DNA of 64,000 nucleotides from Ruminococcus flavefaciens ATCC 19208. Lineage in GTDB: Bacteria > Bacillota > Clostridia > Oscillospirales > Ruminococcaceae. The translations under genes and the position numbers were made by a program. Each line of letters opens with the position of its first letter. Within the stretch, counting starts at the first letter, position 1. Below the pieces are notes generated by a model. The model was not told where the DNA came from, did not search any database, and saw only the letters and a program-made list of their open reading frames with translations. Positions 1 through 64,000 of this stretch are shown piece after piece. The DNA is taken from contig NZ_JAEF01000007.1 in assembly GCF_000518765.1 (NCBI RefSeq), positions 1 to 64,000 on the forward strand, in the 5' to 3' direction.

Positions 1-348
1 AGAGCCTTTGGTCGCTGTTCCCAGCTTTTAAAGAACAGCGAAATAATACGAAGGCGCACCGCAAGGGTGAATTCCGAAAACAATTCACTGGATTGTTTTC
101 GGAAGAGGGTGACTCCCCACGGGGTGGGGAGATGTCGCAGCGCGACAGAGGGGACGGACCCGATTAGGGGGTCCTGCAAGAGAGGGCGTCCCTTAACAGT
201 TTGATACGCTCTCTTGGGGACGTCGAGGACGCCGTCCCCTACATTTCGGGCGGATAATATCCGCCCCTACACGGAACGCCGAGGGCGGCGTTCCCTACAA
301 TGGGCTAACAGGTCAAATCAAAATTCAGCAAAGCTAAATTATGATTTA
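1..348 (+). repeat. Hairpin-cassette dispersed repeat, copy R1 (cut by window edge)
   Basis: Non-coding chain of hairpins, repeated almost identically at 45497-45844 and in part at 54948-55138. In order it holds CGCTGTTC/GAACAGCG, TTCCGAAAACAAT/ATTGTTTTCGGAA (72-104), CTCCCCAC/GTGGGGAG, TGTCGC/GCGACA, GGACCC/GGGTCC, and three reverse-oriented palindromes each ending in CCCTACA. By eye the 348 nt differ from copy R2 only in the 7-nt loop at 85-91, which is reverse-complemented. No convincing gene lies inside. The left end lies outside the window. Confidence 0.85.
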
Positions 349-425
349 TCTTATTTATATTATATCATATTTTACGGCTTATGTCTATAATTAAACTGTG
401 AAAAATGACTGAAAACTGAAATTCG

Positions 426-576
426 ATAGCACTGATTTAATGATAAACGATAAATAATTATCGTACGAAATACACAATGAGAAGCGTGAAATACAAGACG
501 ATTTATGTTTAATCATACAATAATTAATGATAAACGATAAAAAACTGTTGACAAACATAAATATCAGTGCTATTAT
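426..576 (+). promoter_or_regulatory. Promoter with repeated operator-like sequences for the DUF2975/HTH pair
   Basis: TTGACA (548-553), 17 nt, TATTAT (571-576) is a near-consensus promoter. An exact 18-nt direct repeat, TTAATGATAAACGATAAA, lies at 437-454 and 524-541; the second copy ends 6 nt before the -35. An 11-nt inverted repeat (ATAGCACTGAT, 426-436; ATCAGTGCTAT, 563-573) brackets the region and overlaps the -10. The layout fits autoregulation by the HTH protein encoded downstream, which is inference. I see nothing else in 349-643. Confidence 0.7.
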
Positions 577-643
577 TTAGTCACAGAAACGGAGTAACTC
601 TATGTTCTGATAATGAACAAATACTTTACAAGGAGCGATCAAT

Positions 644-1102
644 ATGAACAAAACGAAAGTAGAAGCCATGATAAAGAGAAGCAGTCTTATTGTAATGATA
701 ATAGCTGCTATTGAGACAGTTCTTTCGCTGCTAATGGCGGTAATGGAATACAAAAACTCTAAAAAAATGTCTCCTGAAGTCTTTAAGATGATGTTACCGA
801 ACAGTGTAAATATGCTTTTCAATGCGTCAACATTTATTATTGAGATGGTCGTATTCTACAGGATATTCCGAAGCGGCAGACCGTTTACAAATGGCAATAT
901 AACAGCAGTCAGAGTTATAGCCGCCCTGTCACTTATCGGCAGTATCGTTATTGCATTGATAAGGCACAGTGCAGGTATGCCGTTCATATCGGCATTATCC
1001 ACTTCGATCTTTTCAGTATTCGGAGCTGTAGTTTTTCTGTTCTTTGCCGAGATAATGCGCTACGGAAAGCTTCTTCAGATAGAGTCTGACGAGACTTTAT
1101 GA
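644..1102 (+). CDS. DUF2975-family four-helix membrane protein
   Basis: A 152-residue protein with about four hydrophobic segments (near residues 14-34, 58-75, 88-106 and 115-137) and short charged loops. This layout, together with a small Cro/C1-type regulator starting 11 nt downstream, matches the DUF2975/YozG pairs common in Firmicutes. No catalytic motif is visible and the function of the family is unknown. The start is set by AGGAG 9 nt upstream of the ATG. It is probably transcribed from the promoter at 548-576 as a two-gene operon. The family call rests on topology and context more than on a diagnostic motif. Confidence 0.75.
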   Translation: MNKTKVEAMIKRSSLIVMIIAAIETVLSLLMAVMEYKNSKKMSPEVFKMMLPNSVNMLFNASTFIIEMVVFYRIFRSGRPFTNGNITAVRVIAALSLIGSIVIALIRHSAGMPFISALSTSIFSVFGAVVFLFFAEIMRYGKLLQIESDETL

Positions 1103-1113
1103 GGTGAGCGCAT

Positions 1114-1326
1114 ATGTCGATAATCCTTAGACTTGACCGCGTAATGGCGGACAGAAAGATAAGCCTTAACGAACTCAGCGAGCGTGTTGGGGTAAGCAAT
1201 GTTAATTTGTCAAAGCTGAAAACAGGCAAGGTGAGTGCTATACGCTTCTCCACACTCAATGCCATATGCAAGGCACTGAAATGCCAGCCCGGAGATATAC
1301 TGGAATTCACTGACGACGAAGAATAA
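1114..1326 (+). CDS. YozG-like Cro/C1 helix-turn-helix regulator
   Basis: A 70-residue protein that is almost entirely one HTH_26/Xre DNA-binding domain: DRVMADRKISLNELSERVGV, then SNVNLSKLKTGKVSAIRFST and a final helix with LKCQPGDILEF, the usual end of this family. It starts 11 nt after the DUF2975 gene with GAGGTGAG as ribosome site. Such proteins usually control their own operon and partner membrane gene. The direct repeats at 437-454 and 524-541 are plausible binding sites, but this is inferred. The length is normal for the family. Confidence 0.9.
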   Translation: MSIILRLDRVMADRKISLNELSERVGVSNVNLSKLKTGKVSAIRFSTLNAICKALKCQPGDILEFTDDEE

Positions 1327-1396
1327 AAATTTTTTTAAACTCTCTGCACAATTACTCATTCCTTATGTGTGTTATATATGAAAGGAGGTCACAGCA

Positions 1397-1912
1397 ATGA
1401 ATAATGACAGTACTGCATTATACGCATTCAGAAAATACGGAAACACAGTTCTGCGCGCAGCCTTTGCGTTCAGCGGCAGCTATGCCGAGGCAGAGGATAT
1501 AGTTCAGGACGTTTTCCTTTCATTACATACAACACCCCGATCCTTTAATGACGATGAACATCTTAAAGCGTGGCTTCTCAGGGTAACGATAAACAAGTGC
1601 AAAAATCTAAGAAGAAGCTTCCGATTCAGCCGCACCTGTTCTATCGACGAAATAGAGCAGTCAGAGGCTATATATGAGATAAGCACCGAAGGGCGCGAGC
1701 TTCGCCGACAGATAGCGGAGCTTCCGCATAAGTATGCCGAGGTGATATTTCTTCACTATTATGAGGGATATTCCATAAAAGAAATAGCCGAGATAATTGA
1801 AAAGAATGAAAATACAGTAGGCTCACTGTTGAGAAGAGGACGGGAAAAATTAAGAGCTGAACTTGAAAAGGAGGATGAGCCATGCAGAGAGACGATTATA
1901 AAGACGCTCTGA
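1397..1912 (+). CDS. ECF (sigma-70 family) RNA polymerase sigma factor
   Basis: A 171-residue sigma factor with region 2 (YAEAEDIVQDVFLSLH then WLLRVTINKCKNLRR, about residues 25-75) and region 4 (LPHKYAEVIFLHYYEGYSIK, EIAEIIEKNENTVGSLLRRG, about residues 105-155). It directs RNA polymerase to a dedicated regulon, often its own operon. The ribosome site is AAAGGAGGTCAC. The last 31 nt overlap the next gene, which encodes a single-pass membrane protein of the kind that acts as anti-sigma factor, so the two are probably translationally coupled. The signal it senses is not evident. Confidence 0.93.
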   Translation: MNNDSTALYAFRKYGNTVLRAAFAFSGSYAEAEDIVQDVFLSLHTTPRSFNDDEHLKAWLLRVTINKCKNLRRSFRFSRTCSIDEIEQSEAIYEISTEGRELRRQIAELPHKYAEVIFLHYYEGYSIKEIAEIIEKNENTVGSLLRRGREKLRAELEKEDEPCRETIIKTL

Positions 1913-3657
1913 ATGAACTTCAGCTCAGCAGTAAATTCTGCGAAGAAATGGAGAAAAAGCTTGCGGAGAGCAAGCAGATAAATGAAGATGAGTACGAAGA
2001 TGTGGTAACTCACGTTGACGTAGTGAAGCCAAAAAGACATCGCGGACTTGCAGCAGCTGCGGCATTTGTTATATGTGCAGGCGCTGTGGGCGGCGGAGCT
2101 TATTATAGATACAATTCGACAAGCAACACTTTGCCTAAAGGCGAGCAGATGGTATACAATGATTATTACTGTCATTTTCCGTTTGCGACCCTTCCGATAC
2201 ATGATGCAGTATTTTACGTAAAAGACAGGGAGATCACTGCAACAGTAATTGCTTATGAAAGCATTGCCAAAAAGCTTCATAACTTTTTTGAGAATACCGA
2301 ATGGACTGAGGAAACTGCCAATGAAAAAGGTCTTACTATTTATAATACGGTCGGTATTTCATTTTCTGTCGAAAATTATAGCATAACAATAATATCTAAT
2401 GATACGGTAAAGGTATGCAAAGTAAGATATTTCGATGCAGACGGCAATGATATGGGGAATGATTGTGAATATACACCTCTGAATGGTTCTGTAAAGTATG
2501 AAAATTATGAATACGCCCTGCCCGAAGGGTCATACACAAGGCTTATTGCTCTCCTGCTTGAAAACAGAATGGATCAGTATACTGAATGTGGCATTATAAA
2601 TGCAAGCTTTAAGGACGCAGCTTATCATACTCCTAAAAGTGACGGAAATGTAAGTGAGCTTCAGGCATATTCTGTTTCAGAGCTTTTTGGAACTACACCA
2701 TGGAAAGAAGCGACGGACGAAATTGAAGAAGCTCCCGATGAAGATCCGATAACACTGGATGTGCAGAACGATAAGGCACGGTATAAACTCAGGCTTTATA
2801 AAGACAGTGTTTTATATATCAGCAAGATATCCCTTGACAGCGGTGAAGAGATCAAAAAAACTTACACGTGCGATGATTTAACGGTATATAACAGGCTAAG
2901 AAGTGTACTGAGCGATCTCGGAAACGGCAGATGGATAGATGTATGCCCTATAGATTTTAAATATGAAGATGCAGTTGTTTTCAGGAAAGAGAACGGTATT
3001 GAAAAAGCATATCTTGTGAATTTTGGAATGTATAACGAGCTTGCAGATTTGCTTGAAACATTTGAATGGTGCTTCTGGGGGGATATTTACATCCTTGAAA
3101 TGGGTGATGACGGATATTATACATATGGACTTGACGGAGAAAAGTTAGCAGAAAGCGATGATTCCTTTAAAATAGTCATCGGTGATCAGCTTATTTTAGT
3201 AAATGATAATAATAATGTAAATATAAAGTCATCTTACAGATACAGCATAAGTGTTAATGATTATAGTACGTTAAGGTCGTTTGTAAATAATATTACCGGA
3301 AGATCTATGGAGGGTGACGAGCTGGTTGACTGGTTTATCAATAATACGGTCAATAATGAAAATGGTATATATTATCAGGAGGCTGATGCAAATTATATTA
3401 AGAATTACAAACAGAAGATGGTAAATGATATATCAGAGATACGCAATAATCTGATGTCATTTGAATGGACAAAAACGATGGGTTCGGAATTTGATAACAA
3501 CGAAAACATTACCTATGGACCTTATTACGGCAGCGATATAAATATCTGCATAGATGCAAATGGAAATATGATGCTGAGTGTCGGTAACAGGCTGTATTTT
3601 TATCACACCGACGATGAACGTTTTACAGAGCTTTATGAGGGTATAAAAGCTCATTGA
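1882..3657 (+). CDS. Probable membrane anti-sigma factor with a large extracytoplasmic domain
   Basis: A 591-residue protein with a charged cytoplasmic N-terminus of about 55 residues (motif LSSKFCEEMEKKL), a basic stop (KPKRHR), one transmembrane helix at about 55-72 (Ala/Gly/Val-rich) and roughly 515 extracytoplasmic residues rich in Asp, Glu, Asn and Tyr. The topology and the start inside the ECF sigma gene make an anti-sigma role likely. The usual HxxxCxxC zinc motif is absent from the N-terminus. The large outer domain has no motif I recognise and may sense envelope conditions. The start is set by AAAAGGAGG 6-7 nt upstream. The anti-sigma role is inferred from context. Confidence 0.7.
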   Translation: MQRDDYKDALNELQLSSKFCEEMEKKLAESKQINEDEYEDVVTHVDVVKPKRHRGLAAAAAFVICAGAVGGGAYYRYNSTSNTLPKGEQMVYNDYYCHFPFATLPIHDAVFYVKDREITATVIAYESIAKKLHNFFENTEWTEETANEKGLTIYNTVGISFSVENYSITIISNDTVKVCKVRYFDADGNDMGNDCEYTPLNGSVKYENYEYALPEGSYTRLIALLLENRMDQYTECGIINASFKDAAYHTPKSDGNVSELQAYSVSELFGTTPWKEATDEIEEAPDEDPITLDVQNDKARYKLRLYKDSVLYISKISLDSGEEIKKTYTCDDLTVYNRLRSVLSDLGNGRWIDVCPIDFKYEDAVVFRKENGIEKAYLVNFGMYNELADLLETFEWCFWGDIYILEMGDDGYYTYGLDGEKLAESDDSFKIVIGDQLILVNDNNNVNIKSSYRYSISVNDYSTLRSFVNNITGRSMEGDELVDWFINNTVNNENGIYYQEADANYIKNYKQKMVNDISEIRNNLMSFEWTKTMGSEFDNNENITYGPYYGSDINICIDANGNMMLSVGNRLYFYHTDDERFTELYEGIKAH

Positions 3658-3700
3658 TAAGATATATTCCCGCATTCGGATACATGATGTGGAGGATTTT

Positions 3701-3750
3701 GCCGGCGCATTTCTGCCTATTCGGTCAAGGCAGAGATGCGCCGGCGGTTT
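3701..3750 (+). terminator. Rho-independent terminator after the sigma/anti-sigma operon
   Basis: GCCGGCGCATTTCTGCCT (3701-3718) pairs with 3728-3745 over 18 bp with one G-U pair, followed by GGTTTTATT. The -35 of the next promoter (3753) begins within the T-rich tail, so the two transcription units are tightly packed. Confidence 0.85.
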
Positions 3751-3752
3751 TA

Positions 3753-3781
3753 TTGACAAAAGCTGTTATGAGATGTATAAT
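3753..3781 (+). promoter_or_regulatory. Promoter of the lipase gene
   Basis: TTGACA (3753-3758), 17-nt spacer, TATAAT (3776-3781): a full consensus sigma-A promoter 54 nt before the lipase start. Confidence 0.85.
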
Positions 3782-3834
3782 CTTAGTGTGATGCGATAAT
3801 GTATCGGATATGTATTTTAATGTGAGGGAATTAT

Positions 3835-5157
3835 ATGGAATTACTGTCTCTTTTAATAAAAACAGTGCTTGGCTTTTGTGCAGTTAATATATACTTGATC
3901 TCTTTGATGTATATGCATGGTCCTATGAAAGTGCTGACGGTAGTAGTTGGTATATTATTTGTATTTGTCCTTTGCGCAGTTCCGTGCAGATCCCGTGAGA
4001 GCGGCAGGCTGGGACGTATGTACCGCGGCAGCCACCTTATGAAGATATTCCTTGCAGATGCGACAGCTGAGATAGCAGGCTGTATTTATTTCGCAGTGAG
4101 CGGAAAATGGGGGCTGACAGCTACGGTAAACACTGTCATAGCATTTTTACTGCTTGCACTGATGTTTCTGGTATCAGCTGTGAGGATATACACAAGCTCT
4201 GTACAGATAGGTATAAAATGGAGAGTATTGGGCGTGATATTCGCATTTATCCCCGTAATAAACGTTATTATCCTATTTAAGATGATAAAGCTTACAGATG
4301 ATGAGTACAGGATCGAATGTGACAGGCTTGCCCTTGACCGCTCGCGCGAGCAGGAAAGAGTATGCGCAACAAAATATCCGATACTCATGGTACACGGAGT
4401 ATTTTTCCGCGATGTAAGGGCTTTCAATTACTGGGGAAGGATACCGAAGGCACTTGAAAAGAACGGTGCAAAGATATATTATGGCTGTCAGCAGTCAGCG
4501 GACTCTGTAGCAGGCTGTGCCGCAGAGCTGAAAGCTAAGATAGACGAGATAGTTGAAAAGGAGAAGTGCGGCAAGGTCAATATAATAGCCCATTCAAAAG
4601 GCGGACTTGATTCGAGATATGCTATCTCCATGCTGGGAGCAGGTGATAAGGTGGCAAGTCTTACTACTATAAATACTCCCCACAGAGGCTGTCAGTTCGC
4701 GGAATATCTTCTGACGAAGGTGTCCGAGGGCTTTAAAAACGGGCTTGCCGATAAGTATAACACTGCACTCAAAAAGTTAGGCGATAGTGCTCCTGACTTT
4801 ATTGCGGCAGTTACTGATCTTACTGCGTCTGCCTGCGAGGAGATGAACAAGCTGTGCGAAGATGTTCAGGGCGTGTATTACCAGAGTGTGGGCTCACGGT
4901 CGGTATCGGCTATGGGCGGACGTTTCCCGTTGAATCTGTCTTATCATCTGGTGAAGTATTTCGACGGACCAAATGACGGACTTGTTTCTGTAGAGTCTAT
5001 GAAGTGGGGCGAGAAATTCATTTTTGCCGAACCAAGCGGAAAAAGGGGCATAACCCACGGCGATATCATAGACCTTAACCGCGAGAATATAAAGGATTTT
5101 GATGTAAGGGAGTTTTATGTTAAGTTGGTAAGTGACCTGAAAGCAAAAGGGTTCTGA
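3835..5157 (+). CDS. Membrane-anchored alpha/beta-hydrolase (triacylglycerol-lipase-like)
   Basis: A 440-residue protein. About 150 N-terminal residues carry four to five hydrophobic segments; the rest is an alpha/beta-hydrolase. The lipase domain starts at KYPILMVHGVFFRD, which includes the HG of the oxyanion region. The nucleophile Ser lies in IIAHSKGGLDSR (AxSxG, as in Bacillus-type lipases), followed by TTINTPHRG. Candidate acid and base residues are the Asp of GPNDGLVS and the His of GITHGDI. It probably hydrolyses ester bonds of lipids at the membrane; the substrate is unknown. Fusion of an integral membrane domain to such a lipase is less common than the secreted form. It appears monocistronic. 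Confidence 0.82.
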   Translation: MELLSLLIKTVLGFCAVNIYLISLMYMHGPMKVLTVVVGILFVFVLCAVPCRSRESGRLGRMYRGSHLMKIFLADATAEIAGCIYFAVSGKWGLTATVNTVIAFLLLALMFLVSAVRIYTSSVQIGIKWRVLGVIFAFIPVINVIILFKMIKLTDDEYRIECDRLALDRSREQERVCATKYPILMVHGVFFRDVRAFNYWGRIPKALEKNGAKIYYGCQQSADSVAGCAAELKAKIDEIVEKEKCGKVNIIAHSKGGLDSRYAISMLGAGDKVASLTTINTPHRGCQFAEYLLTKVSEGFKNGLADKYNTALKKLGDSAPDFIAAVTDLTASACEEMNKLCEDVQGVYYQSVGSRSVSAMGGRFPLNLSYHLVKYFDGPNDGLVSVESMKWGEKFIFAEPSGKRGITHGDIIDLNRENIKDFDVREFYVKLVSDLKAKGF

Positions 5158-5182
5158 GCCGAGTCGTTAGCCATTAGCCCAT

Positions 5183-5207
5183 TGTAGGGGCGGATATTAT
5201 CCGCCCG
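5183..5207 (+). repeat. Single TGTAGGG-palindrome-CCCG intergenic unit
   Basis: TGTAGGGGCGGAT followed by ATTATCCGCCCG. It is one member of the dispersed palindrome family seen as an array at 25400-25595 and inside the R1 and R2 repeats. Confidence 0.8.
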
Positions 5208-5246
5208 ATAATAAAGCGGCAAAGCCGTTAAATTATGATTTATGTT

Positions 5247-5278
5247 AAAAACAAGCCCCGAGGCATAGCCTCGGGGCT
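5247..5278 (-). terminator. Terminator of metG
   Basis: The perfect 11-bp stem AGCCCCGAGGC (5254-5264) / GCCTCGGGGCT (5268-5278) has a 3-nt loop. On the minus strand it is followed by TTGTTTTTAAC, so it ends the metG transcript. Confidence 0.88.
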
Positions 5279-5294
5279 GAACTTTTATATGAGT

Positions 5295-7286
5295 TTATCT
5301 TATCTTTGAACCAACAGGGATACTGTCGTCAACGAAGATGACCTTAACGCCGTCAGGAGTATCAGCAGCACAGATCATGCCGTTGCTGTCAACTCCTCTG
5401 AGCTTTACAGGCTTGAGGTTCGCAATGAGCTGGAGCTTCTTGCCGATAAGGTCTTCAGGAGTGTAATACTGAGCGATACCAGATACTACCTGTCTGCCGC
5501 CCATGCCGTCATCGAGCTGCAAGCAAAGGAGCTTGTCCGACTTCTTTACCTTCTCACAGGCAACTACCTTTGCTACTCTTATCTCTACCTTAGCGAAATC
5601 ATCTATAGTGATCTCGGGCTTGAGCTCTATTTTCTCAGGCTCGGCAGCATCTTCGCCCTTTTCCGCAGCGGAAAGCTTAGCCTTTGCTGCTTCCATATTC
5701 TTTGTGAGTATAGCGTTGAGTTCTTCGATTTCCTTGTCAACATCTATTCTCGGGAAGAGTATCTCTCCCTTGTGAACAGTTACGTTTGCGGGAAGTACGC
5801 CTACCTTATCAAGATTGTCGTACTCAACATCAGCAGCTGTTGCGCCTATCTGCTCCCATACCTTTGGCATAACAGTAGGCATGAAAGGTGCAAGGAGTGC
5901 AGAGGTGATACGGATAGCTTCAAGGAGATTATAGAGAACTGCTGCAAGACGAGCTTTCTTTGCCTCGTCCTTGCCCAGTTTCCACGGCTCAGTCTCATCA
6001 ATGTACTTGTTAGCGCGTGAAACTACCTCAAATATAGATTCGAGTGCCTGTTTTATCTTGGTTTCGTCAACAAATCCGTCAACTACTGAACACAGACCTG
6101 TAACCGCAGACTTGAATTCGTCATCAATAGGCTCAGCCTCGCGCTCTGTGGGGAGAGTGCCGCCGAAATACTTGTCAGCCATAGCTACAGTACGTGAAAC
6201 GAGGTTTCCGAAGCCGTTTGCAAGGTCTGAGTTTATACGGTTTATCATTATCTCGTTGGAGAAAAGGCTGTCTGCACCCAGAGCCATTTCGCGGAGGATA
6301 TGATATCTTATGGAATCCTGCCCGTATCTTTCGCCGAGCACGAACGGGTCAACAACATTGCCGAGAGATTTGGACATTTTCTCGCTTTCGCCGTTTTTGC
6401 CTGCCATTGTTATCCAGCCGTGTACAGCAAGGTGCTTAGGAAGGGGCAGATCAAGTGCCATGAGCATTGCAGGCCAGATGATAGCGTGGAAACGCATGAT
6501 GTCCTTTGCTACCATGTGAACATCGGCAGGCCAGTACTTCTCATAGTCGCTGTGAGCGGAGTTCTCATAGCCGAGGGCAGTGATATAGTTTGAAAGCGCG
6601 TCGATCCAAACGTATACAACGTGCTTCTCGTCAAAGCTTACGGGAACGCCCCATGTGAATGAAGTTCTTGAAACGCAGAGATCCTCAAGACCGGGCTTGA
6701 TGAAGTTGTTTACCAGCTCAACAGCTCTTGTCTTCGGACGGAGATAATCTGTCTCAAGGAGAAGCTTCTCTATACGCTCTGCAAAGGGAGACATCTTGAA
6801 GAAGTAAGCCTCCTCCTTTGCGAACTTAACAGGTCTGTGACATTCAGGGCAGCAGCCGTGTTCGTCAAGCTGTGACTCTGTCCAGAAGCTCTCGCAGGGA
6901 GTACAGTACTTGCCCGAGTATTCGCCCTTGTAGATATAGCCCTTGTCGTAGAGAGCCTTGAATATCTTCTGAACGGCTTCAACGTGGTAATCATCTGTAG
7001 TACGGATATATCTGTCGTAGGAAATGTTCATGTATTTCCAGAGGTTCTTGAATTTATCAACTATAACGTCAACGTATTCCTTGGGAGTTACGCCTTTTTC
7101 GGCAGCCTTCTGCTCTATTTTAAGACCGTGTTCATCTGTACCTGTGAGGAACATTACGTCATAGCCCTGCATTCGCTTGTAACGGGCAATAGAATCGCAG
7201 GCAACTGTTGTATAGCAGTGACCTATGTGAGGATCGCCCGACGGATAATAAATCGGTGTGGTAATGTAAAAGGGTTTCTTTGACAT
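5295..7286 (-). CDS. metG: Methionyl-tRNA synthetase
   Basis: A 663-residue class I synthetase that charges tRNA-Met with methionine in the cytoplasm. The HIGH box appears as DPHIGHCYTT near residue 20 and the KMSKS loop as EKMSKSLGN near residue 300. A zinc knuckle carries CTPC and CCPEC (about 127-147). A C-terminal EMAP/Trbp-type tRNA-binding domain begins at about residue 560 (FAKVEIRVAKVV, ending NGMICAAD). The length and domain order are those of the dimeric bacterial form. The start is supported by GGAGCG 6 nt upstream. A stem-loop followed by a T run lies just before the ribosome site and may affect expression. Confidence 0.98.
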   Translation of the reverse strand: MSKKPFYITTPIYYPSGDPHIGHCYTTVACDSIARYKRMQGYDVMFLTGTDEHGLKIEQKAAEKGVTPKEYVDVIVDKFKNLWKYMNISYDRYIRTTDDYHVEAVQKIFKALYDKGYIYKGEYSGKYCTPCESFWTESQLDEHGCCPECHRPVKFAKEEAYFFKMSPFAERIEKLLLETDYLRPKTRAVELVNNFIKPGLEDLCVSRTSFTWGVPVSFDEKHVVYVWIDALSNYITALGYENSAHSDYEKYWPADVHMVAKDIMRFHAIIWPAMLMALDLPLPKHLAVHGWITMAGKNGESEKMSKSLGNVVDPFVLGERYGQDSIRYHILREMALGADSLFSNEIMINRINSDLANGFGNLVSRTVAMADKYFGGTLPTEREAEPIDDEFKSAVTGLCSVVDGFVDETKIKQALESIFEVVSRANKYIDETEPWKLGKDEAKKARLAAVLYNLLEAIRITSALLAPFMPTVMPKVWEQIGATAADVEYDNLDKVGVLPANVTVHKGEILFPRIDVDKEIEELNAILTKNMEAAKAKLSAAEKGEDAAEPEKIELKPEITIDDFAKVEIRVAKVVACEKVKKSDKLLCLQLDDGMGGRQVVSGIAQYYTPEDLIGKKLQLIANLKPVKLRGVDSNGMICAADTPDGVKVIFVDDSIPVGSKIR

Positions 7287-7308
7287 AAAAATCGCTCCAA
7301 TCTGAGTG

Positions 7309-7340
7309 TAAAAAATTCCGTTTCCGAATGAAAGAAACGG
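7309..7340 (-). promoter_or_regulatory. Terminator-like hairpin in the metG leader
   Basis: On the minus strand, CCGTTTC (7340-7334) pairs with GAAACGG (7324-7318) and is followed by AATTTTTTAC, 23 nt before the metG start. It looks like an intrinsic terminator or attenuator. No T-box (no AGGGTGGNACCGCG-like motif) or S-box element was found upstream, so the regulator is unknown. Confidence 0.5.
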
Positions 7341-7350
7341 TCAGCTTTGT

Positions 7351-7582
7351 ATTATACCATATAAGCGCAGCGCATATGGTATAATTGCCCGATTGCGGGG
7401 AGCAAATCTTCTGATTTGCGTATCTGCAAGGGCATTTAGATCAAATATAATAAATGTACAACATTTATTATACCATATAAGCGCAGCGCATATGGTATAA
7501 TTGCCCGATTGCAGGGAGCAAATCTTCTGATTTGCGTATCTGCAAGGGCATTTAGATCAAATATAATAAATGTACAACATTT
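7351..7582. repeat. Two tandem 116-nt copies of a triple-hairpin unit
   Basis: Two direct copies (7351-7466 and 7467-7582) differ at one visible position (GCGGGG/GCAGGG), and a third begins at 7583. Each unit has three perfect hairpins: ATTATACCATAT/ATATGGTATAAT, GCAAATC/GATTTGC and ATAATAAATGT/ACATTTATTAT. No protein is encoded. It sits in the divergent region between metG and a dockerin gene. Each unit carries GGTATAAT on both strands, so promoter activity is possible. Confidence 0.85.
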
Positions 7583-7653
7583 ATTATATCATACATTTTG
7601 TACTTTGTCACGTTTTTTTATTATTAATTGCAAAAAAAGTTGTCCTGTGACTG

Positions 7654-7682
7654 TTGACATCAGCCATTATAAGCGTTATAAT
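7654..7682 (+). promoter_or_regulatory. Promoter of the N-terminal-dockerin gene
   Basis: TTGACA (7654-7659), 17 nt, TATAAT (7677-7682), 40 nt before the start codon. Confidence 0.85.
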
Positions 7683-7722
7683 AGCAATATAGGGCTTTTT
7701 TATATCATAAGGAGGGGTTATT

Positions 7723-8712
7723 ATGAAATTATTCAAGTTTTTTGCAGGTGCAGCAGCAGGTATGATCGCGGCAGCTTCTCTGAGCGCAGCCATGAGTGCA
7801 GGCGCAGCTGAGATAGCCAATGTCAGCTTCGGCGACCCTACAGGCGACGGCATTATAGATGCTATCGACGCTTCATATATACTCAGCTTGTATGCTGATG
7901 TTTCCGTAGGTAACGGAGAGATAACAGATGAACTGATGGCTATATGTGATGTAGACAAGGACGGCAAGGTCAATTCTCTTGATGCTTCACTTATACTTTC
8001 ATATTACGCAAACCAGTCCATAAGTGATACAGAGGTATCGTTAGAGACATTTATTGGAGAACTCTGCAATAAGGCTGTTTCATGGTGGGACGAAAACGCA
8101 AAAGATTTTGTACTTGATCCTGCATTGTCATGGGAATGGGGCTCTTTCTTTGATTTTGACAGTCCGTGGGGCAGCTTTAGTTCCGGGTCATTTAGTGACG
8201 AAGACGGACAGGAAGTTACAGAAGAAGGAACGACTCCTTCTGATGACGACTATGTAAGCAAGACAGACAGCAGATACTGCTTCTGGCTGGACATATCAAA
8301 GAATAAGGACTTTGTATTCAACGATGATTTCATAGAGGTATGCTTCAGGCTCAAGGACAATATCCCCGAGAAAGACTATGCTGTAAGATTCAGCACTGAT
8401 TTCTCAACTGTTTTTGGTAATTCTCTTGTGCCTGATAAGGTAATACAGGGTAATATCAGAGTAGGCGGAGATATCGAGCCTCAGGACGTTTCATCAGAAA
8501 CAGGCTTCGTTGCTTACGGTGACAATGTTTCCGCAAAGCCGGGTGAGAAAGTACGCTATCGCATAAACCTCAAGAACAATCCGGGTATGGCTGCTATGCT
8601 CGTATGGGTATACTTTGATTCAAATGCTATGGAAGTTGAGGAAATAATCCCGTCAGGTGAATTTGCTGAATTTGCTGATACTGCTTCTACAGGCGAAAAG
8701 CCAAAGAACTAA
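7723..8712 (+). CDS. Secreted protein with N-terminal dockerin and two cohesin-like half-domains
   Basis: A 329-residue protein with a signal peptide (cleavage near residue 28). A dockerin follows directly (about 36-105): loops DPTGDGIIDAID and DVDKDGKVNSLD, helices with DASYILSLYA and DASLILSYYA. A Trp/Ser/Asp-rich stretch comes next. Residues about 175-255 (DDFIEVCFRLKDN, NIRVGG) resemble the C-terminal half of a cohesin. The last 65 residues (VSAKPGEKVRYRINLKNNPG, WVYFDSNAMEVEEI) resemble the N-terminal half of another. A full cohesin has about 140 residues, so the protein may be a permuted or degraded adaptor. The cohesin reading is by eye. Ribosome site AAGGAGGGG; a strong terminator follows. 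Confidence 0.78.
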   Translation: MKLFKFFAGAAAGMIAAASLSAAMSAGAAEIANVSFGDPTGDGIIDAIDASYILSLYADVSVGNGEITDELMAICDVDKDGKVNSLDASLILSYYANQSISDTEVSLETFIGELCNKAVSWWDENAKDFVLDPALSWEWGSFFDFDSPWGSFSSGSFSDEDGQEVTEEGTTPSDDDYVSKTDSRYCFWLDISKNKDFVFNDDFIEVCFRLKDNIPEKDYAVRFSTDFSTVFGNSLVPDKVIQGNIRVGGDIEPQDVSSETGFVAYGDNVSAKPGEKVRYRINLKNNPGMAAMLVWVYFDSNAMEVEEIIPSGEFAEFADTASTGEKPKN

Positions 8713-8773
8713 AGATCTGTTAAAGCTCCCGATAACCGTGGTGCTGAAATAGAAGTTTATATTGATTTATTGA

Positions 8774-8806
8774 GGGAGCCCTTTCTGAGGAAAGGGCTCC
8801 CTTTTT
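8774..8806 (+). terminator. Rho-independent terminator
   Basis: GGGAGCCCTTT (8774-8784) / AAAGGGCTCCC (8791-8801), 6-nt loop, then TTTTT. Confidence 0.93.
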
Positions 8807-8903
8807 CATAAGGTGACTCTCAATGATCGGCATAAAAATATCTATTAAATTATTGCATTAATAAGGCTTTTTTAATTGTTTTAGTTATTTAATATATAAT
8901 CTA

Positions 8904-8932
8904 TTGACATTATAATATTCAATTTATATAAT
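8904..8932 (+). promoter_or_regulatory. Promoter of the short LRR-dockerin gene
   Basis: TTGACA (8904-8909), 17-nt AT-rich spacer, TATAAT (8927-8932), 41 nt before the start codon. Confidence 0.8.
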
Positions 8933-8973
8933 ATAGATAGAAGAATATTGATAAATCATAAGGGGGTATGATT

Positions 8974-9864
8974 ATGAATATTAAAAGATTTCTGACAGGT
9001 GTAGTTGCAGCAGCGGGTGTATTTACATTATGCGCTCCATTAGCGGCCAAAGCCGAAGCTTCAAATGATGAATATGTTGATAATGATGACTTTCCGCTTA
9101 TCTCATACCAGATATTTGACGATCATGTTGAAGTTGTCAAGAATCCGAAGGTAAAAGAACTTGAGGATATTATTCTCAATGGAGTTGCAGAACAAGTGGA
9201 AAAAGCACAAGCTGAACTGAACAGTTTGCTTGCTGCTATTTCAAATTATGATATTGTTATAAAAGACACGGTAAACGGTCTGCCTGTAACGGGAATAGCT
9301 TATCAGTGCTTTTATGGCGATGAAAAAATAAAATCCATTGTTTTGCCTGATACCATAACTAAAATAGCGGGAAGCGCTTTTGAGAAGTGCTCAGAGCTGG
9401 TGTCTATCACTATAAAGAATCCTGATTGTAATTTAGTAACGGGAGTTTATTATTCCATATCCAATGACACTGAAAGGGTTGAATGGAAGGAAGGCAAAAA
9501 GCGTTATTCAAAATACGTCCCATCATTCAGCGGTACTATATACGGCTATGAAGACTCTACAGCACAGGCATATGCTGACAAATACGATTTCAATTTTGAG
9601 ATCCTGAAAGACGAAACCAATATGGTAAAGCTCGGCGATGTCAACGGTGACGGCAGGATAGATTCTGTAGATGCATCGAATATACTTGCTTCTTATGCAG
9701 TCTTTTCAACAGGACAGGCTTCACCTACAACTAAGGAGCTTGCTTCAAGCGATGTGAATTCCGACGGAAAGGTCGATTCCATTGATGCTTCAAAAGTTCT
9801 TTCGTATTATGCTTATGTTTCTTCAAACGGAACTCTCGCTCTTGTCGATTACTTAAAGAAATAA
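8974..9864 (+). CDS. Secreted BspA-type leucine-rich-repeat protein with C-terminal dockerin
   Basis: A 296-residue protein: signal peptide (cleavage near AKAEA), a middle with BspA/LRR_5-like repeats (VTGIAYQCFYGDEKIKSIVL then DTITKIAGSAFEKCSELVSI), a linker-like GTIYGYEDSTAQAYA segment typical of these proteins, and a C-terminal dockerin with loops DVNGDGRIDSVD and DVNSDGKVDSID followed by DASxxLxxYA helices. It probably binds a scaffoldin or surface cohesin; the ligand of the LRR part is unknown. I chose this ATG over one 6 nt upstream because GGGGG lies only 1 nt from the earlier one and 7 nt from this one. Confidence 0.88.
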   Translation: MNIKRFLTGVVAAAGVFTLCAPLAAKAEASNDEYVDNDDFPLISYQIFDDHVEVVKNPKVKELEDIILNGVAEQVEKAQAELNSLLAAISNYDIVIKDTVNGLPVTGIAYQCFYGDEKIKSIVLPDTITKIAGSAFEKCSELVSITIKNPDCNLVTGVYYSISNDTERVEWKEGKKRYSKYVPSFSGTIYGYEDSTAQAYADKYDFNFEILKDETNMVKLGDVNGDGRIDSVDASNILASYAVFSTGQASPTTKELASSDVNSDGKVDSIDASKVLSYYAYVSSNGTLALVDYLKK

Positions 9865-9871
9865 CAAGAAA

Positions 9872-9893
9872 AGCCCTCATTCGAGGGCTTTTT
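9872..9893 (+). terminator. Rho-independent terminator
   Basis: AGCCCTC (9872-9878) / GAGGGCT (9883-9889), ATTC loop, followed by TTTTT, 8 nt after the stop codon. Confidence 0.9.
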
Positions 9894-9955
9894 CCATAAT
9901 ATACGAAATTTTGCAAAAATACCCGATATGTAATCTTATGTAACAGTTTTTTTAC

Positions 9956-9984
9956 TTGACATATATTTCCTTTTGACTTATAAT
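9956..9984 (+). promoter_or_regulatory. Promoter of the zinc-ribbon membrane protein gene
   Basis: TTGACA (9956-9961), 17 nt, TATAAT (9979-9984). Confidence 0.85.
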
Positions 9985-10034
9985 GATAACAGAATTACTT
10001 TTGACCATTCTACCTATCTTACAGGAGGGATATT

Positions 10035-11570
10035 ATGATATGCAAAAAATGCGGAAGCGAGCTTCCTGAGGACGCTCTGTTCTGTACAGAGTGCGGAGCA
10101 TCGCTTGCAGAAGAAAAAGACGGAGAACTCAATGCCGTATCTGTCGATAATGATACGGACAACGAAAAAACTTCCATTTTACCACATCTTGAAAAAGTAA
10201 TAGCTGACAACGAGGAGACGCTCAGTCTCACACAGGAGCAGGTGCAGCTTCTCAATGACGAGCCAACGGAGATACTCAGCACTACCGAGAAGATAGATAT
10301 CCCCGAGCCTTCTCCTATTCCGGAGCCATCACCGATACCGCCTGCTGAGACAAGCTTTGAGAAGCCTGCTGAGTTTCCGAAGCAGGAAGCTCCAGCACCT
10401 GAGATAAGTGCTCCCGAAAGCTTCAACGACAACAGCGATACCATGAAGATACCCGTACAGCCTGAGCCTTACAGCCCGAGCAATGTACATAACGATAAGT
10501 TTGCAGGTGAGCAGAAGTACAGCATCAATGATAATAACAGCGTACAGCCTCCTGTGAATGATATACCGCAGTATCAGCCTCAGCCGCAGGAGCAGCCTGC
10601 TGAGCCTGCACCTGCACCCATGCCTGTTCAGGAGAACAAGCCGAAGGCGCGTAAAAAAGTCGGCGGCGGACGTATTTTCGGAGCATCTTTAGTAACTATA
10701 TTCACTATCGTTTTCCTTATGCTTTTCAGTCTGCTCATTGCAGTAAAGCTTGGAGCCAACGGAAATATGATAAGAAAAAGAGCAATAAAGCTCAATGGTG
10801 AAACAGTTCTTACCGCTCAGTATGACGGCAAGGAGCTGTCAAAGACCTTCTATGATTCTATGGGCTTCAGAACTGCAACAAGAGGAAATGCCGATGAAGC
10901 AGGCTTCAAGAGATATATGCTCAACACCGATTTCCGTGAGTATATGGGCAGGATTGCTGACAATTACATCGACTTCATAATGGACGGTGAGGGAAGTGAT
11001 CCTTCACTTACTTCCGATGACTTTGTAAACGACTTTATTAAGGTCAATAAAGGCGCAGCAGTAAAAGAATTTGATTATGAATTTGAAGAAAATGACTATG
11101 AACTCATTGCCAAAAATCTTGACAAGGACAATTTCACAGACTCTCTCAGCGTAAGAGAGTGGAACAGAAAGCTTGGTTTCCACGTAGATAAGCTCAGCTT
11201 CCTTTTCTCATACATCACAATAGGCATAATCGCTGCATTCTTCCTGCTTTTCCTCATATGGATCGCAGCAATAGTTGACAGACGAGTAAAGCACGTTACA
11301 GGATTTTTCGGATTTATCTTCACATTTACAGGAGCACTTCTTACTCTTGGCGGACTTACGATATTTATCGGTTCGGCAATGGGCTTTACATTCACACATA
11401 ATGTAGGATATTATCTCGCAGAAAATCTGCTCCTGCCATTCACTGTGCTGGTAATCGCAATAGGAGTTGCCGAGCTGTTTATCGGATTTATATTCAGAAA
11501 GACATACCTTGGTATAAGGAGAAGAGCAAAGAAAAACGCTGCGGCAGCCGCTGCAAATGCTGCACAGTAA
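10035..11570 (+). CDS. Zinc-ribbon membrane protein of unknown function
   Basis: A 511-residue protein. It starts with a zinc ribbon (CKKCGSELPEDALFCTECG, residues 3-21, two CxxC pairs). About 190 low-complexity residues rich in Pro, Glu and Gln follow (EPSPIPEPSPIP, QYQPQPQEQP), then a basic stop (KPKARKKVGGG) and a transmembrane helix at about 215-238. A soluble segment (about 240-385) and three further hydrophobic segments (about 390-415, 420-445, 455-485) end in a basic Ala-rich tail. Zinc-ribbon membrane proteins of this design are common in Firmicutes, mostly without known function. It has its own promoter and AGGAGGG ribosome site. Confidence 0.75.
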   Translation: MICKKCGSELPEDALFCTECGASLAEEKDGELNAVSVDNDTDNEKTSILPHLEKVIADNEETLSLTQEQVQLLNDEPTEILSTTEKIDIPEPSPIPEPSPIPPAETSFEKPAEFPKQEAPAPEISAPESFNDNSDTMKIPVQPEPYSPSNVHNDKFAGEQKYSINDNNSVQPPVNDIPQYQPQPQEQPAEPAPAPMPVQENKPKARKKVGGGRIFGASLVTIFTIVFLMLFSLLIAVKLGANGNMIRKRAIKLNGETVLTAQYDGKELSKTFYDSMGFRTATRGNADEAGFKRYMLNTDFREYMGRIADNYIDFIMDGEGSDPSLTSDDFVNDFIKVNKGAAVKEFDYEFEENDYELIAKNLDKDNFTDSLSVREWNRKLGFHVDKLSFLFSYITIGIIAAFFLLFLIWIAAIVDRRVKHVTGFFGFIFTFTGALLTLGGLTIFIGSAMGFTFTHNVGYYLAENLLLPFTVLVIAIGVAELFIGFIFRKTYLGIRRRAKKNAAAAAANAAQ

Positions 11571-11626
11571 AAACAGCGTTTCACAAGTACATTACTTATA
11601 CAGAAGTTTATACTGATTATTGAGAG

Positions 11627-11717
11627 AACCCCTTTTGAAAAAGGGAGCCCTCTGACGGAGGCGCGCCCCTTTGTCACTGCGTGACATCTCCCCGCACTGC
11701 GGGGAGTCACTCTCAAA
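11627..11717 (-). repeat. Hairpin-cassette repeat, fragment R4 (inverted relative to R1)
   Basis: Read on the minus strand it carries GTGACTCCCC, a 7-nt centre and GGGGAGATGTC, then a GACA hairpin, matching R1 positions 108-157. The stems differ in a paired way: CTCCCCGC/GCGGGGAG here against CTCCCCAC/GTGGGGAG in R1, and TGTCAC/GTGACA here against TGTCGC/GCGACA in R1. Confidence 0.75.
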
Positions 11718-11742
11718 CTCTCTCCCGAAAACTTCTGTTTTT

Positions 11743-11821
11743 ATTTTTTCTCGGATAGGGCGCGACCTGTATATTTACAGGTCTTTTTTATTGCTTGTAC
11801 GCGCCCTATCCGAGAAAAAAT
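11743..11821. terminator. Terminator hairpin nested inside a perfect 22-bp inverted repeat
   Basis: The arms 11743-11764 and 11800-11821 are perfect 22-nt reverse complements (core CTCGGATAGGGCGCG). Between them lies ACCTGT (11765-11770) / ACAGGT (11777-11782) followed by CTTTTTTA, itself terminator-like. A further nested hairpin follows at 11849-11881 (GGGGGAA/TTCCCCC around CCTTTC/GAAAGG). No coding potential was seen in 11571-12043 apart from these structures. Confidence 0.75.
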
Positions 11822-11981
11822 CAGATAAAAGTCTTTGGAAAGGGGTTCGGGGGAAAACCTTTCCTCAGAAAGGGTTCCCCCGATAAATTAATGTAAGCTT
11901 CTGTATGTGTGACATACTTGCAAAGCGCAGTTTTGTCATTTATAGCATAAAAAAACAATGAAAATTTGTATTAAACGATAG

Positions 11982-12010
11982 TTGATACTTAATATGAAAT
12001 GTGTTATAAT
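11982..12010 (+). promoter_or_regulatory. Promoter of the receiver-like gene
   Basis: TTGATA (11982-11987), 17 nt, TATAAT (12005-12010). Confidence 0.75.
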
Positions 12011-12043
12011 ACGTTATGAACGAATTATTAACGGAGGAATATT

Positions 12044-12805
12044 ATGAAAGCAGGTATCATAGACAGTCCGAATAAATTCGGATTTTGGGAATCTTCCATA
12101 GGCGAAACAATGGATTTTATAGTTGCAGCTGATATAAGTGAGCTTTCCGAGTGTGATGTACTGCTTATTTCAGAAGAATACTGCGGAGGCGCTATAGGGA
12201 CGGTAATGGAGAATATCCGTGCTTCCGAAAAGCTTTGCAGGATACCTGCGGCTGCGGTAACTTATGAGAGAAGCTGTGAGGATCAGGAGATACTTTTCGG
12301 ACTTGGCTTTGATGATATCATACTTCTTCCTGCCTGCCCTCAGCTTTTGCAGCGCAGGGTGATTTCGCTTGCAGGAACGTCATCGTCATACTCCTCTGAC
12401 AGGCACATAAGCCTCGACAGCCTTATGAGAATGAAAGACGCTGAATGCGGAGCTTATTATGTATGCACAGATGATTTTGAAAATATATACAGGTTCGTTC
12501 GCAGGATACTTGAGCGCACTAAAAAGAATGCTCAGGTGCTTGTGCTGACTCTTGAGGGCAGCAGAAGCTGCGATACGCTTTCATGCAGGAACGAGATAGG
12601 TACGCTTTCTCATGCGGTAAAGCTTTGTCTGAGGCGCGGAGATATGGCTACAGTGTGCGGAGACAACCGAATGCTGGTATTGCTGATAGGCGCTGATGAC
12701 GAGGGCGGACATCTTGTTGCAAACCGTATAGTCAGCAGCTTTTACAGCGAGTGTGATGATTCCGACCTTGAGCTGACATATGATATCCGTGCAGTCAGAG
12801 CATAA
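12044..12805 (+). CDS. Receiver-like protein with degenerate GGDEF-like C-terminus
   Basis: A 253-residue cytoplasmic protein without signal or membrane segment. The first 110 residues have the alternating pattern of a response-regulator fold (DVLLISEEY, IPAAAVTYE, LGFDDIILLP, compare the final K/P region of receivers), but no clear phospho-acceptor Asp is evident. The second half, about 125-245, contains LRRGDMATVCGDNRMLVLLI then HLVANRIVSSF, which resembles a GGDEF domain around the active site (DxxxRxGxDEF) with the GGDEF signature lost. It could be a non-catalytic signalling protein. The assignment is by fold pattern only. GGAGG ribosome site, own promoter and terminator. Confidence 0.5.
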   Translation: MKAGIIDSPNKFGFWESSIGETMDFIVAADISELSECDVLLISEEYCGGAIGTVMENIRASEKLCRIPAAAVTYERSCEDQEILFGLGFDDIILLPACPQLLQRRVISLAGTSSSYSSDRHISLDSLMRMKDAECGAYYVCTDDFENIYRFVRRILERTKKNAQVLVLTLEGSRSCDTLSCRNEIGTLSHAVKLCLRRGDMATVCGDNRMLVLLIGADDEGGHLVANRIVSSFYSECDDSDLELTYDIRAVRA

Positions 12806-12814
12806 TGAAAAAGC

Positions 12815-12842
12815 GAAAGCTTCCTTTTGAAAGGAAGCTTTT
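12815..12842 (+). terminator. Rho-independent terminator
   Basis: AAAGCTTCCTTT (12816-12827) and AAAGGAAGCTTT (12830-12841) form a perfect hairpin ending in TTTT. Confidence 0.85.
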
Positions 12843-12860
12843 CTGATGTTGAGATTTCTC

Positions 12861-12889
12861 TTGCTATTTTTTATTTATTGCTGTATAAT
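12861..12889 (+). promoter_or_regulatory. Promoter of the first lipoprotein gene
   Basis: TTGCTA (12861-12866), 17 nt, TATAAT (12884-12889). Confidence 0.65.
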
Positions 12890-12931
12890 TGTAATGTAGA
12901 ACGTTTCTTAACTGAAGTCAGGAGGAATGAT

Positions 12932-13564
12932 ATGAAAAAGATAAGGATTTTTGCCGTATTATCGACAGCAGTTATAACAGCGGCAACTTTTTGCGGCTGC
13001 GGAGACAATAACGATGCAAAATATATCGAAGAACCTGTTATCACTATAGTAACAACAGAAAACAAAAACGTTAGATCTACCACAAAAGCTCCTGAAACAA
13101 CTGTTACAACCGCAAAGGAGCAGAAAAATAAAAAAACTGCATCAACAAAGGCAGAAACAACCGAAAAAGTTACTTCTAAAAATAAAAAGAACAATAAGTC
13201 GGATAAAAAGACTACTTCCGCTGAAACTGAAAATGTTACTACGGAAACAGAGTCTGTATTCCAAAGCGATGACGGTACATATGTAGAGTATCATTTCCGC
13301 AGTGCAAAGCTTCTGAACCAGCATTTCGAGAAGCACGGCGCGGAGTTCGACGGCGATTTCAACTACGAGACCGCAAAGGAATACGAAAAGGGCGCCAGCG
13401 ATGTTATCAATAATTCCGAGGCGCTTCATAAGACCGAAGCCGAGGACGGCGACGGAGTTTACTATATAGAAGATACAAATGAATTTGTTATTCTTTCCAC
13501 AGACGGGTATATAAGGACTTATTTCCGCCCCAACGGTGGGATAGATTATTATAACAGACAATGA
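12932..13564 (+). CDS. Thr/Lys-rich lipoprotein of unknown function
   Basis: A 210-residue lipoprotein. The signal peptide (KKIRIFAVLSTAVITAATF) ends in FCGC with Gly before the acylated Cys. A Thr/Lys/Ala-rich spacer (about 45-105) precedes a C-terminal domain of about 100 residues (DDGTYVEYHFRSAKLLNQHF, EKGASDVINN, YYIEDTNEFVILSTDGYIRT). The C-terminal pattern is reminiscent of small secreted domains with a central HFxxHG motif; no enzyme is recognised. An ATG 105 nt upstream is rejected because it lacks a ribosome site and would bury the signal peptide; this ATG has AGGAGG 7 nt upstream. It lies 19 nt before the next lipoprotein gene. Confidence 0.8.
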   Translation: MKKIRIFAVLSTAVITAATFCGCGDNNDAKYIEEPVITIVTTENKNVRSTTKAPETTVTTAKEQKNKKTASTKAETTEKVTSKNKKNNKSDKKTTSAETENVTTETESVFQSDDGTYVEYHFRSAKLLNQHFEKHGAEFDGDFNYETAKEYEKGASDVINNSEALHKTEAEDGDGVYYIEDTNEFVILSTDGYIRTYFRPNGGIDYYNRQ

Positions 13565-13583
13565 ACGAAGGGAGCGGCTTTAA

Positions 13584-14273
13584 ATGAAAAAAGCGGCAGC
13601 AGCAGTAATTTCAGTACTGACAGCGGCAGCTATGTGCAGTTGTTCGGGGAAAGGTTCAAAAAGCAATAGAGCTGATGAAAAGGAAAGACCTGCATCGTGG
13701 TCAGTGGAACAGCGCACACTTGACGATGTGACTCCGCGCAGCGGCGAAACACAGGTATTTGTAAAGCGTGACGAGGAAGGCGATGACATAATATATATCA
13801 TACAGGGCATTCTCAGTCCCGATCCGGTAAATGACAAGGACGATGCCCTTGACGTTATAGCTTCGTATTCCGAGGTAATGGGCTTTAATGATGTATATTC
13901 CGAGCTTCAGTTCCATAGTACGATAGAGTATGGCAGCAATGTGGATTATATATTCGACCAGTACTGCGACAACATGAAGGCAGGCTCGGTGGAGCTTACT
14001 GTAAGCCGCATGGACGGCAATAAAGCAGAGGTGCTCAGTAGCGATTATATGGATCTCTGGGGCTTCAATACCAAGCCAAAGGTAAGCGAAGCAGAAGCAA
14101 TAAAGTGTGCAGAATCAAAATATAAAGTAAAGAAAGGCACTAAGGCTGAGCTGCAAATACTCAGCGGACCTGTGCTTGCGTGGTTTGTGCCCGTATCCGA
14201 TGATAATGTCAGTGAAGTGTACATAGACGCGAATAACGGCGATATAGTGCAGGTAAACAGATCAGTGAGCTGA
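13584..14273 (+). CDS. Lipoprotein with PepSY-like C-terminal domain
   Basis: A 229-residue lipoprotein: signal peptide with VLTAAAMCSC lipobox, a charged spacer, then about 200 residues. The C-terminal part (SEAEAIKCAESKYKV, LAWFVPVSDD, SEVYIDANNGDIVQVNR) has the PepSY-type ending seen in surface protease-propeptide-like domains, where a helix rich in A/E is followed by strands and a final DANTGxV motif. It is probably co-transcribed with the lipoprotein gene 19 nt upstream. The function is unknown; PepSY domains often interact with envelope proteases. Ribosome site GAAGGGAG. Confidence 0.72.
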   Translation: MKKAAAAVISVLTAAAMCSCSGKGSKSNRADEKERPASWSVEQRTLDDVTPRSGETQVFVKRDEEGDDIIYIIQGILSPDPVNDKDDALDVIASYSEVMGFNDVYSELQFHSTIEYGSNVDYIFDQYCDNMKAGSVELTVSRMDGNKAEVLSSDYMDLWGFNTKPKVSEAEAIKCAESKYKVKKGTKAELQILSGPVLAWFVPVSDDNVSEVYIDANNGDIVQVNRSVS

Positions 14274-14282
14274 AAGATAAAG

Positions 14283-14320
14283 AAAAAGGGGATACATTCC
14301 TTACGGAACATATCCCTTTT
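14283..14320. terminator. Bidirectional terminator between convergent genes
   Basis: AAAAGGGGATACATTCC and GGAACATATCCCTTTT pair imperfectly (one bulged G) and have T-rich flanks on both sides. It separates the plus-strand lipoprotein gene from the minus-strand HPr-like gene. Confidence 0.75.
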
Positions 14321-14342
14321 GCTTTGTTATTAACTTTTTATC

Positions 14343-14573
14343 TTACTTAACAATGAACTTGTCGATCTCTTTAAGGAACTTATCAGCATCATCTGTGTGC
14401 GCATTAAGCTGGATTGGCTTTGAGAGGTCGAGGCTGAAGATACCCATGATAGACTTAGCGTCTATAGCGTATCTACCGGAAACGAGGTCAATATCGAAAT
14501 CATACTTCATAACGATGTTGACGAATTCCTTTACGTCGTTGATTGCCTGAAGATTAACAGTTGTTTTAGTCAT
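14343..14573 (-). CDS. HPr-family protein lacking the phosphocarrier histidine
   Basis: A 76-residue protein aligned over its full length to HPr. The regulatory segment is conserved: DAKSIMGIFSLDL, with Ser41 at the place of Ser46 that HPr kinase phosphorylates. The GxHARPA segment around His15 is missing; at that place the protein has QAINDVKEFVNIV. It therefore cannot act as a PTS phosphocarrier but could serve, like Bacillus Crh, in CcpA-type carbon control. That role is inference; the loss of the His is directly seen. AGGAGGT ribosome site, consensus promoter, single-gene unit. Confidence 0.85.
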   Translation of the reverse strand: MTKTTVNLQAINDVKEFVNIVMKYDFDIDLVSGRYAIDAKSIMGIFSLDLSKPIQLNAHTDDADKFLKEIDKFIVK

Positions 14574-14658
14574 ACTATACCTCCTATTTCAGATGTCTGG
14601 GTTGTGGTTTTTTTTCTTGTTTATTTCTTTTTCTGCGGCTTTTCCCTTCCGCAAATAT

Positions 14659-14687
14659 ATAATAGCACTAAAAAAGCGCGGTGTCAA
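14659..14687 (-). promoter_or_regulatory. Promoter of the HPr-like gene
   Basis: On the minus strand, TTGACA (14687-14682), 17 nt, TATTAT (14664-14659). Confidence 0.8.
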
Positions 14688-14851
14688 GCCGCTTTCTGAA
14701 TTTTCGTCATAATGGTGCAATAGATTGATACAGAAATAGCAATTTTTATTGATAGCAGATAACTATTAACAGTGCATAAAAACATAAAGTAATAATTGTG
14801 CAAACTATACACACAGCAGAATGTGCATTTTTTATGAACTTAGGGTGAAAT

Positions 14852-16162
14852 ATGTATAAAGTATATTTTATAACTTTTGGCTGTAAGGTCAATCACTATG
14901 AAACAGAGTGTATGAAGTTGCTTTTTCGTGAAGCTGATTTTGAAATAACCGATATTCCCGATGATGCTGACGCAGTTGTGATAAATTCATGTACTGTGAC
15001 TTCCTCGGGTGACAGCCGTGCCATTACGGCGCTGAGAAAGACCCGTGCTGCGCTTCCTCATGCGGTCATAGCTCTTACGGGGTGCTATCCGCAGGCAAAC
15101 AGGGAAGAAGCCGAGAAGCTTTCCGAGGCTGATATTATCGCAGGAACCAAGTTTCGCAGCCATATAGTTGGCATGGTGAAGAACTGCCTTGAGACACGGT
15201 CACACATGGTGGAGATAGAGGACTACGGCTCTGACGATGTGTTCGAGCCGCTTAAATGCACTCGTTTCGACAACAATACCCGTGCATTTGTGAAGATACA
15301 GGACGGCTGCAACCAGTTCTGCTCATACTGCATGATACCATATGCAAGAGGCCGCTGCCGCTCGAAAGCTCCCGAGGTTCTGCGGGACGAGGTAAGAGCC
15401 ATAGCTGAGAGCGGCAAGAAGGAGATAGTCCTTTCGGGTATAAATCTTGCGTTTTATGGCAGAGAATGGGGACTTGATCTTGCCGATGCTGCTGAGATAT
15501 GCGCGGCTCAGGACGGCATAGAGCGTATAAGGCTCGGCTCCTTAGAGCCTGAGATGATGTCGGAGGAGCTGCTCATGAGGCTGAAAGCCCTGCCACAGTT
15601 CTGTCCGCAGTTCCATTTGTCCTTGCAAAGCGGCTGTGAGCGTACTCTCAAAGCTATGAACCGCAAATATACCGCTGCGGAGTACCTTGCGCTTACTGAG
15701 CGTATCCGCAGTATCTTCCCCGACTGCTCATTCACTACGGACGTAATGGTGGGATTTCCGCAGGAAACAGACGAGGATCATGCAGAGTCCGTGGAGTTCA
15801 TACGCAGGGTAGGCTTTGCGAAAGTCCATGTGTTCAGATATTCGAGGAGAAAGGGCACAAGAGCCGACAAAATGAGCGGACAGGTACCCGAGAGCGTCAA
15901 GACTGTAAGGTGGCAGGAAATGACTGCCGCAGCAGACGAAACGAGGGAAAAATACCTTAGCTCATTGGTAGGCAAAACAGTACCTGTGCTGTTCGAGCGT
16001 GAAAATTCTACAGAATTTCACCGCGGATATGCACCTGATTATACACAAATAAAGATTTCACGAAAAAATCCCGAAAAAAGTTTGCGTAATCAGATAATAA
16101 GTGTTATAATAGAAGAGTATGGTCACGACTTCTGCTTTGGCAGAGCCATTGATGAACTTTAG
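14852..16162 (+). CDS. mtaB: tRNA t6A37 methylthiotransferase MtaB
   Basis: A 436-residue radical-SAM methylthiotransferase that converts t6A37 of tRNA to ms2t6A37. The N-terminal UPF0004 domain has FGCKVNHYET, INSCTVTSSG and LTGCYPQ, giving the three Cys of the auxiliary cluster. The radical-SAM motif is CNQFCSYCMIPYARG (about residues 150-165). The CKVNHYE variant separates MtaB from MiaB and RimO. The C-terminal TRAM region is present but weak. The start was chosen by similarity of the N-terminus; the upstream GGGTGA is a modest ribosome site. It is followed by a palindromic intergenic element and purL. Confidence 0.95.
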   Translation: MYKVYFITFGCKVNHYETECMKLLFREADFEITDIPDDADAVVINSCTVTSSGDSRAITALRKTRAALPHAVIALTGCYPQANREEAEKLSEADIIAGTKFRSHIVGMVKNCLETRSHMVEIEDYGSDDVFEPLKCTRFDNNTRAFVKIQDGCNQFCSYCMIPYARGRCRSKAPEVLRDEVRAIAESGKKEIVLSGINLAFYGREWGLDLADAAEICAAQDGIERIRLGSLEPEMMSEELLMRLKALPQFCPQFHLSLQSGCERTLKAMNRKYTAAEYLALTERIRSIFPDCSFTTDVMVGFPQETDEDHAESVEFIRRVGFAKVHVFRYSRRKGTRADKMSGQVPESVKTVRWQEMTAAADETREKYLSSLVGKTVPVLFERENSTEFHRGYAPDYTQIKISRKNPEKSLRNQIISVIIEEYGHDFCFGRAIDEL

Positions 16163-16290
16163 AAATTCGGAATGCGGAATTAATTGTATCGGCTTCGCCG
16201 ATAAAATCGGAAAAGTGGCTTTTTAAATCCGTCGCCGTAAGGCGACACCTCAATTCTTAATTCCTAATTCCTAATTCTTAATTAAATTTG
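16163..16290. repeat. AATTCGGAATT-type intergenic element
   Basis: Begins AATTCGGAATGCGGAATTAA and ends with several TAATTCCTAATTC-like repeats that are its rough reverse complement. The centre has small hairpins, ATCGGcttcGCCGAT and GTCGCCgtaaGGCGAC. A related element lies at 47140-47306, also between two genes. Confidence 0.7.
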
Positions 16291-16305
16291 AAGGGAGACT
16301 GAATT

Positions 16306-19300
16306 ATGTCCGTATTCAGAATTTACGTTGAAAAGAAGCCTGAATTTGCTGTAGAAGCTCAGTCTGTGCTCAGCGATATAAAAACTGCACTCAGACTAAA
16401 CATTTCAGGAGTACGTATCCTTAACAGATACGACGCAGATAAACTCAGTGAGGAGGATTTCAAGGCAGCAATAAACACTGTATTCTCAGAGCCTGCCGTT
16501 GACGTTGTATATGACGAGCTCCCACAGGTAGGAGAGACTGACAGGATATTCGCTGTTGAGTACCTTCCCGGACAGTTCGACCAGAGAGCCGACAGCTGTG
16601 AGCAGTGTATCCAGATACTTCGTCAGGGAGAGCGCTGCCGCGTAAGAAATGCACGTATATATATAATCTCAGGCATCATCAGCGATGATGATTTCGCAAA
16701 GCTCAAGTCTTATATCATCAACCCTGTTGAGAGCCGTGAGGCATCACTGGAAACAGTAAAGACTCTCGATACAAATTACGATATCCCTACAACAGTTGAG
16801 GAGCTGGAAGGCTTCATCAACCTCAATGCACTGGGACTCCATGCATTCGTTGACAAGTTCGGTCTTGCTATGGACTATGATGATATCAAGTTCTGTCAGG
16901 ACTATTTCCGCAATGAGGAAAAGCGTAATCCTACTATCACAGAGATTCGTATGATAGATACTTACTGGTCTGACCACTGCCGTCACACCACATTCCTCAC
17001 AAATGTTGAGAACGTAAAGATAAATACTCCTTATATAAAAGATACATATGATATGTACATCAATGTACGTGAAGAGCTGGGCAGAACGGACAAGCCCATT
17101 ACTCTTATGGATCTCGGCACTATCGCTGCCAAGAAGCTTAAGGCTGACGGAAAGCTCCCCGACCTTGACGAGAGCGAAGAGATCAATGCCTGCTCAGTAA
17201 AGATAAAGGTAGACATCGACGGCGAGCTTGAGGACTGGATACTCATGTTCAAGAACGAGACCCACAACCACCCCACAGAGATAGAGCCTTTCGGCGGTGC
17301 AGCTACCTGCCTCGGCGGTGCTATCCGTGATCCGCTTTCAGGACGTTCATATGTATATCAGGCAATGCGTGTAACAGGTGCGGCAAATCCGCTGGTACCC
17401 GTTGAAGATACTATCGCAGGCAAGCTCCCACAGAGAAAGATCACTCTCGGAGCTGCAAACGGCTACAGCTCATACGGCAACCAGATAGGTCTTGCAACAG
17501 GCCATGTTGCTGAGGTTTACCACCCCGGCTATGTTGCAAAGCGTATGGAGATAGGCGCAGTTCTCGGTGCTGCTCCTGCTGAGAATATCCGCAGAGAAAG
17601 ACCTGTACCGGGAGATATCGTTATCCTCCTCGGCGGCAAGACAGGCCGTGACGGCTGCGGCGGTGCAACAGGCTCATCAAAGTCACATACTTTAGAGTCA
17701 CTTGAACACTGCGGTGCAGAGGTACAGAAGGGTAATCCGCCTGAGGAGAGAAAGCTCCAGAGACTGTTCCGCAATCCTGAGGTAACAAAGATGATAAAGC
17801 GCTGCAACGACTTCGGTGCAGGCGGTGTATCCGTTGCTATCGGTGAGCTCACAGACGGACTTGTAATCAACCTTAACGCAGTACCAAAGAAGTACGACGG
17901 TCTTGACGGTACTGAAATAGCTATTTCCGAGTCACAGGAGAGAATGGCAGTTGTCATCGCTCCCGAGGATCTTGATAAATTCCTTGAAGAGGCTGCAAAG
18001 GAGAACCTCGAAGCAACACTCGTAGCAGACGTTGTTGAAGAGCCTCGTCTTAAAATGGTATGGAACGGCAACACTATCGTTGACCTGTCCCGTGAGTTCC
18101 TTAACTCAAACGGTGCTCCGAAGTTCACAGATATCGAAGTTGAAGCTCCTCTTCCACGCGCTGAGGAAGAGATCGCAGACAAGGCTGAGTCATGGACACA
18201 GCTTATGTCAAACCTCAATGTATGCTCACAGAAGGGACTTATCGAAAAGTTCGACTCAACTATCGGTGCAGGCACAGTCCTCATGCCTTTCGGCGGCGTA
18301 TATCAGATGACACCTTCACAGGCTATGGCTGCAAAGATACCTGTACTCAAGGGCGAGACAAATACCTGCTCACTTATGGGCTGGGGCTATAACCCTGATA
18401 TATCCGAAAAATCACCTTATCACGGTGCAATGCTTGCAGTTATCGAGTCTATCGCTAAGGTAGTCGCAGCAGGCGGTACATATAAGAAGTGCTGGCTCAC
18501 ATTCCAGGAATACTTCGAGAGAACACAGAATGATCCTCTCCGCTGGGGCAAGCCTATGGCAGCTCTTCTCGGTGCATTCAAGGCACAGCTTGAACTTTCA
18601 TGCGGTTCTATCGGCGGTAAGGACTCAATGTCAGGTACATTCGAGAATATCGACGTACCTCCTACACTTGTTTCCTTCGCAGTATCAACTGCAATGGCAG
18701 ACAAGATAGTTTCTACAGAATTCAAGAGCGCAGGAAATACTGTTATCTCCATCGTTCCGGAGTATGACGAGAACGGACTTCCTAAGTTCGACAGCATAAA
18801 GGCTTGCTTCGACAAGGTAGAGAAGATAATTGCCGATGACCGTGCAAATGCTATATGGACAAACGGCTACGGCGGATTTGCAGAGGGTATCGCAAAGATG
18901 TGCTTCGGCAACAAGATAGGTTTCGAGTTCACATCATATCTCAGCAGCAATGAGCTCTTCAAGCCTTGCTACGGCGCATTCATCATCGAGCTCAAGGGCG
19001 ATGCAAAGAGCGATGAGAACGTTATCGGTAAGACTATTTCCGATTACAAGATCATCTGCCGCGATTATACTCTCAGCCTTGACAATCTCCAGAGAATATG
19101 GGAAGCAAAGCTCGAGCCTGTATTCCCATGCCGCATAAAGACTACAGATACAACTCCTCAGACATATTCTTCACCTAACCGTATTCAGCTTTCAGCTTCT
19201 ACAAAGATAGCAAAGCCGAGAGTTCTTATCCCTGTATTTCCCGGTACTAACTGCGAATACGATACTGCAAGAGCTTTCGAGAAGGCAGGTGCAAAGCCTG

Positions 19301-20010
19301 AGGTAGTAGTTATCCGCAACCTGTCCGCAGGCGATATCGAGGAGAGCGTAAGATACTTCGAGAACGCAGTAAGACGCTCCGAGATAATCATGATCCCAGG
19401 CGGATTCAGCGGCGGTGACGAGCCTGAGGGAAGCGGTAAGTTCATCACAGCGTTCTTCCGCAATCCTAAGATAAAGGACGCTGTTCACGACCTCCTCAAG
19501 AACCGTGACGGACTTATGCTTGGTATCTGCAATGGCTTCCAGGCACTTATCAAGCTTGGACTTGTTCCATACGGCGAGATAATCGACATGGCTGACGATG
19601 CACCTACACTTACATTCAATACTATCAACCGCCACCAGTCAATGATGGTAAATACACGTATCGCTTCCAACAAGAGCCCTTGGCTCTATGGCTGCGAAGT
19701 AGGCGATATACATACAGTAGCTATCTCACACGGTGAGGGACGCTTCGTAGCTCCTGCAAGCCTTATACAGCAGCTTGCAAAGAACGGTCAGATAGCTACA
19801 CAGTACGTTGATCTTGACGGCAATCCTACAATGGATATCCGCTACAATCCGAATACCTCTATCGAGGCTATCGAGGGTATCACTTCACCTGACGGAAGAG
19901 TATTCGGTAAAATGGGACACTCTGAGCGTAAGGGCAGCTACATCTGCAAGAACGTTGAGGGTGAAAAGGATCAGAAGATCTTCGAGAGCGGCGTTAAATA
20001 CTTTACATGA
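16306..20010 (+). CDS. purL: Phosphoribosylformylglycinamidine synthase, single-chain
   Basis: A 1234-residue enzyme for the fourth step of purine synthesis (FGAR + glutamine + ATP to FGAM). It has an N-terminal PurS-like region, the linker with YWSDHCRHTTF, two AIRS-type ATP/substrate domains (NETHNHPTEIEPFGGAAT near 325; SIGGKDSMSG near 770), and a C-terminal class I glutaminase with PGTNCEYDTARAFEKAG, GGFSGGDEPEG, the nucleophile Cys in LGICNGFQ and the SHGEGRF motif. The length matches the clostridial single-chain form (about 1240). AAGGGAG ribosome site. No purine riboswitch was recognised upstream. Confidence 0.97.
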   Translation: MSVFRIYVEKKPEFAVEAQSVLSDIKTALRLNISGVRILNRYDADKLSEEDFKAAINTVFSEPAVDVVYDELPQVGETDRIFAVEYLPGQFDQRADSCEQCIQILRQGERCRVRNARIYIISGIISDDDFAKLKSYIINPVESREASLETVKTLDTNYDIPTTVEELEGFINLNALGLHAFVDKFGLAMDYDDIKFCQDYFRNEEKRNPTITEIRMIDTYWSDHCRHTTFLTNVENVKINTPYIKDTYDMYINVREELGRTDKPITLMDLGTIAAKKLKADGKLPDLDESEEINACSVKIKVDIDGELEDWILMFKNETHNHPTEIEPFGGAATCLGGAIRDPLSGRSYVYQAMRVTGAANPLVPVEDTIAGKLPQRKITLGAANGYSSYGNQIGLATGHVAEVYHPGYVAKRMEIGAVLGAAPAENIRRERPVPGDIVILLGGKTGRDGCGGATGSSKSHTLESLEHCGAEVQKGNPPEERKLQRLFRNPEVTKMIKRCNDFGAGGVSVAIGELTDGLVINLNAVPKKYDGLDGTEIAISESQERMAVVIAPEDLDKFLEEAAKENLEATLVADVVEEPRLKMVWNGNTIVDLSREFLNSNGAPKFTDIEVEAPLPRAEEEIADKAESWTQLMSNLNVCSQKGLIEKFDSTIGAGTVLMPFGGVYQMTPSQAMAAKIPVLKGETNTCSLMGWGYNPDISEKSPYHGAMLAVIESIAKVVAAGGTYKKCWLTFQEYFERTQNDPLRWGKPMAALLGAFKAQLELSCGSIGGKDSMSGTFENIDVPPTLVSFAVSTAMADKIVSTEFKSAGNTVISIVPEYDENGLPKFDSIKACFDKVEKIIADDRANAIWTNGYGGFAEGIAKMCFGNKIGFEFTSYLSSNELFKPCYGAFIIELKGDAKSDENVIGKTISDYKIICRDYTLSLDNLQRIWEAKLEPVFPCRIKTTDTTPQTYSSPNRIQLSASTKIAKPRVLIPVFPGTNCEYDTARAFEKAGAKPEVVVIRNLSAGDIEESVRYFENAVRRSEIIMIPGGFSGGDEPEGSGKFITAFFRNPKIKDAVHDLLKNRDGLMLGICNGFQALIKLGLVPYGEIIDMADDAPTLTFNTINRHQSMMVNTRIASNKSPWLYGCEVGDIHTVAISHGEGRFVAPASLIQQLAKNGQIATQYVDLDGNPTMDIRYNPNTSIEAIEGITSPDGRVFGKMGHSERKGSYICKNVEGEKDQKIFESGVKYFT

Positions 20011-20036
20011 TGATATGACCATAGGGGGAATTTTTT

Positions 20037-20345
20037 ATGAGTCATGCATTTAACTTTTTAGGGGGAGAAGAACTTTCACAAATAGGTGCAACATGGTTTG
20101 TATCATATGCATATCATGAATTTATGACTTTTGAACATATGAATTGGAAAAAGGTTAAGACTTTTCCATCGCGTATAGAAAAGTTTAATAATAGTAAAAA
20201 GTATCATTTATATTGGCTGTTTAAGGTATGTGATATGGATACAGAGAAATTAAAAACCAATAAGATAGAGTTAGCACCTGATAAAACAAAAGCAATGGCT
20301 AAAGAATTGCTGGAAAAGTTGTTGCTTGAACAGATAAATGGTTGA
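20037..20345 (+). CDS. Small protein of unknown function
   Basis: A 102-residue protein that I do not recognise. It starts 26 nt after purL with AGGGGGAA as ribosome site and ends before a strong terminator, so it may share the purL transcript. The N-terminal half is aromatic (GATWFVSYAYHEFM, HMNWKKVKTFPSRI), the C-terminal half is a charged helix (DKTKAMAKELLEKLLLEQ). Codon use is more AT-rich than in purL, which hints at a different history. There is no signal peptide, membrane helix or known motif. Confidence 0.65.
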   Translation: MSHAFNFLGGEELSQIGATWFVSYAYHEFMTFEHMNWKKVKTFPSRIEKFNNSKKYHLYWLFKVCDMDTEKLKTNKIELAPDKTKAMAKELLEKLLLEQING

Positions 20346-20370
20346 TGTAATCTAAAGAGATACTTAATTA

Positions 20371-20396
20371 AAGGACGACTTTATGTCGTCCTTTTT
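20371..20396 (+). terminator. Rho-independent terminator
   Basis: AAGGACGAC (20371-20379) / GTCGTCCTT (20385-20393), followed by TTT. The next -35 begins only 4 nt later. Confidence 0.9.
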
Positions 20397-20399
20397 CTA

Positions 20400-20428
20400 T
20401 TGACAAATAATATAAAATGTGGTATTAT
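20400..20428 (+). promoter_or_regulatory. Promoter of the DUF285-dockerin gene
   Basis: TTGACA (20400-20405), 17 nt, TATTAT (20423-20428), 29 nt before the start codon. Confidence 0.8.
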
Positions 20429-20456
20429 TATAAAAATTTTATATTGGAGGTACAAC

Positions 20457-23400
20457 ATGAAAATCAAAAAATTAACAGCATTAGTTATGGCATTTACTGT
20501 TACGTGCGGGGTAACACAGGCAGTAAACAACTATTCTCCTGTCAGCTTTACGGCTTCGGCTGAGGAAGCTGCTGAAAGATCAGCAGTTTTTGACGCTGAA
20601 ACAGGTACGCTTACTCTGAAAGGAAACGTTATCAAAAATGACGTTATCCAGTATTCCGGCACAGGTGTAAAGACTATAGTTGCCGAAGAGGGAGCAGTAC
20701 TTCCTCAGAGCTGCCTTGGTATGTTCCAGCGTTTTCAGAGTGCTGAAACAATTGATCTGAGCAAGGCAGACACAAGCAAGGTCACTGACATGAACGGAAT
20801 GTTCAGCGAATGTATCATGCTTAAAAAACTTGATCTTTCAGGCTTTGATACTTCAAACGTAACTGATATGTGTGCGATGTTCAGCGAGTGCTATGCTCTT
20901 GAGTCGCTTGATCTGTCGAGCTTCAATACTTCAAAGGTCAAAGATATGAGTCAGATGTTCCTTGCGTGCAGAGCGTTGAGATCACTTGATCTGTCAGGCT
21001 TTGATACATCTTCTGTAGAGGAGATGCAGGGAATGTTCGATGACTGTCTCGAGCTTACATCTCTTGATCTTACAAAATTCGATACTTCTAATGTAACAAA
21101 CATGAGAAGTATGTTCTATGACTGTAAGAGTCTTACTTCTCTTGATGTAACTAAATTCGATACATCAAAGGTTAACGATATGGGAAAGATGTTTTCGGGC
21201 TGCTTAAAACTGTCTGAACTTGATGTGACTCATTTTGATACATCAAAGGTTACAGATATGTCTATGATGTTTAACAGATGTTCAAAACTGACGTTTTTGG
21301 ATCTTCTGAATTTTTATACTTCAAATGTAACAGATATGAATTCTATGTTTATGGACTGTGAAAGCCTTAAAAATGTATCTGTGTCTAATTTTGATACGTC
21401 AAAAGTAACTGATATGAGTGCCATGTTCTGTGAATGCAAAGCTCTTACATCAGTTGGTGTGGCTAATTTCGATACTTCCAAAGTAACAAATATGACGCTT
21501 ATGTTCAATGGCTGTACCAGCCTTGAATCTCTTGATCTGTCGAATTTTGATACCTCAAATGTCGTAGATATGACGAATATGTTCTGGGAATGCAGTTCGC
21601 TGAAAAAGCTTGATCTTTCAAGCTGCGATACTTCAAATGCAGAAAGTATGCGCAGAATGTTCGGCGAATGCAAGAAGCTTGTAACTGTTGATATGTCAGG
21701 CTTTAAAATCAAGAAGGGCTGCGAAATAGGTGCTATGTTTACAGGCTGTACCGCTCTGAAAACAGTTTATGTAAGTGACGGCTGGAAGATTGAAAATATC
21801 GCAGATAAGGTTTCTGTGTTCGATGAGTGCATAAGCATTGTGGGCGGCAATGGTACAGCATATAACGAAGACGAGATCACAAGCGATTATGCGCGTATAG
21901 ATACTGCTGATGCTCCCGGATATTTCACAGCAGCTGAAAAAGCTCCTTCCGAAAATAAGTCATTATCCTTTGATGAAGAGACAGGTACTCTTACTCTCAG
22001 AGGAGACATTTACTATTCAGATGTGCAGGAATACAAAGAAAAAGCTAAAACTGTAATAGCCGAAGAGGGAACAGTACTTCCTGAGGTCTGCATATCCCTT
22101 TTTTCAGGCTTTAGTAATGTTACGAAGATAGATCTCAGCAAAGCTGATACAAGCAAAGTAAAATATATGGTGTCTATGTTCAACGGCTGTTCAGAACTGA
22201 CAACTCTTGATCTTTCTAATTTTGATACATCGAATGTTGTTATAATGAACAGAATGTTTGACAGTTGTTTCAGCCTTCGTTCACTTGACCTTTCAAGCTT
22301 TGATACTTCTAAGGTTGAAGGAATGTATAGAATGTTTTCTTTGTGCGCCAACTTGCAGACACTTGATCTTTCAAGCTTTAATACGGTAAATGTTAGCCGT
22401 ATGGATTATATGTTTAGCGATTGCAGAGAATTAAAAACTGTTTATGTAGGATCAAAGTGGGTCACAGATGGCGTTATAGATGATAGTCATATGTTTGAAG
22501 ACTGTAATGCACTTACAGGCGGAAACGGAACAAAATATGACGAAAAGAAAATTTCCATAGAGTATGCACACGTAGATGAACCTGATAATCCCGGATATTT
22601 TTCTGTACGTGATGGCGAATCCTATGAAACTCCTGCCGAACTGAAAAGCACATTTGTAAAAGACGGAGCATTAACTTACAGGGTATTTGAGGATCATGCA
22701 GAGGTACTGAAGTGTGATAAAAAAGCAGAGGGCGATATCGTCATTGCAGAAAAGGTTGACGGAAAAACTGTTACAAGGATAGCAACTGAGGCATTCCTTT
22801 TATGTAAAGTTTCATCTGTTGTAATGCCTGATACAGTCAAGGAGATAGGAACAGCTGCGTTTTCTTCATGCAGTATTTCCGAGAATTTTAAAATATCTAA
22901 AAACCTTGAACGCATTGGTGATGATGCATTTTATATGGCTTCGATCCCGTCATTGGAACTGCCTGCTTCATTGAAAGATATTGAACTGGAAGCGTTTAGC
23001 AACAGTTATTTTAAAGAGCTCGTTCTCCCTGATTCATTTAAAAAGATAGAATATTCTTCTTTTTATAATTTGAGTGCGAATAAGCTTACTATTCTGAACC
23101 CTGATTGCGATATATATGACAGTGAAAAAACTTTTGGCAGTGTTCATACTATTATAGGTCACAGAGGCTCAACAGCAGATGCTTATGCAAAGAAATACGG
23201 TATTCTGTTTTATGCACTTGAAGACAAGCCTGTTGTATACGGCGATGCTAATGATGACGGCACAGTTGATATGGCTGACGTTGTTCTCATAATGCAGAGC
23301 CTTGCAAATCCTAACAAGTACGGCATCAACGGCACAGACAAGAACCATATCACTGACTTCGGACTTAAAAATGCCGATGTCAGCAGAGGTGAGAATAATG

Positions 23401-23489
23401 CGCCTAACGGAGTGACTAATGATGACGCACTGCTTATCCAGAAGTATCTCCTCGGACAGGTTCCTACATTAACAGTTAAAATGCCATAA
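20457..23489 (+). CDS. Large secreted DUF285/LRR repeat protein with C-terminal dockerin
   Basis: A 1010-residue protein with a signal peptide (about 1-35). It carries two modules that each open with FDxETGTLTLxG and AEEGxVLPxxC, then 25-residue DUF285/BspA repeats of consensus FDTSKVTDMSxMFxxCxxL: roughly 13 repeats at 95-440 and four at 560-675. A short LRR_5 block (about 700-880, VMPDTVKEIGTAAFSSCSIS) and a dockerin (about 915-1000; DANDDGTVDMADVVLIMQSL, then NADVSRGE and GVTNDDALLIQKYLL) follow. The dockerin subtype is shared only with the protein at 47675. Probably an adhesion protein held in the cellulosome. An earlier ATG was rejected; TTGGAGG fits this start. Confidence 0.9.
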   Translation: MKIKKLTALVMAFTVTCGVTQAVNNYSPVSFTASAEEAAERSAVFDAETGTLTLKGNVIKNDVIQYSGTGVKTIVAEEGAVLPQSCLGMFQRFQSAETIDLSKADTSKVTDMNGMFSECIMLKKLDLSGFDTSNVTDMCAMFSECYALESLDLSSFNTSKVKDMSQMFLACRALRSLDLSGFDTSSVEEMQGMFDDCLELTSLDLTKFDTSNVTNMRSMFYDCKSLTSLDVTKFDTSKVNDMGKMFSGCLKLSELDVTHFDTSKVTDMSMMFNRCSKLTFLDLLNFYTSNVTDMNSMFMDCESLKNVSVSNFDTSKVTDMSAMFCECKALTSVGVANFDTSKVTNMTLMFNGCTSLESLDLSNFDTSNVVDMTNMFWECSSLKKLDLSSCDTSNAESMRRMFGECKKLVTVDMSGFKIKKGCEIGAMFTGCTALKTVYVSDGWKIENIADKVSVFDECISIVGGNGTAYNEDEITSDYARIDTADAPGYFTAAEKAPSENKSLSFDEETGTLTLRGDIYYSDVQEYKEKAKTVIAEEGTVLPEVCISLFSGFSNVTKIDLSKADTSKVKYMVSMFNGCSELTTLDLSNFDTSNVVIMNRMFDSCFSLRSLDLSSFDTSKVEGMYRMFSLCANLQTLDLSSFNTVNVSRMDYMFSDCRELKTVYVGSKWVTDGVIDDSHMFEDCNALTGGNGTKYDEKKISIEYAHVDEPDNPGYFSVRDGESYETPAELKSTFVKDGALTYRVFEDHAEVLKCDKKAEGDIVIAEKVDGKTVTRIATEAFLLCKVSSVVMPDTVKEIGTAAFSSCSISENFKISKNLERIGDDAFYMASIPSLELPASLKDIELEAFSNSYFKELVLPDSFKKIEYSSFYNLSANKLTILNPDCDIYDSEKTFGSVHTIIGHRGSTADAYAKKYGILFYALEDKPVVYGDANDDGTVDMADVVLIMQSLANPNKYGINGTDKNHITDFGLKNADVSRGENNAPNGVTNDDALLIQKYLLGQVPTLTVKMP

Positions 23490-23497
23490 GCATTTAT

Positions 23498-23529
23498 ATC
23501 GGCACGGTTTTTACTGTGCCGATTTTTTT
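23498..23529 (+). terminator. Rho-independent terminator
   Basis: ATCGGCAC (23498-23505) / GTGCCGAT (23516-23523), followed by seven T. Confidence 0.92.
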
Positions 23530-23620
23530 ATGCTTTCATAATGGGGCTGAAAAACGCGTTTTTTCAATGGAAAAACATTGAATATCCGAAAAGTTTTAGT
23601 GCATAGTAATTAGTGAATAG

Positions 23621-23666
23621 TGTAGGGAACGCCTCCCAACAGGAGCTGCGAAACGCTGCCCCTACA
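23621..23666. repeat. Composite TGTAGGG intergenic palindrome
   Basis: Starts TGTAGGGAACGCCTCCCA and ends GCCCCTACA, so both ends carry the family border (TGTAGGG and its reverse complement). The middle is less perfectly paired than in other copies. With the flanking promoter and terminator it accounts for most of 23490-23816. Confidence 0.65.
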
Positions 23667-23733
23667 ATTATGAATTATGAATTGATACTACTCACTGGCA
23701 AAACGCGCAGTAGGCAATGTTCATAATTTTGTG

Positions 23734-23762
23734 TTGACTAAAGCTGAAATTTAGTGTATAAT
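23734..23762 (+). promoter_or_regulatory. Promoter of glgA
   Basis: TTGACT (23734-23739), 17 nt, TATAAT (23757-23762). Confidence 0.8.
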
Positions 23763-23816
23763 AATTATGAGGTTACAGGTGTTTGCTGTAACAAATAACG
23801 AGTAAGGAGATATGCT

Positions 23817-25271
23817 ATGAATAACATTCTATTCGCCGCTTCTGAGTGCGTTCCGTTTATAAAGACAGGCGGTCTTGCTGACGTTGTCGGAGCACTTCCG
23901 CAGTATATCGACAAAAATCAGTTCGATGTAAGAGTTATTATGCCTTATTACACCTGTATACCCGATAAGTACAGGAATGAATTCAAATATGTTCACCACT
24001 TCTATATGGATTACGGTATGAGAAGTGAGGGTGTTCATGTTGGTATTATGGAGTATGAGTATAACGGCATCAAGTTCTATTTCGTTGACAACGAGTATTA
24101 CTTCAAGTGTGATACGCCTTATTCTCCTGACCTGAAATGGGATATCGAGAGGTTCACCTTCTTCTGTAAGGCTGTACTGGCTATCCTGCCTGTTATAGGC
24201 TTTCGTCCCGATATTATCCATTGTCACGACTGGCAGGCTTCGCTTATACCTGTGTTCCTGCATTCGACCTTTGCAACGAATCCGTTTTTCAGCTCTACAA
24301 AGAGCATTATGACTATCCATAACCTTAAATTCCAGGGTGTATGGGATATTGATACCTTCAAGTACAATACAGCACTGCCCGATTATATGTTTACTTCGGA
24401 TAAGCTGGAATTTAACAAAGATGCAAATATGCTCAAGGGCGGTCTTGTGTATTCAGATTATATCACAACAGTCTCCGAGACCTACGCTCAGGAGATAAAG
24501 TATCCTTTCTACGGCGAACAGCTTGACGGACTTCTCCGTGCAAGGTCTGCATCTCTGAGAGGTATCCTCAACGGTATCGACTATAAGGTATTCGATCCCG
24601 CAAACGATGATAAGATACCTGTAAAGTTCAATTCCAAGAACTTCAAGGCAAAAAAAGCCGAAAACAAGGAGAAATTACAGGCTGAGTTGGGGCTTCCCGT
24701 TGACAAGAGCAAGTATATGATAGGTATTATCTCACGTCTTACCGACCAGAAGGGACTCGACCTTGTTAACTATGCTATGGAGCGCATCTGCGACGAGAAT
24801 ACACAGTTCGTCGTTATCGGTACAGGTGATCCGAGATATGAGAATATGTTCAGGCATTATCAGTGGAAATACCCTGAGAGAGTTTCGGCTAATATCCTTT
24901 ACGATGACAAGCTTGCTCACAAGCTCTATGCAGCAGCCGATACTATCCTTATGCCTTCACTTTTCGAGCCCTGCGGACTTACTCAGCTTATCGCGCTCAG
25001 ATATGGTACTCTGCCGATCGTCCGAGAAACAGGCGGTCTGAAGGACACTGTTCAGCCGTACAACGAGTTTGAGGGCACAGGAAACGGTTTCTCATTTGCC
25101 AACTATAACGGTGACGAGATGCTTTCGACTATAAATTACTCCAAGAAAGTTTTCTTCGAGCACCGCAAGCAGTGGGACGAGATGGTTCAGAGGGCTATGG
25201 AGCAGGACTTCTCATGGAACAGCTCCGCCCGTCAGTATGAGGGTATGTACAACTGGATGATAAACTGGTAA
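23817..25271 (+). CDS. glgA: Glycogen synthase (ADP-glucose type)
   Basis: A 484-residue GT5 enzyme that extends alpha-1,4-glucan chains from ADP-glucose. The N-terminal Rossmann domain has the ADP-glucose-binding motif KTGGLADVVGALP (about 18-30) and HCHDWQASLIP. The C-terminal domain has SRLTDQKGLDL and the catalytic E region LFEPCGLTQLIALRYGTLPI, then RETGGLKDTV. The length is standard. AAGGAGAT ribosome site and its own promoter; no other glg gene is adjacent. It implies intracellular storage of glucose, fitting a polysaccharide degrader. Confidence 0.97.
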   Translation: MNNILFAASECVPFIKTGGLADVVGALPQYIDKNQFDVRVIMPYYTCIPDKYRNEFKYVHHFYMDYGMRSEGVHVGIMEYEYNGIKFYFVDNEYYFKCDTPYSPDLKWDIERFTFFCKAVLAILPVIGFRPDIIHCHDWQASLIPVFLHSTFATNPFFSSTKSIMTIHNLKFQGVWDIDTFKYNTALPDYMFTSDKLEFNKDANMLKGGLVYSDYITTVSETYAQEIKYPFYGEQLDGLLRARSASLRGILNGIDYKVFDPANDDKIPVKFNSKNFKAKKAENKEKLQAELGLPVDKSKYMIGIISRLTDQKGLDLVNYAMERICDENTQFVVIGTGDPRYENMFRHYQWKYPERVSANILYDDKLAHKLYAAADTILMPSLFEPCGLTQLIALRYGTLPIVRETGGLKDTVQPYNEFEGTGNGFSFANYNGDEMLSTINYSKKVFFEHRKQWDEMVQRAMEQDFSWNSSARQYEGMYNWMINW

Positions 25272-25284
25272 TAAAACTACGTGA

Positions 25285-25595
25285 GGGCGGATCAGTTCCG
25301 CCCTTACTTAGTGATTAGTTATTAGCGGTTAGTGCATAGTAGGTGGCGATGTCTGCATCGCCCGTCAATCACACATATATTTATTATATAATGACGTACT
25401 GTAGGGAACGCCGCCCTCGGCGTTCCGTCGATCACGATGCAAGTAACATGAATCCATTGTAGGGGCGGATATTATCCGCCCGTGCCTGACGATGCAAGCA
25501 GCATTAGCGTACTGTAGGGGAGTCCGCCCTCGGGCTCCCGTCATTCACGATGCAAGTAACATGAACGCACTGTAGGGGCGAACAGTGTTCGCCCG
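25285..25595. repeat. Array of TGTAGGG-palindrome units
   Basis: Two isolated palindromes (GGGCGGA/TTCCGCCC; GGCGATG/CATCGCC) are followed by four regular units starting at 25400, 25458, 25513 and 25571. Each is TGTAGGG, a different 16-20-nt palindrome, CCCG or CCG, and a near-constant spacer containing CACGATGCAAGTAACATGAA (diverged in one unit). The palindrome cores are GGAACGCCG/CGGCGTTCC, GGGCGGAT/ATCCGCCC, GGGAGTCCG/CGGGCTCCC and GGGCGAAC/GTTCGCCC. It fills the glgA-25706 gap; no gene is present. Confidence 0.85.
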
Positions 25596-25705
25596 TATAA
25601 ATATATTGATGTAAGCGATGTACGAGTATCGGTGTTGATAAGAGTGAGCGAGCTTGCAAGCGATAATATGGTTAGGGGGCAGCGTCACGCTGCTGGGAGA
25701 AAAAT

Positions 25706-27226
25706 ATGTTTTTTGATAAGATAATAGATGCTTTAACGGATGGAACGGAGAAGCTGCTTGAAAAAGAGGCACGAGTAAGAGGACTCGATTACAATGAGGT
25801 CAAAGCTGATGCTGATTCCGGACTTTTGCTCGATGGTTGCAGCTTCGGCAGGAAATACGCCATAGTCCGCAACGGTAAGAAATCGGTGCTCCTGCCGTAT
25901 AATGAGCTTTTCTGGGTGTTTGCCAAAGGAACTGACGATGCCGAAAGGGCAGATGTTTATTTTGTGACGGTATATCATATCATGTACCAGATAAACAATA
26001 TGAGAAAGACCGATGCCGTTAATATATGCGAAAGGATACTGGCAGCCGACAGGGCAGTTCTTATCGGCTTCAAGGAAGAGTATGCGAAGTTATATGACGA
26101 GCACCCAGATGACCTAAAGGAAGTGAAAAGGGAGTTCCTGATAGGTTCGGTATTTCAGGAACTGAAAAATGACATAGAGGAAAGAAAAGCAAGAGGCGAA
26201 TATGAGCCGAAGCCCTCACCCATATCTCCCGTACAGCAGGAGATTCATACAGAAAAGCCCGAGCCTGTGCAGGAAAAAGTTTCCGAGCCTGAGCCCGTGA
26301 AACCGCCTGATAAGTTTGACGAGATACAGGAAAGATTCATGGAAGCTTACAACAGGCTGTACGATGAAGCTGATATGGACACGCCCTTGCGCACCGAAAA
26401 GGCAATATGTGAGGCTGCTCCCGAGATAGGCGAGCAGATGAAGAAGTTCAGACATAATGCCATATTCCTGTGCGATAAGGAAATTCCCGAGGGCGGGATA
26501 CCTGTGGGAGCAAGCAAGATAGGCGGTCTGCCCGACCTTCCTCCCGATATGGAGTACCCGACCATGACAGGCTTTACTTTCCGCAGGAAGGGACAAAAGC
26601 CCGAAGAAGCAAAGGTCTACCCCAAAACGGCTATGCACCTTGCAGTGCAGATAAATCTTTACGAACTTGCGGAGAGCGGTGCGGATACTGAGGGAATATT
26701 CCCGAAAACGGGTATGCTGTATCTTTTCTGGAGCGGCGAAATGGACGATACTATATTCGATCCCAAAAATAAATACGCATTTGTGCGTGCTGACCAGCCC
26801 GAGCTTGCTCAGGTAAGCAAGATGATATGGTGGGACGGCGATATGTCCGAGCTCAGACGTACAGAGCCGACTTTGCCGTACTATGAGGATACAGACGACG
26901 AGGACAACGGCAGATTTGACGAGATATGTCCCGAGACGATGATATCCTTTGCCGATATGACGGAGTACAGCCGCGTAGACTTGCTGAGTATAGACGGATT
27001 TTGTGAGCTCGATGACCGAAATGACTTTGAGTTTACGGAGTTTGGCAGCAAGCTTTTAGGAGTACCGCACGGCGGAAATATTCCTTATATCGAGAAAGAC
27101 GAGATACAGCTTTTGCAGCTCAGATACAGTGTGGGCTGTGTGTGGTCGCTGTTCTGGATAATGAAGAAGCAGGACTTTATTGACCGCGATTTTACAAATA
27201 TACATCTGGACGCAGACTGTGACTGA
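25706..27226 (+). CDS. DUF1963 (YwqG-like) protein with extra N-terminal domain
   Basis: A 506-residue cytoplasmic protein. The C-terminal part (about 255-500) has the DUF1963/YwqG hallmarks: GGLPDLPPDMEYP, HLAVQINLYEL, then TGMLYLFWSG, LLGVPHGGNIPYI and LLQLRYSVGCVWSLFWIMKK near the end. The family has no firm function. The first 170 residues form a separate alpha-rich domain (SFGRKYAIVRNGKKSVLLPY), joined by a Pro/Glu-rich linker (about 172-205). The ribosome site GGGAG is preceded by a small palindrome, GCAGCGTCACGCTGC. It is followed by a HAD phosphatase and a small protein in the same direction. Confidence 0.8.
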   Translation: MFFDKIIDALTDGTEKLLEKEARVRGLDYNEVKADADSGLLLDGCSFGRKYAIVRNGKKSVLLPYNELFWVFAKGTDDAERADVYFVTVYHIMYQINNMRKTDAVNICERILAADRAVLIGFKEEYAKLYDEHPDDLKEVKREFLIGSVFQELKNDIEERKARGEYEPKPSPISPVQQEIHTEKPEPVQEKVSEPEPVKPPDKFDEIQERFMEAYNRLYDEADMDTPLRTEKAICEAAPEIGEQMKKFRHNAIFLCDKEIPEGGIPVGASKIGGLPDLPPDMEYPTMTGFTFRRKGQKPEEAKVYPKTAMHLAVQINLYELAESGADTEGIFPKTGMLYLFWSGEMDDTIFDPKNKYAFVRADQPELAQVSKMIWWDGDMSELRRTEPTLPYYEDTDDEDNGRFDEICPETMISFADMTEYSRVDLLSIDGFCELDDRNDFEFTEFGSKLLGVPHGGNIPYIEKDEIQLLQLRYSVGCVWSLFWIMKKQDFIDRDFTNIHLDADCD

Positions 27227-27253
27227 GCGATATTACATAACAAGGAGCAAATA

Positions 27254-27907
27254 ATGTTAAAAGGCGCGATTTTTGATATGGACGGTCTTATGATAGACAC
27301 CGAAAAGCTCTATCTCAAATTCTGGATACTGGCGGCTAAGGACTTCGGCTATGATATGAAGCCCGAGCACGTTTACGCTATCCGAAGTATGGCGAGGAAA
27401 TTTTCCATACCTAAGATAAAGAGCTTTCTGGGCGAGGACTGTCCCACAGAGGAGATACGTGCGCACAGAACAGTGCTTATGAATGAATACATCATTGAGA
27501 ACGGTCTCGAGGTTAAAAAGGGACTGTTTACTCTTCTGGACTATCTCCGTGACCACGGCATTAAAATGGCTGTGGCGACGGCTACTCCAAGCAGCAGAAC
27601 TAATGAATATCTGCATACTATAGGTGCATATGACTATTTTTCGGCTATGGTGTGCGGAGATATGATAACCAACGGCAAGCCTGCTCCCGATATATACCTC
27701 ACAGCAGCAAGTGAGCTTGGGCTGCCGCCGCAGGAGTGCGCTGCATTAGAGGACTCTCCCAACGGCATCACAGCTGCCCATGCCGCAGGCTGTCACGCTA
27801 TAATGATACCCGATATGACCCAGCCCGACGAGGAGATAAAGCCGCTTTTGTCGGCAGTATATGACAGCCTTGACGAGGCAGTGGAGTATTTTGAGAGGAG
27901 CAGGTAA
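27254..27907 (+). CDS. HAD-superfamily phosphatase (beta-phosphoglucomutase-like subgroup)
   Basis: A 217-residue HAD hydrolase. Motif I is FDMDGLMIDTEKLY (nucleophile Asp and acid Asp at DxD), motif II is ATATPSS (Thr), motif III Lys lies in NGKPAPDIY, and motif IV is ALEDSPNGITAAHAAG. A four-helix cap sits between motifs I and II (about 20-85), as in the beta-phosphoglucomutase/phosphatase subgroup. The substrate cannot be read from the sequence. AAGGAGC ribosome site; it overlaps in transcription with the genes on either side (27 nt after the DUF1963 gene, 2 nt before the next). Confidence 0.88.
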   Translation: MLKGAIFDMDGLMIDTEKLYLKFWILAAKDFGYDMKPEHVYAIRSMARKFSIPKIKSFLGEDCPTEEIRAHRTVLMNEYIIENGLEVKKGLFTLLDYLRDHGIKMAVATATPSSRTNEYLHTIGAYDYFSAMVCGDMITNGKPAPDIYLTAASELGLPPQECAALEDSPNGITAAHAAGCHAIMIPDMTQPDEEIKPLLSAVYDSLDEAVEYFERSR

Positions 27908-27909
27908 CT

Positions 27910-28152
27910 ATGAGTGTTTCGGAGATATTTGAGATACCGAAGTTTTATTATTTCGAGAGCGGCAACGACTTCTCGGGAAGCAAGGGCGATTTCGCCTATA
28001 AAATATCCAACGGTGAAAATCTGAAGTGTATGACATGGCACGGCAGACTCTGCTCCATGAAGGCTGAAATTGAGCATGAGGCAGAGTTTGAGCGTACACA
28101 GGAAGGCTTCGATGAGATGATAAAGTGGCTGGAAGAACAGTACAAATCGTAA
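27910..28152 (+). CDS. Small conserved-looking protein of unknown function
   Basis: An 80-residue protein starting 2 nt after the HAD gene stop, with GAGGAGCAGG as ribosome site, so translational coupling is likely. It has a compact strand-rich body (FYYFESGNDFSGSKGDFAYK, KCMTWHGRLCSMKAEIEHEA) and a C-terminal helix (GFDEMIKWLEEQYKS). I do not recognise the family. No signal or membrane segment is present. Confidence 0.75.
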   Translation: MSVSEIFEIPKFYYFESGNDFSGSKGDFAYKISNGENLKCMTWHGRLCSMKAEIEHEAEFERTQEGFDEMIKWLEEQYKS

Positions 28153-28245
28153 TTCAGCAAAGCTGAATTATGATTTGAGCCGTTAGCGGTTAGCTTGTAG
28201 GGGACGGCGTCTTCGACGTCCCGTTGTGCATTACGATGCAAATAA
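28151..28245. repeat. Intergenic palindrome element
   Basis: AATTCAGC/GCTGAATT hairpin, then TGTAGGGGACGGCG with GACGTCCCG, then CATTACGATGCAAATAACA, the same spacer motif as in the 25400-25595 array. Confidence 0.75.
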
Positions 28246-28267
28246 CAATCTAATCACTAAAAAGTCG

Positions 28268-28296
28268 TTGACAAAAGCCCATGTCGGGATTATAAT
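28268..28296 (+). promoter_or_regulatory. Promoter of trkA-trkH
   Basis: TTGACA (28268-28273), 17 nt, TATAAT (28291-28296). Confidence 0.85.
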
Positions 28297-28346
28297 TATA
28301 TTGAGTAAATATAGCTGCTCATCATATTACTTTTTATGGAGGAATT

Positions 28347-29705
28347 ATGGATATAATAATTGTAGGATGCGGCAAGGTAGGAAGTTCTCTTGCACAAGTC
28401 CTCAGCGGTGAACACAATATCACTATTATAGATAAAAAAGAAACTCTCGTAGAAACTGCAATAAATGATTTCGACGTAATGGGAATATGCGGTAATTGCC
28501 TTCAGACCAATATTCTTGAAGAGGCTAATGTTTCAAAGGCAAATATCTTTATCGCGGTGACTACTTCCGATGAAGTTAATGTATTATCATGCCTTATTGC
28601 CAAGAAAATGGGTGCCCGTCATTGTATTGCCCGTGTACGCAGCCCCGAATTCGATAAGCAGCTCGTTTTCATGCGTGAAGAACTGGGCATCAGCATGATG
28701 GTAAACCCCGATTACAATGCAGCTAACGAAATAGCCAAGGTACTGCGTTACCCCGAGGCTATAAATATAGAGTCCTTTGCAAAGGGCAGAGTTGACCTTG
28801 CGGAGATACGTATCACAAGCGGAAGCATACTTGACGGTGTGGCTCTCAGTCAGCTGTCAAGAAGAATGAGGCTCGATGTGCTTATCTGTGCTGTACAGCG
28901 CGGTGAGGAGCTCACTATACCTAACGGAAATTACGTGCTCCGCGCAGGTGATAAGATACACATGACTGCTTCACACAGCAATATGGTAAAGTTCTTCAAG
29001 AGCATAAGTGCGGCTTACCGTGAAAAGCGCGTAAAATCGGCTGTACTCATAGGCGGAGGAAGAGTTGCTTATCATCTTGCTCAGCAGCTTATAGAAATGG
29101 GCGTTAAGGTCAAGATCATAGAGATAGACCGTGACCGCTGTCTTGAGCTTTCCGACAGGCTAAACAAGGTGGATATCTCCTGTGCAGACGGTACAGACCA
29201 CGATATCCTTGAAGAAGAGCGCGTTTACGATGCGGACGCTGTCGTTACACTTACAGGTATAGATGAGGAGAATATACTCCTTTCACTCCTTGCCAAGAAC
29301 AACGGCGTTGAAAAGGTGGTAACAAAGGTAAACAGAATGTCTCTCATGCAGCTTTCCGATACTCTCGACCTTGACAGTATCATATCGCCCAAGACCATTA
29401 CCGTAAACCAGATACTCCAGTATGTGCGTGCAAAGCAGAATTCTGTCGGAAACAGCGTAATTACACTTTACAGAATGGTCAATGACCGTCTTGAGGCTAT
29501 TGAGTTCGTTGTACGCGACAAGAAGGAATACGTAGATGTTCCGCTGAAAAAGCTGAAGCTCCGCAGTGGTCTGCTTATCGCAAGTATCGTAAGAGGAAAT
29601 GAGCTTATTATACCAAAGGGCGACGACTGCCTTCAGGTGAACGACAGCGTTGTTGTTGTTACCACTACAAAGGGTATGCACGACCTTAGCAATATTTTCG
29701 ATTAA
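28347..29705 (+). CDS. trkA: Trk potassium uptake system, regulatory subunit TrkA
   Basis: A 452-residue cytoplasmic protein with two tandem RCK units. Each begins with a Rossmann NAD-binding domain (IIVGCGKVGSSLAQ at residue 4; LIGGGRVAYHLAQQL near 233) and ends with a RCK_C domain (LAEIRITSGSILDGV; FVVRDKKEYVDVPLKKL). It gates the TrkH channel in response to nucleotides. The next gene starts 19 nt downstream and encodes TrkH, forming a two-gene operon. The size is that of standard double-RCK TrkA. GGAGG ribosome site. Confidence 0.96.
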   Translation: MDIIIVGCGKVGSSLAQVLSGEHNITIIDKKETLVETAINDFDVMGICGNCLQTNILEEANVSKANIFIAVTTSDEVNVLSCLIAKKMGARHCIARVRSPEFDKQLVFMREELGISMMVNPDYNAANEIAKVLRYPEAINIESFAKGRVDLAEIRITSGSILDGVALSQLSRRMRLDVLICAVQRGEELTIPNGNYVLRAGDKIHMTASHSNMVKFFKSISAAYREKRVKSAVLIGGGRVAYHLAQQLIEMGVKVKIIEIDRDRCLELSDRLNKVDISCADGTDHDILEEERVYDADAVVTLTGIDEENILLSLLAKNNGVEKVVTKVNRMSLMQLSDTLDLDSIISPKTITVNQILQYVRAKQNSVGNSVITLYRMVNDRLEAIEFVVRDKKEYVDVPLKKLKLRSGLLIASIVRGNELIIPKGDDCLQVNDSVVVVTTTKGMHDLSNIFD

Positions 29706-29724
29706 GGAGTGCACCTGATTTTTT

Positions 29725-31161
29725 ATGAATTACAGAATGATATCCTATATTATGGGACAGATACTGAAGGTCGTTGGACTTTGTATGCTTCTGCCCGTAT
29801 TGGTAGGTTTTATTTATGGGGAAGACCATGTTGTTGTTTCCTTTGGCATACCTTTTCTTATAACTATGGCGATAGCTGTAATTTTCACTATAAAGAAGCC
29901 AAAAAACAATTCGGTCTATTCCACAGAGGGCTTTGTGAGCGTTGCGGCTTCATGGATAATGATGTCGTGCATAGGTGCTCTTCCCTTCGTTATCTCGGGA
30001 GAGATAGACAATTATGCGAGTGCTCTCTTTGAGACTGTCTCGGGATTTACGACTACAGGTGCGACTATTCTTGAAGACGTAGAAGCGATGTCGAAGTCAT
30101 GCCTCTTCTGGAGAGCCTTTACTCACTGGCTGGGCGGTATGGGAGTGCTTATGTTCGTTATTGCCATTATGTCAAGCAACGACTCACGTACCATGCATAT
30201 GATGCGAGCTGAGTGTGCAGGTCCGAAGGTGGGACGGCTTGTATCAAAGTCGCGCTTTTCTGCACGTATACTCTACGGCATATACATAACACTTACGGTC
30301 TCTGAGGCTGTACTGCTTCTTTTCGGTGGTATGCCGCTTTATGACGCTATTATCCATGCCTGCTCATCGGCAGGTACAGGCGGTTTCTCATTATGGGGAG
30401 ACAGCATCGGCCATTATGACAGCGTTTACATCGAAATGGTAGTGGCAGCTTTTATTATCCTTTTCGGTGTCAACTTCAATCTCTATTACTATATTATAAT
30501 AAGAAAGTATTCGCTGGCTTACAAAAATGAAGAGGTAAGGACTTATTTCGGAGTTATAATAGCTGCAACAGCTATTATCGCACTGAATGTCCATAAGCTT
30601 TATGACGGCGTAGGCGATACTCTGAGACATACATTCTTTATGGTAGCTTCTACCATAACCTCGGCAGGATTTTCAACTACTGATACTGCCAAATGGCCTG
30701 TATTCTCGCAGACGCTGCTGCTGGTGCTCATGTTCGTGGGTTCGTGCGCAGGCTCTACAGGCGGTGGTATGAAGGTATCGAGAATAATGATACTTTTCAA
30801 GACAGGCATCAAGGAACTCAAATATATCACTAATCCCCGTGCGGTATCTACCGTAAAAATGGACGGGAAGCCCGTTGAAAAGGACGTTGTCCGCGGTGTA
30901 AGCAATTACCTTATACTGTTCATGATGCTTATGTGCATATCTGTACTTCTGGTCACTCTCAACGGCTTTAGCATAGAAGAGTCGGCTTCGGCAGTTATCA
31001 CCTGTATGAATAATATCGGCTTCGGTGTGGGGCGCTTCGGACCTGCGGGAAATCTCGGCGGACTCAATGCATTTTCAAAAATAGTTTTATGCTTTGATAT
31101 GCTTCTGGGCAGACTTGAGATATATCCGCTCATAATGCTTTTCGTACCAAGAAGAAGATAA
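29725..31161 (+). CDS. trkH: Trk potassium uptake system, membrane channel TrkH/TrkG
   Basis: A 478-residue integral membrane protein with about 10-12 hydrophobic segments and four pore loops of the SKT superfamily: SGFTTTGATIL, SSAGTGGFSLWG, TSAGFSTTDTAKW and NNIGFGVGRFG. The central Gly of each filter is present. It moves K+ into the cell with TrkA. The AGGAG in the trkA end is 14-15 nt from the ATG, longer than usual; an in-frame ATG 12 nt later is an alternative start. It ends before a 9-bp hairpin (31169-31202) that has no T run. Confidence 0.94.
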   Translation: MNYRMISYIMGQILKVVGLCMLLPVLVGFIYGEDHVVVSFGIPFLITMAIAVIFTIKKPKNNSVYSTEGFVSVAASWIMMSCIGALPFVISGEIDNYASALFETVSGFTTTGATILEDVEAMSKSCLFWRAFTHWLGGMGVLMFVIAIMSSNDSRTMHMMRAECAGPKVGRLVSKSRFSARILYGIYITLTVSEAVLLLFGGMPLYDAIIHACSSAGTGGFSLWGDSIGHYDSVYIEMVVAAFIILFGVNFNLYYYIIIRKYSLAYKNEEVRTYFGVIIAATAIIALNVHKLYDGVGDTLRHTFFMVASTITSAGFSTTDTAKWPVFSQTLLLVLMFVGSCAGSTGGGMKVSRIMILFKTGIKELKYITNPRAVSTVKMDGKPVEKDVVRGVSNYLILFMMLMCISVLLVTLNGFSIEESASAVITCMNNIGFGVGRFGPAGNLGGLNAFSKIVLCFDMLLGRLEIYPLIMLFVPRRR

Positions 31162-31235
31162 GCTTTTAAGACCTGCATATGCTTGGGGTGCTGTGCAGGT
31201 CTGAAATATAATATTAAAATGGGAGGAATAAAAAC

Positions 31236-32351
31236 ATGAAAAAGGTCGTATCCGCTGTCATATCGGCGGCAATTTGCTTTTCGGCTGTTCTGACTTTTCC
31301 TGTAATGGCAGCAGGAGTTCCGCTGGAAAGCTTGGTCGTTGACAGCAATGTAGGTGAATCGGGAACCTGCGGTGCAAATGCAGCATGGAGCCTTGAGGAC
31401 GGAACGCTTACTATCTCAGGTTCGGGAAAGCTCGTCAACTGGGCATCAAGTGCAAAGGTACCGTGGAATTCACTCAGAGGTAAGATAAAAACTGTTGTTA
31501 TAGAAAAAGGCATAACGAGCATAGGACCGTATGCTTTTCTCGGATGTGCAAATCTTTCATCTGTAAATATTTCCGATACTGTTACGGATATCGGTATGAG
31601 CACTTTTGTTTCCTGTACTTCGCTTGCTTCTGTTGATTTTCCTGCAAGTGTTTCAACTATAGGAAGAGAAGCTTTCAAAAACTGCGCCTCGCTCAGTACT
31701 GTAACTATCCGCAACAAGAACTGCAATATAGTAGGCTATTCCTTGACTATATGCAATTCCTCAGCCAACGATAAGGGCAGCTTCAGCGGCACTATCATAG
31801 GTGAAGCAAATTCAACAGCACAGACATTTGCTCAGAACTATGGCTATAACTTCAAGCTGCTCGGAAGTCAGCCTGAGATAACTACTACTGCGACCTCAAC
31901 GACAACAACAACAACTACAACTTCTACAACAAGCAAGACCACAACAACCACAACTTCTACAACAAGCAAGACCACTACTACAACCACAACTTCTACAACA
32001 AGCAAAACTACAACTACTACAACAAATGCACCAACCACAACCTCTATTGCTTCTACAACTGTTCCGATAACAACTACAACACCTGATCCTCACACTGAAG
32101 AGTATATGCTCGGCGATGTAAACGGAGACAAGCTTATAGATTCTGTTGACGCAAGCAAGGTCCTTGCGGAATATGCTGCTGTTTCATCAGGAAAGGCTTC
32201 AAAGTTCAATGACAGGGAATTCGCAGCTGCCGATGTTGATAAAAACGGCATGGCAGACTCAGTTGACGCATCAAAGATACTGGCATACTATGCTTATTCA
32301 TCTTCTGAAAACGGGAACGTAAAATCATTATCGGAATTTTTAAAGAAATAA
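31236..32351 (+). CDS. Secreted BspA-LRR protein with Thr-rich linker and dockerin
   Basis: A 371-residue protein: signal peptide (cleavage near VMAAG), a BspA/LRR_5 domain (about 40-210; LTISGSGKLVNW, PYAFLGCANLSSVNISDTV, TFVSCTSLASVDFPASVST), a Thr-rich linker of about 70 residues with SKTTTTT units, and a C-terminal dockerin (DVNGDKLIDSVDASKVLAEYA, DVDKNGMADSVDASKILAYYA). It is closely related through the LRR domain to the next, much larger protein. Probably a cellulosome- or surface-attached binding protein; no catalytic residues are evident. GGGAGG ribosome site. Confidence 0.9.
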   Translation: MKKVVSAVISAAICFSAVLTFPVMAAGVPLESLVVDSNVGESGTCGANAAWSLEDGTLTISGSGKLVNWASSAKVPWNSLRGKIKTVVIEKGITSIGPYAFLGCANLSSVNISDTVTDIGMSTFVSCTSLASVDFPASVSTIGREAFKNCASLSTVTIRNKNCNIVGYSLTICNSSANDKGSFSGTIIGEANSTAQTFAQNYGYNFKLLGSQPEITTTATSTTTTTTTTSTTSKTTTTTTSTTSKTTTTTTTSTTSKTTTTTTNAPTTTSIASTTVPITTTTPDPHTEEYMLGDVNGDKLIDSVDASKVLAEYAAVSSGKASKFNDREFAAADVDKNGMADSVDASKILAYYAYSSSENGNVKSLSEFLKK

Positions 32352-32436
32352 AAAACAAAAATAGGGAATGCATAGGGGAAAATCAGAATAACACTTTCCG
32401 GAGAGGCGGACGGTGCTTGAGAATGGAGAAATATGC

Positions 32437-35400
32437 ATGAAAAAAATCACAGCCGCAGTAATTGCGGCGATAATGAGCGTTTCATCAGCTTTTTGCTGCT
32501 CTCTTACAGTTTCTGAGGCGGCAGTTCCTCAGATAATTTCTCTTGAGGACAATAATGTTAAACAATCGGGTACCTGCGGAGCGGATGCCAGATGGGAATT
32601 GAACGGCGGCAAGCTTACGATCACGGGTACGGGAAAGCTTGTTAACTGGATGTCCTCGGATAAGGTACCGTGGAACACCTACAGAGGTCAGATCAATTCT
32701 GTTGAGGTCGGCAGCGGTATAACAAGTATAGGTCCGTATGCTTTTATGGCTTGTACAAGGCTTACATCTGTAAATCTTTCAAATACAGTCACAGATATCG
32801 GCATGAGTGCTTTCAATTCCTGTACAGCACTCAGCTCTGTTGAAATGCCTGTAAGTGTTACTACTGTGGGCAGAGAGTCGTTTAAAGCCTGTTCTTCGCT
32901 GAGAAGCATTACGATCTATAATTCAAAATGCAGTATAGTAGGAGATTCGTTGACTATCTGCAACAGCTATTCAGGCTCGAAAGGCTCGTATAACGGTGTT
33001 ATCAGAGGATATGAGGGCTCTCCTGCGCAGACATATGCCAAAACCTTTGGCTATCAGTTTCAGGTTCTGAGCGGTCAGCCGCCTGTTGCTACAACAACGA
33101 CTGCAAAGCCGACAACGACAACGACGACTACCACTACAACTACAACTACAACAACAACCACTACAACAACAACTACTACAACTACAACAACAACGACCAC
33201 AACATCTGCTTTTGTTTCGAGTGTAAGTGCTGATATCAAAGTAGGAAAAAATCCTTTCAAGACCACCTATACAATGGGTGAGAATATTGATCTCAGCGGC
33301 GGAACCGTTATACGTTCGTACAGGGAGTTCTACAGTGACGGAAAATACAGAGATGTTTTGCTTGATCCTCTTGACATGAAAGAGGCAACTTATTGGAGAG
33401 ACGGAGTATACATAAATACCGATGGCTTCAACAGCTATGAGGCAGGCAGGTATAAGATAAAGGTCGGCTATACTTATTCCGACTCTACAGCGTTTACGGA
33501 ATTTGAAGTGGAGGTTGAACCGCCAAAGACAACAACTACCACAACTACCACAACTACCACAACTACAACGACCACCACAACCACATCTACCACTACAACT
33601 ACTACCACCTCTGCAACAACAGAGACTACGACAACTTCTTTAGTTGTGGTAAGTGTAAATCCGAAGATAGATATAGATAATCTTCCGGATAAGACCACCT
33701 ATACCATAGGTGAGGAGCTTGATTTCAGCGGCGGTTCGGTAATAAGATGGTACACTGAGTATTACAATGACGGTACACACGCCGATGTTTTCCTTGACAG
33801 TCTGGCTATGGACGAGCTTTCATTCTGGAGAGACGGAGTATATATCAATACTTCCGCCTATGACAAGAACCGTGAAGGAAAATATACCATAAACATCGGA
33901 TATTCAGTTGGAGGAAGCGTTGTATATACGGATTATGAGGTAGAGGTCATAAGACCGCTGACTACCACTACTACGACCACAACGACTACCACAACAACTA
34001 CAACGGAGACTACGACCACAACTACGATGGTATATGTTGAAAGAATAGAGGCAGGGCTTGAGATAGGTCATATGCCGTATAAGACAACTTATACCACAGG
34101 AGAAGAGCTTGATCTCAGCGGCGGTACACTTATACGCTCTTACAGAGAGATATTCAGCGACGGTACATATAAGGATAATTACTTTGACTCTGTTGATATG
34201 AACAAGGTCTCTAAAAGGAAAAACGGTATAAGTCTTGATGATATTGAGTTTGAGAATACAACAGAGGGAATGTGCAATATAAGATTTACTTATATTTACA
34301 TGGATTCCGAAGCTTTTGTCGAGCTGCCCATAAAGGTGGAGGCTCCTGTAACAACGACAACAACTACTACAACGACTACCACTACAACTACAACTACAAC
34401 AACTACCACCACCACACCTAAGGGCGTAAAACCGTTCATACGCATAGAATCACTTCCCGAAAAGGTGGACTATGATATATATGAACGATATGACCTTACA
34501 GGCGGTAAGGTAAGGATAGGTCATATTGACGCCAACGGTAAGGAAAAATCAGAGGTCGTTCCCATGAATGATCCGAGAATAGTTAAAAAGACGGATTATA
34601 AATTCGATGTAAGAGGAGAGTATACATTTATTCTTAGCTACAACGAAAACGGCATCACTGTTACTGAGTCTTTCACTATGACCGTTGGTATGATAAAGCA
34701 GACGACAACAACTACAACAACAACTACAACAACAACTACAACAACCACGACTACAACGACGGCTACTACAACTACAGAACCTGTAACTACTACAAACGAT
34801 CCGCATTATACGGCTTCTGTTGAGATAGTAAGAATGCCCCATCAGACGGAGTATGAGATAGGTGAGGAATTAGACCTGTCAGGTCTGTATGTATCTGTTT
34901 ATCATACACAGGGCGGTGTTACCGAGCGTATTTACAGAAGCGACAGAGTTGCTTCAAGTCCCGACCGCTATGATGTAAGCGGATTTGACAGCCTTACTGC
35001 GGGCGTTAAGACTATCACAGTAACTTATAAGTCGTTTAATAATAATGCAAACGAATGGGTTTATGCATCAACAGAGTTCACGGTCGAGGTCAAAGAGAAG
35101 GAAACCACCACCACAACTACTACAACCACTACGACTACCACTACAACGACAACAACAGAAACAACTACAACCACTACCACAGCTCCGCCTGAGCCTGAGG
35201 TAGTGCTCGGAGATGTAAACGGTGACGGCAAGGTGGATTCAGTCGATGCCAGCAGGATACTTAAAGAATATGCCCTTGTTTCTACGGGATACAGCTCAAT
35301 ACTGAACGAAAAGCAGAAGGCGGCAGCCGATGTTGACGGAAGCGGAAGGATAGATTCCATTGATGCATCTGATGTACTTGCGTTCTATTCTTACGTTTCG

Positions 35401-35442
35401 GGCGGCGGTACTGTTACCGATATGAGAAAGTGGCTGAAATAA
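32437..35442 (+). CDS. Giant BspA-LRR / poly-Thr / Ig-like repeat protein with dockerin
   Basis: A 1001-residue protein: signal peptide, LRR domain (about 35-210) paralogous to the neighbour, then five Ig-like modules (Big_3-like; pattern TTYTxGEELDLSGGxxIRxY, DGVYIN, GKYTINIGY) separated by six poly-Thr linkers of about 20-35 residues, and a dockerin (DVNGDGKVDSVDASRILKEYA, DVDGSGRIDSIDASDVLAFY). The Thr runs mix ACA, ACT, ACC and ACG codons. The protein is probably an extended, flexible surface or cellulosomal stalk. A GTG 24 nt upstream is possible, but ATGGAG precedes this ATG by 9 nt and the signal peptide starts here. Confidence 0.9.
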   Translation: MKKITAAVIAAIMSVSSAFCCSLTVSEAAVPQIISLEDNNVKQSGTCGADARWELNGGKLTITGTGKLVNWMSSDKVPWNTYRGQINSVEVGSGITSIGPYAFMACTRLTSVNLSNTVTDIGMSAFNSCTALSSVEMPVSVTTVGRESFKACSSLRSITIYNSKCSIVGDSLTICNSYSGSKGSYNGVIRGYEGSPAQTYAKTFGYQFQVLSGQPPVATTTTAKPTTTTTTTTTTTTTTTTTTTTTTTTTTTTTTTSAFVSSVSADIKVGKNPFKTTYTMGENIDLSGGTVIRSYREFYSDGKYRDVLLDPLDMKEATYWRDGVYINTDGFNSYEAGRYKIKVGYTYSDSTAFTEFEVEVEPPKTTTTTTTTTTTTTTTTTTTSTTTTTTTSATTETTTTSLVVVSVNPKIDIDNLPDKTTYTIGEELDFSGGSVIRWYTEYYNDGTHADVFLDSLAMDELSFWRDGVYINTSAYDKNREGKYTINIGYSVGGSVVYTDYEVEVIRPLTTTTTTTTTTTTTTTETTTTTTMVYVERIEAGLEIGHMPYKTTYTTGEELDLSGGTLIRSYREIFSDGTYKDNYFDSVDMNKVSKRKNGISLDDIEFENTTEGMCNIRFTYIYMDSEAFVELPIKVEAPVTTTTTTTTTTTTTTTTTTTTTTPKGVKPFIRIESLPEKVDYDIYERYDLTGGKVRIGHIDANGKEKSEVVPMNDPRIVKKTDYKFDVRGEYTFILSYNENGITVTESFTMTVGMIKQTTTTTTTTTTTTTTTTTTTTATTTTEPVTTTNDPHYTASVEIVRMPHQTEYEIGEELDLSGLYVSVYHTQGGVTERIYRSDRVASSPDRYDVSGFDSLTAGVKTITVTYKSFNNNANEWVYASTEFTVEVKEKETTTTTTTTTTTTTTTTTTETTTTTTTAPPEPEVVLGDVNGDGKVDSVDASRILKEYALVSTGYSSILNEKQKAAADVDGSGRIDSIDASDVLAFYSYVSGGGTVTDMRKWLK

Positions 35443-35506
35443 TAGCTAAGTATCTATGACAAAATCCCATGCAATAATGGGAAAAATCACAAAAAATAAT
35501 GAAAAC

Positions 35507-35549
35507 GGACGGCTTTTTGAGGATCACCCTTGACAAGCCGTCCTTTTTT
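35507..35549 (+). terminator. Terminator overlapping the rpsL promoter
   Basis: GGACGGCTT (35507-35515) pairs with AAGCCGTCC (35535-35543), followed by TTTTTT. The loop and right arm hold the -35 and spacer of the next promoter. Confidence 0.88.
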
Positions 35550-35558
35550 GGGTATAAT
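35530..35558 (+). promoter_or_regulatory. Promoter of the str operon (rpsL)
   Basis: TTGACA (35530-35535), 17 nt, TATAAT (35553-35558). The -35 lies in the terminator loop and its last A is the first base of the right arm. Confidence 0.85.
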
Positions 35559-35629
35559 ATATCAGTGCGCAGACTCTATACCTTTTTATGGAAGGTCTGA
35601 CGCTTATATTATTGAAAAGGAGGAAAAAT

Positions 35630-36046
35630 ATGCCTACATTTAACCAGCTCGTTCGTAAGGGAAGAAAGGATCTTGAGACAAAGTCTACAGCTCCTGCACT
35701 TCAGAAGGGTTACAATGCAAAGAAGAAGACACAGATCAACCAGAGCTCACCTCAGAAGAGAGGCGTTTGCACTGCTGTAAGAACTGCTACACCTAAGAAG
35801 CCTAACTCAGCTATGAGAAAGATCGCCAGAGTTAAGCTCACAAACGGTTACGAAGTAACTTCTTACATCCCGGGTATCGGTCACAACCTTCAGGAGCACA
35901 GCGTTGTTCTCATCAGAGGCGGACGTGTTAAGGATCTCCCTGGTGTGCGTTACCACATCATCAGAGGTACTCTTGATGCACAGGGCGTTGCTAACCGTAA
36001 TCAGGCTCGTTCCAAGTACGGTGCTAAGAAGCCTAAGCAGAAGTAA
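35630..36046 (+). CDS. rpsL: Ribosomal protein S12
   Basis: A 138-residue S12 of the 30S decoding centre. The conserved core is present: [19 protein letters not shown], the loop [20 protein letters not shown] and [10 protein letters not shown]. Lys is present at the positions where streptomycin-resistance changes occur (TPKKPNS and GRVKDLP), so the sequence looks streptomycin-sensitive in type. An in-frame upstream ATG is rejected because this one has AAGGAGG 8 nt upstream and gives the normal N-terminus ([12 protein letters not shown]). First gene of rpsL-rpsG-fusA. Confidence 0.98.
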
Positions 36047-36276
36047 GATACTTCAGAGCAGTCAGCGGCAGGCTGCATGAATAAAGCCGCATATTATCAA
36101 TTAAATAGGATAACTACTACCGCAGGGTAATGCGGAGATCATATAGATTTATTCGATAGATCCTCTGCATTGGCTCCTGACACACCGATCGGCGAAGCAA
36201 TGCCGGTGTACGGCAGTAACCGATCAGGTTTGAGTACCTATGAATTCATCAATCTATATGAAGGAGGGAAGCGAAA
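36047..36276 (+). promoter_or_regulatory. Structured rpsL-rpsG spacer, candidate ribosomal-protein leader
   Basis: A 230-nt spacer, long for an r-protein operon. TCATATAGATT (36139-36149) pairs with AATCTATATGA (36251-36261) over 11 bp, and the 3' arm touches the rpsG ribosome site AAGGAGGG. Inside are competing stems: GCATTG (36167-36172)/CAATGC (36198-36203), ACACCG (36182-36187)/CGGTGT (36204-36209) and GATCGG (36187-36192)/CCGATC (36220-36225). In E. coli S7 represses translation at this position; whether this RNA binds S7 is untested. Confidence 0.6.
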
Positions 36277-36747
36277 ATGCCAAGAAGAGGTAAAATCGCA
36301 AAGCGTGATGTATTACAGGATCCTGTATACAATTCAAAGCTCGTTACACGTCTCATCAACAATATCATGTTAGACGGTAAGAAGGGCGTTGCGCAGAAAA
36401 TAGTTTACGGTGCATTTGAGATCGTAGCTGAAAAGACAGGCAAGGATGCTCTTGAGGTGTTCGAGCAGGCTATGGAGAATATCATGCCTGAGCTCGAGGT
36501 AAAGGCTCGCCGTCTCGGTGGTGCTACTTATCAGGTTCCTATGGAGGTTCGTCCTGAGAGAAGACAGACTCTCGGTCTCCGCTGGATCACTAAGTACTCC
36601 AGAGAGAGAAACGAGAAGACCATGAAGGAAAGACTTGCAGGTGAGATCCTCGACGCTCTTAACGGCACAGGCGGTGCTTGCAAGAAGCGCGACGATACAC
36701 ACAAGATGGCAGAGGCAAACAAGGCGTTTGCTCACTACCGCTGGTAA
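36277..36747 (+). CDS. rpsG: Ribosomal protein S7
   Basis: A 156-residue S7, primary binder of the 3' domain of 16S rRNA. Typical features: [56 protein letters not shown], and the end [13 protein letters not shown]. The length is standard for bacteria. AAGGAGGG ribosome site close to a long-range stem in the spacer. It lies 24 nt upstream of fusA. Confidence 0.98.
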
Positions 36748-36771
36748 GCGTCATTGTAAAAGGAGTAAATT

Positions 36772-38850
36772 ATGTCAAGAGATTGTTCACTTGAAAATAC
36801 AAGAAATATCGGCATAATGGCCCACATTGACGCAGGTAAGACCACAACCACAGAGCGTATCCTTTTCTACACAGGTGTTAACCACAAGATCGGTGAAACA
36901 CACGAAGGTTCCGCTACTATGGACTGGATGGAGCAGGAGCAGGAGAGAGGTATCACAATTACTTCCGCTGCTACTACTTGCTACTGGGCAGGCCACAGAC
37001 TTAACATCATCGACACACCTGGCCACGTTGACTTTACAGTAGAGGTTGAGCGTTCACTTCGTGTACTCGACGGTTCTGTAACAGTTCTCTGTGCTAAGGG
37101 CGGCGTTGAGCCACAGTCAGAAACAGTTTGGAGACAGGCTGATAACTATAAGGTACCACGTATGGCTTATGTAAATAAGATGGACATTATGGGTGCCAAC
37201 TTCTATCATGTTATTGACATGATGAAGGACAGACTTAAGTGTAATGCTGTTCCGATCCAGCTCCCTATCGGTGCTGAGGACGAATTCAGAGGTATTATCG
37301 ACCTCGTTGAGATGAAGGCTTACATTTATACAAACGATCTCGGTACAGACATCAAGGTTGAAGATATCCCTGATGATATGAAGGAGATCGCTCAGAAGTA
37401 CCACGATGAAATGGTTGAGCACGTTGCTGAGCAGGACGAAGCCCTCATGGAGAAATACTTTGAGGAAGGCGAGCTTACTCAGGAAGAGATCAAGACCTGC
37501 ATCAGAAAGGCTACTATAGCTAACCACATGGTTCCTGTAACCTGCGGTACTTCATATAAGAACAAGGGTGTTCAGAAGCTCCTCGATGCTATCATCGACT
37601 ATATGCCTTCACCACTCGACGTTCCTGCTATCAAGGGTGTTAACCCTGATACAGAGCAGGAGGAGGACAGACCTTCTTCTGATGACGAGCCATTCTCAGC
37701 TCTCGCATTCAAGATCGCTACTGATCCATTCGTTGGTAAGCTTGCGTTCTTCCGTGTATATTCAGGCGTAGTTAATCAGGGTGATACAGTTCTCAACGCT
37801 ACAAAGGACACTAAGGAGCGTTTCGGCCGTATCGTTCAGATGCACGCTAACCACAGAAAGGACCTCACAACTGTTTACTCAGGCGATATCGCTGCAGCTG
37901 TTGGTCTTAAGAATACAACTACAGGTGATACACTCTGTGATGAAAAGCATCCTATCATTCTCGAGTCTATGGAATTCCCGGAGCCTGTTATCCAGCTCGC
38001 TATCGAGCCTAAGACAAAGGCTGGTCAGGAAAAGATGGGTATCGCTCTCGCAAAGCTTGCTGAAGAGGATCCTACTTTCAAGACATGGACAGACGAGGAA
38101 ACAGGACAGACTATCATCGCAGGTATGGGTGAGCTTCACCTCGATATCATCGTTGACCGTCTCCTTCGTGAGTTCAAGGTAGAGGCTAACGTTGGTGCTC
38201 CTCAGGTTGCTTATAAGGAAACAATCAAGGGCAGCGCAGACATCGACTACAAGTACAAGAAGCAGTCTGGTGGTTCAGGTCAGTACGGTCACGTTAAGAT
38301 CAGAGTTACTCCTAACGAGTCAGGTAAGGGCTATGAGTTCACAAACGCTGTTGTCGGCGGTTCTATTCCTAAGGAATATATTCCTGCTGTTGACGCAGGT
38401 ATCCAGGGCGCAATGAAGGCCGGTATCCTTGCAGGCTACGAAGTAGTTGACGTTAAGGTAGAGCTTTACGATGGATCATACCACGAAGTTGACTCGTCAG
38501 AAATGGCATTCAAGATCGCAGGTTCTATCGCATTCAAGGAAGCTCTCAAGCAGGCTAACGCAGTTCTCATGGAGCCTGTTATGAAGGTTGCAGTTATCGT
38601 TCCTGATGAATATCTCGGAACAGTTATCGGTGACCTCAGCTCACGTCGTGGACAGATCCAGGGACAGGAGTCAAGATCAGGTTCAATCCAGGTCGACGCT
38701 CTCGTACCACTTTCAGAAATGTTCGGTTACACAAGCGACCTCCGTTCAAATACACAGGGTCGTGGACAGTACACAATGGAACCACACAGCTATGAGGAAG
38801 TTCCGAAGAGCATTGCTGAAAAGATCATGGCTAACAGAGCTAAGAACTGA
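36772..38850 (+). CDS. fusA: Elongation factor G
   Basis: A 692-residue translational GTPase driving ribosomal translocation. G1 [15 protein letters not shown] (about 17-30), switch [10 protein letters not shown]3 DTPGHVDF, G4 NKMDIMGA. Domains II-V follow, including the IV/V junction with [20 protein letters not shown]. Length and motifs are standard. AAGGAG ribosome site. Unusually, it is followed not by tuf directly but by six micro-ORFs in 840 nt. Confidence 0.98.
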
Positions 38851-38873
38851 TAGTTCAATTAAGGTATACAAAT

Positions 38874-38942
38874 ATGCTTGAATGGTTAAGAAAAATATTC
38901 AGCGGCGGAGGCTGTGGCGGCGGTGGCGGACACAGCTTCTGA
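38874..38942 (+). CDS. Micropeptide 1 of the fusA-tuf array
   Basis: 22 codons. The peptide begins MLEWLRKIF, a short amphipathic helix (hydrophobic face L2, W4, L5, I8, F9; charges E3, R6, K7), continues as a Gly-rich stretch with a single Cys at position 14, and ends GGHSF. AAGGTATA lies about 9 nt upstream of the ATG, 23 nt after the fusA stop. It would be co-transcribed with fusA, as no promoter is seen. It resembles no family I know. The Cys is unique among the five copies. Coding status is supported by the parallel copies below. Confidence 0.75.
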   Translation: MLEWLRKIFSGGGCGGGGGHSF

Positions 38943-38975
38943 TAAACTGCTGATGCACAAAAAGGTATAATAAAT

Positions 38976-39041
38976 ATGCTTGATTGGTTAAGAAGAATTT
39001 TCGGCGGCGGAAGCAGCGGCAGTGGCGGACACAGCTTCTGA
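38976..39041 (+). CDS. Micropeptide 2 of the fusA-tuf array
   Basis: 21 codons: starts MLDWLRRIFGGG, then a Ser/Gly run, and ends GGHSF. It differs from copy 1 by E3D, K7R and by Ser for Cys and some Gly. AAAAAGGTATA is upstream at the usual spacing; the distance from the previous stop is 33 nt. It is nearly identical to copy 3 at the DNA level, indicating a recent duplication or gene conversion. Confidence 0.78.
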   Translation: MLDWLRRIFGGGSSGSGGHSF

Positions 39042-39074
39042 TAAACTGCTGATGCACAAAAAGGTATAATAAAT

Positions 39075-39140
39075 ATGCTTGATTGGTTAAGAAGAATTTT
39101 CGGCGGCGGAAGCAGCAGCAGTGGCGGACACAGCTTCTGA
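39075..39140 (+). CDS. Micropeptide 3 of the fusA-tuf array
   Basis: 21 codons, identical in protein to copy 2 except Gly15 to Ser (GGC to AGC). Same AAAAAGGTATA ribosome region and TGATAA double stop. The two copies share the full 99-nt period almost without change. Confidence 0.78.
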   Translation: MLDWLRRIFGGGSSSSGGHSF

Positions 39141-39172
39141 TAAACTGCTGATGAACAAAAAGGTATACGAAT

Positions 39173-39235
39173 ATGTTTGAATGGTTAAAAAGACTATTTG
39201 GCGGCCACAGCGGTGGCGGCGGAGGCTGGTTTTGA
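39173..39235 (+). CDS. Micropeptide 4 of the fusA-tuf array
   Basis: 20 codons: starts MFEWLKRLFGG, then HS moved to positions 12-13, five Gly, and ends GWF. The first nine residues keep the pattern of the others by conservative changes (L2F, R6K, I8L). The C-terminal aromatic is kept although the HSF tail is replaced by GWF. Spacing to the previous stop is 32 nt. Confidence 0.75.
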   Translation: MFEWLKRLFGGHSGGGGGWF

Positions 39236-39267
39236 TAACCCGCTGATACACAAAAGGGTATACGAAT

Positions 39268-39336
39268 ATGCTTAAATGGTTAATAAGTTTATTTTCAGGT
39301 AACGGAAGCGGTGGCGGTTCCAGTCATAGCTTCTGA
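39268..39336 (+). CDS. Micropeptide 5 of the fusA-tuf array
   Basis: 22 codons: starts MLKWLISLFSG, then an Asn/Gly/Ser-rich middle, and ends SSHSF. It is the most diverged copy at codon level (TTA, TCA, GGT, CAT), yet W4, L5, F9 and the HSF tail are kept. It has fewer charges, only K3. AAAAGGGTATA is upstream. Confidence 0.75.
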   Translation: MLKWLISLFSGNGSGGGSSHSF

Positions 39337-39425
39337 TCATCTGCTGATGCACTGAAATAATAATTAATTTTGCGAAACTATTTTTAAAACATCTTTTTAA
39401 ATAATATAATAAGGAGCGATATGAA

Positions 39426-39515
39426 ATGATTCCAGTAATTCCATGGATTATATACTATCTCATGACACACGGTAATAGCAGTGATGACACACATTACAGC
39501 TTTGGTGCTGACTGA
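39426..39515 (+). CDS. Micropeptide 6, divergent member before tuf
   Basis: 29 codons: starts MIPVIPWIIYYLMTHG, a strongly hydrophobic and aromatic segment, then a Ser/Asp stretch and HYSFGAD at the end. The HxSF motif echoes the HSF tail of the tandem peptides. AAGGAGCGAT, the best ribosome site of the array, is 9 nt upstream. An overlapping ATG 5 nt earlier gives only a two-codon frame. It lies 175 nt before tuf. Relation to the others is inferred from place and motif only. Confidence 0.6.
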   Translation: MIPVIPWIIYYLMTHGNSSDDTHYSFGAD

Positions 39516-39615
39516 TAATCAGTATTAACCGATGTTTTTTATACGGCAATAGCTGTATTAACAGGCAAAAATTATAAAAACACACGTTTCAGGAGAGATT
39601 TTTTTACTGAAACAC

Positions 39616-39644
39616 TTGAATTTACAGAAATAATCTGATATAAT
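39616..39644 (+). promoter_or_regulatory. Promoter of tuf
   Basis: TTGAAT (39616-39621), 17 nt, TATAAT (39639-39644), 46 nt before tuf. tuf can thus be transcribed apart from the peptide array. Confidence 0.75.
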
Positions 39645-39690
39645 ACTAATATACAGATTTCTGAAATCTATTCTAAGGAGGAATTTCCCA

Positions 39691-40890
39691 ATGGCTAAGG
39701 CTAAATTTGAAAGAACCAAACCACATGTAAACATTGGTACAATCGGACACGTTGACCACGGTAAGACAACTCTTACTGCTGCTATCACAAAGACTCTCGC
39801 TCTGAAGGGTCAGGCTCAGTATGAGGCTTACGATATGATCGATAAGGCTCCAGAAGAGAGAGAGCGTGGTATCACAATCAATACAGCACACGTTGAGTAC
39901 GAGACAGACAAGCGTCACTATGCTCACGTTGACTGCCCAGGTCACGCTGACTACGTAAAGAACATGATCACAGGTGCTGCTCAGATGGATGGTGCTATCC
40001 TCGTTGTTGCTGCTTCTGATGGTCCTATGGCTCAGACAAGAGAGCATATCCTTCTCGCTCGTCAGGTTGGCGTTCCTGCAATCGTTGTATTCATGAACAA
40101 GGCTGACCAGGTTGACGACGAAGAGCTCCTCGAGCTCGTTGAGATGGACATCCGTGACCTTCTCACAAGCTATGATTTCCCTGGCGACGACACACCTATC
40201 ATCAAGGGTTCAGCTCTTGCAGCTCTTAACGCTCCTGATGATCTTAACGATCCTGCTTACAAGCCAATACTCGACCTCATGGACGCTGTTGATGAGTACA
40301 TCCCAAGCCCTGAGAGAGACGATGCTAAGCCATTCCTTATGCCTATCGAGGATACAATGACTATTTCTGGTCGTGGTACTGTTGTTACAGGTAGAGTAGA
40401 GCGTGGAAAGCTCAACGTAAACGAGCCTGTTGAGATCGTTGGTCTTTCTGACGAGAAGCTCAACACAGTTGTTACAGGTCTTGAAATGTTCAGAAAGACT
40501 CTTGACTTCTGTGAGGCTGGTGATAACGTTGGTGCACTTCTCCGTGGTATCACAAGAGATCAGGTTGAGCGTGGACAGGTTCTTTGTAAGCCAGGCTCAA
40601 TTCACCCACACACAAAGTTCAGCGGTCAGGTTTACGTACTGAAGAAGGAAGAGGGCGGTCGTCATACTCCTTTCTTCAACAACTACAGACCTCAGTTCTA
40701 CTTCAGAACAACTGACGTTACTGGCGTTGTAACTCTTCCTGCTGATAAGGAAATGTGTATGCCTGGCGATAACGTTGCTATGGACGTTGAGCTCATCACT
40801 CCTATCGCTATCGAAGAAGGACTCCGTTTCGCTATCCGTGAGGGTGGTAGAACAGTTGGTTCAGGCGTTGTTACAAAGATCAACGAATAA
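39691..40890 (+). CDS. tuf: Elongation factor Tu
   Basis: A 399-residue GTPase that brings aminoacyl-tRNA to the ribosome. G1 [14 protein letters not shown] (about 18-30), switch [16 protein letters not shown]3 [16 protein letters not shown]4 MNKADQVD, and the three-domain length. The C-terminal end is [21 protein letters not shown]-like and standard. AAGGAGG ribosome site. Own promoter and terminator separate it from fusA and the ABC genes. Confidence 0.98.
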
Positions 40891-40920
40891 TTTCGTAATC
40901 ATATAAATAATAACGACTTT

Positions 40921-40953
40921 AGGCGGTCGTGCTTATAGCATGGCCGCCTTTTT
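40921..40953 (+). terminator. Terminator of tuf
   Basis: AGGCGGTCGTGC (40921-40932) / GCATGGCCGCCT (40938-40949) with two G-U pairs, followed by TTTT. Confidence 0.88.
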
Positions 40954-40999
40954 ACATTTTAGTACATTGTTATAAAATAGTCAAAGGCAGGTCGATATA

Positions 41000-41911
41000 A
41001 TGGAATATATTCTACAGACCCAGCAGCTTAGCAAAAAGTACGGAAAATTCAATGCACTTTCTAATCTTACTATAAACGTTCCAAAGGGTGCTATATATGG
41101 TATGGTCGGAAGAAACGGCGCAGGTAAGACTACATTAATCCGTATAATCACGGGTCTTAACAATCCTACTTCGGGTGAATTCTCGCTTTTCGGAGTAAAA
41201 AATACTGATAAGAAGCTTCTTGAAGTCAAGAGAAAGACAGGAGCTGTTGTAGAAACACCTTCACTGCATCCTGATATGACAGCAAGGGATAATCTTATCC
41301 AGCAGACAAAGGCTCTGGGCATATCAGACGATAAGATAGATGAGCTCCTCAAGCTTGTTGGTCTTGGCAATACAGGCAAGAAAAAGGCTAAGGATTTCTC
41401 TCTCGGTATGCGTCAGAGACTTGGTATCGCTTTCTCACTGGTCGGCGATCCTGAGTTCCTTGTGCTTGATGAGCCAATAAACGGTCTCGACCCGCAGGGT
41501 ATCATTGAGGTTCGTGAAACTATTATCCGACTCAATCAGGAAAAGGGCATCACTATCCTCATTTCAAGCCATATCCTTGATGAGCTGGCTCGTCTTGCTA
41601 CTCACTACGGCTTTATCGAGCGAGGTCAGGTAATAAAGGAAATGAGTGCTGAAGAGCTTGAAAGAGCTTCACGCAGATACGTTCATATAAACGTAAATGA
41701 TACAGCTATCCTTGCTGATGTACTCAAAGGTATGGGCGCTGAATTCAATATCATATCAGAGAATGAAGCTGATATATATACACCTATGCAGGTAACTCCT
41801 CTTGTACTTGCTCTCAATGAGAAGAATTGCTTTGTTAACACCATTACCGAGAATCACGAAAGTCTCGAAAGCTATTTCATGGGTCTTGTAGGAGGTGCTC
41901 AGAATGTCTAA
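41000..41911 (+). CDS. ABC transporter ATP-binding protein, BcrA-like
   Basis: A 303-residue ATPase. Walker A GRNGAGKTT (about 36-45), Q-loop region GAVVETPSLHPDMTARDNL, signature FSLGMRQRLGIA, Walker B FLVLDEPINGLDPQG and the switch His in SSHILDEL. The extra C-terminal 80 residues and the ETPSLHPDMT segment are typical of the BcrA/lantibiotic-immunity subfamily. With the permease overlapping its end, it probably exports a peptide or amphipathic drug or confers self-protection. It lies 110 nt after tuf and about 1.5 kb from the micropeptide array. Confidence 0.92.
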   Translation: MEYILQTQQLSKKYGKFNALSNLTINVPKGAIYGMVGRNGAGKTTLIRIITGLNNPTSGEFSLFGVKNTDKKLLEVKRKTGAVVETPSLHPDMTARDNLIQQTKALGISDDKIDELLKLVGLGNTGKKKAKDFSLGMRQRLGIAFSLVGDPEFLVLDEPINGLDPQGIIEVRETIIRLNQEKGITILISSHILDELARLATHYGFIERGQVIKEMSAEELERASRRYVHINVNDTAILADVLKGMGAEFNIISENEADIYTPMQVTPLVLALNEKNCFVNTITENHESLESYFMGLVGGAQNV

Positions 41912-42641
41912 TTTACTCGCAGAAGGTTTCAGACGACTGTTTAAAGGAAAACGTTTTTACATTGTCCTCGCTATTATTATTGCTATTCCGACATTTGCAT
42001 CAATATTTATCAGAATAGTAGAGGGAGAAGCTGTAAACCTCGGCAGCGTTTTGTGCTTTTCAATGATAGGTACTATGACAATGTTCATCAGTATTACAGC
42101 AGGTCTGTTCATTATTAGTGACTTTAAGAACAATACAATACGAAATAAAATAATCATAGGTCATTCAAGAACTAAAATTTACCTTGCAAATCTGATAATT
42201 GCATTGTTTGTAGCTTTTGTTTATCAGTTGGTTTTCTGGCTTACACTTATTGGCTTATGCGGTACAATTATGGAGTTCGATGATTTCCCGTGTGCTGAAA
42301 TATTCCAGAATATGCTTCTTACACTGGCAATTGAATTTGCGTTCACAAGCTTCTTTGTATTCCTTTGTACATCATTAAGAAATACAGGCGGTTTTGTACT
42401 TTCACTTATGCTTGACACTATTGTAAATATGGTTGCAAGTCTTGTTGTAATGTTCGTAAAAAGTGAAAAACTTGCTAAAGCGATTGAAATTGCTGTTCCA
42501 AGCCTGCAGAGAAATGATTTTGCGTATAATCCTACAAATGTGCCAAGTAACATATGGTGGATGATACTTATTGATATTGGTATATGCATTGTTGCTACAA
42601 TTGCAGGTATAGAAATATTCAAAAGAGCTGATCTTAAATAA
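41904..42641 (+). CDS. ABC transporter permease, BcrB-like
   Basis: A 245-residue membrane protein with six hydrophobic segments, partner of the upstream ATPase. The ATG overlaps the ATPase stop by 8 nt (AGGAGGTG lies 6 nt upstream), so the two are translationally coupled. A GTG 9 nt earlier is part of that ribosome site and is rejected as start. The pattern FKGKRFYIVLAI, a short loop, FKNNTIRNKIIIGHSRTKIY is that of ABC-2-type permeases of bacitracin-like systems. Substrate unknown. Confidence 0.88.
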   Translation: MSNLLAEGFRRLFKGKRFYIVLAIIIAIPTFASIFIRIVEGEAVNLGSVLCFSMIGTMTMFISITAGLFIISDFKNNTIRNKIIIGHSRTKIYLANLIIALFVAFVYQLVFWLTLIGLCGTIMEFDDFPCAEIFQNMLLTLAIEFAFTSFFVFLCTSLRNTGGFVLSLMLDTIVNMVASLVVMFVKSEKLAKAIEIAVPSLQRNDFAYNPTNVPSNIWWMILIDIGICIVATIAGIEIFKRADLK

Positions 42642-42649
42642 AATATTCG

Positions 42650-42677
42650 GAAGCTTCCTTTGGGGAGCTTCTTTTTT
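42650..42677 (+). terminator. Rho-independent terminator
   Basis: GAAGCTTCC (42650-42658) / GGGAGCTTC (42663-42671), followed by six T. Confidence 0.9.
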
Positions 42678-42774
42678 ATGCACTTTTGTTTACTGATGAT
42701 ACGATATTATATGTTAAAATAGATACCCAAACCTGAAAAAGGAAATATGCACAGTAAAAAAGCACTATATTTCA

Positions 42775-42803
42775 TTGTCAGATAGACATAAATAATGTAT
42801 AAT
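42775..42803 (+). promoter_or_regulatory. Promoter of the pectate-lyase-like gene
   Basis: TTGTCA (42775-42780), 17 nt, TATAAT (42798-42803). Confidence 0.72.
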
Positions 42804-42845
42804 GTTAATATAGGGAGTATAGCTTTTTATCAGGAGGGTGTTAAA

Positions 42846-45407
42846 ATGAATAAAGGTTTTAAAAGATTGACCGCAATGCTTACGGGTATCATAACTGTTT
42901 TCGGAAGCAGTTCGGCATTTGCTCCAATGCAGAGCGGCAGGATAACCACAGCTTCTGCGGCAGGAAGGGTACTTGCCTTCCCGGGAGCTGTAGGCGGCGG
43001 TAAATACGCAACAGGCGGACGCGGCGGCGAGGTATATCATGTAACTAACCTCAACGACAGCGGCGAGGGCTCATTCCGTGACGCTGTAAGTAAATCGGGA
43101 CGCATAGTTGTCTTTGATGTCAGCGGCACTATCGAATTGCAGGGAAATATACTCTGTTCAAGCAATGTTACCGTCGCAGGTCAGACTGCTCCGGGCGGCT
43201 CGGGCATAACTCTGAAAAATTACAAAATGGGTATGTCAGGAGACAATATAATCTGTAGGTATATAAGCTCCCGTCCCGGACCTTATGCGGCTACTGATTC
43301 TGGAAATGACGCATGGGGCGGTGCAAAGGGCTCAAATTCCATAATCGACCACTGCTCAATGGGCTGGACAACTGACGAGCAGTGGGGACTTTACTCCAAC
43401 AATACAAATTATACCGTTCAGTATTCCGTGCTCGGTCCTGCTGACTCATGGGGCGGACACAAGAAAGGACTTCACGGCTTCGGAATAATGATGGGCAAGG
43501 GCGACCTGACCTTTGACCATAACCTTATCATACACAATGTTTCACGAAACTTCCGCGGCAAAGTTCCTGACCAGTATACAGCCGATTTCACTAACAATAT
43601 CATCTATGACTGGGGCTATCAGACGGCTTACGGCACTATCGGACACCTCAACTACGTGAATAATACTCTAAAGGCTGGAAATTCAACTACAGGCGGTTAT
43701 CACTATATGTACGTTGACAGTACCACAAAGCCTGAGAATTTCAAAGTGTACTGCGCAGGCAACCGCCTTATAAACAAGGACGGCTCGTTCCACAGTGTCA
43801 CTAATGACAACTGGTCGGGAGTTACTGTCAAGGACGGCATAGGTATAACTAAAAACAATCTTTACAGCAGTACGGCTTTCCCCATAAATTCAGACGGTGA
43901 GAACCTGTCCACAGCTATGACTTGCGAAAGTGCGGCAGCTTCATACGACCATGTTATAAGCTTTGCAGGCAACGGTATCTCACCCGATAAGCGTACAGCT
44001 ATCGACAGGCAGTGCGCTGAGGAGACTAAAAACGGTACGGGACAGTGCAGCGGTACTGCGGCATATGACTCGTCAGAGGCTAATCTCAGCAAGTACAATA
44101 TAAAGTGCGGAGTTACTTACAGCTACCCTTCGGCAGTTACGAAAAAGGAGATAACCGATGCCGATAACGACGGTATGGACGATAACTGGGAGCTTGCCCG
44201 CGGACTTGATCCCACTGATCCCGATGACTATGCAGACGATTACTGCGGTCAGGGATATATGAATATCGAGTATTATATCAATGACCTTACAGTGAATTCG
44301 TTCCCTGAGGGTGTTGTGAAGCTTTCTCCTACGGAGGGCAATTTCACATCTGTTCAGGCTGTATCAGCCTTTGAGAAGATAGAAGCTGATTCGTTTTCGG
44401 ATAAGAAAGGCATAATCGTCGAGGAATATTCGGGCAGATCAAATAATTTAGCTCTTGTTTCTGACGGCGACTGGGTAAAGTATAGCAGAATAAACTTTGG
44501 AAGCGGAGCAAATTCTTTCAGCGGATGGATGGGCGGCTATCCTTCAAAGATCGAACTCTATCTTGACAGTATGGACGGAACTCCTGCCGCAGTCATAGAT
44601 TACAGCGGCACAAAATCGCTGAATGATTATCATACATTCGAGACTAATATCAAGACAATAACAGGTACTCATGACCTGTATATGGTATTCAAGGGCGAAA
44701 GCGAATATCTTGTAAATCTGTGCTCATTCAAGTTCGGAAAAGACAAGCTGCCTCTAAGCGGAAAGCTTTTCAAGAGCGTTGAGGTAACTGAACAGGCAAA
44801 TCCCGATTCATGGAATATAGCTTCAGATGCAGCTGTGGGCTCGCTCATATTCGGTGACAGGGATTTCAGGATAGCTGAGCTTCAGTCGAACCTTGAAGGT
44901 GCGGAGATACTCCTTACTTCCTGTGATGCCAAGGGTACAACAGGCGATTCTGCGTACTTTACAGCAGGCAGTGATATGTCGCTCTATGTGGGACTTGACA
45001 GCCGTGTGGAGAATGTTCCTCAGTGGCTCAGCGATTATACCCTTATGAGGACGCTGTGCAAGTCGGATAACGATGTTACATTTATGATGTATAAAAAGGA
45101 GGTCAAGGCAGGGGAGAAGGTGACTCTCGGCAGCAACGGGCAGACGTACAAGTGCGTGAATTATATCGTTATGGCAGTTCCTGCGGTCAATATCACTCCC
45201 GTATATTCTGTGGGAGATATCAATAACGACGGATATATCGGTATCTCTGACCTTGTGACACTGCAAAATCACCTGCTGGGAAAGACGCTGCTGATACAGG
45301 AGCAGTTTGAATATGCAGATATAAACGGTGACGGTGATATAGACGTATTCGACAGCGTCGACCTGAGAAAGCTTATTATCTCGGGAATGGAAATCATATT
45401 GGATTAA
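42846..45407 (+). CDS. Secreted pectate-lyase-like protein with CBM6-like module and dockerin
   Basis: An 853-residue protein: signal peptide (to about residue 38), a right-handed beta-helix pectate-lyase domain (about 40-410; VYHVTNLNDSGEGSFRDAV, SNVTVAGQTAPGGSGI, SIIDHCSMGWTTDEQWGLY, RNFRGKVPDQYTADFTNNI), a calcium-type DADNDGMDDNWELARGLDP stretch, a CBM6/35-like module (about 505-640; DGDWVKYSRINF, YLVNLCSFKFG), a further domain of about 130 residues and a dockerin (DINNDGYIGISDLVTLQNHL, DINGDGDIDVFDSVDLRKLI). It probably cleaves pectin as part of the cellulosome. An in-frame ATG 51 nt upstream lacks a ribosome site; AGGAGGGT fits this one. Confidence 0.9.
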   Translation: MNKGFKRLTAMLTGIITVFGSSSAFAPMQSGRITTASAAGRVLAFPGAVGGGKYATGGRGGEVYHVTNLNDSGEGSFRDAVSKSGRIVVFDVSGTIELQGNILCSSNVTVAGQTAPGGSGITLKNYKMGMSGDNIICRYISSRPGPYAATDSGNDAWGGAKGSNSIIDHCSMGWTTDEQWGLYSNNTNYTVQYSVLGPADSWGGHKKGLHGFGIMMGKGDLTFDHNLIIHNVSRNFRGKVPDQYTADFTNNIIYDWGYQTAYGTIGHLNYVNNTLKAGNSTTGGYHYMYVDSTTKPENFKVYCAGNRLINKDGSFHSVTNDNWSGVTVKDGIGITKNNLYSSTAFPINSDGENLSTAMTCESAAASYDHVISFAGNGISPDKRTAIDRQCAEETKNGTGQCSGTAAYDSSEANLSKYNIKCGVTYSYPSAVTKKEITDADNDGMDDNWELARGLDPTDPDDYADDYCGQGYMNIEYYINDLTVNSFPEGVVKLSPTEGNFTSVQAVSAFEKIEADSFSDKKGIIVEEYSGRSNNLALVSDGDWVKYSRINFGSGANSFSGWMGGYPSKIELYLDSMDGTPAAVIDYSGTKSLNDYHTFETNIKTITGTHDLYMVFKGESEYLVNLCSFKFGKDKLPLSGKLFKSVEVTEQANPDSWNIASDAAVGSLIFGDRDFRIAELQSNLEGAEILLTSCDAKGTTGDSAYFTAGSDMSLYVGLDSRVENVPQWLSDYTLMRTLCKSDNDVTFMMYKKEVKAGEKVTLGSNGQTYKCVNYIVMAVPAVNITPVYSVGDINNDGYIGISDLVTLQNHLLGKTLLIQEQFEYADINGDGDIDVFDSVDLRKLIISGMEIILD

Positions 45408-45446
45408 GATAAATCAAAATTTAAAGGCGTAAAAACTTGCCGAGTG

Positions 45447-45844
45447 TATGAACGGGATTCCAAAGGGACTGTGTTCCTTTGGCAGAGTCCAGAGGCAGAG
45501 CCTTTGGTCGCTGTTCCCAGCTTTTAAAGAACAGCGAAATAATACGAAGGCGCACCGCAAGGGTGAATTCCGAAAACAATCCAGTGAATTGTTTTCGGAA
45601 GAGGGTGACTCCCCACGGGGTGGGGAGATGTCGCAGCGCGACAGAGGGGACGGACCCGATTAGGGGGTCCTGCAAGAGAGGGCGTCCCTTAACAGTTTGA
45701 TACGCTCTCTTGGGGACGTCGAGGACGCCGTCCCCTACATTTCGGGCGGATAATATCCGCCCCTACACGGAACGCCGAGGGCGGCGTTCCCTACAATGGG
45801 CTAACAGGTCAAATCAAAATTCAGCAAAGCTAAATTATGATTTA
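45447..45844 (+). repeat. Hairpin-cassette dispersed repeat, copy R2
   Basis: 45497-45844 matches R1 (1-348) at all but three positions, all within the 7-nt loop 45581-45587 (CCAGTGA against TCACTGG in R1, its reverse complement). The upstream part has CCAAAGG/CCTTTGG and CCAGAGGC/GCCTTTGG hairpins. It fills the gap between two genes and has no coding content. Confidence 0.88.
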
Positions 45845-45858
45845 AGAAAGGATAATAA

Positions 45859-47139
45859 ATGAACAGTAAAATAAACGAATTATACGGCTTCGACAGCAAA
45901 CTCACTGAGCTTGCAGCTCAAGCTGAAAAGAACTGCGCAGAGGCATTCGCAAGAATAGACGCTAATGCTGAATACTGCGGAGCAAAGGTGCTCAAAGCAT
46001 TCTCCGATAATAAGGTAAGCGAGCCCTGCTTCTATGGATCTACAGGCTACGGCTACGGCGACATGGGACGCGAAGTCATCGACAAGGTATTCGCTCAGGC
46101 ACTCGGTGCAGAAGACGCTCTCGTGCGCTTCAACTTTGTTTCAGGCACTCACGCGCTTTCCGTTGCACTCTTCGGTGTACTCAGAACAGGCGATAAAATA
46201 GTATCTGTCACAGGCAAGCCATATGATACTCTCGAAGAAGTTATCGGTATCAGCGGCAGAAAAGGCAAAGGCTCACTCATGGACTACGGTGTTGAATACG
46301 GTCAGGTAGACCTTAACGAGGACGGTACTCCAAAGCTTGACGAGATAACCAAAGCCGTAAAGGGAGCTAAGGTGGCTTACATACAGCGTTCTCGCGGCTA
46401 TTCTCTCCGCGGAGCTTTCACCATTGCGGATATCGAAAAAATGGCAGCTGCCGCTAAGAAAGGCAATCCCGACATCATCGTAATGGTAGACAACTGCTAC
46501 GGTGAATTCGTTGAGGACCGCGAGCCTGTTTCTGTTGGAGCTGATGTCATCATCGGCTCGCTTATCAAGAATGCAGGCGGCGGAATAGCACGTACAGGCG
46601 GATATATCGCAGGACGAGCAGACCTTGTGGAACTTTGCTCGTACAGGCTTACCTGCGTAGGTATGGGCAAGGAAGTAGGCTGTACTCTCGGTATGAACCG
46701 TGAAATGCTTCTTGGACTTTTCTTTGCTCCCGATGTTGTAGCTAACGCGATCAAGACCTGTACTTTCGCAAGCGAGCTTTTCACACTTCTCGGTTTCGAG
46801 TGTTCACCGCGCAAGGACGAGCCCCGCGGCGACATCATAACTGCCGTAAAGCTCGGTGACGAAAAGCATCTCTGCGCATTCTGCCGCGGAATACAGAAGG
46901 GTGCTCCCGTAGACTCTTTCGTAACTCCCGAGCCGTGGGATATGCCGGGGTATTCAAGTCAGGTAATAATGGCAGCAGGAGCTTTTACAAACGGCGCTTC
47001 CATAGAGCTTTCAGCTGATGCACCGCTTCGTGAACCATATGCAGTCTGGATGCAGGGCGGCATAACCTTTACCAGCGGCAAGCTTGGAGTAATGCTTGCA
47101 GCACAGGAAATGCTGTCTGATGGACTCATCAAAATTTAG
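45859..47139 (+). CDS. Aluminium-resistance / methionine gamma-lyase-like PLP protein
   Basis: A 426-residue PLP-dependent protein of the PF06838 family. The conserved start is YGSTGYGYGDMGRE, followed by FNFVSGTHALSVALFG and VTGKPYDTLEEVIG. The likely PLP Lys lies in GSLIKNAGGGIARTGGYIAG, and VMVDNCYGEF holds the cofactor-binding Asp. The family name comes from plant aluminium-resistance reports, while the fold is that of gamma-lyases, so a C-S lyase role is possible. A standalone gene after the R2 repeat, with AAAGGATAATAA as weak ribosome site. Confidence 0.92.
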   Translation: MNSKINELYGFDSKLTELAAQAEKNCAEAFARIDANAEYCGAKVLKAFSDNKVSEPCFYGSTGYGYGDMGREVIDKVFAQALGAEDALVRFNFVSGTHALSVALFGVLRTGDKIVSVTGKPYDTLEEVIGISGRKGKGSLMDYGVEYGQVDLNEDGTPKLDEITKAVKGAKVAYIQRSRGYSLRGAFTIADIEKMAAAAKKGNPDIIVMVDNCYGEFVEDREPVSVGADVIIGSLIKNAGGGIARTGGYIAGRADLVELCSYRLTCVGMGKEVGCTLGMNREMLLGLFFAPDVVANAIKTCTFASELFTLLGFECSPRKDEPRGDIITAVKLGDEKHLCAFCRGIQKGAPVDSFVTPEPWDMPGYSSQVIMAAGAFTNGASIELSADAPLREPYAVWMQGGITFTSGKLGVMLAAQEMLSDGLIKI

Positions 47140-47306
47140 CTTTGCTAAATTCTGATTTATAATGCGGAATTAAGAATTCGGAATTAGGAATTATGGTTGT
47201 TTGCCATTTGGCAAACAGAATAAAAATAATTCTTTAATTCATCGGCGTAAGCCGACACATTCAATTCCGCATTCCGAATTACGAATTCCGAATTAAATTT
47301 ATTAAA
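47140..47306. repeat. AATTCGGAATT-type intergenic element
   Basis: The left half has AATGCGGAATTAAGAATTCG, the right half AATTCCGCATTCCGAATT, forming a long imperfect inverted repeat. The centre holds GTTTGCCATTTGGCAAAC and CGGCGTAAGCCG hairpins. It is preceded by TTTAGC/GCTAAA. Related to 16163-16290. Confidence 0.75.
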
Positions 47307-47322
47307 AAGGGAGGAAAATATT

Positions 47323-47664
47323 ATGCCATTCATCAATGTCAAAACAAACGTATCTGTTTCCGAGGAACAGAAAATCTCAATCAAATCCGCTATGGGACGC
47401 GCTATCACGGCTATCCCCGGCAAGTCCGAGGGCTGGCTCATGGTAGGCATCGAGCCTGAGTACGACCTCTGGTTCAAGGGCGAGGACGCTCCTGCTGCTA
47501 TGGTAGAGGTATCTATCTTCGGCAGTGCTTCTTCAAACGCTCTTGTAACTCTCACAAGCCATATCACAGGCATTCTCACAGACAATATCGGCATACCGTC
47601 CGACCGTGTGTATGTCAAGTACACAAGCACCAACGACTGGGGCTGGAACGGTTCAAATTTCTGA
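47323..47664 (+). CDS. MIF-like tautomerase (phenylpyruvate tautomerase family)
   Basis: A 113-residue protein with full-length similarity to macrophage migration inhibitory factor: MPFINVKTNV start (catalytic Pro1 after Met removal), DRVYVKYTSTNDWGWNGSNF end (MIF: DRVYINYYD, VGWNNSTF), and a Lys near position 35. In bacteria it is probably a cytoplasmic keto-enol tautomerase; the true substrate is unknown. GGGAGG ribosome site. It lies 10 nt before a secreted dockerin protein, with which it is likely co-transcribed. Confidence 0.92.
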   Translation: MPFINVKTNVSVSEEQKISIKSAMGRAITAIPGKSEGWLMVGIEPEYDLWFKGEDAPAAMVEVSIFGSASSNALVTLTSHITGILTDNIGIPSDRVYVKYTSTNDWGWNGSNF

Positions 47665-47674
47665 GGTGATATGA

Positions 47675-48943
47675 ATGAAATTCAAAAGAATTTGCGGCTT
47701 ACTGACTGCATTTGCAATATGTACTGCCGCTTGTGTACCTATGCTGGCAGATAAAGGCGAACCTGTGCTTCATGCTGCCGCAGACGAATGGTGCTTCGCA
47801 GGAGAGACCTGTGATCCGCTGCACGACACTTCACGGGATATCCAGAAAGAGGGCGTTGGCAATCCCCTTAACTTCGGCGAGAGAAATACTCCTGCGGACG
47901 CTTCCACAGCTGAGATACGTGCTATCAATCACAAAATGACCGTACAGGAGGTAAAGTACGCACTCTACAAGGAGATAGATGAACACTGGGATCTTATCTC
48001 CACCCGTCTCGGACAGCCCGACCGTGAAAAGATGTATGCTCTTTTCCTCGGACTCGGTTCAAGAGAGTCCACTCTCGGTGAGGGCAAGATAGGCTCAGAC
48101 CATGAAACAGCCTACGAGGACGGCTGGGGAGTAAACTCCGCACACGCATACGGTACTTTACAGACTGCCGTTACAGCTTTCAAGGACTGCGATCCTAAAT
48201 TCATGCCCGAGGACAACGTACCCGAAATGTACCAGTATTCATTTACCGAGTCAAACTTCTATGACTGCATAATCTCAAATCATATGGGTATCAGAAAGAT
48301 ACTCCACTTTGCCGAGATATGCATAAATGAACAGGGAATGAACGACTATCAGGTAATAAGAAACAGCCTTAAAGGCTTCAACACAGGCTGGTGCACAAAG
48401 GCTGAGGACGACGGTGCTTACTCCACATACGCAGATGAGATATGTGCTATGGCGCAGTTCTATTACTATGAGGGACACCTCTACGATAACGTGTTCACAT
48501 GGACATCTGCAAACGGAGAAAAGATCAATAAATACCGTACTCCTGACCGCTGGGACTGGTGGGGCGACGGCGTACCAAGCATGGCTCCCATAGTTGAAAA
48601 ACAGGAAACTACTACATCAACTACGACGACAACGACAACTACCACTACTACTGTATCATCAACGACTTCAACTACTTCCAATCCCCCAATAAGCATCACC
48701 CTTTACGGTGACGCAAACTGCGACAGCACAGTGGATATGTCGGATATTGTACTGATAATGCAGTCTCTTGCAAATCCGAACAAGTACGACATCAACGGTA
48801 CTGACGAGCACTGCATTACTTTACAGGGAAAAGCAAACGCAGACGTTGATCTTGCAAGCAATGGCGTTACTTCAAACGATGCCCTGCGCATACAGGAGTA
48901 TCTGCTCCACAAGATAGAAAGTCTCGAACCCGAAAAAGCATAA
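47675..48943 (+). CDS. Secreted dockerin protein with lysozyme-like catalytic region
   Basis: A 422-residue protein: signal peptide, a domain of about 280 residues, a Thr-rich linker (about 310-335) and a dockerin (DANCDSTVDMSDIVLIMQSL, ANADVDLASNGVTSNDALRI), the same rare subtype as in the protein at 20457. The domain has LGSRESTLGEG, with Glu after R as in goose-type lysozyme or SLT enzymes, and SAHAYGTLQTAVTAF, which resembles the AxGLMQ motif. It may cut peptidoglycan or a plant/microbial glycan. This reading rests on two short motifs. It starts 10 nt after the tautomerase stop with GAGGTG. Confidence 0.72.
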   Translation: MKFKRICGLLTAFAICTAACVPMLADKGEPVLHAAADEWCFAGETCDPLHDTSRDIQKEGVGNPLNFGERNTPADASTAEIRAINHKMTVQEVKYALYKEIDEHWDLISTRLGQPDREKMYALFLGLGSRESTLGEGKIGSDHETAYEDGWGVNSAHAYGTLQTAVTAFKDCDPKFMPEDNVPEMYQYSFTESNFYDCIISNHMGIRKILHFAEICINEQGMNDYQVIRNSLKGFNTGWCTKAEDDGAYSTYADEICAMAQFYYYEGHLYDNVFTWTSANGEKINKYRTPDRWDWWGDGVPSMAPIVEKQETTTSTTTTTTTTTTTVSSTTSTTSNPPISITLYGDANCDSTVDMSDIVLIMQSLANPNKYDINGTDEHCITLQGKANADVDLASNGVTSNDALRIQEYLLHKIESLEPEKA

Positions 48944-48947
48944 AAAC

Positions 48948-48990
48948 AAGCCATAGTATTTCTGAATCAGATATACTATGGCTTTTCTTT
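48948..48990. terminator. Bidirectional terminator
   Basis: The perfect 12-bp stem AAGCCATAGTAT (48948-48959) / ATACTATGGCTT (48973-48984) is followed on the plus strand by TTCTTTT and on the minus strand by GTTTTTA. It serves both the dockerin gene and ispF. Confidence 0.9.
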
Positions 48991-48999
48991 TATTTTATA

Positions 49000-49476
49000 T
49001 TACGCCTTGACCATAAGTGCGACCGCATGAGCCGACATTCCCAGCTTTTCGCCTGTAAAGCCGAGGTGCTCCTCTGTGGTAGCCTTAACGCTTATCTGCG
49101 AAACATCGCAGCCGCAAACTCTTGCAATATTCTCGCGCATTGTCATAATATGCGGAGCAAGCTTTGGTGCCTGTGCAATAACAGTTGCATCTATATTGCC
49201 TATCTCCCAGCCTGCCTCGCGGACTCTGCGGCACACCTCTTCCATGAGCTTCATGCTGTCCGCATTCTTGAAGCTGTCATCGTTATCGGGGAAAAGATGA
49301 CCTATATCCCCCATTGCAAGAGCTCCCAGCATAGCGTCCATTATGGCATGGACAAGAACATCTGCATCGGAGTGTCCGAGGAGTCCTGTAGTATGTGGTA
49401 TCTTCACACCGCCGAGAATGAGCTTTCTGCCCTCGACGAGCTTGTGTACGTCGTAACCGTGGCCTATTCTGAACAT
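49000..49476 (-). CDS. ispF: 2-C-methyl-D-erythritol 2,4-cyclodiphosphate synthase
   Basis: A 158-residue enzyme of the non-mevalonate isoprenoid pathway. It has [11 protein letters not shown] (metal-binding Asp and His), [20 protein letters not shown] (further metal His), IGHLFPDND, and the C-terminal [24 protein letters not shown]. The metal is usually Zn2+ with a second divalent ion. An in-frame ATG 66 nt upstream is rejected; AAGGAG lies 8 nt upstream of this one. The palindrome GCAGCGTGACGCTGC lies just before the ribosome site. Confidence 0.97.
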
Positions 49477-49600
49477 ATTGATTCTCCTTTCGCAGCGTGA
49501 CGCTGCACCCTTTCTCCGCGCTATAATAATATCGATAAACAAAAAACAGCCGCGAGAGATAATGAATTATCAGGTAAATATCATCGCGTGATTTGCAAAA

Positions 49601-50815
49601 TTATGATTTATTATTTGCTGCTTCAAGAGCTTTCTCTTCTTCATTATCCGACTTGCCGAAGAGAAGCTTCAACACCACAGGTGTTACTATACTTGATACT
49701 ATAATGAGCAGTATAACAGCCGTAAAGTAAGACGAGTCGATGATGCCGAGTCCCAGTCCTTTGTTCGTAATAATAAGAGCTACCTCGCCTCTTGTCATCA
49801 TTCCTGCGCCTATTTTAAGGCATTCCTTCCAGCTGTACTTAAAGCACTTCGATACCAGTCCGCAGCCGATGACCTTGCTGAGCATTGCAACAAGAACAAA
49901 TCCGACCGAGAACACTATCATGCTCGAATCCACATTGCTGAAATCCGTTTTAAGTCCGATACCAACAAAGAATACGGGAGCGAAGAACATATATCCGTTG
50001 ATATTTACACGGCGGTCGATATACTCCGCATCACGGACATTGCACAGGATAATTCCCGCGATATACGCACCTGTGATATCAGCGATACCGAAATATCTCT
50101 CGGCAACATATGCCATGATAAAGCAAAGAGTTATAGCGATTATCGGTATACGTCTTGTATGAGCGTGTCTTTCATCATAGAATTTGAAAAGCTTATAGAA
50201 TATGTAGCCAAGAACCAGCGACAGCACAAGGAAAAGTCCGACCTTACCCGTAACGAGAAGTGTATTGCTGTTCGGATCCTTGAAGCCGAGAACAAATGTC
50301 AGCACTATCATTCCGATAACATCGTCAATGATAGCCGCACTTAGTATAGTCTGTCCCACACGTGTCTTGAGCTTGCCAAGCTCTTTCAGTACCTCTACCG
50401 TTATGCCTACCGAGGTAGCCGTCATGATACAGCCGATAAACACAGCCTTGAAGAATTCGTCCGAGCCGAACTCCGAAAATCCGTATATACACATATACAG
50501 CAGACTTCCGCCCACAAGCGGCACTAATACTCCCACACAGGCTATCATAAACGCCGCAAAGCCCGATTTTTTCAGTTCCTGAAGATTTGTTTCAAGACCT
50601 GCCGAGAACATTATAAGTATAACGCCTATCTCCGCCATCTGACTTATGAAATCAGAGGGCTGGACAAGTCCCCTCCACAGGCACGGACCTATGAACAGAC
50701 CTGCGATGATCTCTCCCACGACCATAGGCGCTTTCAGCCTTCTTGCAAGAAGTCCCGCACCCTTTGCACATATAAATATGACAGCAAGGTCTTTCAGGAT
50801 CATATAAGTTTCCAT
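49601..50815 (-). CDS. CPA2-family cation/proton antiporter
   Basis: A 404-residue integral membrane protein with about 12-13 helices, of the Na+/H+ or K+/H+ exchanger family PF00999. The start resembles KefB/NapA-like proteins: ICAKGAGLLARRLKAP, MVVGEIIAGLFIGP, IGVILIMFSAGLETNL, and the double-acid site in ILSAAIIDDVIGMIVLTF (Asp-Asp). MMTRGEVALIITNKGLGLGI follows. No C-terminal RCK domain. It probably helps pH or ion balance. AAAGGA ribosome site is 12 nt from the ATG. It has a consensus promoter and a hairpin in its leader. Confidence 0.93.
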   Translation of the reverse strand: METYMILKDLAVIFICAKGAGLLARRLKAPMVVGEIIAGLFIGPCLWRGLVQPSDFISQMAEIGVILIMFSAGLETNLQELKKSGFAAFMIACVGVLVPLVGGSLLYMCIYGFSEFGSDEFFKAVFIGCIMTATSVGITVEVLKELGKLKTRVGQTILSAAIIDDVIGMIVLTFVLGFKDPNSNTLLVTGKVGLFLVLSLVLGYIFYKLFKFYDERHAHTRRIPIIAITLCFIMAYVAERYFGIADITGAYIAGIILCNVRDAEYIDRRVNINGYMFFAPVFFVGIGLKTDFSNVDSSMIVFSVGFVLVAMLSKVIGCGLVSKCFKYSWKECLKIGAGMMTRGEVALIITNKGLGLGIIDSSYFTAVILLIIVSSIVTPVVLKLLFGKSDNEEEKALEAANNKS

Positions 50816-50842
50816 TCACATTCATATCCTTTCGCAAATAAA

Positions 50843-50860
50843 GGGAGCATAACAGCTCCC
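50843..50860 (-). promoter_or_regulatory. Leader hairpin of the antiporter gene
   Basis: On the minus strand, GGGAGC-tgttat-GCTCCC followed by TTTATTTGCG lies between promoter and ribosome site. The stem is short (6 bp) but GC-rich. It could attenuate transcription or stabilise the 5' end. Confidence 0.45.
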
Positions 50861-50870
50861 ATATAATTTT

Positions 50871-50899
50871 ATTATACTATGAAGTTTGTCAGATGTCAA
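50871..50899 (-). promoter_or_regulatory. Promoter of the antiporter gene
   Basis: On the minus strand, TTGACA (50899-50894), 17 nt, TATAAT (50876-50871). Confidence 0.85.
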
Positions 50900-50941
50900 C
50901 TTTTCTGAAAAAAATAACTTCAAAAAGCTTGAAAAAAATGC

Positions 50942-50970
50942 TTGACAAGCCCTGAATGAAATGGTATAAT
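50942..50970 (+). promoter_or_regulatory. Promoter of rpsF-ssb-rpsR
   Basis: TTGACA (50942-50947), 17 nt, TATAAT (50965-50970); an 86-nt leader follows. Confidence 0.88.
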
Positions 50971-51056
50971 ATTTGAGTATCTTGTGCAAACAGATACTAT
51001 TATTATCCTTGCCCACAGTAAGTTGTCGGGCATAATCCCAGAAGGAGGTGTGCTAA

Positions 51057-51353
51057 ATGGCAAAGGTATCCGCTAAGTATGAAGTAATGGTTGTTTTCAG
51101 CCTCAAGAACGGCGAAGAGCCAATGAAGGCTCTCGTAGAGAAGTTCAAGGAAAGAATCGAGCGTCACGCTGAAGCTGTTGAAGTCAACGAGGATTGGGGT
51201 AAGCGCAAGCTTGCATATCCTATCGAGGACGAGACTGAGGGTTACTATGTAATCTATACATTCCAGTCACAGCCTGATTATCCTGCTGAGCTTTCAAGAC
51301 GTCTCAACATCGCAGACGGCGTTCTTCGTTCACTCGTAACAGTTGTTGAATAA
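51057..51353 (+). CDS. rpsF: Ribosomal protein S6
   Basis: A 98-residue S6 of the 30S platform, which binds next to S18. KYEVMVVFSLKNGEEPMKAL at the start, WGKRKLAYPIEDETEGYYVI in the middle and LNIADGVLRSLVTVVE at the end are typical. No acidic tail is present. AAGGAGGTG ribosome site. First gene of the conserved rpsF-ssb-rpsR operon; in many bacteria the S6:S18 pair regulates this operon through its leader, but no clear S6:S18 motif was found here by eye. Confidence 0.98.
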   Translation: MAKVSAKYEVMVVFSLKNGEEPMKALVEKFKERIERHAEAVEVNEDWGKRKLAYPIEDETEGYYVIYTFQSQPDYPAELSRRLNIADGVLRSLVTVVE

Positions 51354-51382
51354 TTCTACTTCATTATTTAGGAGGCGGTCAG

Positions 51383-51901
51383 ATGAATAAGGTTATTTTA
51401 ATGGGCAGACTCACTGCTGATCCCGAGCTGAGACAGACTCAGAGCGGCATTGCTTCATGCAGATTCACCATTGCGGTGAACAGACGCTTTGTAGATAAGA
51501 ACAGCGGCGAAAGACAGGCTGATTTTATCACTTGTGTAGCATGGAGACAGCAGGCTGAATTCATCACCCGTTATTTCAATAAGGGCAGCATGATCTGTGT
51601 TGAGGGCAACCTCAGAACAGGAAGCTATCAGGACAAAAACCACTCAGATGTAACTCATTACACCACAGAGGTATTTGTTGATAACGTTGAATTCACGGGT
51701 TCAAAGTCAGAGTCAGGCACTGGCGGCGGTTATCAGAATAACGGCGGCTACGGTGCTCCCCAGAACAATTACAATAACAATTATTCCGCTCCTCCGCAGC
51801 AGGCAGCTCCACAACAGCCCGCTCAAGGTAATGACAGTATGTCTTACGGCAACCTCAGTGATTTCGAGGAAATACTCAGTGACGGCGACGTACCGTTCTG
51901 A
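51383..51901 (+). CDS. ssb: Single-stranded DNA-binding protein
   Basis: A 172-residue SSB. The OB-fold occupies about residues 1-108 (NKVILMGRLTADPELRQTQS, RFTIAVNRRF, DFITCVAWRQQAEFI, YTTEVFVDNVEF). A Gly/Asn/Gln/Pro-rich flexible linker leads to the acidic tip SDGDVPF, which binds partner proteins of replication and repair. Its place between rpsF and rpsR is the usual one. AGGAGGC ribosome site. Confidence 0.97.
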   Translation: MNKVILMGRLTADPELRQTQSGIASCRFTIAVNRRFVDKNSGERQADFITCVAWRQQAEFITRYFNKGSMICVEGNLRTGSYQDKNHSDVTHYTTEVFVDNVEFTGSKSESGTGGGYQNNGGYGAPQNNYNNNYSAPPQQAAPQQPAQGNDSMSYGNLSDFEEILSDGDVPF

Positions 51902-51940
51902 GTCAGTTAACTTTACTTTATTACGATAGGAGGAAAAGTC

Positions 51941-52183
51941 ATGGAAAAGGAAAGAAATGCCCGTCCGGCAAAGAAGCCTCGCAAGAAGGTTTGCATGTTC
52001 TGCGCTGACAGAATCGAAAAGATCGATTATAAGGATCTCGCTAAGCTCAGAAAGTGCATGACTGAGAGAGCTAAGATTCTTCCAAGACGTGTAACAGGCA
52101 CTTGCGCTTACCACCAGCGTGAGCTCACAGTTGCTATCAAGAGAGCAAGACACATCGCTCTGCTTCCTTACATCAGCGACTAA
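51941..52183 (+). CDS. rpsR: Ribosomal protein S18
   Basis: An 80-residue S18. Core motif [20 protein letters not shown] then [20 protein letters not shown] and the end [13 protein letters not shown]. Cys residues at CMFC, KCM and TCAYH form the zinc-type (C+) variant. Ends the rpsF-ssb-rpsR operon, closed by a strong terminator. AGGAGGA ribosome site. Confidence 0.98.
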
Positions 52184-52194
52184 TCATAAAATTC

Positions 52195-52220
52195 AAGGGA
52201 GGCATTATGCCTCCCTTTTT
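52195..52220 (+). terminator. Terminator of rpsF-ssb-rpsR
   Basis: AAGGGAGGC (52195-52203) / GCCTCCCTT (52209-52217), followed by TTT. Confidence 0.93.
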
Positions 52221-52288
52221 GCATATCCACAAAACAGCTTCTTATGTAACGCTCCTTACGGCATCGGCAAAGGAGCGGTCAAATGGGT

Positions 52289-52507
52289 CTATCTGTCGAT
52301 ATTCTGTACAGCGAGCTCCTCATCTCTGCGGAAAAGAAGAGATATGCACCATACTGCCGAGATAGCTACAAGTATGAAAACTGCACGGCTTATGACACTG
52401 TCAGCACCGCCGAAAAGCCATGCTACCATGTCAAATTCAAAAATACCGACTAAGCCCCAGTTTATTCCTCCGATTATCAGAAGAATAAGAGCAAGTTTGT
52501 CCCACAT
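52289..52507 (-). CDS. DUF378 (YuzA-like) small membrane protein
   Basis: A 72-residue protein with two hydrophobic helices (about 4-24 and 38-58). The motif ALILLIIGGINWGLVGIFEF followed by the short FGGADSVISRAVFILVAIS stretch is diagnostic of DUF378. Function unknown; other members are small integral membrane proteins. AGAGGTG ribosome site. It is divergently placed to the NERD gene, with a 123-nt gap. Confidence 0.92.
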   Translation of the reverse strand: MWDKLALILLIIGGINWGLVGIFEFDMVAWLFGGADSVISRAVFILVAISAVWCISLLFRRDEELAVQNIDR

Positions 52508-52630
52508 ATTGAGAACACCTCTTTATTCGGGATTTTGAAACCACTGACGGCGGATAAATACCGCTCTTCACTGGTACAAATGTATTATAACCGCAAAATT
52601 CAGGATTATTCATTTTTAAGGAGAAAAAAT

Positions 52631-53278
52631 ATGTTTCTGTATAATATGTCACTTATATCCTTTGACAAAAAAACATGGATAATGATAGCCGTGATCGCTG
52701 CCGCAGTACTTCTGCTCCTTCTTTATATATCCGTACATTTCAGCAAAGGCAAGCGCAAGGGCAGAGCTGCCGAGCGTAAGGTTGGAAAGTACCTGAAAAA
52801 ACTTGGCAAAAAGGACAGGATAAGGATAATCAACAATGCTTATCTCCCACTTTACAACAAAGCCTGCGAGGTAGACCACCTTGTTTTCGGACGTTTCGGC
52901 GTACTGGTCGTTGAGACAAAGGGTATTTCGGGCACTGTAACAGGCAGCGGCAAGAATCTGACTCACACCATAGGCAGCAAGACTCATAAATTCTACAACC
53001 CTCAGCTCCAGAACAAGACCCACATGGATAACGTTATCCACCACCTGAAAAAAGGCGGTTTCGAGAATACTCCCGTTAACGGTGCGGTAGTATTCTCCGC
53101 AAAGGATATTGATTTCCCGTCAGAAATAGGCATGGACTTAAAGGGACTTGAAAAATTCTACAATTCACTTCCTGATGCAGGCTGCAATCAGGATATACTC
53201 TACCACTACTTCATAAAAATGCAGGTAAGGAACCCATTGAAGAAGATGTGGATAAGAACACGCAAAAAAAACGACTGA
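52631..53278 (+). CDS. Membrane-anchored NERD-domain protein
   Basis: A 215-residue protein with one N-terminal helix (about 15-35), then a basic stretch (KGKRKGRAAERKVGKYLKKL) and a nuclease-related NERD domain (about 50-150). The NERD signature is present: NNAYLPL, CEVDHLVFGRFGVLVVETKG (the D and ExK of the nuclease core), GSKTHKFYNPQLQNKTHMDN and VNGAVVFS. It may process DNA or RNA near the membrane; members are poorly studied. AAGGAG 8 nt upstream decides this start over an in-frame ATG at 52535. The GH53 gene follows after 29 nt. Confidence 0.88.
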   Translation: MFLYNMSLISFDKKTWIMIAVIAAAVLLLLLYISVHFSKGKRKGRAAERKVGKYLKKLGKKDRIRIINNAYLPLYNKACEVDHLVFGRFGVLVVETKGISGTVTGSGKNLTHTIGSKTHKFYNPQLQNKTHMDNVIHHLKKGGFENTPVNGAVVFSAKDIDFPSEIGMDLKGLEKFYNSLPDAGCNQDILYHYFIKMQVRNPLKKMWIRTRKKND

Positions 53279-53307
53279 TAACAGCCACATATCAAAAGGA
53301 GTTTATT

Positions 53308-54894
53308 ATGAAATTCAAAGGTTTTATCGCACTGGCATCAGCTGCGCTGATAGCCTTTCCCTCTGCATTATGCACCGATATCAGTTCAAAGACATCTGCT
53401 GCTGTAAACATAAACTCAGTTACTTTCACAAACTTCGACAACCGCATAAACGGCGGTGAGCCCATACGCGGTGTGGATATATCCTCTATTATCTCCATTG
53501 AAGAAGCAGGCGTGAAATTCTTCGATGACAACGGAAACGAGCAGGATATCTTCAAGACACTTGCCGACCACGGCGTAAACTATATTCGTGTAAGGATATG
53601 GAATGAGCCAAACGACGGCAATGGCAACAGCTATGGCGGCGGACACTCTGACCTCGAAACTGCTGTAAAAATAGGCAAACGTGCAGCAAAGTACGGTATG
53701 AAGCTCCTTGCCGATATACAGTATTCCGACTTCTGGGCTGACCCTGCAAAGCAGACTCGCCCCAAGTACTGGCAGCCACACGACCACAACAAGCTCAAGA
53801 CCGAGATATACAACTGGACCTCATGGGTAGTGAAGTACCTCACAGAAAACGGCAGCGATATCGGCATGGTGCAGATAGGCAATGAAACGAACTGCTTCTT
53901 CTGCGACGAAAAGGATATGTACCAGATATGCGACCTGTTTTCAAGCGGAGAAAAGGCAGTCCGCGACTATAACAGGAATATCCTCATCGCTCATCACTTT
54001 GCAAATCCGGGCAGCGGTCACTTTGACTGGTACGCTCAGGTAATGAACGAGTGCAACCTTGATTACGATGTTTTCGCCTGCTCATATTACTCCTACTGGC
54101 ACGGCTCACTGGACAATATGCAGAAAATACTTACAGGCATAGGAAATAAGTACAACAAGTACGTTATGGTAGTCGAGACCGCTTATCCATACACCAACGA
54201 GGACGGCGACACCTTCGGCAATACCGTAACATCAAGCACCAAAGATGTAGACCTGAGATACCCTATATCCATTGAAGGACAGGCAAAGGCTCTTACCGAC
54301 GTATTCCAGACTGTTGCCAACTGCAACGGTCACGGTATCGGCGTGTTCTACTGGGAGCCTGCATGGCTGGGAGTCCCCGATATACCGTGGCAGCAGCAGA
54401 AACAGCTCTGGGAAAAATACGGTTCAGGCTGGGCAACGGCAACTGCCGGGAATTACGACAAAGACGCCACCGAGACAGGAGGTTCTTCCTTTGATAATCA
54501 GGCTCTTTTCGACTTTCACGGCAAGCCTTTGGATTCGCTGGACGTATTCCTCAACATCTACCCTCAGAAAAAGCCTGTAGTAACTACCACAACCACTACT
54601 ACAACGACCACCACTACGACTACGACAACAACATCGACCACTACGACCACAACAACTACTACCGAGCCAATACAGACAAAGGATATAATTCTCGGTGATA
54701 TCAACAACGATGAAATTATCGACGTATATGACGTTGTGGCACTGAGAAAGGCTATCGTAGCAGGAAATAAGTCCGCAGAGCTCGACCTCAACGGTGATAA
54801 TGAGGTCGGAGTCGCAGACCTTGTGAAGCTCCAGCGTTATATCTTAGGATATGCCGACAGTGACCTCACATACAAGACAATTATCGTAAAATAA
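53308..54894 (+). CDS. Secreted GH53 endo-beta-1,4-galactanase with dockerin
   Basis: A 528-residue protein: signal peptide (to about residue 30), GH53 catalytic domain (about 45-410; RGVDISSIISIEEAG, GVNYIRVRIWNEP, KLLADIQYSDFWADPAKQ), acid/base Glu in QIGNETN and nucleophile Glu in VVETAYPYT, a Thr-rich linker (about 430-460) and a dockerin (DINNDEIIDVYDVVALRKAI, DLNGDNEVGVADLVKLQRYI). It cuts beta-1,4-galactan of pectic arabinogalactan as a cellulosome enzyme. AAAGGAGT ribosome site. An in-frame ATG 60 nt upstream overlaps the NERD gene and is rejected. Confidence 0.96.
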   Translation: MKFKGFIALASAALIAFPSALCTDISSKTSAAVNINSVTFTNFDNRINGGEPIRGVDISSIISIEEAGVKFFDDNGNEQDIFKTLADHGVNYIRVRIWNEPNDGNGNSYGGGHSDLETAVKIGKRAAKYGMKLLADIQYSDFWADPAKQTRPKYWQPHDHNKLKTEIYNWTSWVVKYLTENGSDIGMVQIGNETNCFFCDEKDMYQICDLFSSGEKAVRDYNRNILIAHHFANPGSGHFDWYAQVMNECNLDYDVFACSYYSYWHGSLDNMQKILTGIGNKYNKYVMVVETAYPYTNEDGDTFGNTVTSSTKDVDLRYPISIEGQAKALTDVFQTVANCNGHGIGVFYWEPAWLGVPDIPWQQQKQLWEKYGSGWATATAGNYDKDATETGGSSFDNQALFDFHGKPLDSLDVFLNIYPQKKPVVTTTTTTTTTTTTTTTTTSTTTTTTTTTEPIQTKDIILGDINNDEIIDVYDVVALRKAIVAGNKSAELDLNGDNEVGVADLVKLQRYILGYADSDLTYKTIIVK

Positions 54895-54899
54895 TGGCA

Positions 54900-54927
54900 A
54901 AGCCGCTGCAATTGCAGCGGCTTTTTT
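54900..54927 (+). terminator. Terminator of the GH53 gene
   Basis: AAGCCGCTGCA / TGCAGCGGCTT around a central AT, followed by TTTT. Confidence 0.93.
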
Positions 54928-54947
54928 GCGTAAAAATATGATTACCC

Positions 54948-55138
54948 TATGAATGGGTTTCCAAAGGGTTCATAACCCTTTGGCAGAGTCCAGAGACAGC
55001 GTCTCTGGTCGCTGTTCCAAGCTTTTAAAGAACAGCGAAATAATAAAAAAGCGCACCGCAAGGGTGAATTCCGAAAACAATCCAGTGAATTGTTTTCGGA
55101 AGAGGGACGCCCTGCAAGAGAGGGCGTCCCTGCCAGTT
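54948..55138 (+). repeat. Hairpin-cassette dispersed repeat, partial copy R3
   Basis: Shares the 5' half with R2: CCAAAGGG/CCCTTTGG, CCAGAGAC/GTCTCTGG (in R2 CCAGAGGC/GCCTTTGG), CGCTGTTC/GAACAGCG, and the TTCCGAAAACAAT hairpin with loop CCAGTGA. It then joins a short GGGACGCCCT/AGGGCGTCCC hairpin and lacks the rest. That last hairpin lies 3' of the minus-strand phosphatase gene. Confidence 0.85.
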
Positions 55139-55139
55139 A

Positions 55140-55784
55140 TCACTTCAAAATGATTTCCGCGATATTCTCAGGCTTTTCCGCGATAAATTCCGCACCCTCG
55201 GCTTCAAGCTCGGCGCGTCCGCGGAACCCCCATGCACAGCCTATACAGGGTATACCTGCATTCTTCGCAGTCTGCACATCAACGTTGCTGTCACCTATCA
55301 TGTATACCTCGTTCTCCTCATCGGGAAGAACTGAAAATATCTCGATAAGTATAGCACTGTCGGGCTTTGTGGGTCTGTAATCTACACCGCCAAGCACCTT
55401 CACGAAATCAATATCGGGCAGAAGCTCCCAGACTATCTCTCTTGCAACGTCCTCCAGCTTATTTGTAGCCACAGCAAGTATGACTCCGCTGCTTTTAAGC
55501 TTCTCCATAGTCTCTTTCATTCCGTCATACAGCCTTGTCTTGTCAAGATAATGCTCGGAATAATACTCTTTGAAAAGCCTATGCAGCTCCGCAGCCTTAT
55601 CCTTTTTATCATCGTGAAGAGCACGTTCACAAAGCTTCTTCGCACCGTTTCCCACCATTTTCTTATACGCTTCGTAGTCATGTGTGGGACAGCCAAGCTT
55701 TTCAAGCCCGTAATTAACTGCGTCACCCAGATCGCAAATAGTATCGGCAATAGTGCCGTCAAGGTCAAATACAGCTGTTTTCAT
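55140..55784 (-). CDS. HAD phosphatase, phosphoglycolate-phosphatase-like
   Basis: A 214-residue HAD enzyme. Motif I FDLDGTIADTICDLGDAVN, motif II VATNKL, motif III Lys in RPTKPDSAI, motif IV MIGDSNVDVQTAKNAG. The cap is a four-helix type 1 cap (about 18-85). This matches the Gph/PGP subgroup, but substrate choice is uncertain, so no symbol is given. It starts 4 nt after the hslO stop, with AGGGGAG inside the hslO end, so it is translationally coupled. Confidence 0.9.
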   Translation of the reverse strand: MKTAVFDLDGTIADTICDLGDAVNYGLEKLGCPTHDYEAYKKMVGNGAKKLCERALHDDKKDKAAELHRLFKEYYSEHYLDKTRLYDGMKETMEKLKSSGVILAVATNKLEDVAREIVWELLPDIDFVKVLGGVDYRPTKPDSAILIEIFSVLPDEENEVYMIGDSNVDVQTAKNAGIPCIGCAWGFRGRAELEAEGAEFIAEKPENIAEIILK

Positions 55785-55788
55785 GTTC

Positions 55789-56661
55789 TCACTCCCCTAT
55801 AAGTCCGCGTATCTCATCAGGAGTGAATACATACTCCCTGCCGCAGAAATGGCAGCTTACAGAGGTATCCTTTCCCTCGTCCGCAATGGACTTCAGCTCG
55901 TCCTTTCCGATGCTGATGAGGACTTTCTCTGTGCGTTCACGGCTGCAATCGCACTTGTACTCAGGATGAGCAGTATCGAGCACATTAGGCTCAAGTCCGT
56001 CAAGAAGCATATTTGCTATCTCTTCGGGAGTTATACCCTCGTCCAGCATCTGTGAAACAGGGCGTATCTTCGCCACATTCTTCTCGATAGTATCAATGCA
56101 CTTCTCGTCAGCAAAGGGCAGGAGCTGAACAAGGAAACCGCCTGCTGCCTTAACTGTAAGATCTGGATTTACAAGCACACCGAGACTGCACACCGTAGGT
56201 ATCTGCTCGCTTGTAGCGTAATAGCTTGCGATATCCTCAGCTATCTCACCCGAAACAAGAGGTATAACGCCAACATACGGCTCTTTCAGTCCCATATCCT
56301 TGACTACGGACAGAGTACCGTCTCTGCCCACTGCGCCGCCCACATCGAGCTTTCCCTGCGCATTCAGCGGAAGCTCCACAACAGGATTGTTCACGCAGCT
56401 TTTCACATTGCCCCAGCTGTCAGCAACTGCAACCAGCTGTCCCGAAGGACCGCCGCCGTCAACTCTCAGGGTAACGCTGTCGTCATCACCCTTGAGCATA
56501 TAGCCCATAAGTGAAGCCGCTATTGAAAGTCTGCCAAGACCTGCCGTAATAACAGCAGATGTCTTGTGTATGCGTTCTATCTCCGAAACTATATCCTTAG
56601 CATCAAGTACCTCTGCAAAAGCCGAACCGTCAGCAGAGATAGCTCTGTATAAATTACCCAT
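55789..56661 (-). CDS. hslO: Redox-regulated chaperone Hsp33
   Basis: A 290-residue Hsp33. The N-terminal substrate-binding domain has GRLSIAASLMGYML, RVDGGGPSGQLVAVADSWGN and VKDMGLKEPYVGVIPLVSGE, and the C-terminal zinc switch has CDCSRER then CHFCGREY, the four redox Cys. Oxidation releases zinc and activates holdase function. An in-frame ATG 51 nt upstream would overlap the methyltransferase gene and is rejected; AAAGGATAAGG supports MGNLYRAISADG as start. Confidence 0.97.
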   Translation of the reverse strand: MGNLYRAISADGSAFAEVLDAKDIVSEIERIHKTSAVITAGLGRLSIAASLMGYMLKGDDDSVTLRVDGGGPSGQLVAVADSWGNVKSCVNNPVVELPLNAQGKLDVGGAVGRDGTLSVVKDMGLKEPYVGVIPLVSGEIAEDIASYYATSEQIPTVCSLGVLVNPDLTVKAAGGFLVQLLPFADEKCIDTIEKNVAKIRPVSQMLDEGITPEEIANMLLDGLEPNVLDTAHPEYKCDCSRERTEKVLISIGKDELKSIADEGKDTSVSCHFCGREYVFTPDEIRGLIGE

Positions 56662-56674
56662 TTTCCTTATCCTT

Positions 56675-57442
56675 TCAATATTTCTGACCGCTTCTGATAC
56701 ATCTTGCCGCATAGACTATACGCTGTGAAGTCTCGCAGGGCGGCTCAAAGGTATCATCTCCGTACTTTGCCAGAACCTCAAATCCGCACTCTTTAAGCAG
56801 AGCCTCAATATCCTCTTCACTGTAAGCCTTTTCCGAGAAGCCGTCGGAGCTCCGTGAATAGAGTCCGTTTTCTTCGCGCTCAAAGAATTCAAGCTCCATT
56901 TTAACCTCGAGAGTATCTGGATCAAGAGTATTCTCCCAGACACAGTAAACGTTCTCGGTCTCATATGTAAAGGTATTGTTCGCCAGTATTTCGCGGTGCT
57001 TGTAGGGAGTGTTCACATCGAATATGAAAAGTCCGTCCTGCTCCGAGAAAAACGCCACATTCTCGAATACCTTTTTCACATCGTCAAGGCTCGCAAGGTG
57101 ATTGATACTGTCAAGGGCACAGACTGTTATATCCACAGTCCCGAACATATCCAGCTTACGCATATCCTGACAGAGATACTGTATATTCAGTCCGCTGTCG
57201 AACTTCTTATCAAGAGCTATGCCCAGCATCTCATCAGAGTTATCAACTCCGATAACATCGTACCCCAGACCTGCCATGACCTCGGATATACTTCCCGTAC
57301 CGCAGGCAAGGTCAAGGAGGATATTCTCCTTTGTAGTCTTGAACTTCTGTATTATGCCGTGGAAAAACTCTCCGCGGCGCTTATAGTCTATATTCGCCGT
57401 AAGCTCGTCATAATAACGTGCAAACGCACTGTATCCGCTCAT
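56675..57442 (-). CDS. Class I SAM-dependent methyltransferase
   Basis: A 255-residue methyltransferase. Motif I is LLDLACGTGSISEVM (about 41-55), the acidic loop is VIGVDNSDEML, and post-I TVCALDSINHLASLDDV gives the catalytic region. The SAM-binding fold of about 150 residues is followed by a beta-rich cap typical of the bacterial group found next to hslO or cytochrome-like genes. The substrate is unknown. It lies 13 nt upstream of hslO in the same direction. Confidence 0.9.
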   Translation of the reverse strand: MSGYSAFARYYDELTANIDYKRRGEFFHGIIQKFKTTKENILLDLACGTGSISEVMAGLGYDVIGVDNSDEMLGIALDKKFDSGLNIQYLCQDMRKLDMFGTVDITVCALDSINHLASLDDVKKVFENVAFFSEQDGLFIFDVNTPYKHREILANNTFTYETENVYCVWENTLDPDTLEVKMELEFFEREENGLYSRSSDGFSEKAYSEEDIEALLKECGFEVLAKYGDDTFEPPCETSQRIVYAARCIRSGQKY

Positions 57443-57478
57443 ATTTTATATTCCTTTCTCAGGAAATCAGCCAAAGTT

Positions 57479-58657
57479 TTAAGATACTGCAACCTGTGAT
57501 GACGGCTGAGCTTCTATGGTATCGACTAATACCTCATTTCTTTCGTCATCGTAATAGTATATGTCTGTTACCCAGCCCGTTGAACCGTCCTCGCGGACAA
57601 ATTCGTAATAATTCGTCCTTTTGTACGGCTGCAGTGCACCGTTCTGCCATTCACAATAATATGTATTTTTATCCTGATCGCCGCCAGTCTCATAGCAAAG
57701 AATTTTTTCCTCTTCTTCATTTGTCCTTATCGAAACGTTCTTGTTGAGATCTGTCAGAACATTGTTTTTCACATACATACCGCTGCCGGGCTCAAAAAAG
57801 AAGTACAGATACTTTATGTCCTTATCCTTTTCCCTTATCTCGCACCTCAGATCATTATGTCCGTCAAAATTATAGTCTTTGTCGTCGAAGATATATCTCT
57901 CGTCCATGCGTATTTCTTCGGGAGTAAAGCTCACATCTATGATCTGAACGATATCACTGCCCTTCATATGGTCAATGGAGTGATCCGTAAACCTGAAATA
58001 TTCAGGGTGATCATCAGTGCTGACAGTCTTTCCTGTCTCCTTATCGTAAGTAACTCTTTTGGTCATTATCTTATTATTATTTTCATCAAATATACAGCTG
58101 TATCTTATACCCTCTATAGGAGAATCATATTCAAAGCTCTGTGGGACAAGCTTGCCTTCCTTCCACTTATAGACCGTCACTTCTGTTCCTGACGAAGAAA
58201 ACTCAGACTTTAAAGTCTTTTCCCTCACGTTTTTTACCTCAACGTTAAGAAGCCGACCGCGTCTGTATGGGAACTGATCCGACTCGGCAAAGCATTCGTT
58301 ATCAGGATCATAAAGCCAGTACCCCCTGTCCTTTATAAACACGTCCTGATATCCGTCGAAATTGTAATCCTCTGTTATCAGCTCAGTTTCATAAACTTTC
58401 TTATCAATATTTATCCTGCCCTTTTCCACTGAATCAAGATAGAATACAATACAGTCGTCAAGTATTTCGTGCTTGAACTTAACTGTGTTGTACTGCGATG
58501 CATCTCTCTTAGTCGTCGGCTCAGCTACACCGGTAACTGAAGTGATTCCCGGCATATTGCTGCCGATCATTTCACTGTCACGCTTTTTTACATTATCCTC
58601 GCAGCCTGCAAAAAGTGCAGCAGTCAGAAGCAGCGTAAATATCTTATATGACCTCAT
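57479..58657 (-). CDS. Lipoprotein with two DYNFDGxxD repeat domains
   Basis: A 392-residue lipoprotein: signal peptide with lipobox LFAGC, a Thr/Ser spacer, then two domains each with a core DYNFDGYQDVFIKDRGYWLY or DYNFDGHNDLRCEIREKD. These Asp-rich loops resemble FG-GAP/XAC2610-type calcium-binding strands. Each domain also has a KWKEGKLVPQSFEY-like strand. The paralogue at 58751-59725 has one such domain. A role at the cell surface is likely but undefined. GGAGGG ribosome site sets the start; upstream in-frame ATGs are rejected because they precede the signal peptide. Confidence 0.82.
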   Translation of the reverse strand: MRSYKIFTLLLTAALFAGCEDNVKKRDSEMIGSNMPGITSVTGVAEPTTKRDASQYNTVKFKHEILDDCIVFYLDSVEKGRINIDKKVYETELITEDYNFDGYQDVFIKDRGYWLYDPDNECFAESDQFPYRRGRLLNVEVKNVREKTLKSEFSSSGTEVTVYKWKEGKLVPQSFEYDSPIEGIRYSCIFDENNNKIMTKRVTYDKETGKTVSTDDHPEYFRFTDHSIDHMKGSDIVQIIDVSFTPEEIRMDERYIFDDKDYNFDGHNDLRCEIREKDKDIKYLYFFFEPGSGMYVKNNVLTDLNKNVSIRTNEEEEKILCYETGGDQDKNTYYCEWQNGALQPYKRTNYYEFVREDGSTGWVTDIYYYDDERNEVLVDTIEAQPSSQVAVS

Positions 58658-58690
58658 AATGGGATTTCCCTCCGTTTTCATTACAGCAAA

Positions 58691-58716
58691 GGACTGTACC
58701 CTATAAGGTACAGTCC
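58691..58716 (-). terminator. Hairpin between the two lipoprotein genes
   Basis: The perfect 10-bp stem GGACTGTACC/GGTACAGTCC with 6-nt loop is followed on the minus strand by TTTGCTG. The T run is short, so it may be a partial terminator within one operon. Confidence 0.6.
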
Positions 58717-58750
58717 ACAATAACATTAAACAAATGCGGCGACTTTATTC

Positions 58751-59725
58751 TTACTGAGCATTCTCCTCAATATTTCCGCCTACGAGACTTCCGTTCTCAT
58801 CACGTGTCTCTCTGAGCACTTCAGCTCCATTTTCATCATAATCAACATAATCTATAAGGATTGTATCACCCGACTTATACTTGTGAGTATATTTTCTAAG
58901 AACGAGCTGATCCTGTGCATTCCACTTATATATTCTTTCCTCATACTCGATATCATCTTTTTTCTCAACAGCAGTCAGCATATCCTCGGCGGCATTTCCG
59001 CTGAGCTCACAGCGTATGCTGTTAAGCTCTGACCACGGCTGATAGCTGCCGTTTTCAGGATCGTAGTGATAATACTTACCTGTTTTGTTGAGATCATCAG
59101 GCTTTTCGATGATGAAGATATCAGGGTAGCCGTCAAAATCATAATCGCTCTTTATAACAAAATCGTTTATGGTCTTTGAAGAATCCTTCTCTATAGCCTT
59201 CTGTATTTCGGAAGTATCGGCGCTGAGCACCTGATAAGAACGAGCTTTTCCGTCGCTGTACTGTCTTGATACATCTATCTTGTTAGGTGTGCTGTTAGAA
59301 TAACCGAATGAGATAGAGCTGCAATCCTTAGGATCAAAATGCGGAGCCTCTGTAGCGGGCTGAGTTGTAGGTGCAGCGGTAGTTGTTGTCTTTTTTGTAT
59401 TATTGCTTTTCGGAGCAACAGGTACAGCTCTTGTAGTTCCGTAAACACCGCCGCTGCCGCCGTTTGCACGTGTAACAGCAGACTTCTTTGAACCTGCACT
59501 TGTAGTCGTTGTAGTGCCCGATACTTTATTTCCTGCATTCTTTGTTGTAGTACCCGAAACGGTATCCTCATCAGCTTCTGTATCAGTAGTGGAGATATCC
59601 TTTGTTGTACCCTCAACAGTGCCCGAAACTATATTTATAGGCTTGTCTGTATCCTTTACATCGCTGACCTTGCCGCAGCCTGTAAGAAGAGCAAGTGCAA
59701 GAACAGGAAAAATATATTTCTTCAT
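58751..59725 (-). CDS. Lipoprotein with Thr-rich spacer and DYDFDGYPD domain
   Basis: A 324-residue lipoprotein: signal peptide KKYIFPVLALALLTGC, a long Thr/Val/Ser-rich and Lys/Asn-containing spacer (about 28-130), and one outer domain with SDYDFDGYPDIFIIEKPDD, KTGKYYHYDPENGSYQPW and ERIYKWNAQDQLVLRKYTHK. It is paralogous to the downstream lipoprotein. Function unknown. Ribosome site GAGGTGAC is 5 nt from ATG. secA lies downstream on the same strand after a terminator. Confidence 0.85.
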   Translation of the reverse strand: MKKYIFPVLALALLTGCGKVSDVKDTDKPINIVSGTVEGTTKDISTTDTEADEDTVSGTTTKNAGNKVSGTTTTTSAGSKKSAVTRANGGSGGVYGTTRAVPVAPKSNNTKKTTTTAAPTTQPATEAPHFDPKDCSSISFGYSNSTPNKIDVSRQYSDGKARSYQVLSADTSEIQKAIEKDSSKTINDFVIKSDYDFDGYPDIFIIEKPDDLNKTGKYYHYDPENGSYQPWSELNSIRCELSGNAAEDMLTAVEKKDDIEYEERIYKWNAQDQLVLRKYTHKYKSGDTILIDYVDYDENGAEVLRETRDENGSLVGGNIEENAQ

Positions 59726-59791
59726 AATGTCACCTCATAGATCCTTTCTTTCTCATAAAAAGCCTTATATAAGCATTTTCTGTTCAGCGCA

Positions 59792-59817
59792 GAAAAGGGG
59801 CGGAGGATACCGCCCCT
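59792..59817 (-). terminator. Terminator of secA
   Basis: On the minus strand, GGGGCGG (59816-59810) / CCGCCCC (59803-59797) with a 6-nt loop, followed by TTTTCT. Confidence 0.85.
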
Positions 59818-59822
59818 ATATA

Positions 59823-62585
59823 TTACTTATTTGCTGCGTCCTTAGCCTTGCAGCACTTCTTATATTTCTTGCCGCTTCCGCAGGGGCACGGATCGTTATC
59901 GCCTATTTTCTTTACACGAACAGGCTCGTCACCGAAGCTTCCGTCGCCTGCACCTGCATTAGGAGCGTCAGGCTTAGCTACCTGCTCACGCTCGGGAGCT
60001 TCGTTCTTCTGGAGCTTTACTGTAAGGAGCATACGGATAGTATCCTCACGGATAGACTCTACCATAGCATCGAACATCTCAAAGCCCTCGTAACGATACT
60101 CGATAACAGGGTTCTTCTGACCGTATGAACGGAGACCGATACCCTTCTTCAGCTCTTCCATATCGTCGATATGAGCCATCCACTTTGTATCAACTACCTT
60201 CAGGAGGATAACACGCTCGAGCTCACGCATGATCTCTGCGCCGTATTCCTCTTCCTTAGCCTGATAGATCTCTCCTGCCTTAGTGCTGAGAGCATTTACG
60301 ATATCTTCCTTGCTGATATCTTCGATCTCGCCTTCCTCGAAAGTAAGGTCCTCAGGACCGATGAGCCAGCCGAGGAAGTGATCCTTGAGTCCAACAAGGT
60401 TCCAGTCGTCCTTTACCTCATCGTCAACGAGATATGTATCAACTGTAGACTTGATAAGATCCTCCATCATCTTGAGAATGCTCTCGTGGAGATCCTCACC
60501 GTCAAGTACCTGTGATCTCTGCTTGTAGATGATCTCACGCTGAGTATTCATAACGTCGTCGTAGTTGAGGACGTTCTTTCTTACGCTGAAGTTCTGACCC
60601 TCGACCTTCTTCTGTGAGGATTCGATGATCCTTGTGAGCATCTTGCTCTCGATAGGAGTATTCTCGTCAACGTTAAGAGTTCTCATCATATTCTCAAGAC
60701 GGTCGCCTGCGAAAATACGCATAAGATCGTCCTCTACAGAGAGGAAGAAGCAGCTTTCGCCCTCGTCGCCCTGACGGCCCGAACGTCCGCGGAGCTGGTT
60801 GTCGATACGTCTTGATTCGTGTCTTTCCGTACCGAGGATATAGAGACCGCCTGCTTCCTTAACGGCAACAGCCTTCTCCTTCACCTCAGCATTGTACTTA
60901 TCATAGAGCTCACGATAGAGCTTTCTTGCTTCGATAACTTCCTGATCTTCAGTATCAGCAAATCCGATAGCCTCGGAGATGACCTCCTCGGGGATCTCGC
61001 GCTTTCTCAGCTCTGCTCTTGCAAGGAACTCAGCGTTACCGCCCAGCATGATATCAGTACCACGTCCTGCCATGTTGGTAGCGATGGTAACTGCACCGTA
61101 CTTACCTGCCTGAGCAACGATCTCAGCTTCCTTTGCGTGCTGCTTAGCGTTGAGGACCTCGTGCTTTATGCCCTTTCTCTTGAGCATTGCAGAGAGAAGC
61201 TCTGATTTCTCGATAGAAACCGTACCAACGAGGATAGGCTGTCCTTTATCGTGGCACTCGATTATCTTATCGATGATAGCGGCATACTTGCCCTTTTCTG
61301 TAGTATATACCTGATCGTTGTGGTCTATACGTATTACAGGCTTGTTTGTAGGGATAGCGATAACATCGAGCTTGTAGATCTCCTTGAACTCGTCCTCTTC
61401 TGTCATAGCAGTACCTGTCATACCTGACAGCTTTGTGTAAAGACGGAAGAAGTTCTGAAAAGTGATAGTAGCAAGGGTCTTTGACTCGCTCTTGATCTTA
61501 ACGCCTTCCTTAGCCTCAATAGCCTGATGGAGACCGTCATTGAAACGACGTCCCATCATAAGACGGCCTGTAAACTCATCTACAATGATGATCTCGCCGT
61601 CCTTAACAACGTAGTCTATATCGTTCTTCATAACACCGTTAGCCTTGATAGCCTGATTGATGTGGTGAAGAAGTGTCATATTCTCGGAATCCATAAGGTT
61701 CTCGACTCTGAATGCTTCCTCAGCCTTCTTAACACCGCGCTGTGTGATGGTAGCTGTTTTAGCCTTTTCGTCGATGATATAGTCAGCAGTATCATTGATA
61801 GACTCCTGATCTACCTTATCGTCCATTTCAACAACTGTTGTTGAAGTAAGTGTCTTTGCAAAGCGGTCAACAATAGCATAGAGGTCAGTGGACTTATCAC
61901 CGCGTCCCGAAATGATAAGAGGAGTACGAGCCTCGTCGATGAGGATAGAGTCTACCTCGTCCACGATAGCGAAGTTAGGAGCACGCTGAACACGCTCTTC
62001 CTTGTGAGTTACCATGTTATCACGGAGATAGTCGAAACCGAGCTCGTTATTTGTAGCGTAGGTTACATCGCAGTTATATGCCGCACGGCGCTGCTCGTTG
62101 TTGAGGCCGTGAAGGATACAGCCTACTGTAAGTCCCAGCCAGCGGAGTACCTTACCCATTTCCTCAGCCTGAGTCTTTGCAAGGTAATCGTTAACGGTAA
62201 CGACATGAACGCCGAGACCTGAAAGTGCGTTAAGGTATGAAGCTACGCAGGCAACGAGAGTTTTACCTTCACCTGTTTTCATTTCGGCGATACGTCCCTG
62301 ATGAAGAACGATAGCACCGATTATCTGTACAGGATAAGGCTTTTTCTCAAGTACACGCCATGCGGCTTCTCTTACTGTAGCAAGAGCCTCGGGGAGGATA
62401 TCGTCGAGTGTCTCGCCGTCCTCAAGTCTCTCCTTGAATTCCGCAGTTTTAGCTTTAAGCTCTGCGTCAGAGAGCTCCTGATACTCTTCGTCCAGTTCAA
62501 GAACTTTATTTTTAATAGGCTCGATACGCTTTAATTCTCTGTTGGAGTAAGCGTTAGAACCAAAAATGTTTTTGAATAAACCCAT
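59823..62585 (-). CDS. secA: Protein translocase ATPase SecA
   Basis: A 920-residue motor of Sec secretion. Walker [18 protein letters not shown] (about 100), DEAD-type [16 protein letters not shown] (about 208), RGSRRG-type motifs [12 protein letters not shown] and [12 protein letters not shown]. The C-terminus has [16 protein letters not shown], the zinc/SecB-binding element. It drives export of the many signal-peptide proteins in this window. Full length. AAAGGCGG ribosome site and a consensus promoter. Confidence 0.98.
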
Positions 62586-62647
62586 TTTGTTATTCCGCCT
62601 TTACATTTTAATAGTGTAGGTCTTGATAGTATAAATACACATAATAT

Positions 62648-62676
62648 ATTGTACAACAAACGGCAGTATTTGTCAA
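62648..62676 (-). promoter_or_regulatory. Promoter of secA
   Basis: On the minus strand, TTGACA (62676-62671), 17 nt, TACAAT (62653-62648). Confidence 0.8.
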
Positions 62677-62751
62677 TACCCAGAAAATATTTGCCTAACA
62701 GAGCTCGGCACGAATCACTTTTTGGCGATATTCCGTTGATGCTAAGATTTT

Positions 62752-63018
62752 TTATTTTTCAAAGCATCTGAAAAGAATGTTTTCCACCGAATGATTTATC
62801 ATAAATGAAATGCAGTAAATTACAATTGCCGATATCAATAATGTGATAAGAAATATCCCGAATTTCTGAGCTATCTCATTGCAGATATCATTTTTCTCTT
62901 CTTCTGTCCTCTCGCTCAGTCTTAGACCGCCGTCAGACTTTGTAACTATATATATAACAAATACCACAGCAGCCACTATGAGCAGCAAAATAACAGTCAT
63001 GCTCAATATAACTTTCAT
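62752..63018 (-). CDS. Small two-helix membrane protein, array member E
   Basis: An 88-residue protein with two hydrophobic helices (about 3-25 and 52-73) around a charged loop (SERTEEEKNDICNEIAQKF). The short tail ends NILFRCFEK. GGAGTGGAGC ribosome site. Last gene on this strand before secA. It shares the helix-loop-helix-tail plan with four neighbours but little obvious sequence. Function unknown. Confidence 0.68.
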   Translation of the reverse strand: MKVILSMTVILLLIVAAVVFVIYIVTKSDGGLRLSERTEEEKNDICNEIAQKFGIFLITLLISAIVIYCISFMINHSVENILFRCFEK

Positions 63019-63060
63019 AGCTCCACTCCTTATCCTTTGTATCCCTGATGCGGTTTCTGT

Positions 63061-63303
63061 TCAGCTCAGATCATGCATATCCTCACAACAGGAATTGAAC
63101 ATATCACCCAATTCATTCAAAGCTTGTATAAAACCGATTATTCCAACAATAAGGACTATCAGCAGAATTATCAGTACGATCTTAAAGATACATATACCTT
63201 TATTATCTTTGCCGGGTTTCTTCTCAGAGGTATCTTTAAAAGCTAAAAATATCCATATACCGATTATCGCTAAAGTTACTGCTCCAACATAAATAATCTC
63301 CAT
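63061..63303 (-). CDS. Small two-helix membrane protein, array member D
   Basis: An 80-residue protein: helix 1 about 4-22, basic loop DTSEKKPGKDNKG, helix 2 about 37-60, tail LNELGDMFNSCCEDMHDLS with a Cys pair. The MH near the end recalls member C (DAMHESHKYG). GGATGGGAAAAT region before the ATG gives a weak ribosome site. No family recognised. Confidence 0.66.
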   Translation of the reverse strand: MEIIYVGAVTLAIIGIWIFLAFKDTSEKKPGKDNKGICIFKIVLIILLIVLIVGIIGFIQALNELGDMFNSCCEDMHDLS

Positions 63304-63315
63304 ATTTTCCCATCC

Positions 63316-63588
63316 TTATCCGTACTTATGACTTTCATGCATAGCATCAACAAATGGATCGAGCCACGCAAACATTCCTTCTCCCATCGCCTTTAAAAAC
63401 GTATAAACTGTAAAGACTATCAAAGCAATGATGATTCCAATTATAATAAATGCTTTTATTGTACTTATTAATTCTTCTCTGACGCTGTACTTATCTTCAT
63501 TTCCGATGCATTTATTATTCGCACCATTATCAGACAAAACAATAACTCCCAATACAGAAATAACTATGATCAGAACAAACAATACCAT
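63316..63588 (-). CDS. Small two-helix membrane protein, array member C
   Basis: A 90-residue protein: helix 1 about 2-18, polar loop with Asn and Lys, helix 2 about 44-65, tail FLKAMGEGMFAWLDPFVDAM then HESHKYG. The tail resembles the end of member A (LRAMAEAFGQCFD). AGGAGGGA ribosome site is strong. Function unknown. Confidence 0.68.
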   Translation of the reverse strand: MVLFVLIIVISVLGVIVLSDNGANNKCIGNEDKYSVREELISTIKAFIIIGIIIALIVFTVYTFLKAMGEGMFAWLDPFVDAMHESHKYG

Positions 63589-63620
63589 CTTATTCCCTCC
63601 TATCTTGAATTTAAGCCATA

Positions 63621-63836
63621 TCAGTGCATTCTGCCTTCAAAGGGCATACACGAATTCAGGTCTGATATGAGGAACTTTCCTACTATGTAGTATATAAACA
63701 CAGCACCTGCCAGAACAATTATAAAAAGCACGGCATTTTTCAGCCTTTCATGGTCAACATTCAGGCTTTCCAGAACAAATGCGACAGCTATAAACACCAC
63801 AACTAACGCTATAGTGATCAAAAATGCAGCAAACAT
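63621..63836 (-). CDS. Small two-helix membrane protein, array member B
   Basis: A 71-residue protein: helix 1 about 3-23, short loop ESLNVDHERLKN, helix 2 about 35-55, tail SDLNSCMPFEGRMH. AAAGGAT ribosome site. It starts 15 nt after the end of the partial gene upstream, in the same direction. Function unknown. Confidence 0.66.
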   Translation of the reverse strand: MFAAFLITIALVVVFIAVAFVLESLNVDHERLKNAVLFIIVLAGAVFIYYIVGKFLISDLNSCMPFEGRMH

Positions 63837-63851
63837 AAATATATCCTTTCC

Positions 63852-64000
63852 TTAACCTATTCTTCCGACACCCTCAGCTGTTTCGCAGCCAAGATCAAAA
63901 CACTGACCAAACGCTTCAGCCATAGCACGAAGTGCCAGATATGTACCGCCCAAAGCCAAAGCAATACCTATCATGATTATTGCTCCCACCAATTTAGCTT
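63852..64000 (-). CDS. Partial small membrane protein, array member A (5' end outside window)
   Basis: The last 49 codons of a gene that continues past the window. One hydrophobic helix (VGAIIMIGIALALGGTYLAL) is followed by RAMAEAFGQCFDLGCETAEG and VGRIG before the stop. The tail matches member C in AM-E-F spacing. It is the upstream end of the array as visible here; more members may lie beyond. Confidence 0.6.
   Translation of the reverse strand, partial: AKLVGAIIMIGIALALGGTYLALRAMAEAFGQCFDLGCETAEGVGRIG

What the first reader, a model, noticed from the sequence alone, without database searches (positions are those of the whole stretch)
38874..39336. Five tandem micropeptide genes inside the str operon, between fusA and tuf
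Five 20-22-codon ORFs repeat every 95-102 nt. Each has AAGG-TATA upstream, a start M-[LF]-x-W-L-x-x-[IL]-F (short amphipathic helix), a Gly/Ser-rich middle and a C-terminal Phe (GGHSF, GGHSF, GGHSF, GGWF, SHSF). Length differences are multiples of three, and codons vary while W4, L5, F9 and the tail stay, which indicates coding selection. Placement next to fusA and tuf suggests strong, growth-linked expression. They could be membrane-active peptides, signals, or precursors of a modified peptide, but no modification enzyme is adjacent. I know of no matching family.
Basis: partly seen in the sequence, partly recalled or inferred. Interest (0 to 1): 0.93.

Follow-up and report, generated by a model that had tools for sequence, protein, structure and literature searches.

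The report
Tandem micropeptide genes after fusA
A Ruminococcus-type bacterium carries five tiny, related, apparently protein-coding genes squeezed between two core protein-synthesis genes; two other Ruminococcus genomes have a single copy in the same place, and what the peptides do is not known.

Summary
Five ORFs of 20-22 codons lie in the 840-nt gap between fusA and tuf, each with an AAGG/AGGG ribosome-binding site, an amphipathic M-[LF]-x-W-L-x-x-[IL]-F start, a Gly/Ser middle and a C-terminal Phe. They are probably translated. Single-copy homologues with diverged DNA sit in the same gap of Ruminococcus flavefaciens Y1 and a Ruminococcus MAG, and third codon positions vary most. A profile finds them in 3 of 125 genus genomes and nowhere convincing in family, order and class samples. 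No Pfam, NCBIfam or PDB-sequence match passes. Presence is patchy: the nearest sister of each single-copy genome lacks the gene.

Helix codons alone show no coding signature. Spacers are better conserved than the ORFs. Codon usage is not that of str genes. The array lies upstream of tuf's own promoter. The RNA folds strongly, with weak covariation support.

Best working model, with modest confidence: leaderless, membrane-targeted peptides, perhaps exported, designed like aureocin A70, LsbB/EntK1 or PSMs. No membership is shown. Peptidase_C39 was not found in the three carriers, which argues against double-glycine export. A lantibiotic-protection-like ABC pair follows tuf, but most relatives without the peptides have it too.

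The parts
38874..38942 (+). micropeptide ORF 1, MLEWLRKIFSGGGCGGGGGHSF
   Evidence: profile E 4.4e-11 (the profile contains it)
38976..39041 (+). micropeptide ORF 2, MLDWLRRIFGGGSSGSGGHSF
39075..39140 (+). micropeptide ORF 3, MLDWLRRIFGGGSSSSGGHSF (recent copy of ORF 2, one base different)
39173..39235 (+). micropeptide ORF 4, MFEWLKRLFGGHSGGGGGWF
39268..39336 (+). micropeptide ORF 5, MLKWLISLFSGNGSGGGSSHSF
38943..38975 (+). first of four 32-33 nt spacers (38943-38975, 39042-39074, 39141-39172, 39236-39267) with CTGCTGATG-like block and AAAAGG-type ribosome-binding site
   Evidence: less divergent than the ORFs
38861..38880 (+). possible weak hairpin pairing AAGG with the start codon region (also in the units of ORFs 2, 3, 5; not predicted for ORF 4)
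39426..39515 (+). ORF29, MIPVIPWIIYYLMTHGNSSDDTHYSFGAD, strong Shine-Dalgarno (TAAGGAG), possible distant sixth member
   Evidence: no convincing match in the other 124 genus genomes (best other E 0.04); similarity to ORF 5 reached by 12 of 5000 shuffles, profile score by 147 of 2000 shuffles
39383..39410 (+). promoter-like TTTAAA-16-TATAAT before ORF29
   Evidence: 4 found in region, 3.0 expected
39586..39613 (+). inverted repeat just upstream of the tuf -35
   Evidence: similar element in many gaps of the genus
39616..39644 (+). tuf promoter-like site TTGAAT-17-TATAAT
36772..38850 (+). fusA (EF-G), upstream gene
39691..40890 (+). tuf (EF-Tu), downstream gene
41000..42641 (+). ABC exporter pair (41000-41911 ATPase, nearest to lantibiotic-protection TIGR03740 but below its cut-off; 41895-42641 ABC-2 permease); neighbour, link to the peptides not shown

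Best explanation
The array is a set of five genes for leaderless micropeptides, transcribed as the tail of the rpsL-rpsG-fusA operon and translated from their own ribosome-binding sites. Each peptide would insert its short N-terminal amphipathic helix into a membrane and present a flexible Gly/Ser linker with a C-terminal Phe tail. The most likely use is as a mix of related, exported, membrane-active or receptor-docking peptides against or between related bacteria, made in step with growth. This is the working principle of aureocin A70, LsbB/EntK1 or PSM peptides, without belonging to those families. Shown: existence, homology, location, coding constraint in the tail half, lineage restriction among the genomes searched, patchy presence, copy divergence. 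Inferred: transcription with fusA, translation, helix and membrane binding, export, target, and any role of the neighbouring ABC pair.
For: Coding: in-frame pN/pS 0.55 against 0.85 and 0.93; third-position excess 213 of 20000. In a simple random-substitution model started from ORF 1, 5 independent lineages with 8-12 changes each would all keep the ORF with chance about 0.006 to 0.0005. 6 of the 7 micropeptide ORFs have a recognised AAGG/AGGG site; the G036 one has none. Homologues of different DNA sit in the same gap of R. flavefaciens Y1 and of MAG AS06rmzACSIP_302. Amphipathic start: hydrophobic moment 0.53-0.85 for the 9-mers. Divergence: ORFs differ more than spacers between copies (58 of 183 against 14 of 96 positions; three overlapping pairs, spacers aligned by hand). 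Patchy presence needs at least 3 changes on a 29-row tree, as for accessory competition or signal genes. A lantibiotic-protection-like ABC pair follows tuf in all 3 carriers, with a permease that changes faster than the ATPase (63-69% against 92-94% identity to G013 and G019). [quoted passage not shown] aureocin A70 is four related unmodified small peptides with an ABC exporter (PMC10941976).
Against: No exporter or immunity gene specific to carriers was found: the ABC pair is also in 11 of 14 informative non-carriers, and bPH2 proteins are in 12 of 12 genomes. Net charge is low (K+R minus D+E is 0 to +2), unlike strongly cationic leaderless bacteriocins. The helix is only about 9 residues. 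Helix codons show no third-position excess and pN/pS 1.03, so the helix sequence itself is not shown to be under coding selection. Codon use is not optimised. The neighbouring spacers are conserved too. No expression data exist here.
Confidence: 0.32

Rival explanations
1. Translated micropeptides that act inside the cell as membrane-associated helpers or regulators (for example of a transporter, a protease, or membrane-bound ribosomes), made with EF-G. Copy number sets the dose.
For: No signal-peptide-length hydrophobic stretch in the sequences, no Peptidase_C39 found in the 3 carriers, no carrier-specific exporter seen next to the operon; amphipathic start; location in the translation operon.
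Against: A housekeeping role fits badly with presence in only 3 of 125 genus genomes and absence from the sisters G019 and G029. The copies diverge from one another.
Confidence: 0.25
2. Mainly a cis-acting RNA element: repeated hairpins (start-site hairpin plus GC-rich hairpin over the Gly codons and the stop) that act on the fusA transcript's 3' end or on read-through towards tuf. The ORFs are translated only as part of that control.
For: The array folds better than all 100 shuffles (z -4.40) and unit 1 better than all 200 (z -4.95). Spacers are better conserved than ORFs. Synonymous sites in codons 1-9 are constrained (pS 0.22 against 0.61 in codons 10-22). Two relatives folded have a hairpin after fusA in this place (z -5.00 and -2.77).
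Against: The other four units have z -1.48 to -2.15 and the two homologues -1.92 and -1.85. Pairs changed on both sides: 2 of 22, a number reached by 239 of 500 shuffles, although the covariation score was reached by only 21 of 500. No Rfam family at gathering scores. A tuf promoter-like site lies downstream. Frames stay open in all 7 copies.
Confidence: 0.2
3. A repeat-expanded, nearly neutral insertion: a short ORF-bearing segment that amplified by slippage and misalignment and has no present function.
For: ORFs 2 and 3 are near copies; indels lie largely in a triplet tract; patchy presence; the three-species comparison with ORF 1 alone gives no third-position excess (4785 of 20000).
Against: All 7 copies keep start, frame, length and final Phe; comparisons with ORF 5 or ORF 4 do give excess (278 and 977 of 20000).
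Confidence: 0.13
4. Type I toxin-like small membrane peptides, like the tandem Ibs or Ldr families (recalled).
For: Tandem short ORFs with a hydrophobic start and a hairpin over the start site in most units.
Against: No minus-strand promoter-like site inside the array (consensus scan only). The hydrophobic part is 9 residues, not a transmembrane span. It sits in a core operon with no antisense partner seen.
Confidence: 0.06

Closest known systems
Aureocin A70 type multi-peptide leaderless bacteriocins
   Same: several related, short, unmodified peptides (PMC10941976 passages); no leader and tandem order recalled
   Different: 20-22 aa, Gly-rich and weakly charged here; no dedicated transporter/immunity genes identified beside the array; no sequence relation found (Pfam/NCBIfam; aureocins not compared directly)
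LsbB / enterocin K1 / EJ97 leaderless bacteriocins
   Same: design of N-terminal amphiphilic helix and flexible C-terminal tail (PMC5413573 passages)
   Different: helix about 9 residues, against 13-15 in LsbB and 16-19 in EntK1; tail ends in HSF, WF, RF or GF and not in the LsbB-type motif (motif recalled); receptor not tested
Staphylococcal PSM-alpha operon
   Same: about 20-residue leaderless amphipathic peptides in tandem, exporter elsewhere (recalled)
   Different: PSMs are helical throughout (recalled); here only the first 9 residues look helical; ABC ATPase after tuf matches the Pmt models far below cut-off
Double-glycine (C39-processed) peptide pheromones
   Same: GG within two residues after the hydrophobic start in 5 of 7 peptides
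   Different: leader would be only 11-12 residues, GG missing at that place in 2 of 7, and no Peptidase_C39 found in the 3 carriers
Type I toxins in tandem (Ibs, Ldr; recalled)
   Same: tandem short ORFs
   Different: no antisense promoter-like site seen, no transmembrane-length helix

Membership tests
Leaderless bacteriocin (aureocin A70 / A53 kind) | several short related peptides with no leader | tested here: met
   (sequence only; translation not shown)
Leaderless bacteriocin (aureocin A70 / A53 kind) | strongly cationic | tested here: not met
   K+R minus D+E counted on the sequences: 0 to +2
Leaderless bacteriocin (aureocin A70 / A53 kind) | dedicated transport/immunity genes beside the peptides | tested here: inconclusive
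   an ABC pair follows tuf in the 3 carriers but also in 11 of 14 informative non-carriers; bPH2 in 12 of 12 genomes, in G000 on other contigs than the array
Leaderless bacteriocin (aureocin A70 / A53 kind) | antibacterial activity | not testable with these tools
   needs synthetic peptide
LsbB / EntK1 | amphiphilic N-terminal helix plus unstructured C-terminus | tested here: inconclusive
   hydrophobic moment 0.53-0.85 on 9-mers; no structure predicted (peptides below the tool's 30-residue limit)
LsbB / EntK1 | sequence relation or conserved C-terminal motif | tested here: not met
   no Pfam match at E up to 10, one sub-cut-off NCBIfam match to another family; the tails end in HSF, WF, RF or GF; LsbB motif recalled, LsbB itself not compared
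Phenol-soluble modulins | helix over the whole peptide | tested here: not met
   residues 10-22 are Gly/Ser rich; read from the sequence
Phenol-soluble modulins | Pmt exporter | tested here: inconclusive
   ATPase after tuf scores 142 bits to PmtC (cut-off 375) and 111 to PmtA (cut-off 350); rest of the genome not searched for Pmt
Double-glycine pheromone or bacteriocin | C39 peptidase-transporter in the genome | tested here: not met
   0 of 3 carriers, 4 of 9 non-carriers; G036 is 86% complete, so its miss is weak
RiPP precursor | modification enzyme nearby | tested here: not met
   neighbours are str genes, an ABC pair, a CBM6/dockerin protein and a methionine gamma-lyase; enzymes elsewhere not searched
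Type I toxin | antisense RNA promoter opposite the ORF | tested here: not met
   no minus-strand site in the array, consensus scan only
Known structured RNA | Rfam match | tested here: not met
   none in the window at gathering scores; two matches far below gathering score, both to eukaryotic families and outside the array

The most novel reading that the evidence does not exclude
A young, lineage-restricted family of leaderless micropeptides has been built into the elongation-factor operon, so that its output is tied to ribosome synthesis. The peptide mix diversifies by tandem duplication while the spacers stay nearly fixed. It would be a growth-coupled secreted competition or signalling system with its own helix-linker-Phe architecture, possibly served by the tuf-linked peptide ABC exporter.
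Probability: 0.2. Interest if true: 0.78.

Novelty: new variant of a known kind. Interest (0 to 1): 0.5.

Why it matters
If translated and functional, it shows that one of the most conserved operons of bacteria can carry accessory, fast-changing micropeptide genes that the family libraries searched do not cover. It also gives a compact test of growth-coupled peptide secretion or membrane regulation in Ruminococcus, known as fibre degraders of gut and rumen (recalled). R. flavefaciens strain Y1, a named strain with a single copy, makes it directly testable.

Tried and rejected
Rejected or led nowhere. (1) Known family: no Pfam match for 7 peptides, and one NCBIfam match below its cut-off; no PDB sequence match for the profile; no phage match for ORF 5; plasmid matches to ORF29 at E about 9 only. 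ORFs 1-4 were not searched in phages, and no micropeptide in plasmids. (2) Wider spread: in 396 family, 394 order and 391 class genomes (samples, overlapping) the profile gave outside G000 only weak matches (best E 0.0045, 0.027 and 0.0018). I translated 17 of these and of the genus background matches. In one search the 8 minus-strand ones were read on the wrong strand; one search repeats all 17 on both strands. None has a Met start and a Phe end in a 20-odd-codon frame. The nearest in look are L129 (in a longer frame) and L189 (no Met before the motif). I rejected all 17 by eye; the other weak matches were not inspected. A first DNA pattern was too strict: it missed even the known copies and says nothing. 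A better pattern gave 16 GTDB and 3 IMG/VR stretches, all 19 translated, of which only Y1 and the G036 MAG are real. (3) Other peptide cassettes in the gap: in 86 fusA-tuf loci, ATG-started ORFs of 12 or more codons with a Shine-Dalgarno-like site occur only in G000 and G013. Dropped rows there: TTG rows at position 0-1 (a slicing fault of that script), one out-of-frame GTG row in G000, and TTG rows in L044, L047, L049, L064 (masked stretch) and L094, not tested further. (4) Double-glycine export and bPH2 as a carrier mark. (5) Recombination tract around the gap: differences in fusA and tuf are uneven (0 to 10 per 150 nt between sisters) with no tract centred on the gap. (6) Papers: the listings (capped at 4-15 papers of up to 596) show no paper on micropeptides between fusA and tuf, judged by title and abstract start. 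Only passages of PMC13289728, PMC5413573 and PMC10941976 were read; 'leaderless' has 0 occurrences in the first.

Full report
What is there. The window belongs to a Ruminococcus-like genome (G000, 3.59 Mb, 25 contigs). I infer the genus from the named relatives and the dockerin proteins in the window. The order is rpsL (35588-36046 as listed), rpsG (36277-36747), fusA (36772-38850), the gap, tuf (39691-40890), an ABC ATPase (41000-41911) and permease (41895-42641), all on +. In the 840-nt gap lie five ORFs of 22, 21, 21, 20 and 22 codons. Only M1, W4, L5 and the final F are invariant in the alignment with two homologues from other genomes. The window holds 5 matches to a strict pattern of such ORFs on + and 0 on -; the mean over 100 Markov windows was 0.04 on both strands together.

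Distribution. A profile of the 7 peptides (the 5 plus 2 found below) searched in 125 genomes of the genus matched 3 at E 1.6e-8 or better: G000 (5 copies), G013 (1) and G036 (1). All other matches had E 0.034 or worse. The profile includes the two homologues, so their E-values are favourable by construction. They were found beforehand: G013 and G036 by reading fusA-tuf gaps, G036 also by tblastn at E 0.18. G013's peptide gene and its upstream DNA are the same as in R. flavefaciens Y1, and G036's contig fits the MAG Ruminococcus sp. AS06rmzACSIP_302 in length and peptide. In 396 family, 394 order and 391 class genomes (samples, overlapping) nothing convincing appeared besides G000.

The gap in relatives. 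fusA's C-terminus was found in 85 of 125 genomes at E up to 1e-30; the gap of the other 40 was not read. I held 86 loci from these (one second G026 place was left out), of which 83 show both ends. G000 has 840 nt, G013 243 and G036 247. The other 80 have 103-239 nt and no such ORF. 13 of the 22 nearest loci (L010-L031) have 168-169 nt with a hairpin-like stretch just after fusA, by eye; two were folded (z -5.00 and -2.77). Blastn of the five units finds in the other gaps only 12-nt matches. A tree of fusA plus tuf parts of 29 of the 30 nearest loci puts G000 beside G013 and G019. G019, without the gene, is nearer to G013 than G000 is, and G036's sister G029 lacks it. The label needs at least 3 changes. 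The gene is therefore gained or lost over short times. fusA and tuf flanks show no recombination tract centred on the gap, though differences are uneven.

Coding or not. In favour: in-frame pN/pS is 0.55 against 0.85 and 0.93 in the other frames (six copies, ORF 3 left out as near copy). Differences at positions 1, 2 and 3 are 0.32, 0.21 and 0.44; 213 of 20000 permutations reach the third-position excess. A ribosome-binding site precedes 6 of 7 ORFs; G036 has none that my pattern recognises. In a simple random-substitution model the ORF survives five lineages with chance 0.006-0.0005 for 8-12 changes each. Against or limiting: pN/pS is 1.03 in codons 1-9 and 0.48 in codons 10-22. The third-position excess comes from codons 10-22 only, and codons 2-9 give 6844 of 20000. 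Among three-species sets the result depends on the copy: ORF 1 4785, ORF 4 977, ORF 5 278 of 20000. Spacers between copies differ at 14 of 96 aligned positions, ORFs at 58 of 183 (hand-aligned spacers, three overlapping pairs), so likeness among copies by itself is no sign of coding. I put translation of at least some of the ORFs at about 0.85 (my judgement).

RNA. The array as RNA folds below all 100 shuffles (z -4.40). Unit 1 has z -4.95, units 2-5 -1.48, -1.90, -1.49 and -2.15, the homologues -1.92 and -1.85. A short hairpin pairs AAGG with the start region in ORFs 1, 2, 3, 5 and in G013, not in ORF 4, and hardly in G036. Over 7 units the named structure keeps 86.2% of cells paired (30 of 500 shuffles reach this). 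Two of 22 pairs change on both sides (239 of 500 shuffles do as well), while the covariation score is reached by 21 of 500. The structure was derived from five of these sequences, so slid controls are no fair test. An RNA role is not excluded.

Expression. A TTG-TAnnnT promoter-like site precedes tuf in 83 of 83 complete gaps (permissive pattern, no shuffled control run for it), and 53 of 83 have an inverted repeat with perfect arms of 7 or more next to its -35 (2 of 83 in a simple mononucleotide shuffle). The window has this too (arms of 7). The array is upstream of it, so the peptides would ride on the fusA side. Codons are not those of str genes: TTA 6 of 11 Leu against 2 of 87, GGT 5 of 31 Gly against 72 of 112. 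'Strong, growth-linked expression' thus rests on position alone.

Neighbourhood. The ATPase after tuf fits best the lantibiotic-protection model TIGR03740 (235.8 bits, cut-off 309.75), and also PmtC of PSM export at 142 bits (cut-off 375). I looked at 17 relatives' stretches. Of these the pair is present in the 2 carriers (with the window, 3 of 3), in 11 of 14 informative others (one of them only as a 45-residue piece at a contig end), not found in 3, and cut off in 1. Against G013 and G019 the permease has 63-69% identity while the ATPase has 92-94% and EF-Tu 99%. It may be a peptide exporter or protection pump, but it is not tied to the micropeptides. Peptidase_C39 was not found in the 3 carriers and is present in 4 of 9 others. 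bPH2 proteins are in 12 of 12.

A possible sixth member. ORF29 (39426-39515) has TAAGGAG before its ATG and its own promoter-like site. Its likeness to ORF 5 is reached by 12 of 5000 shuffles, the best of six comparisons (others 57 to 4102), and the profile score is reached by 147 of 2000 shuffles. No other genus genome has it with confidence (best other E 0.04). Undecided.

Mechanism. My working model is a mix of leaderless, membrane-targeted peptides (confidence 0.32). The N-terminal 9-mer is amphipathic (moment 0.53-0.85), the middle flexible (read from composition), the Phe end invariant. The parallels are LsbB/EntK1 and aureocin A70 (passages) and PSM-alpha (recalled). Membership fails or is untested on charge, motif, helix length and dedicated genes, so this is 'works like', not 'is a'. 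Rivals are an intracellular membrane regulator (0.25), an RNA element (0.2), a near-neutral expansion (0.13) and a type I toxin (0.06).

Verdict. Real, without a match in the libraries searched, narrowly distributed in the genomes searched, with unknown function. Interest 0.5.

Noticed in passing
39586-39644: An inverted repeat abuts the -35 of the tuf promoter-like site; the site is in 83 of 83 complete fusA-tuf gaps of the genus and a perfect inverted repeat (arms 7 or more) in 53 of 83. The arms differ between species, so pairing looks kept; a regulatory element of tuf is possible.
   Followed up: partly
35507-35560: Terminator-like hairpin (GGACGGC...GCCGTCC-TTTTTT) whose 3' arm region overlaps the TTGACA -35 of a promoter-like site before rpsL (read by eye); similar in layout to the tuf element.
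   Followed up: no
41000-42641: Lantibiotic-protection-like ABC pair directly after tuf in 11 of 14 informative relatives without the peptides and in all 3 carriers, with a permease that changes much faster than the ATPase.
   Followed up: partly
L012, L013, L015-L017, L019, L022-L028 (gap just after fusA): Hairpin-like conserved stretch 3' of fusA in 13 near relatives that lack the micropeptides; the carriers have the peptide gene in its place (read by eye, two folded).
   Followed up: partly
39426-39515: ORF29, a 29-codon ORF with strong ribosome-binding site and own promoter-like site, without a convincing match in 124 other genus genomes.
   Followed up: partly
32413-35442 and 31236-32351: Proteins with long poly-Thr linkers and dockerin-like ends just upstream of the str operon (read from the translation).
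   Followed up: no
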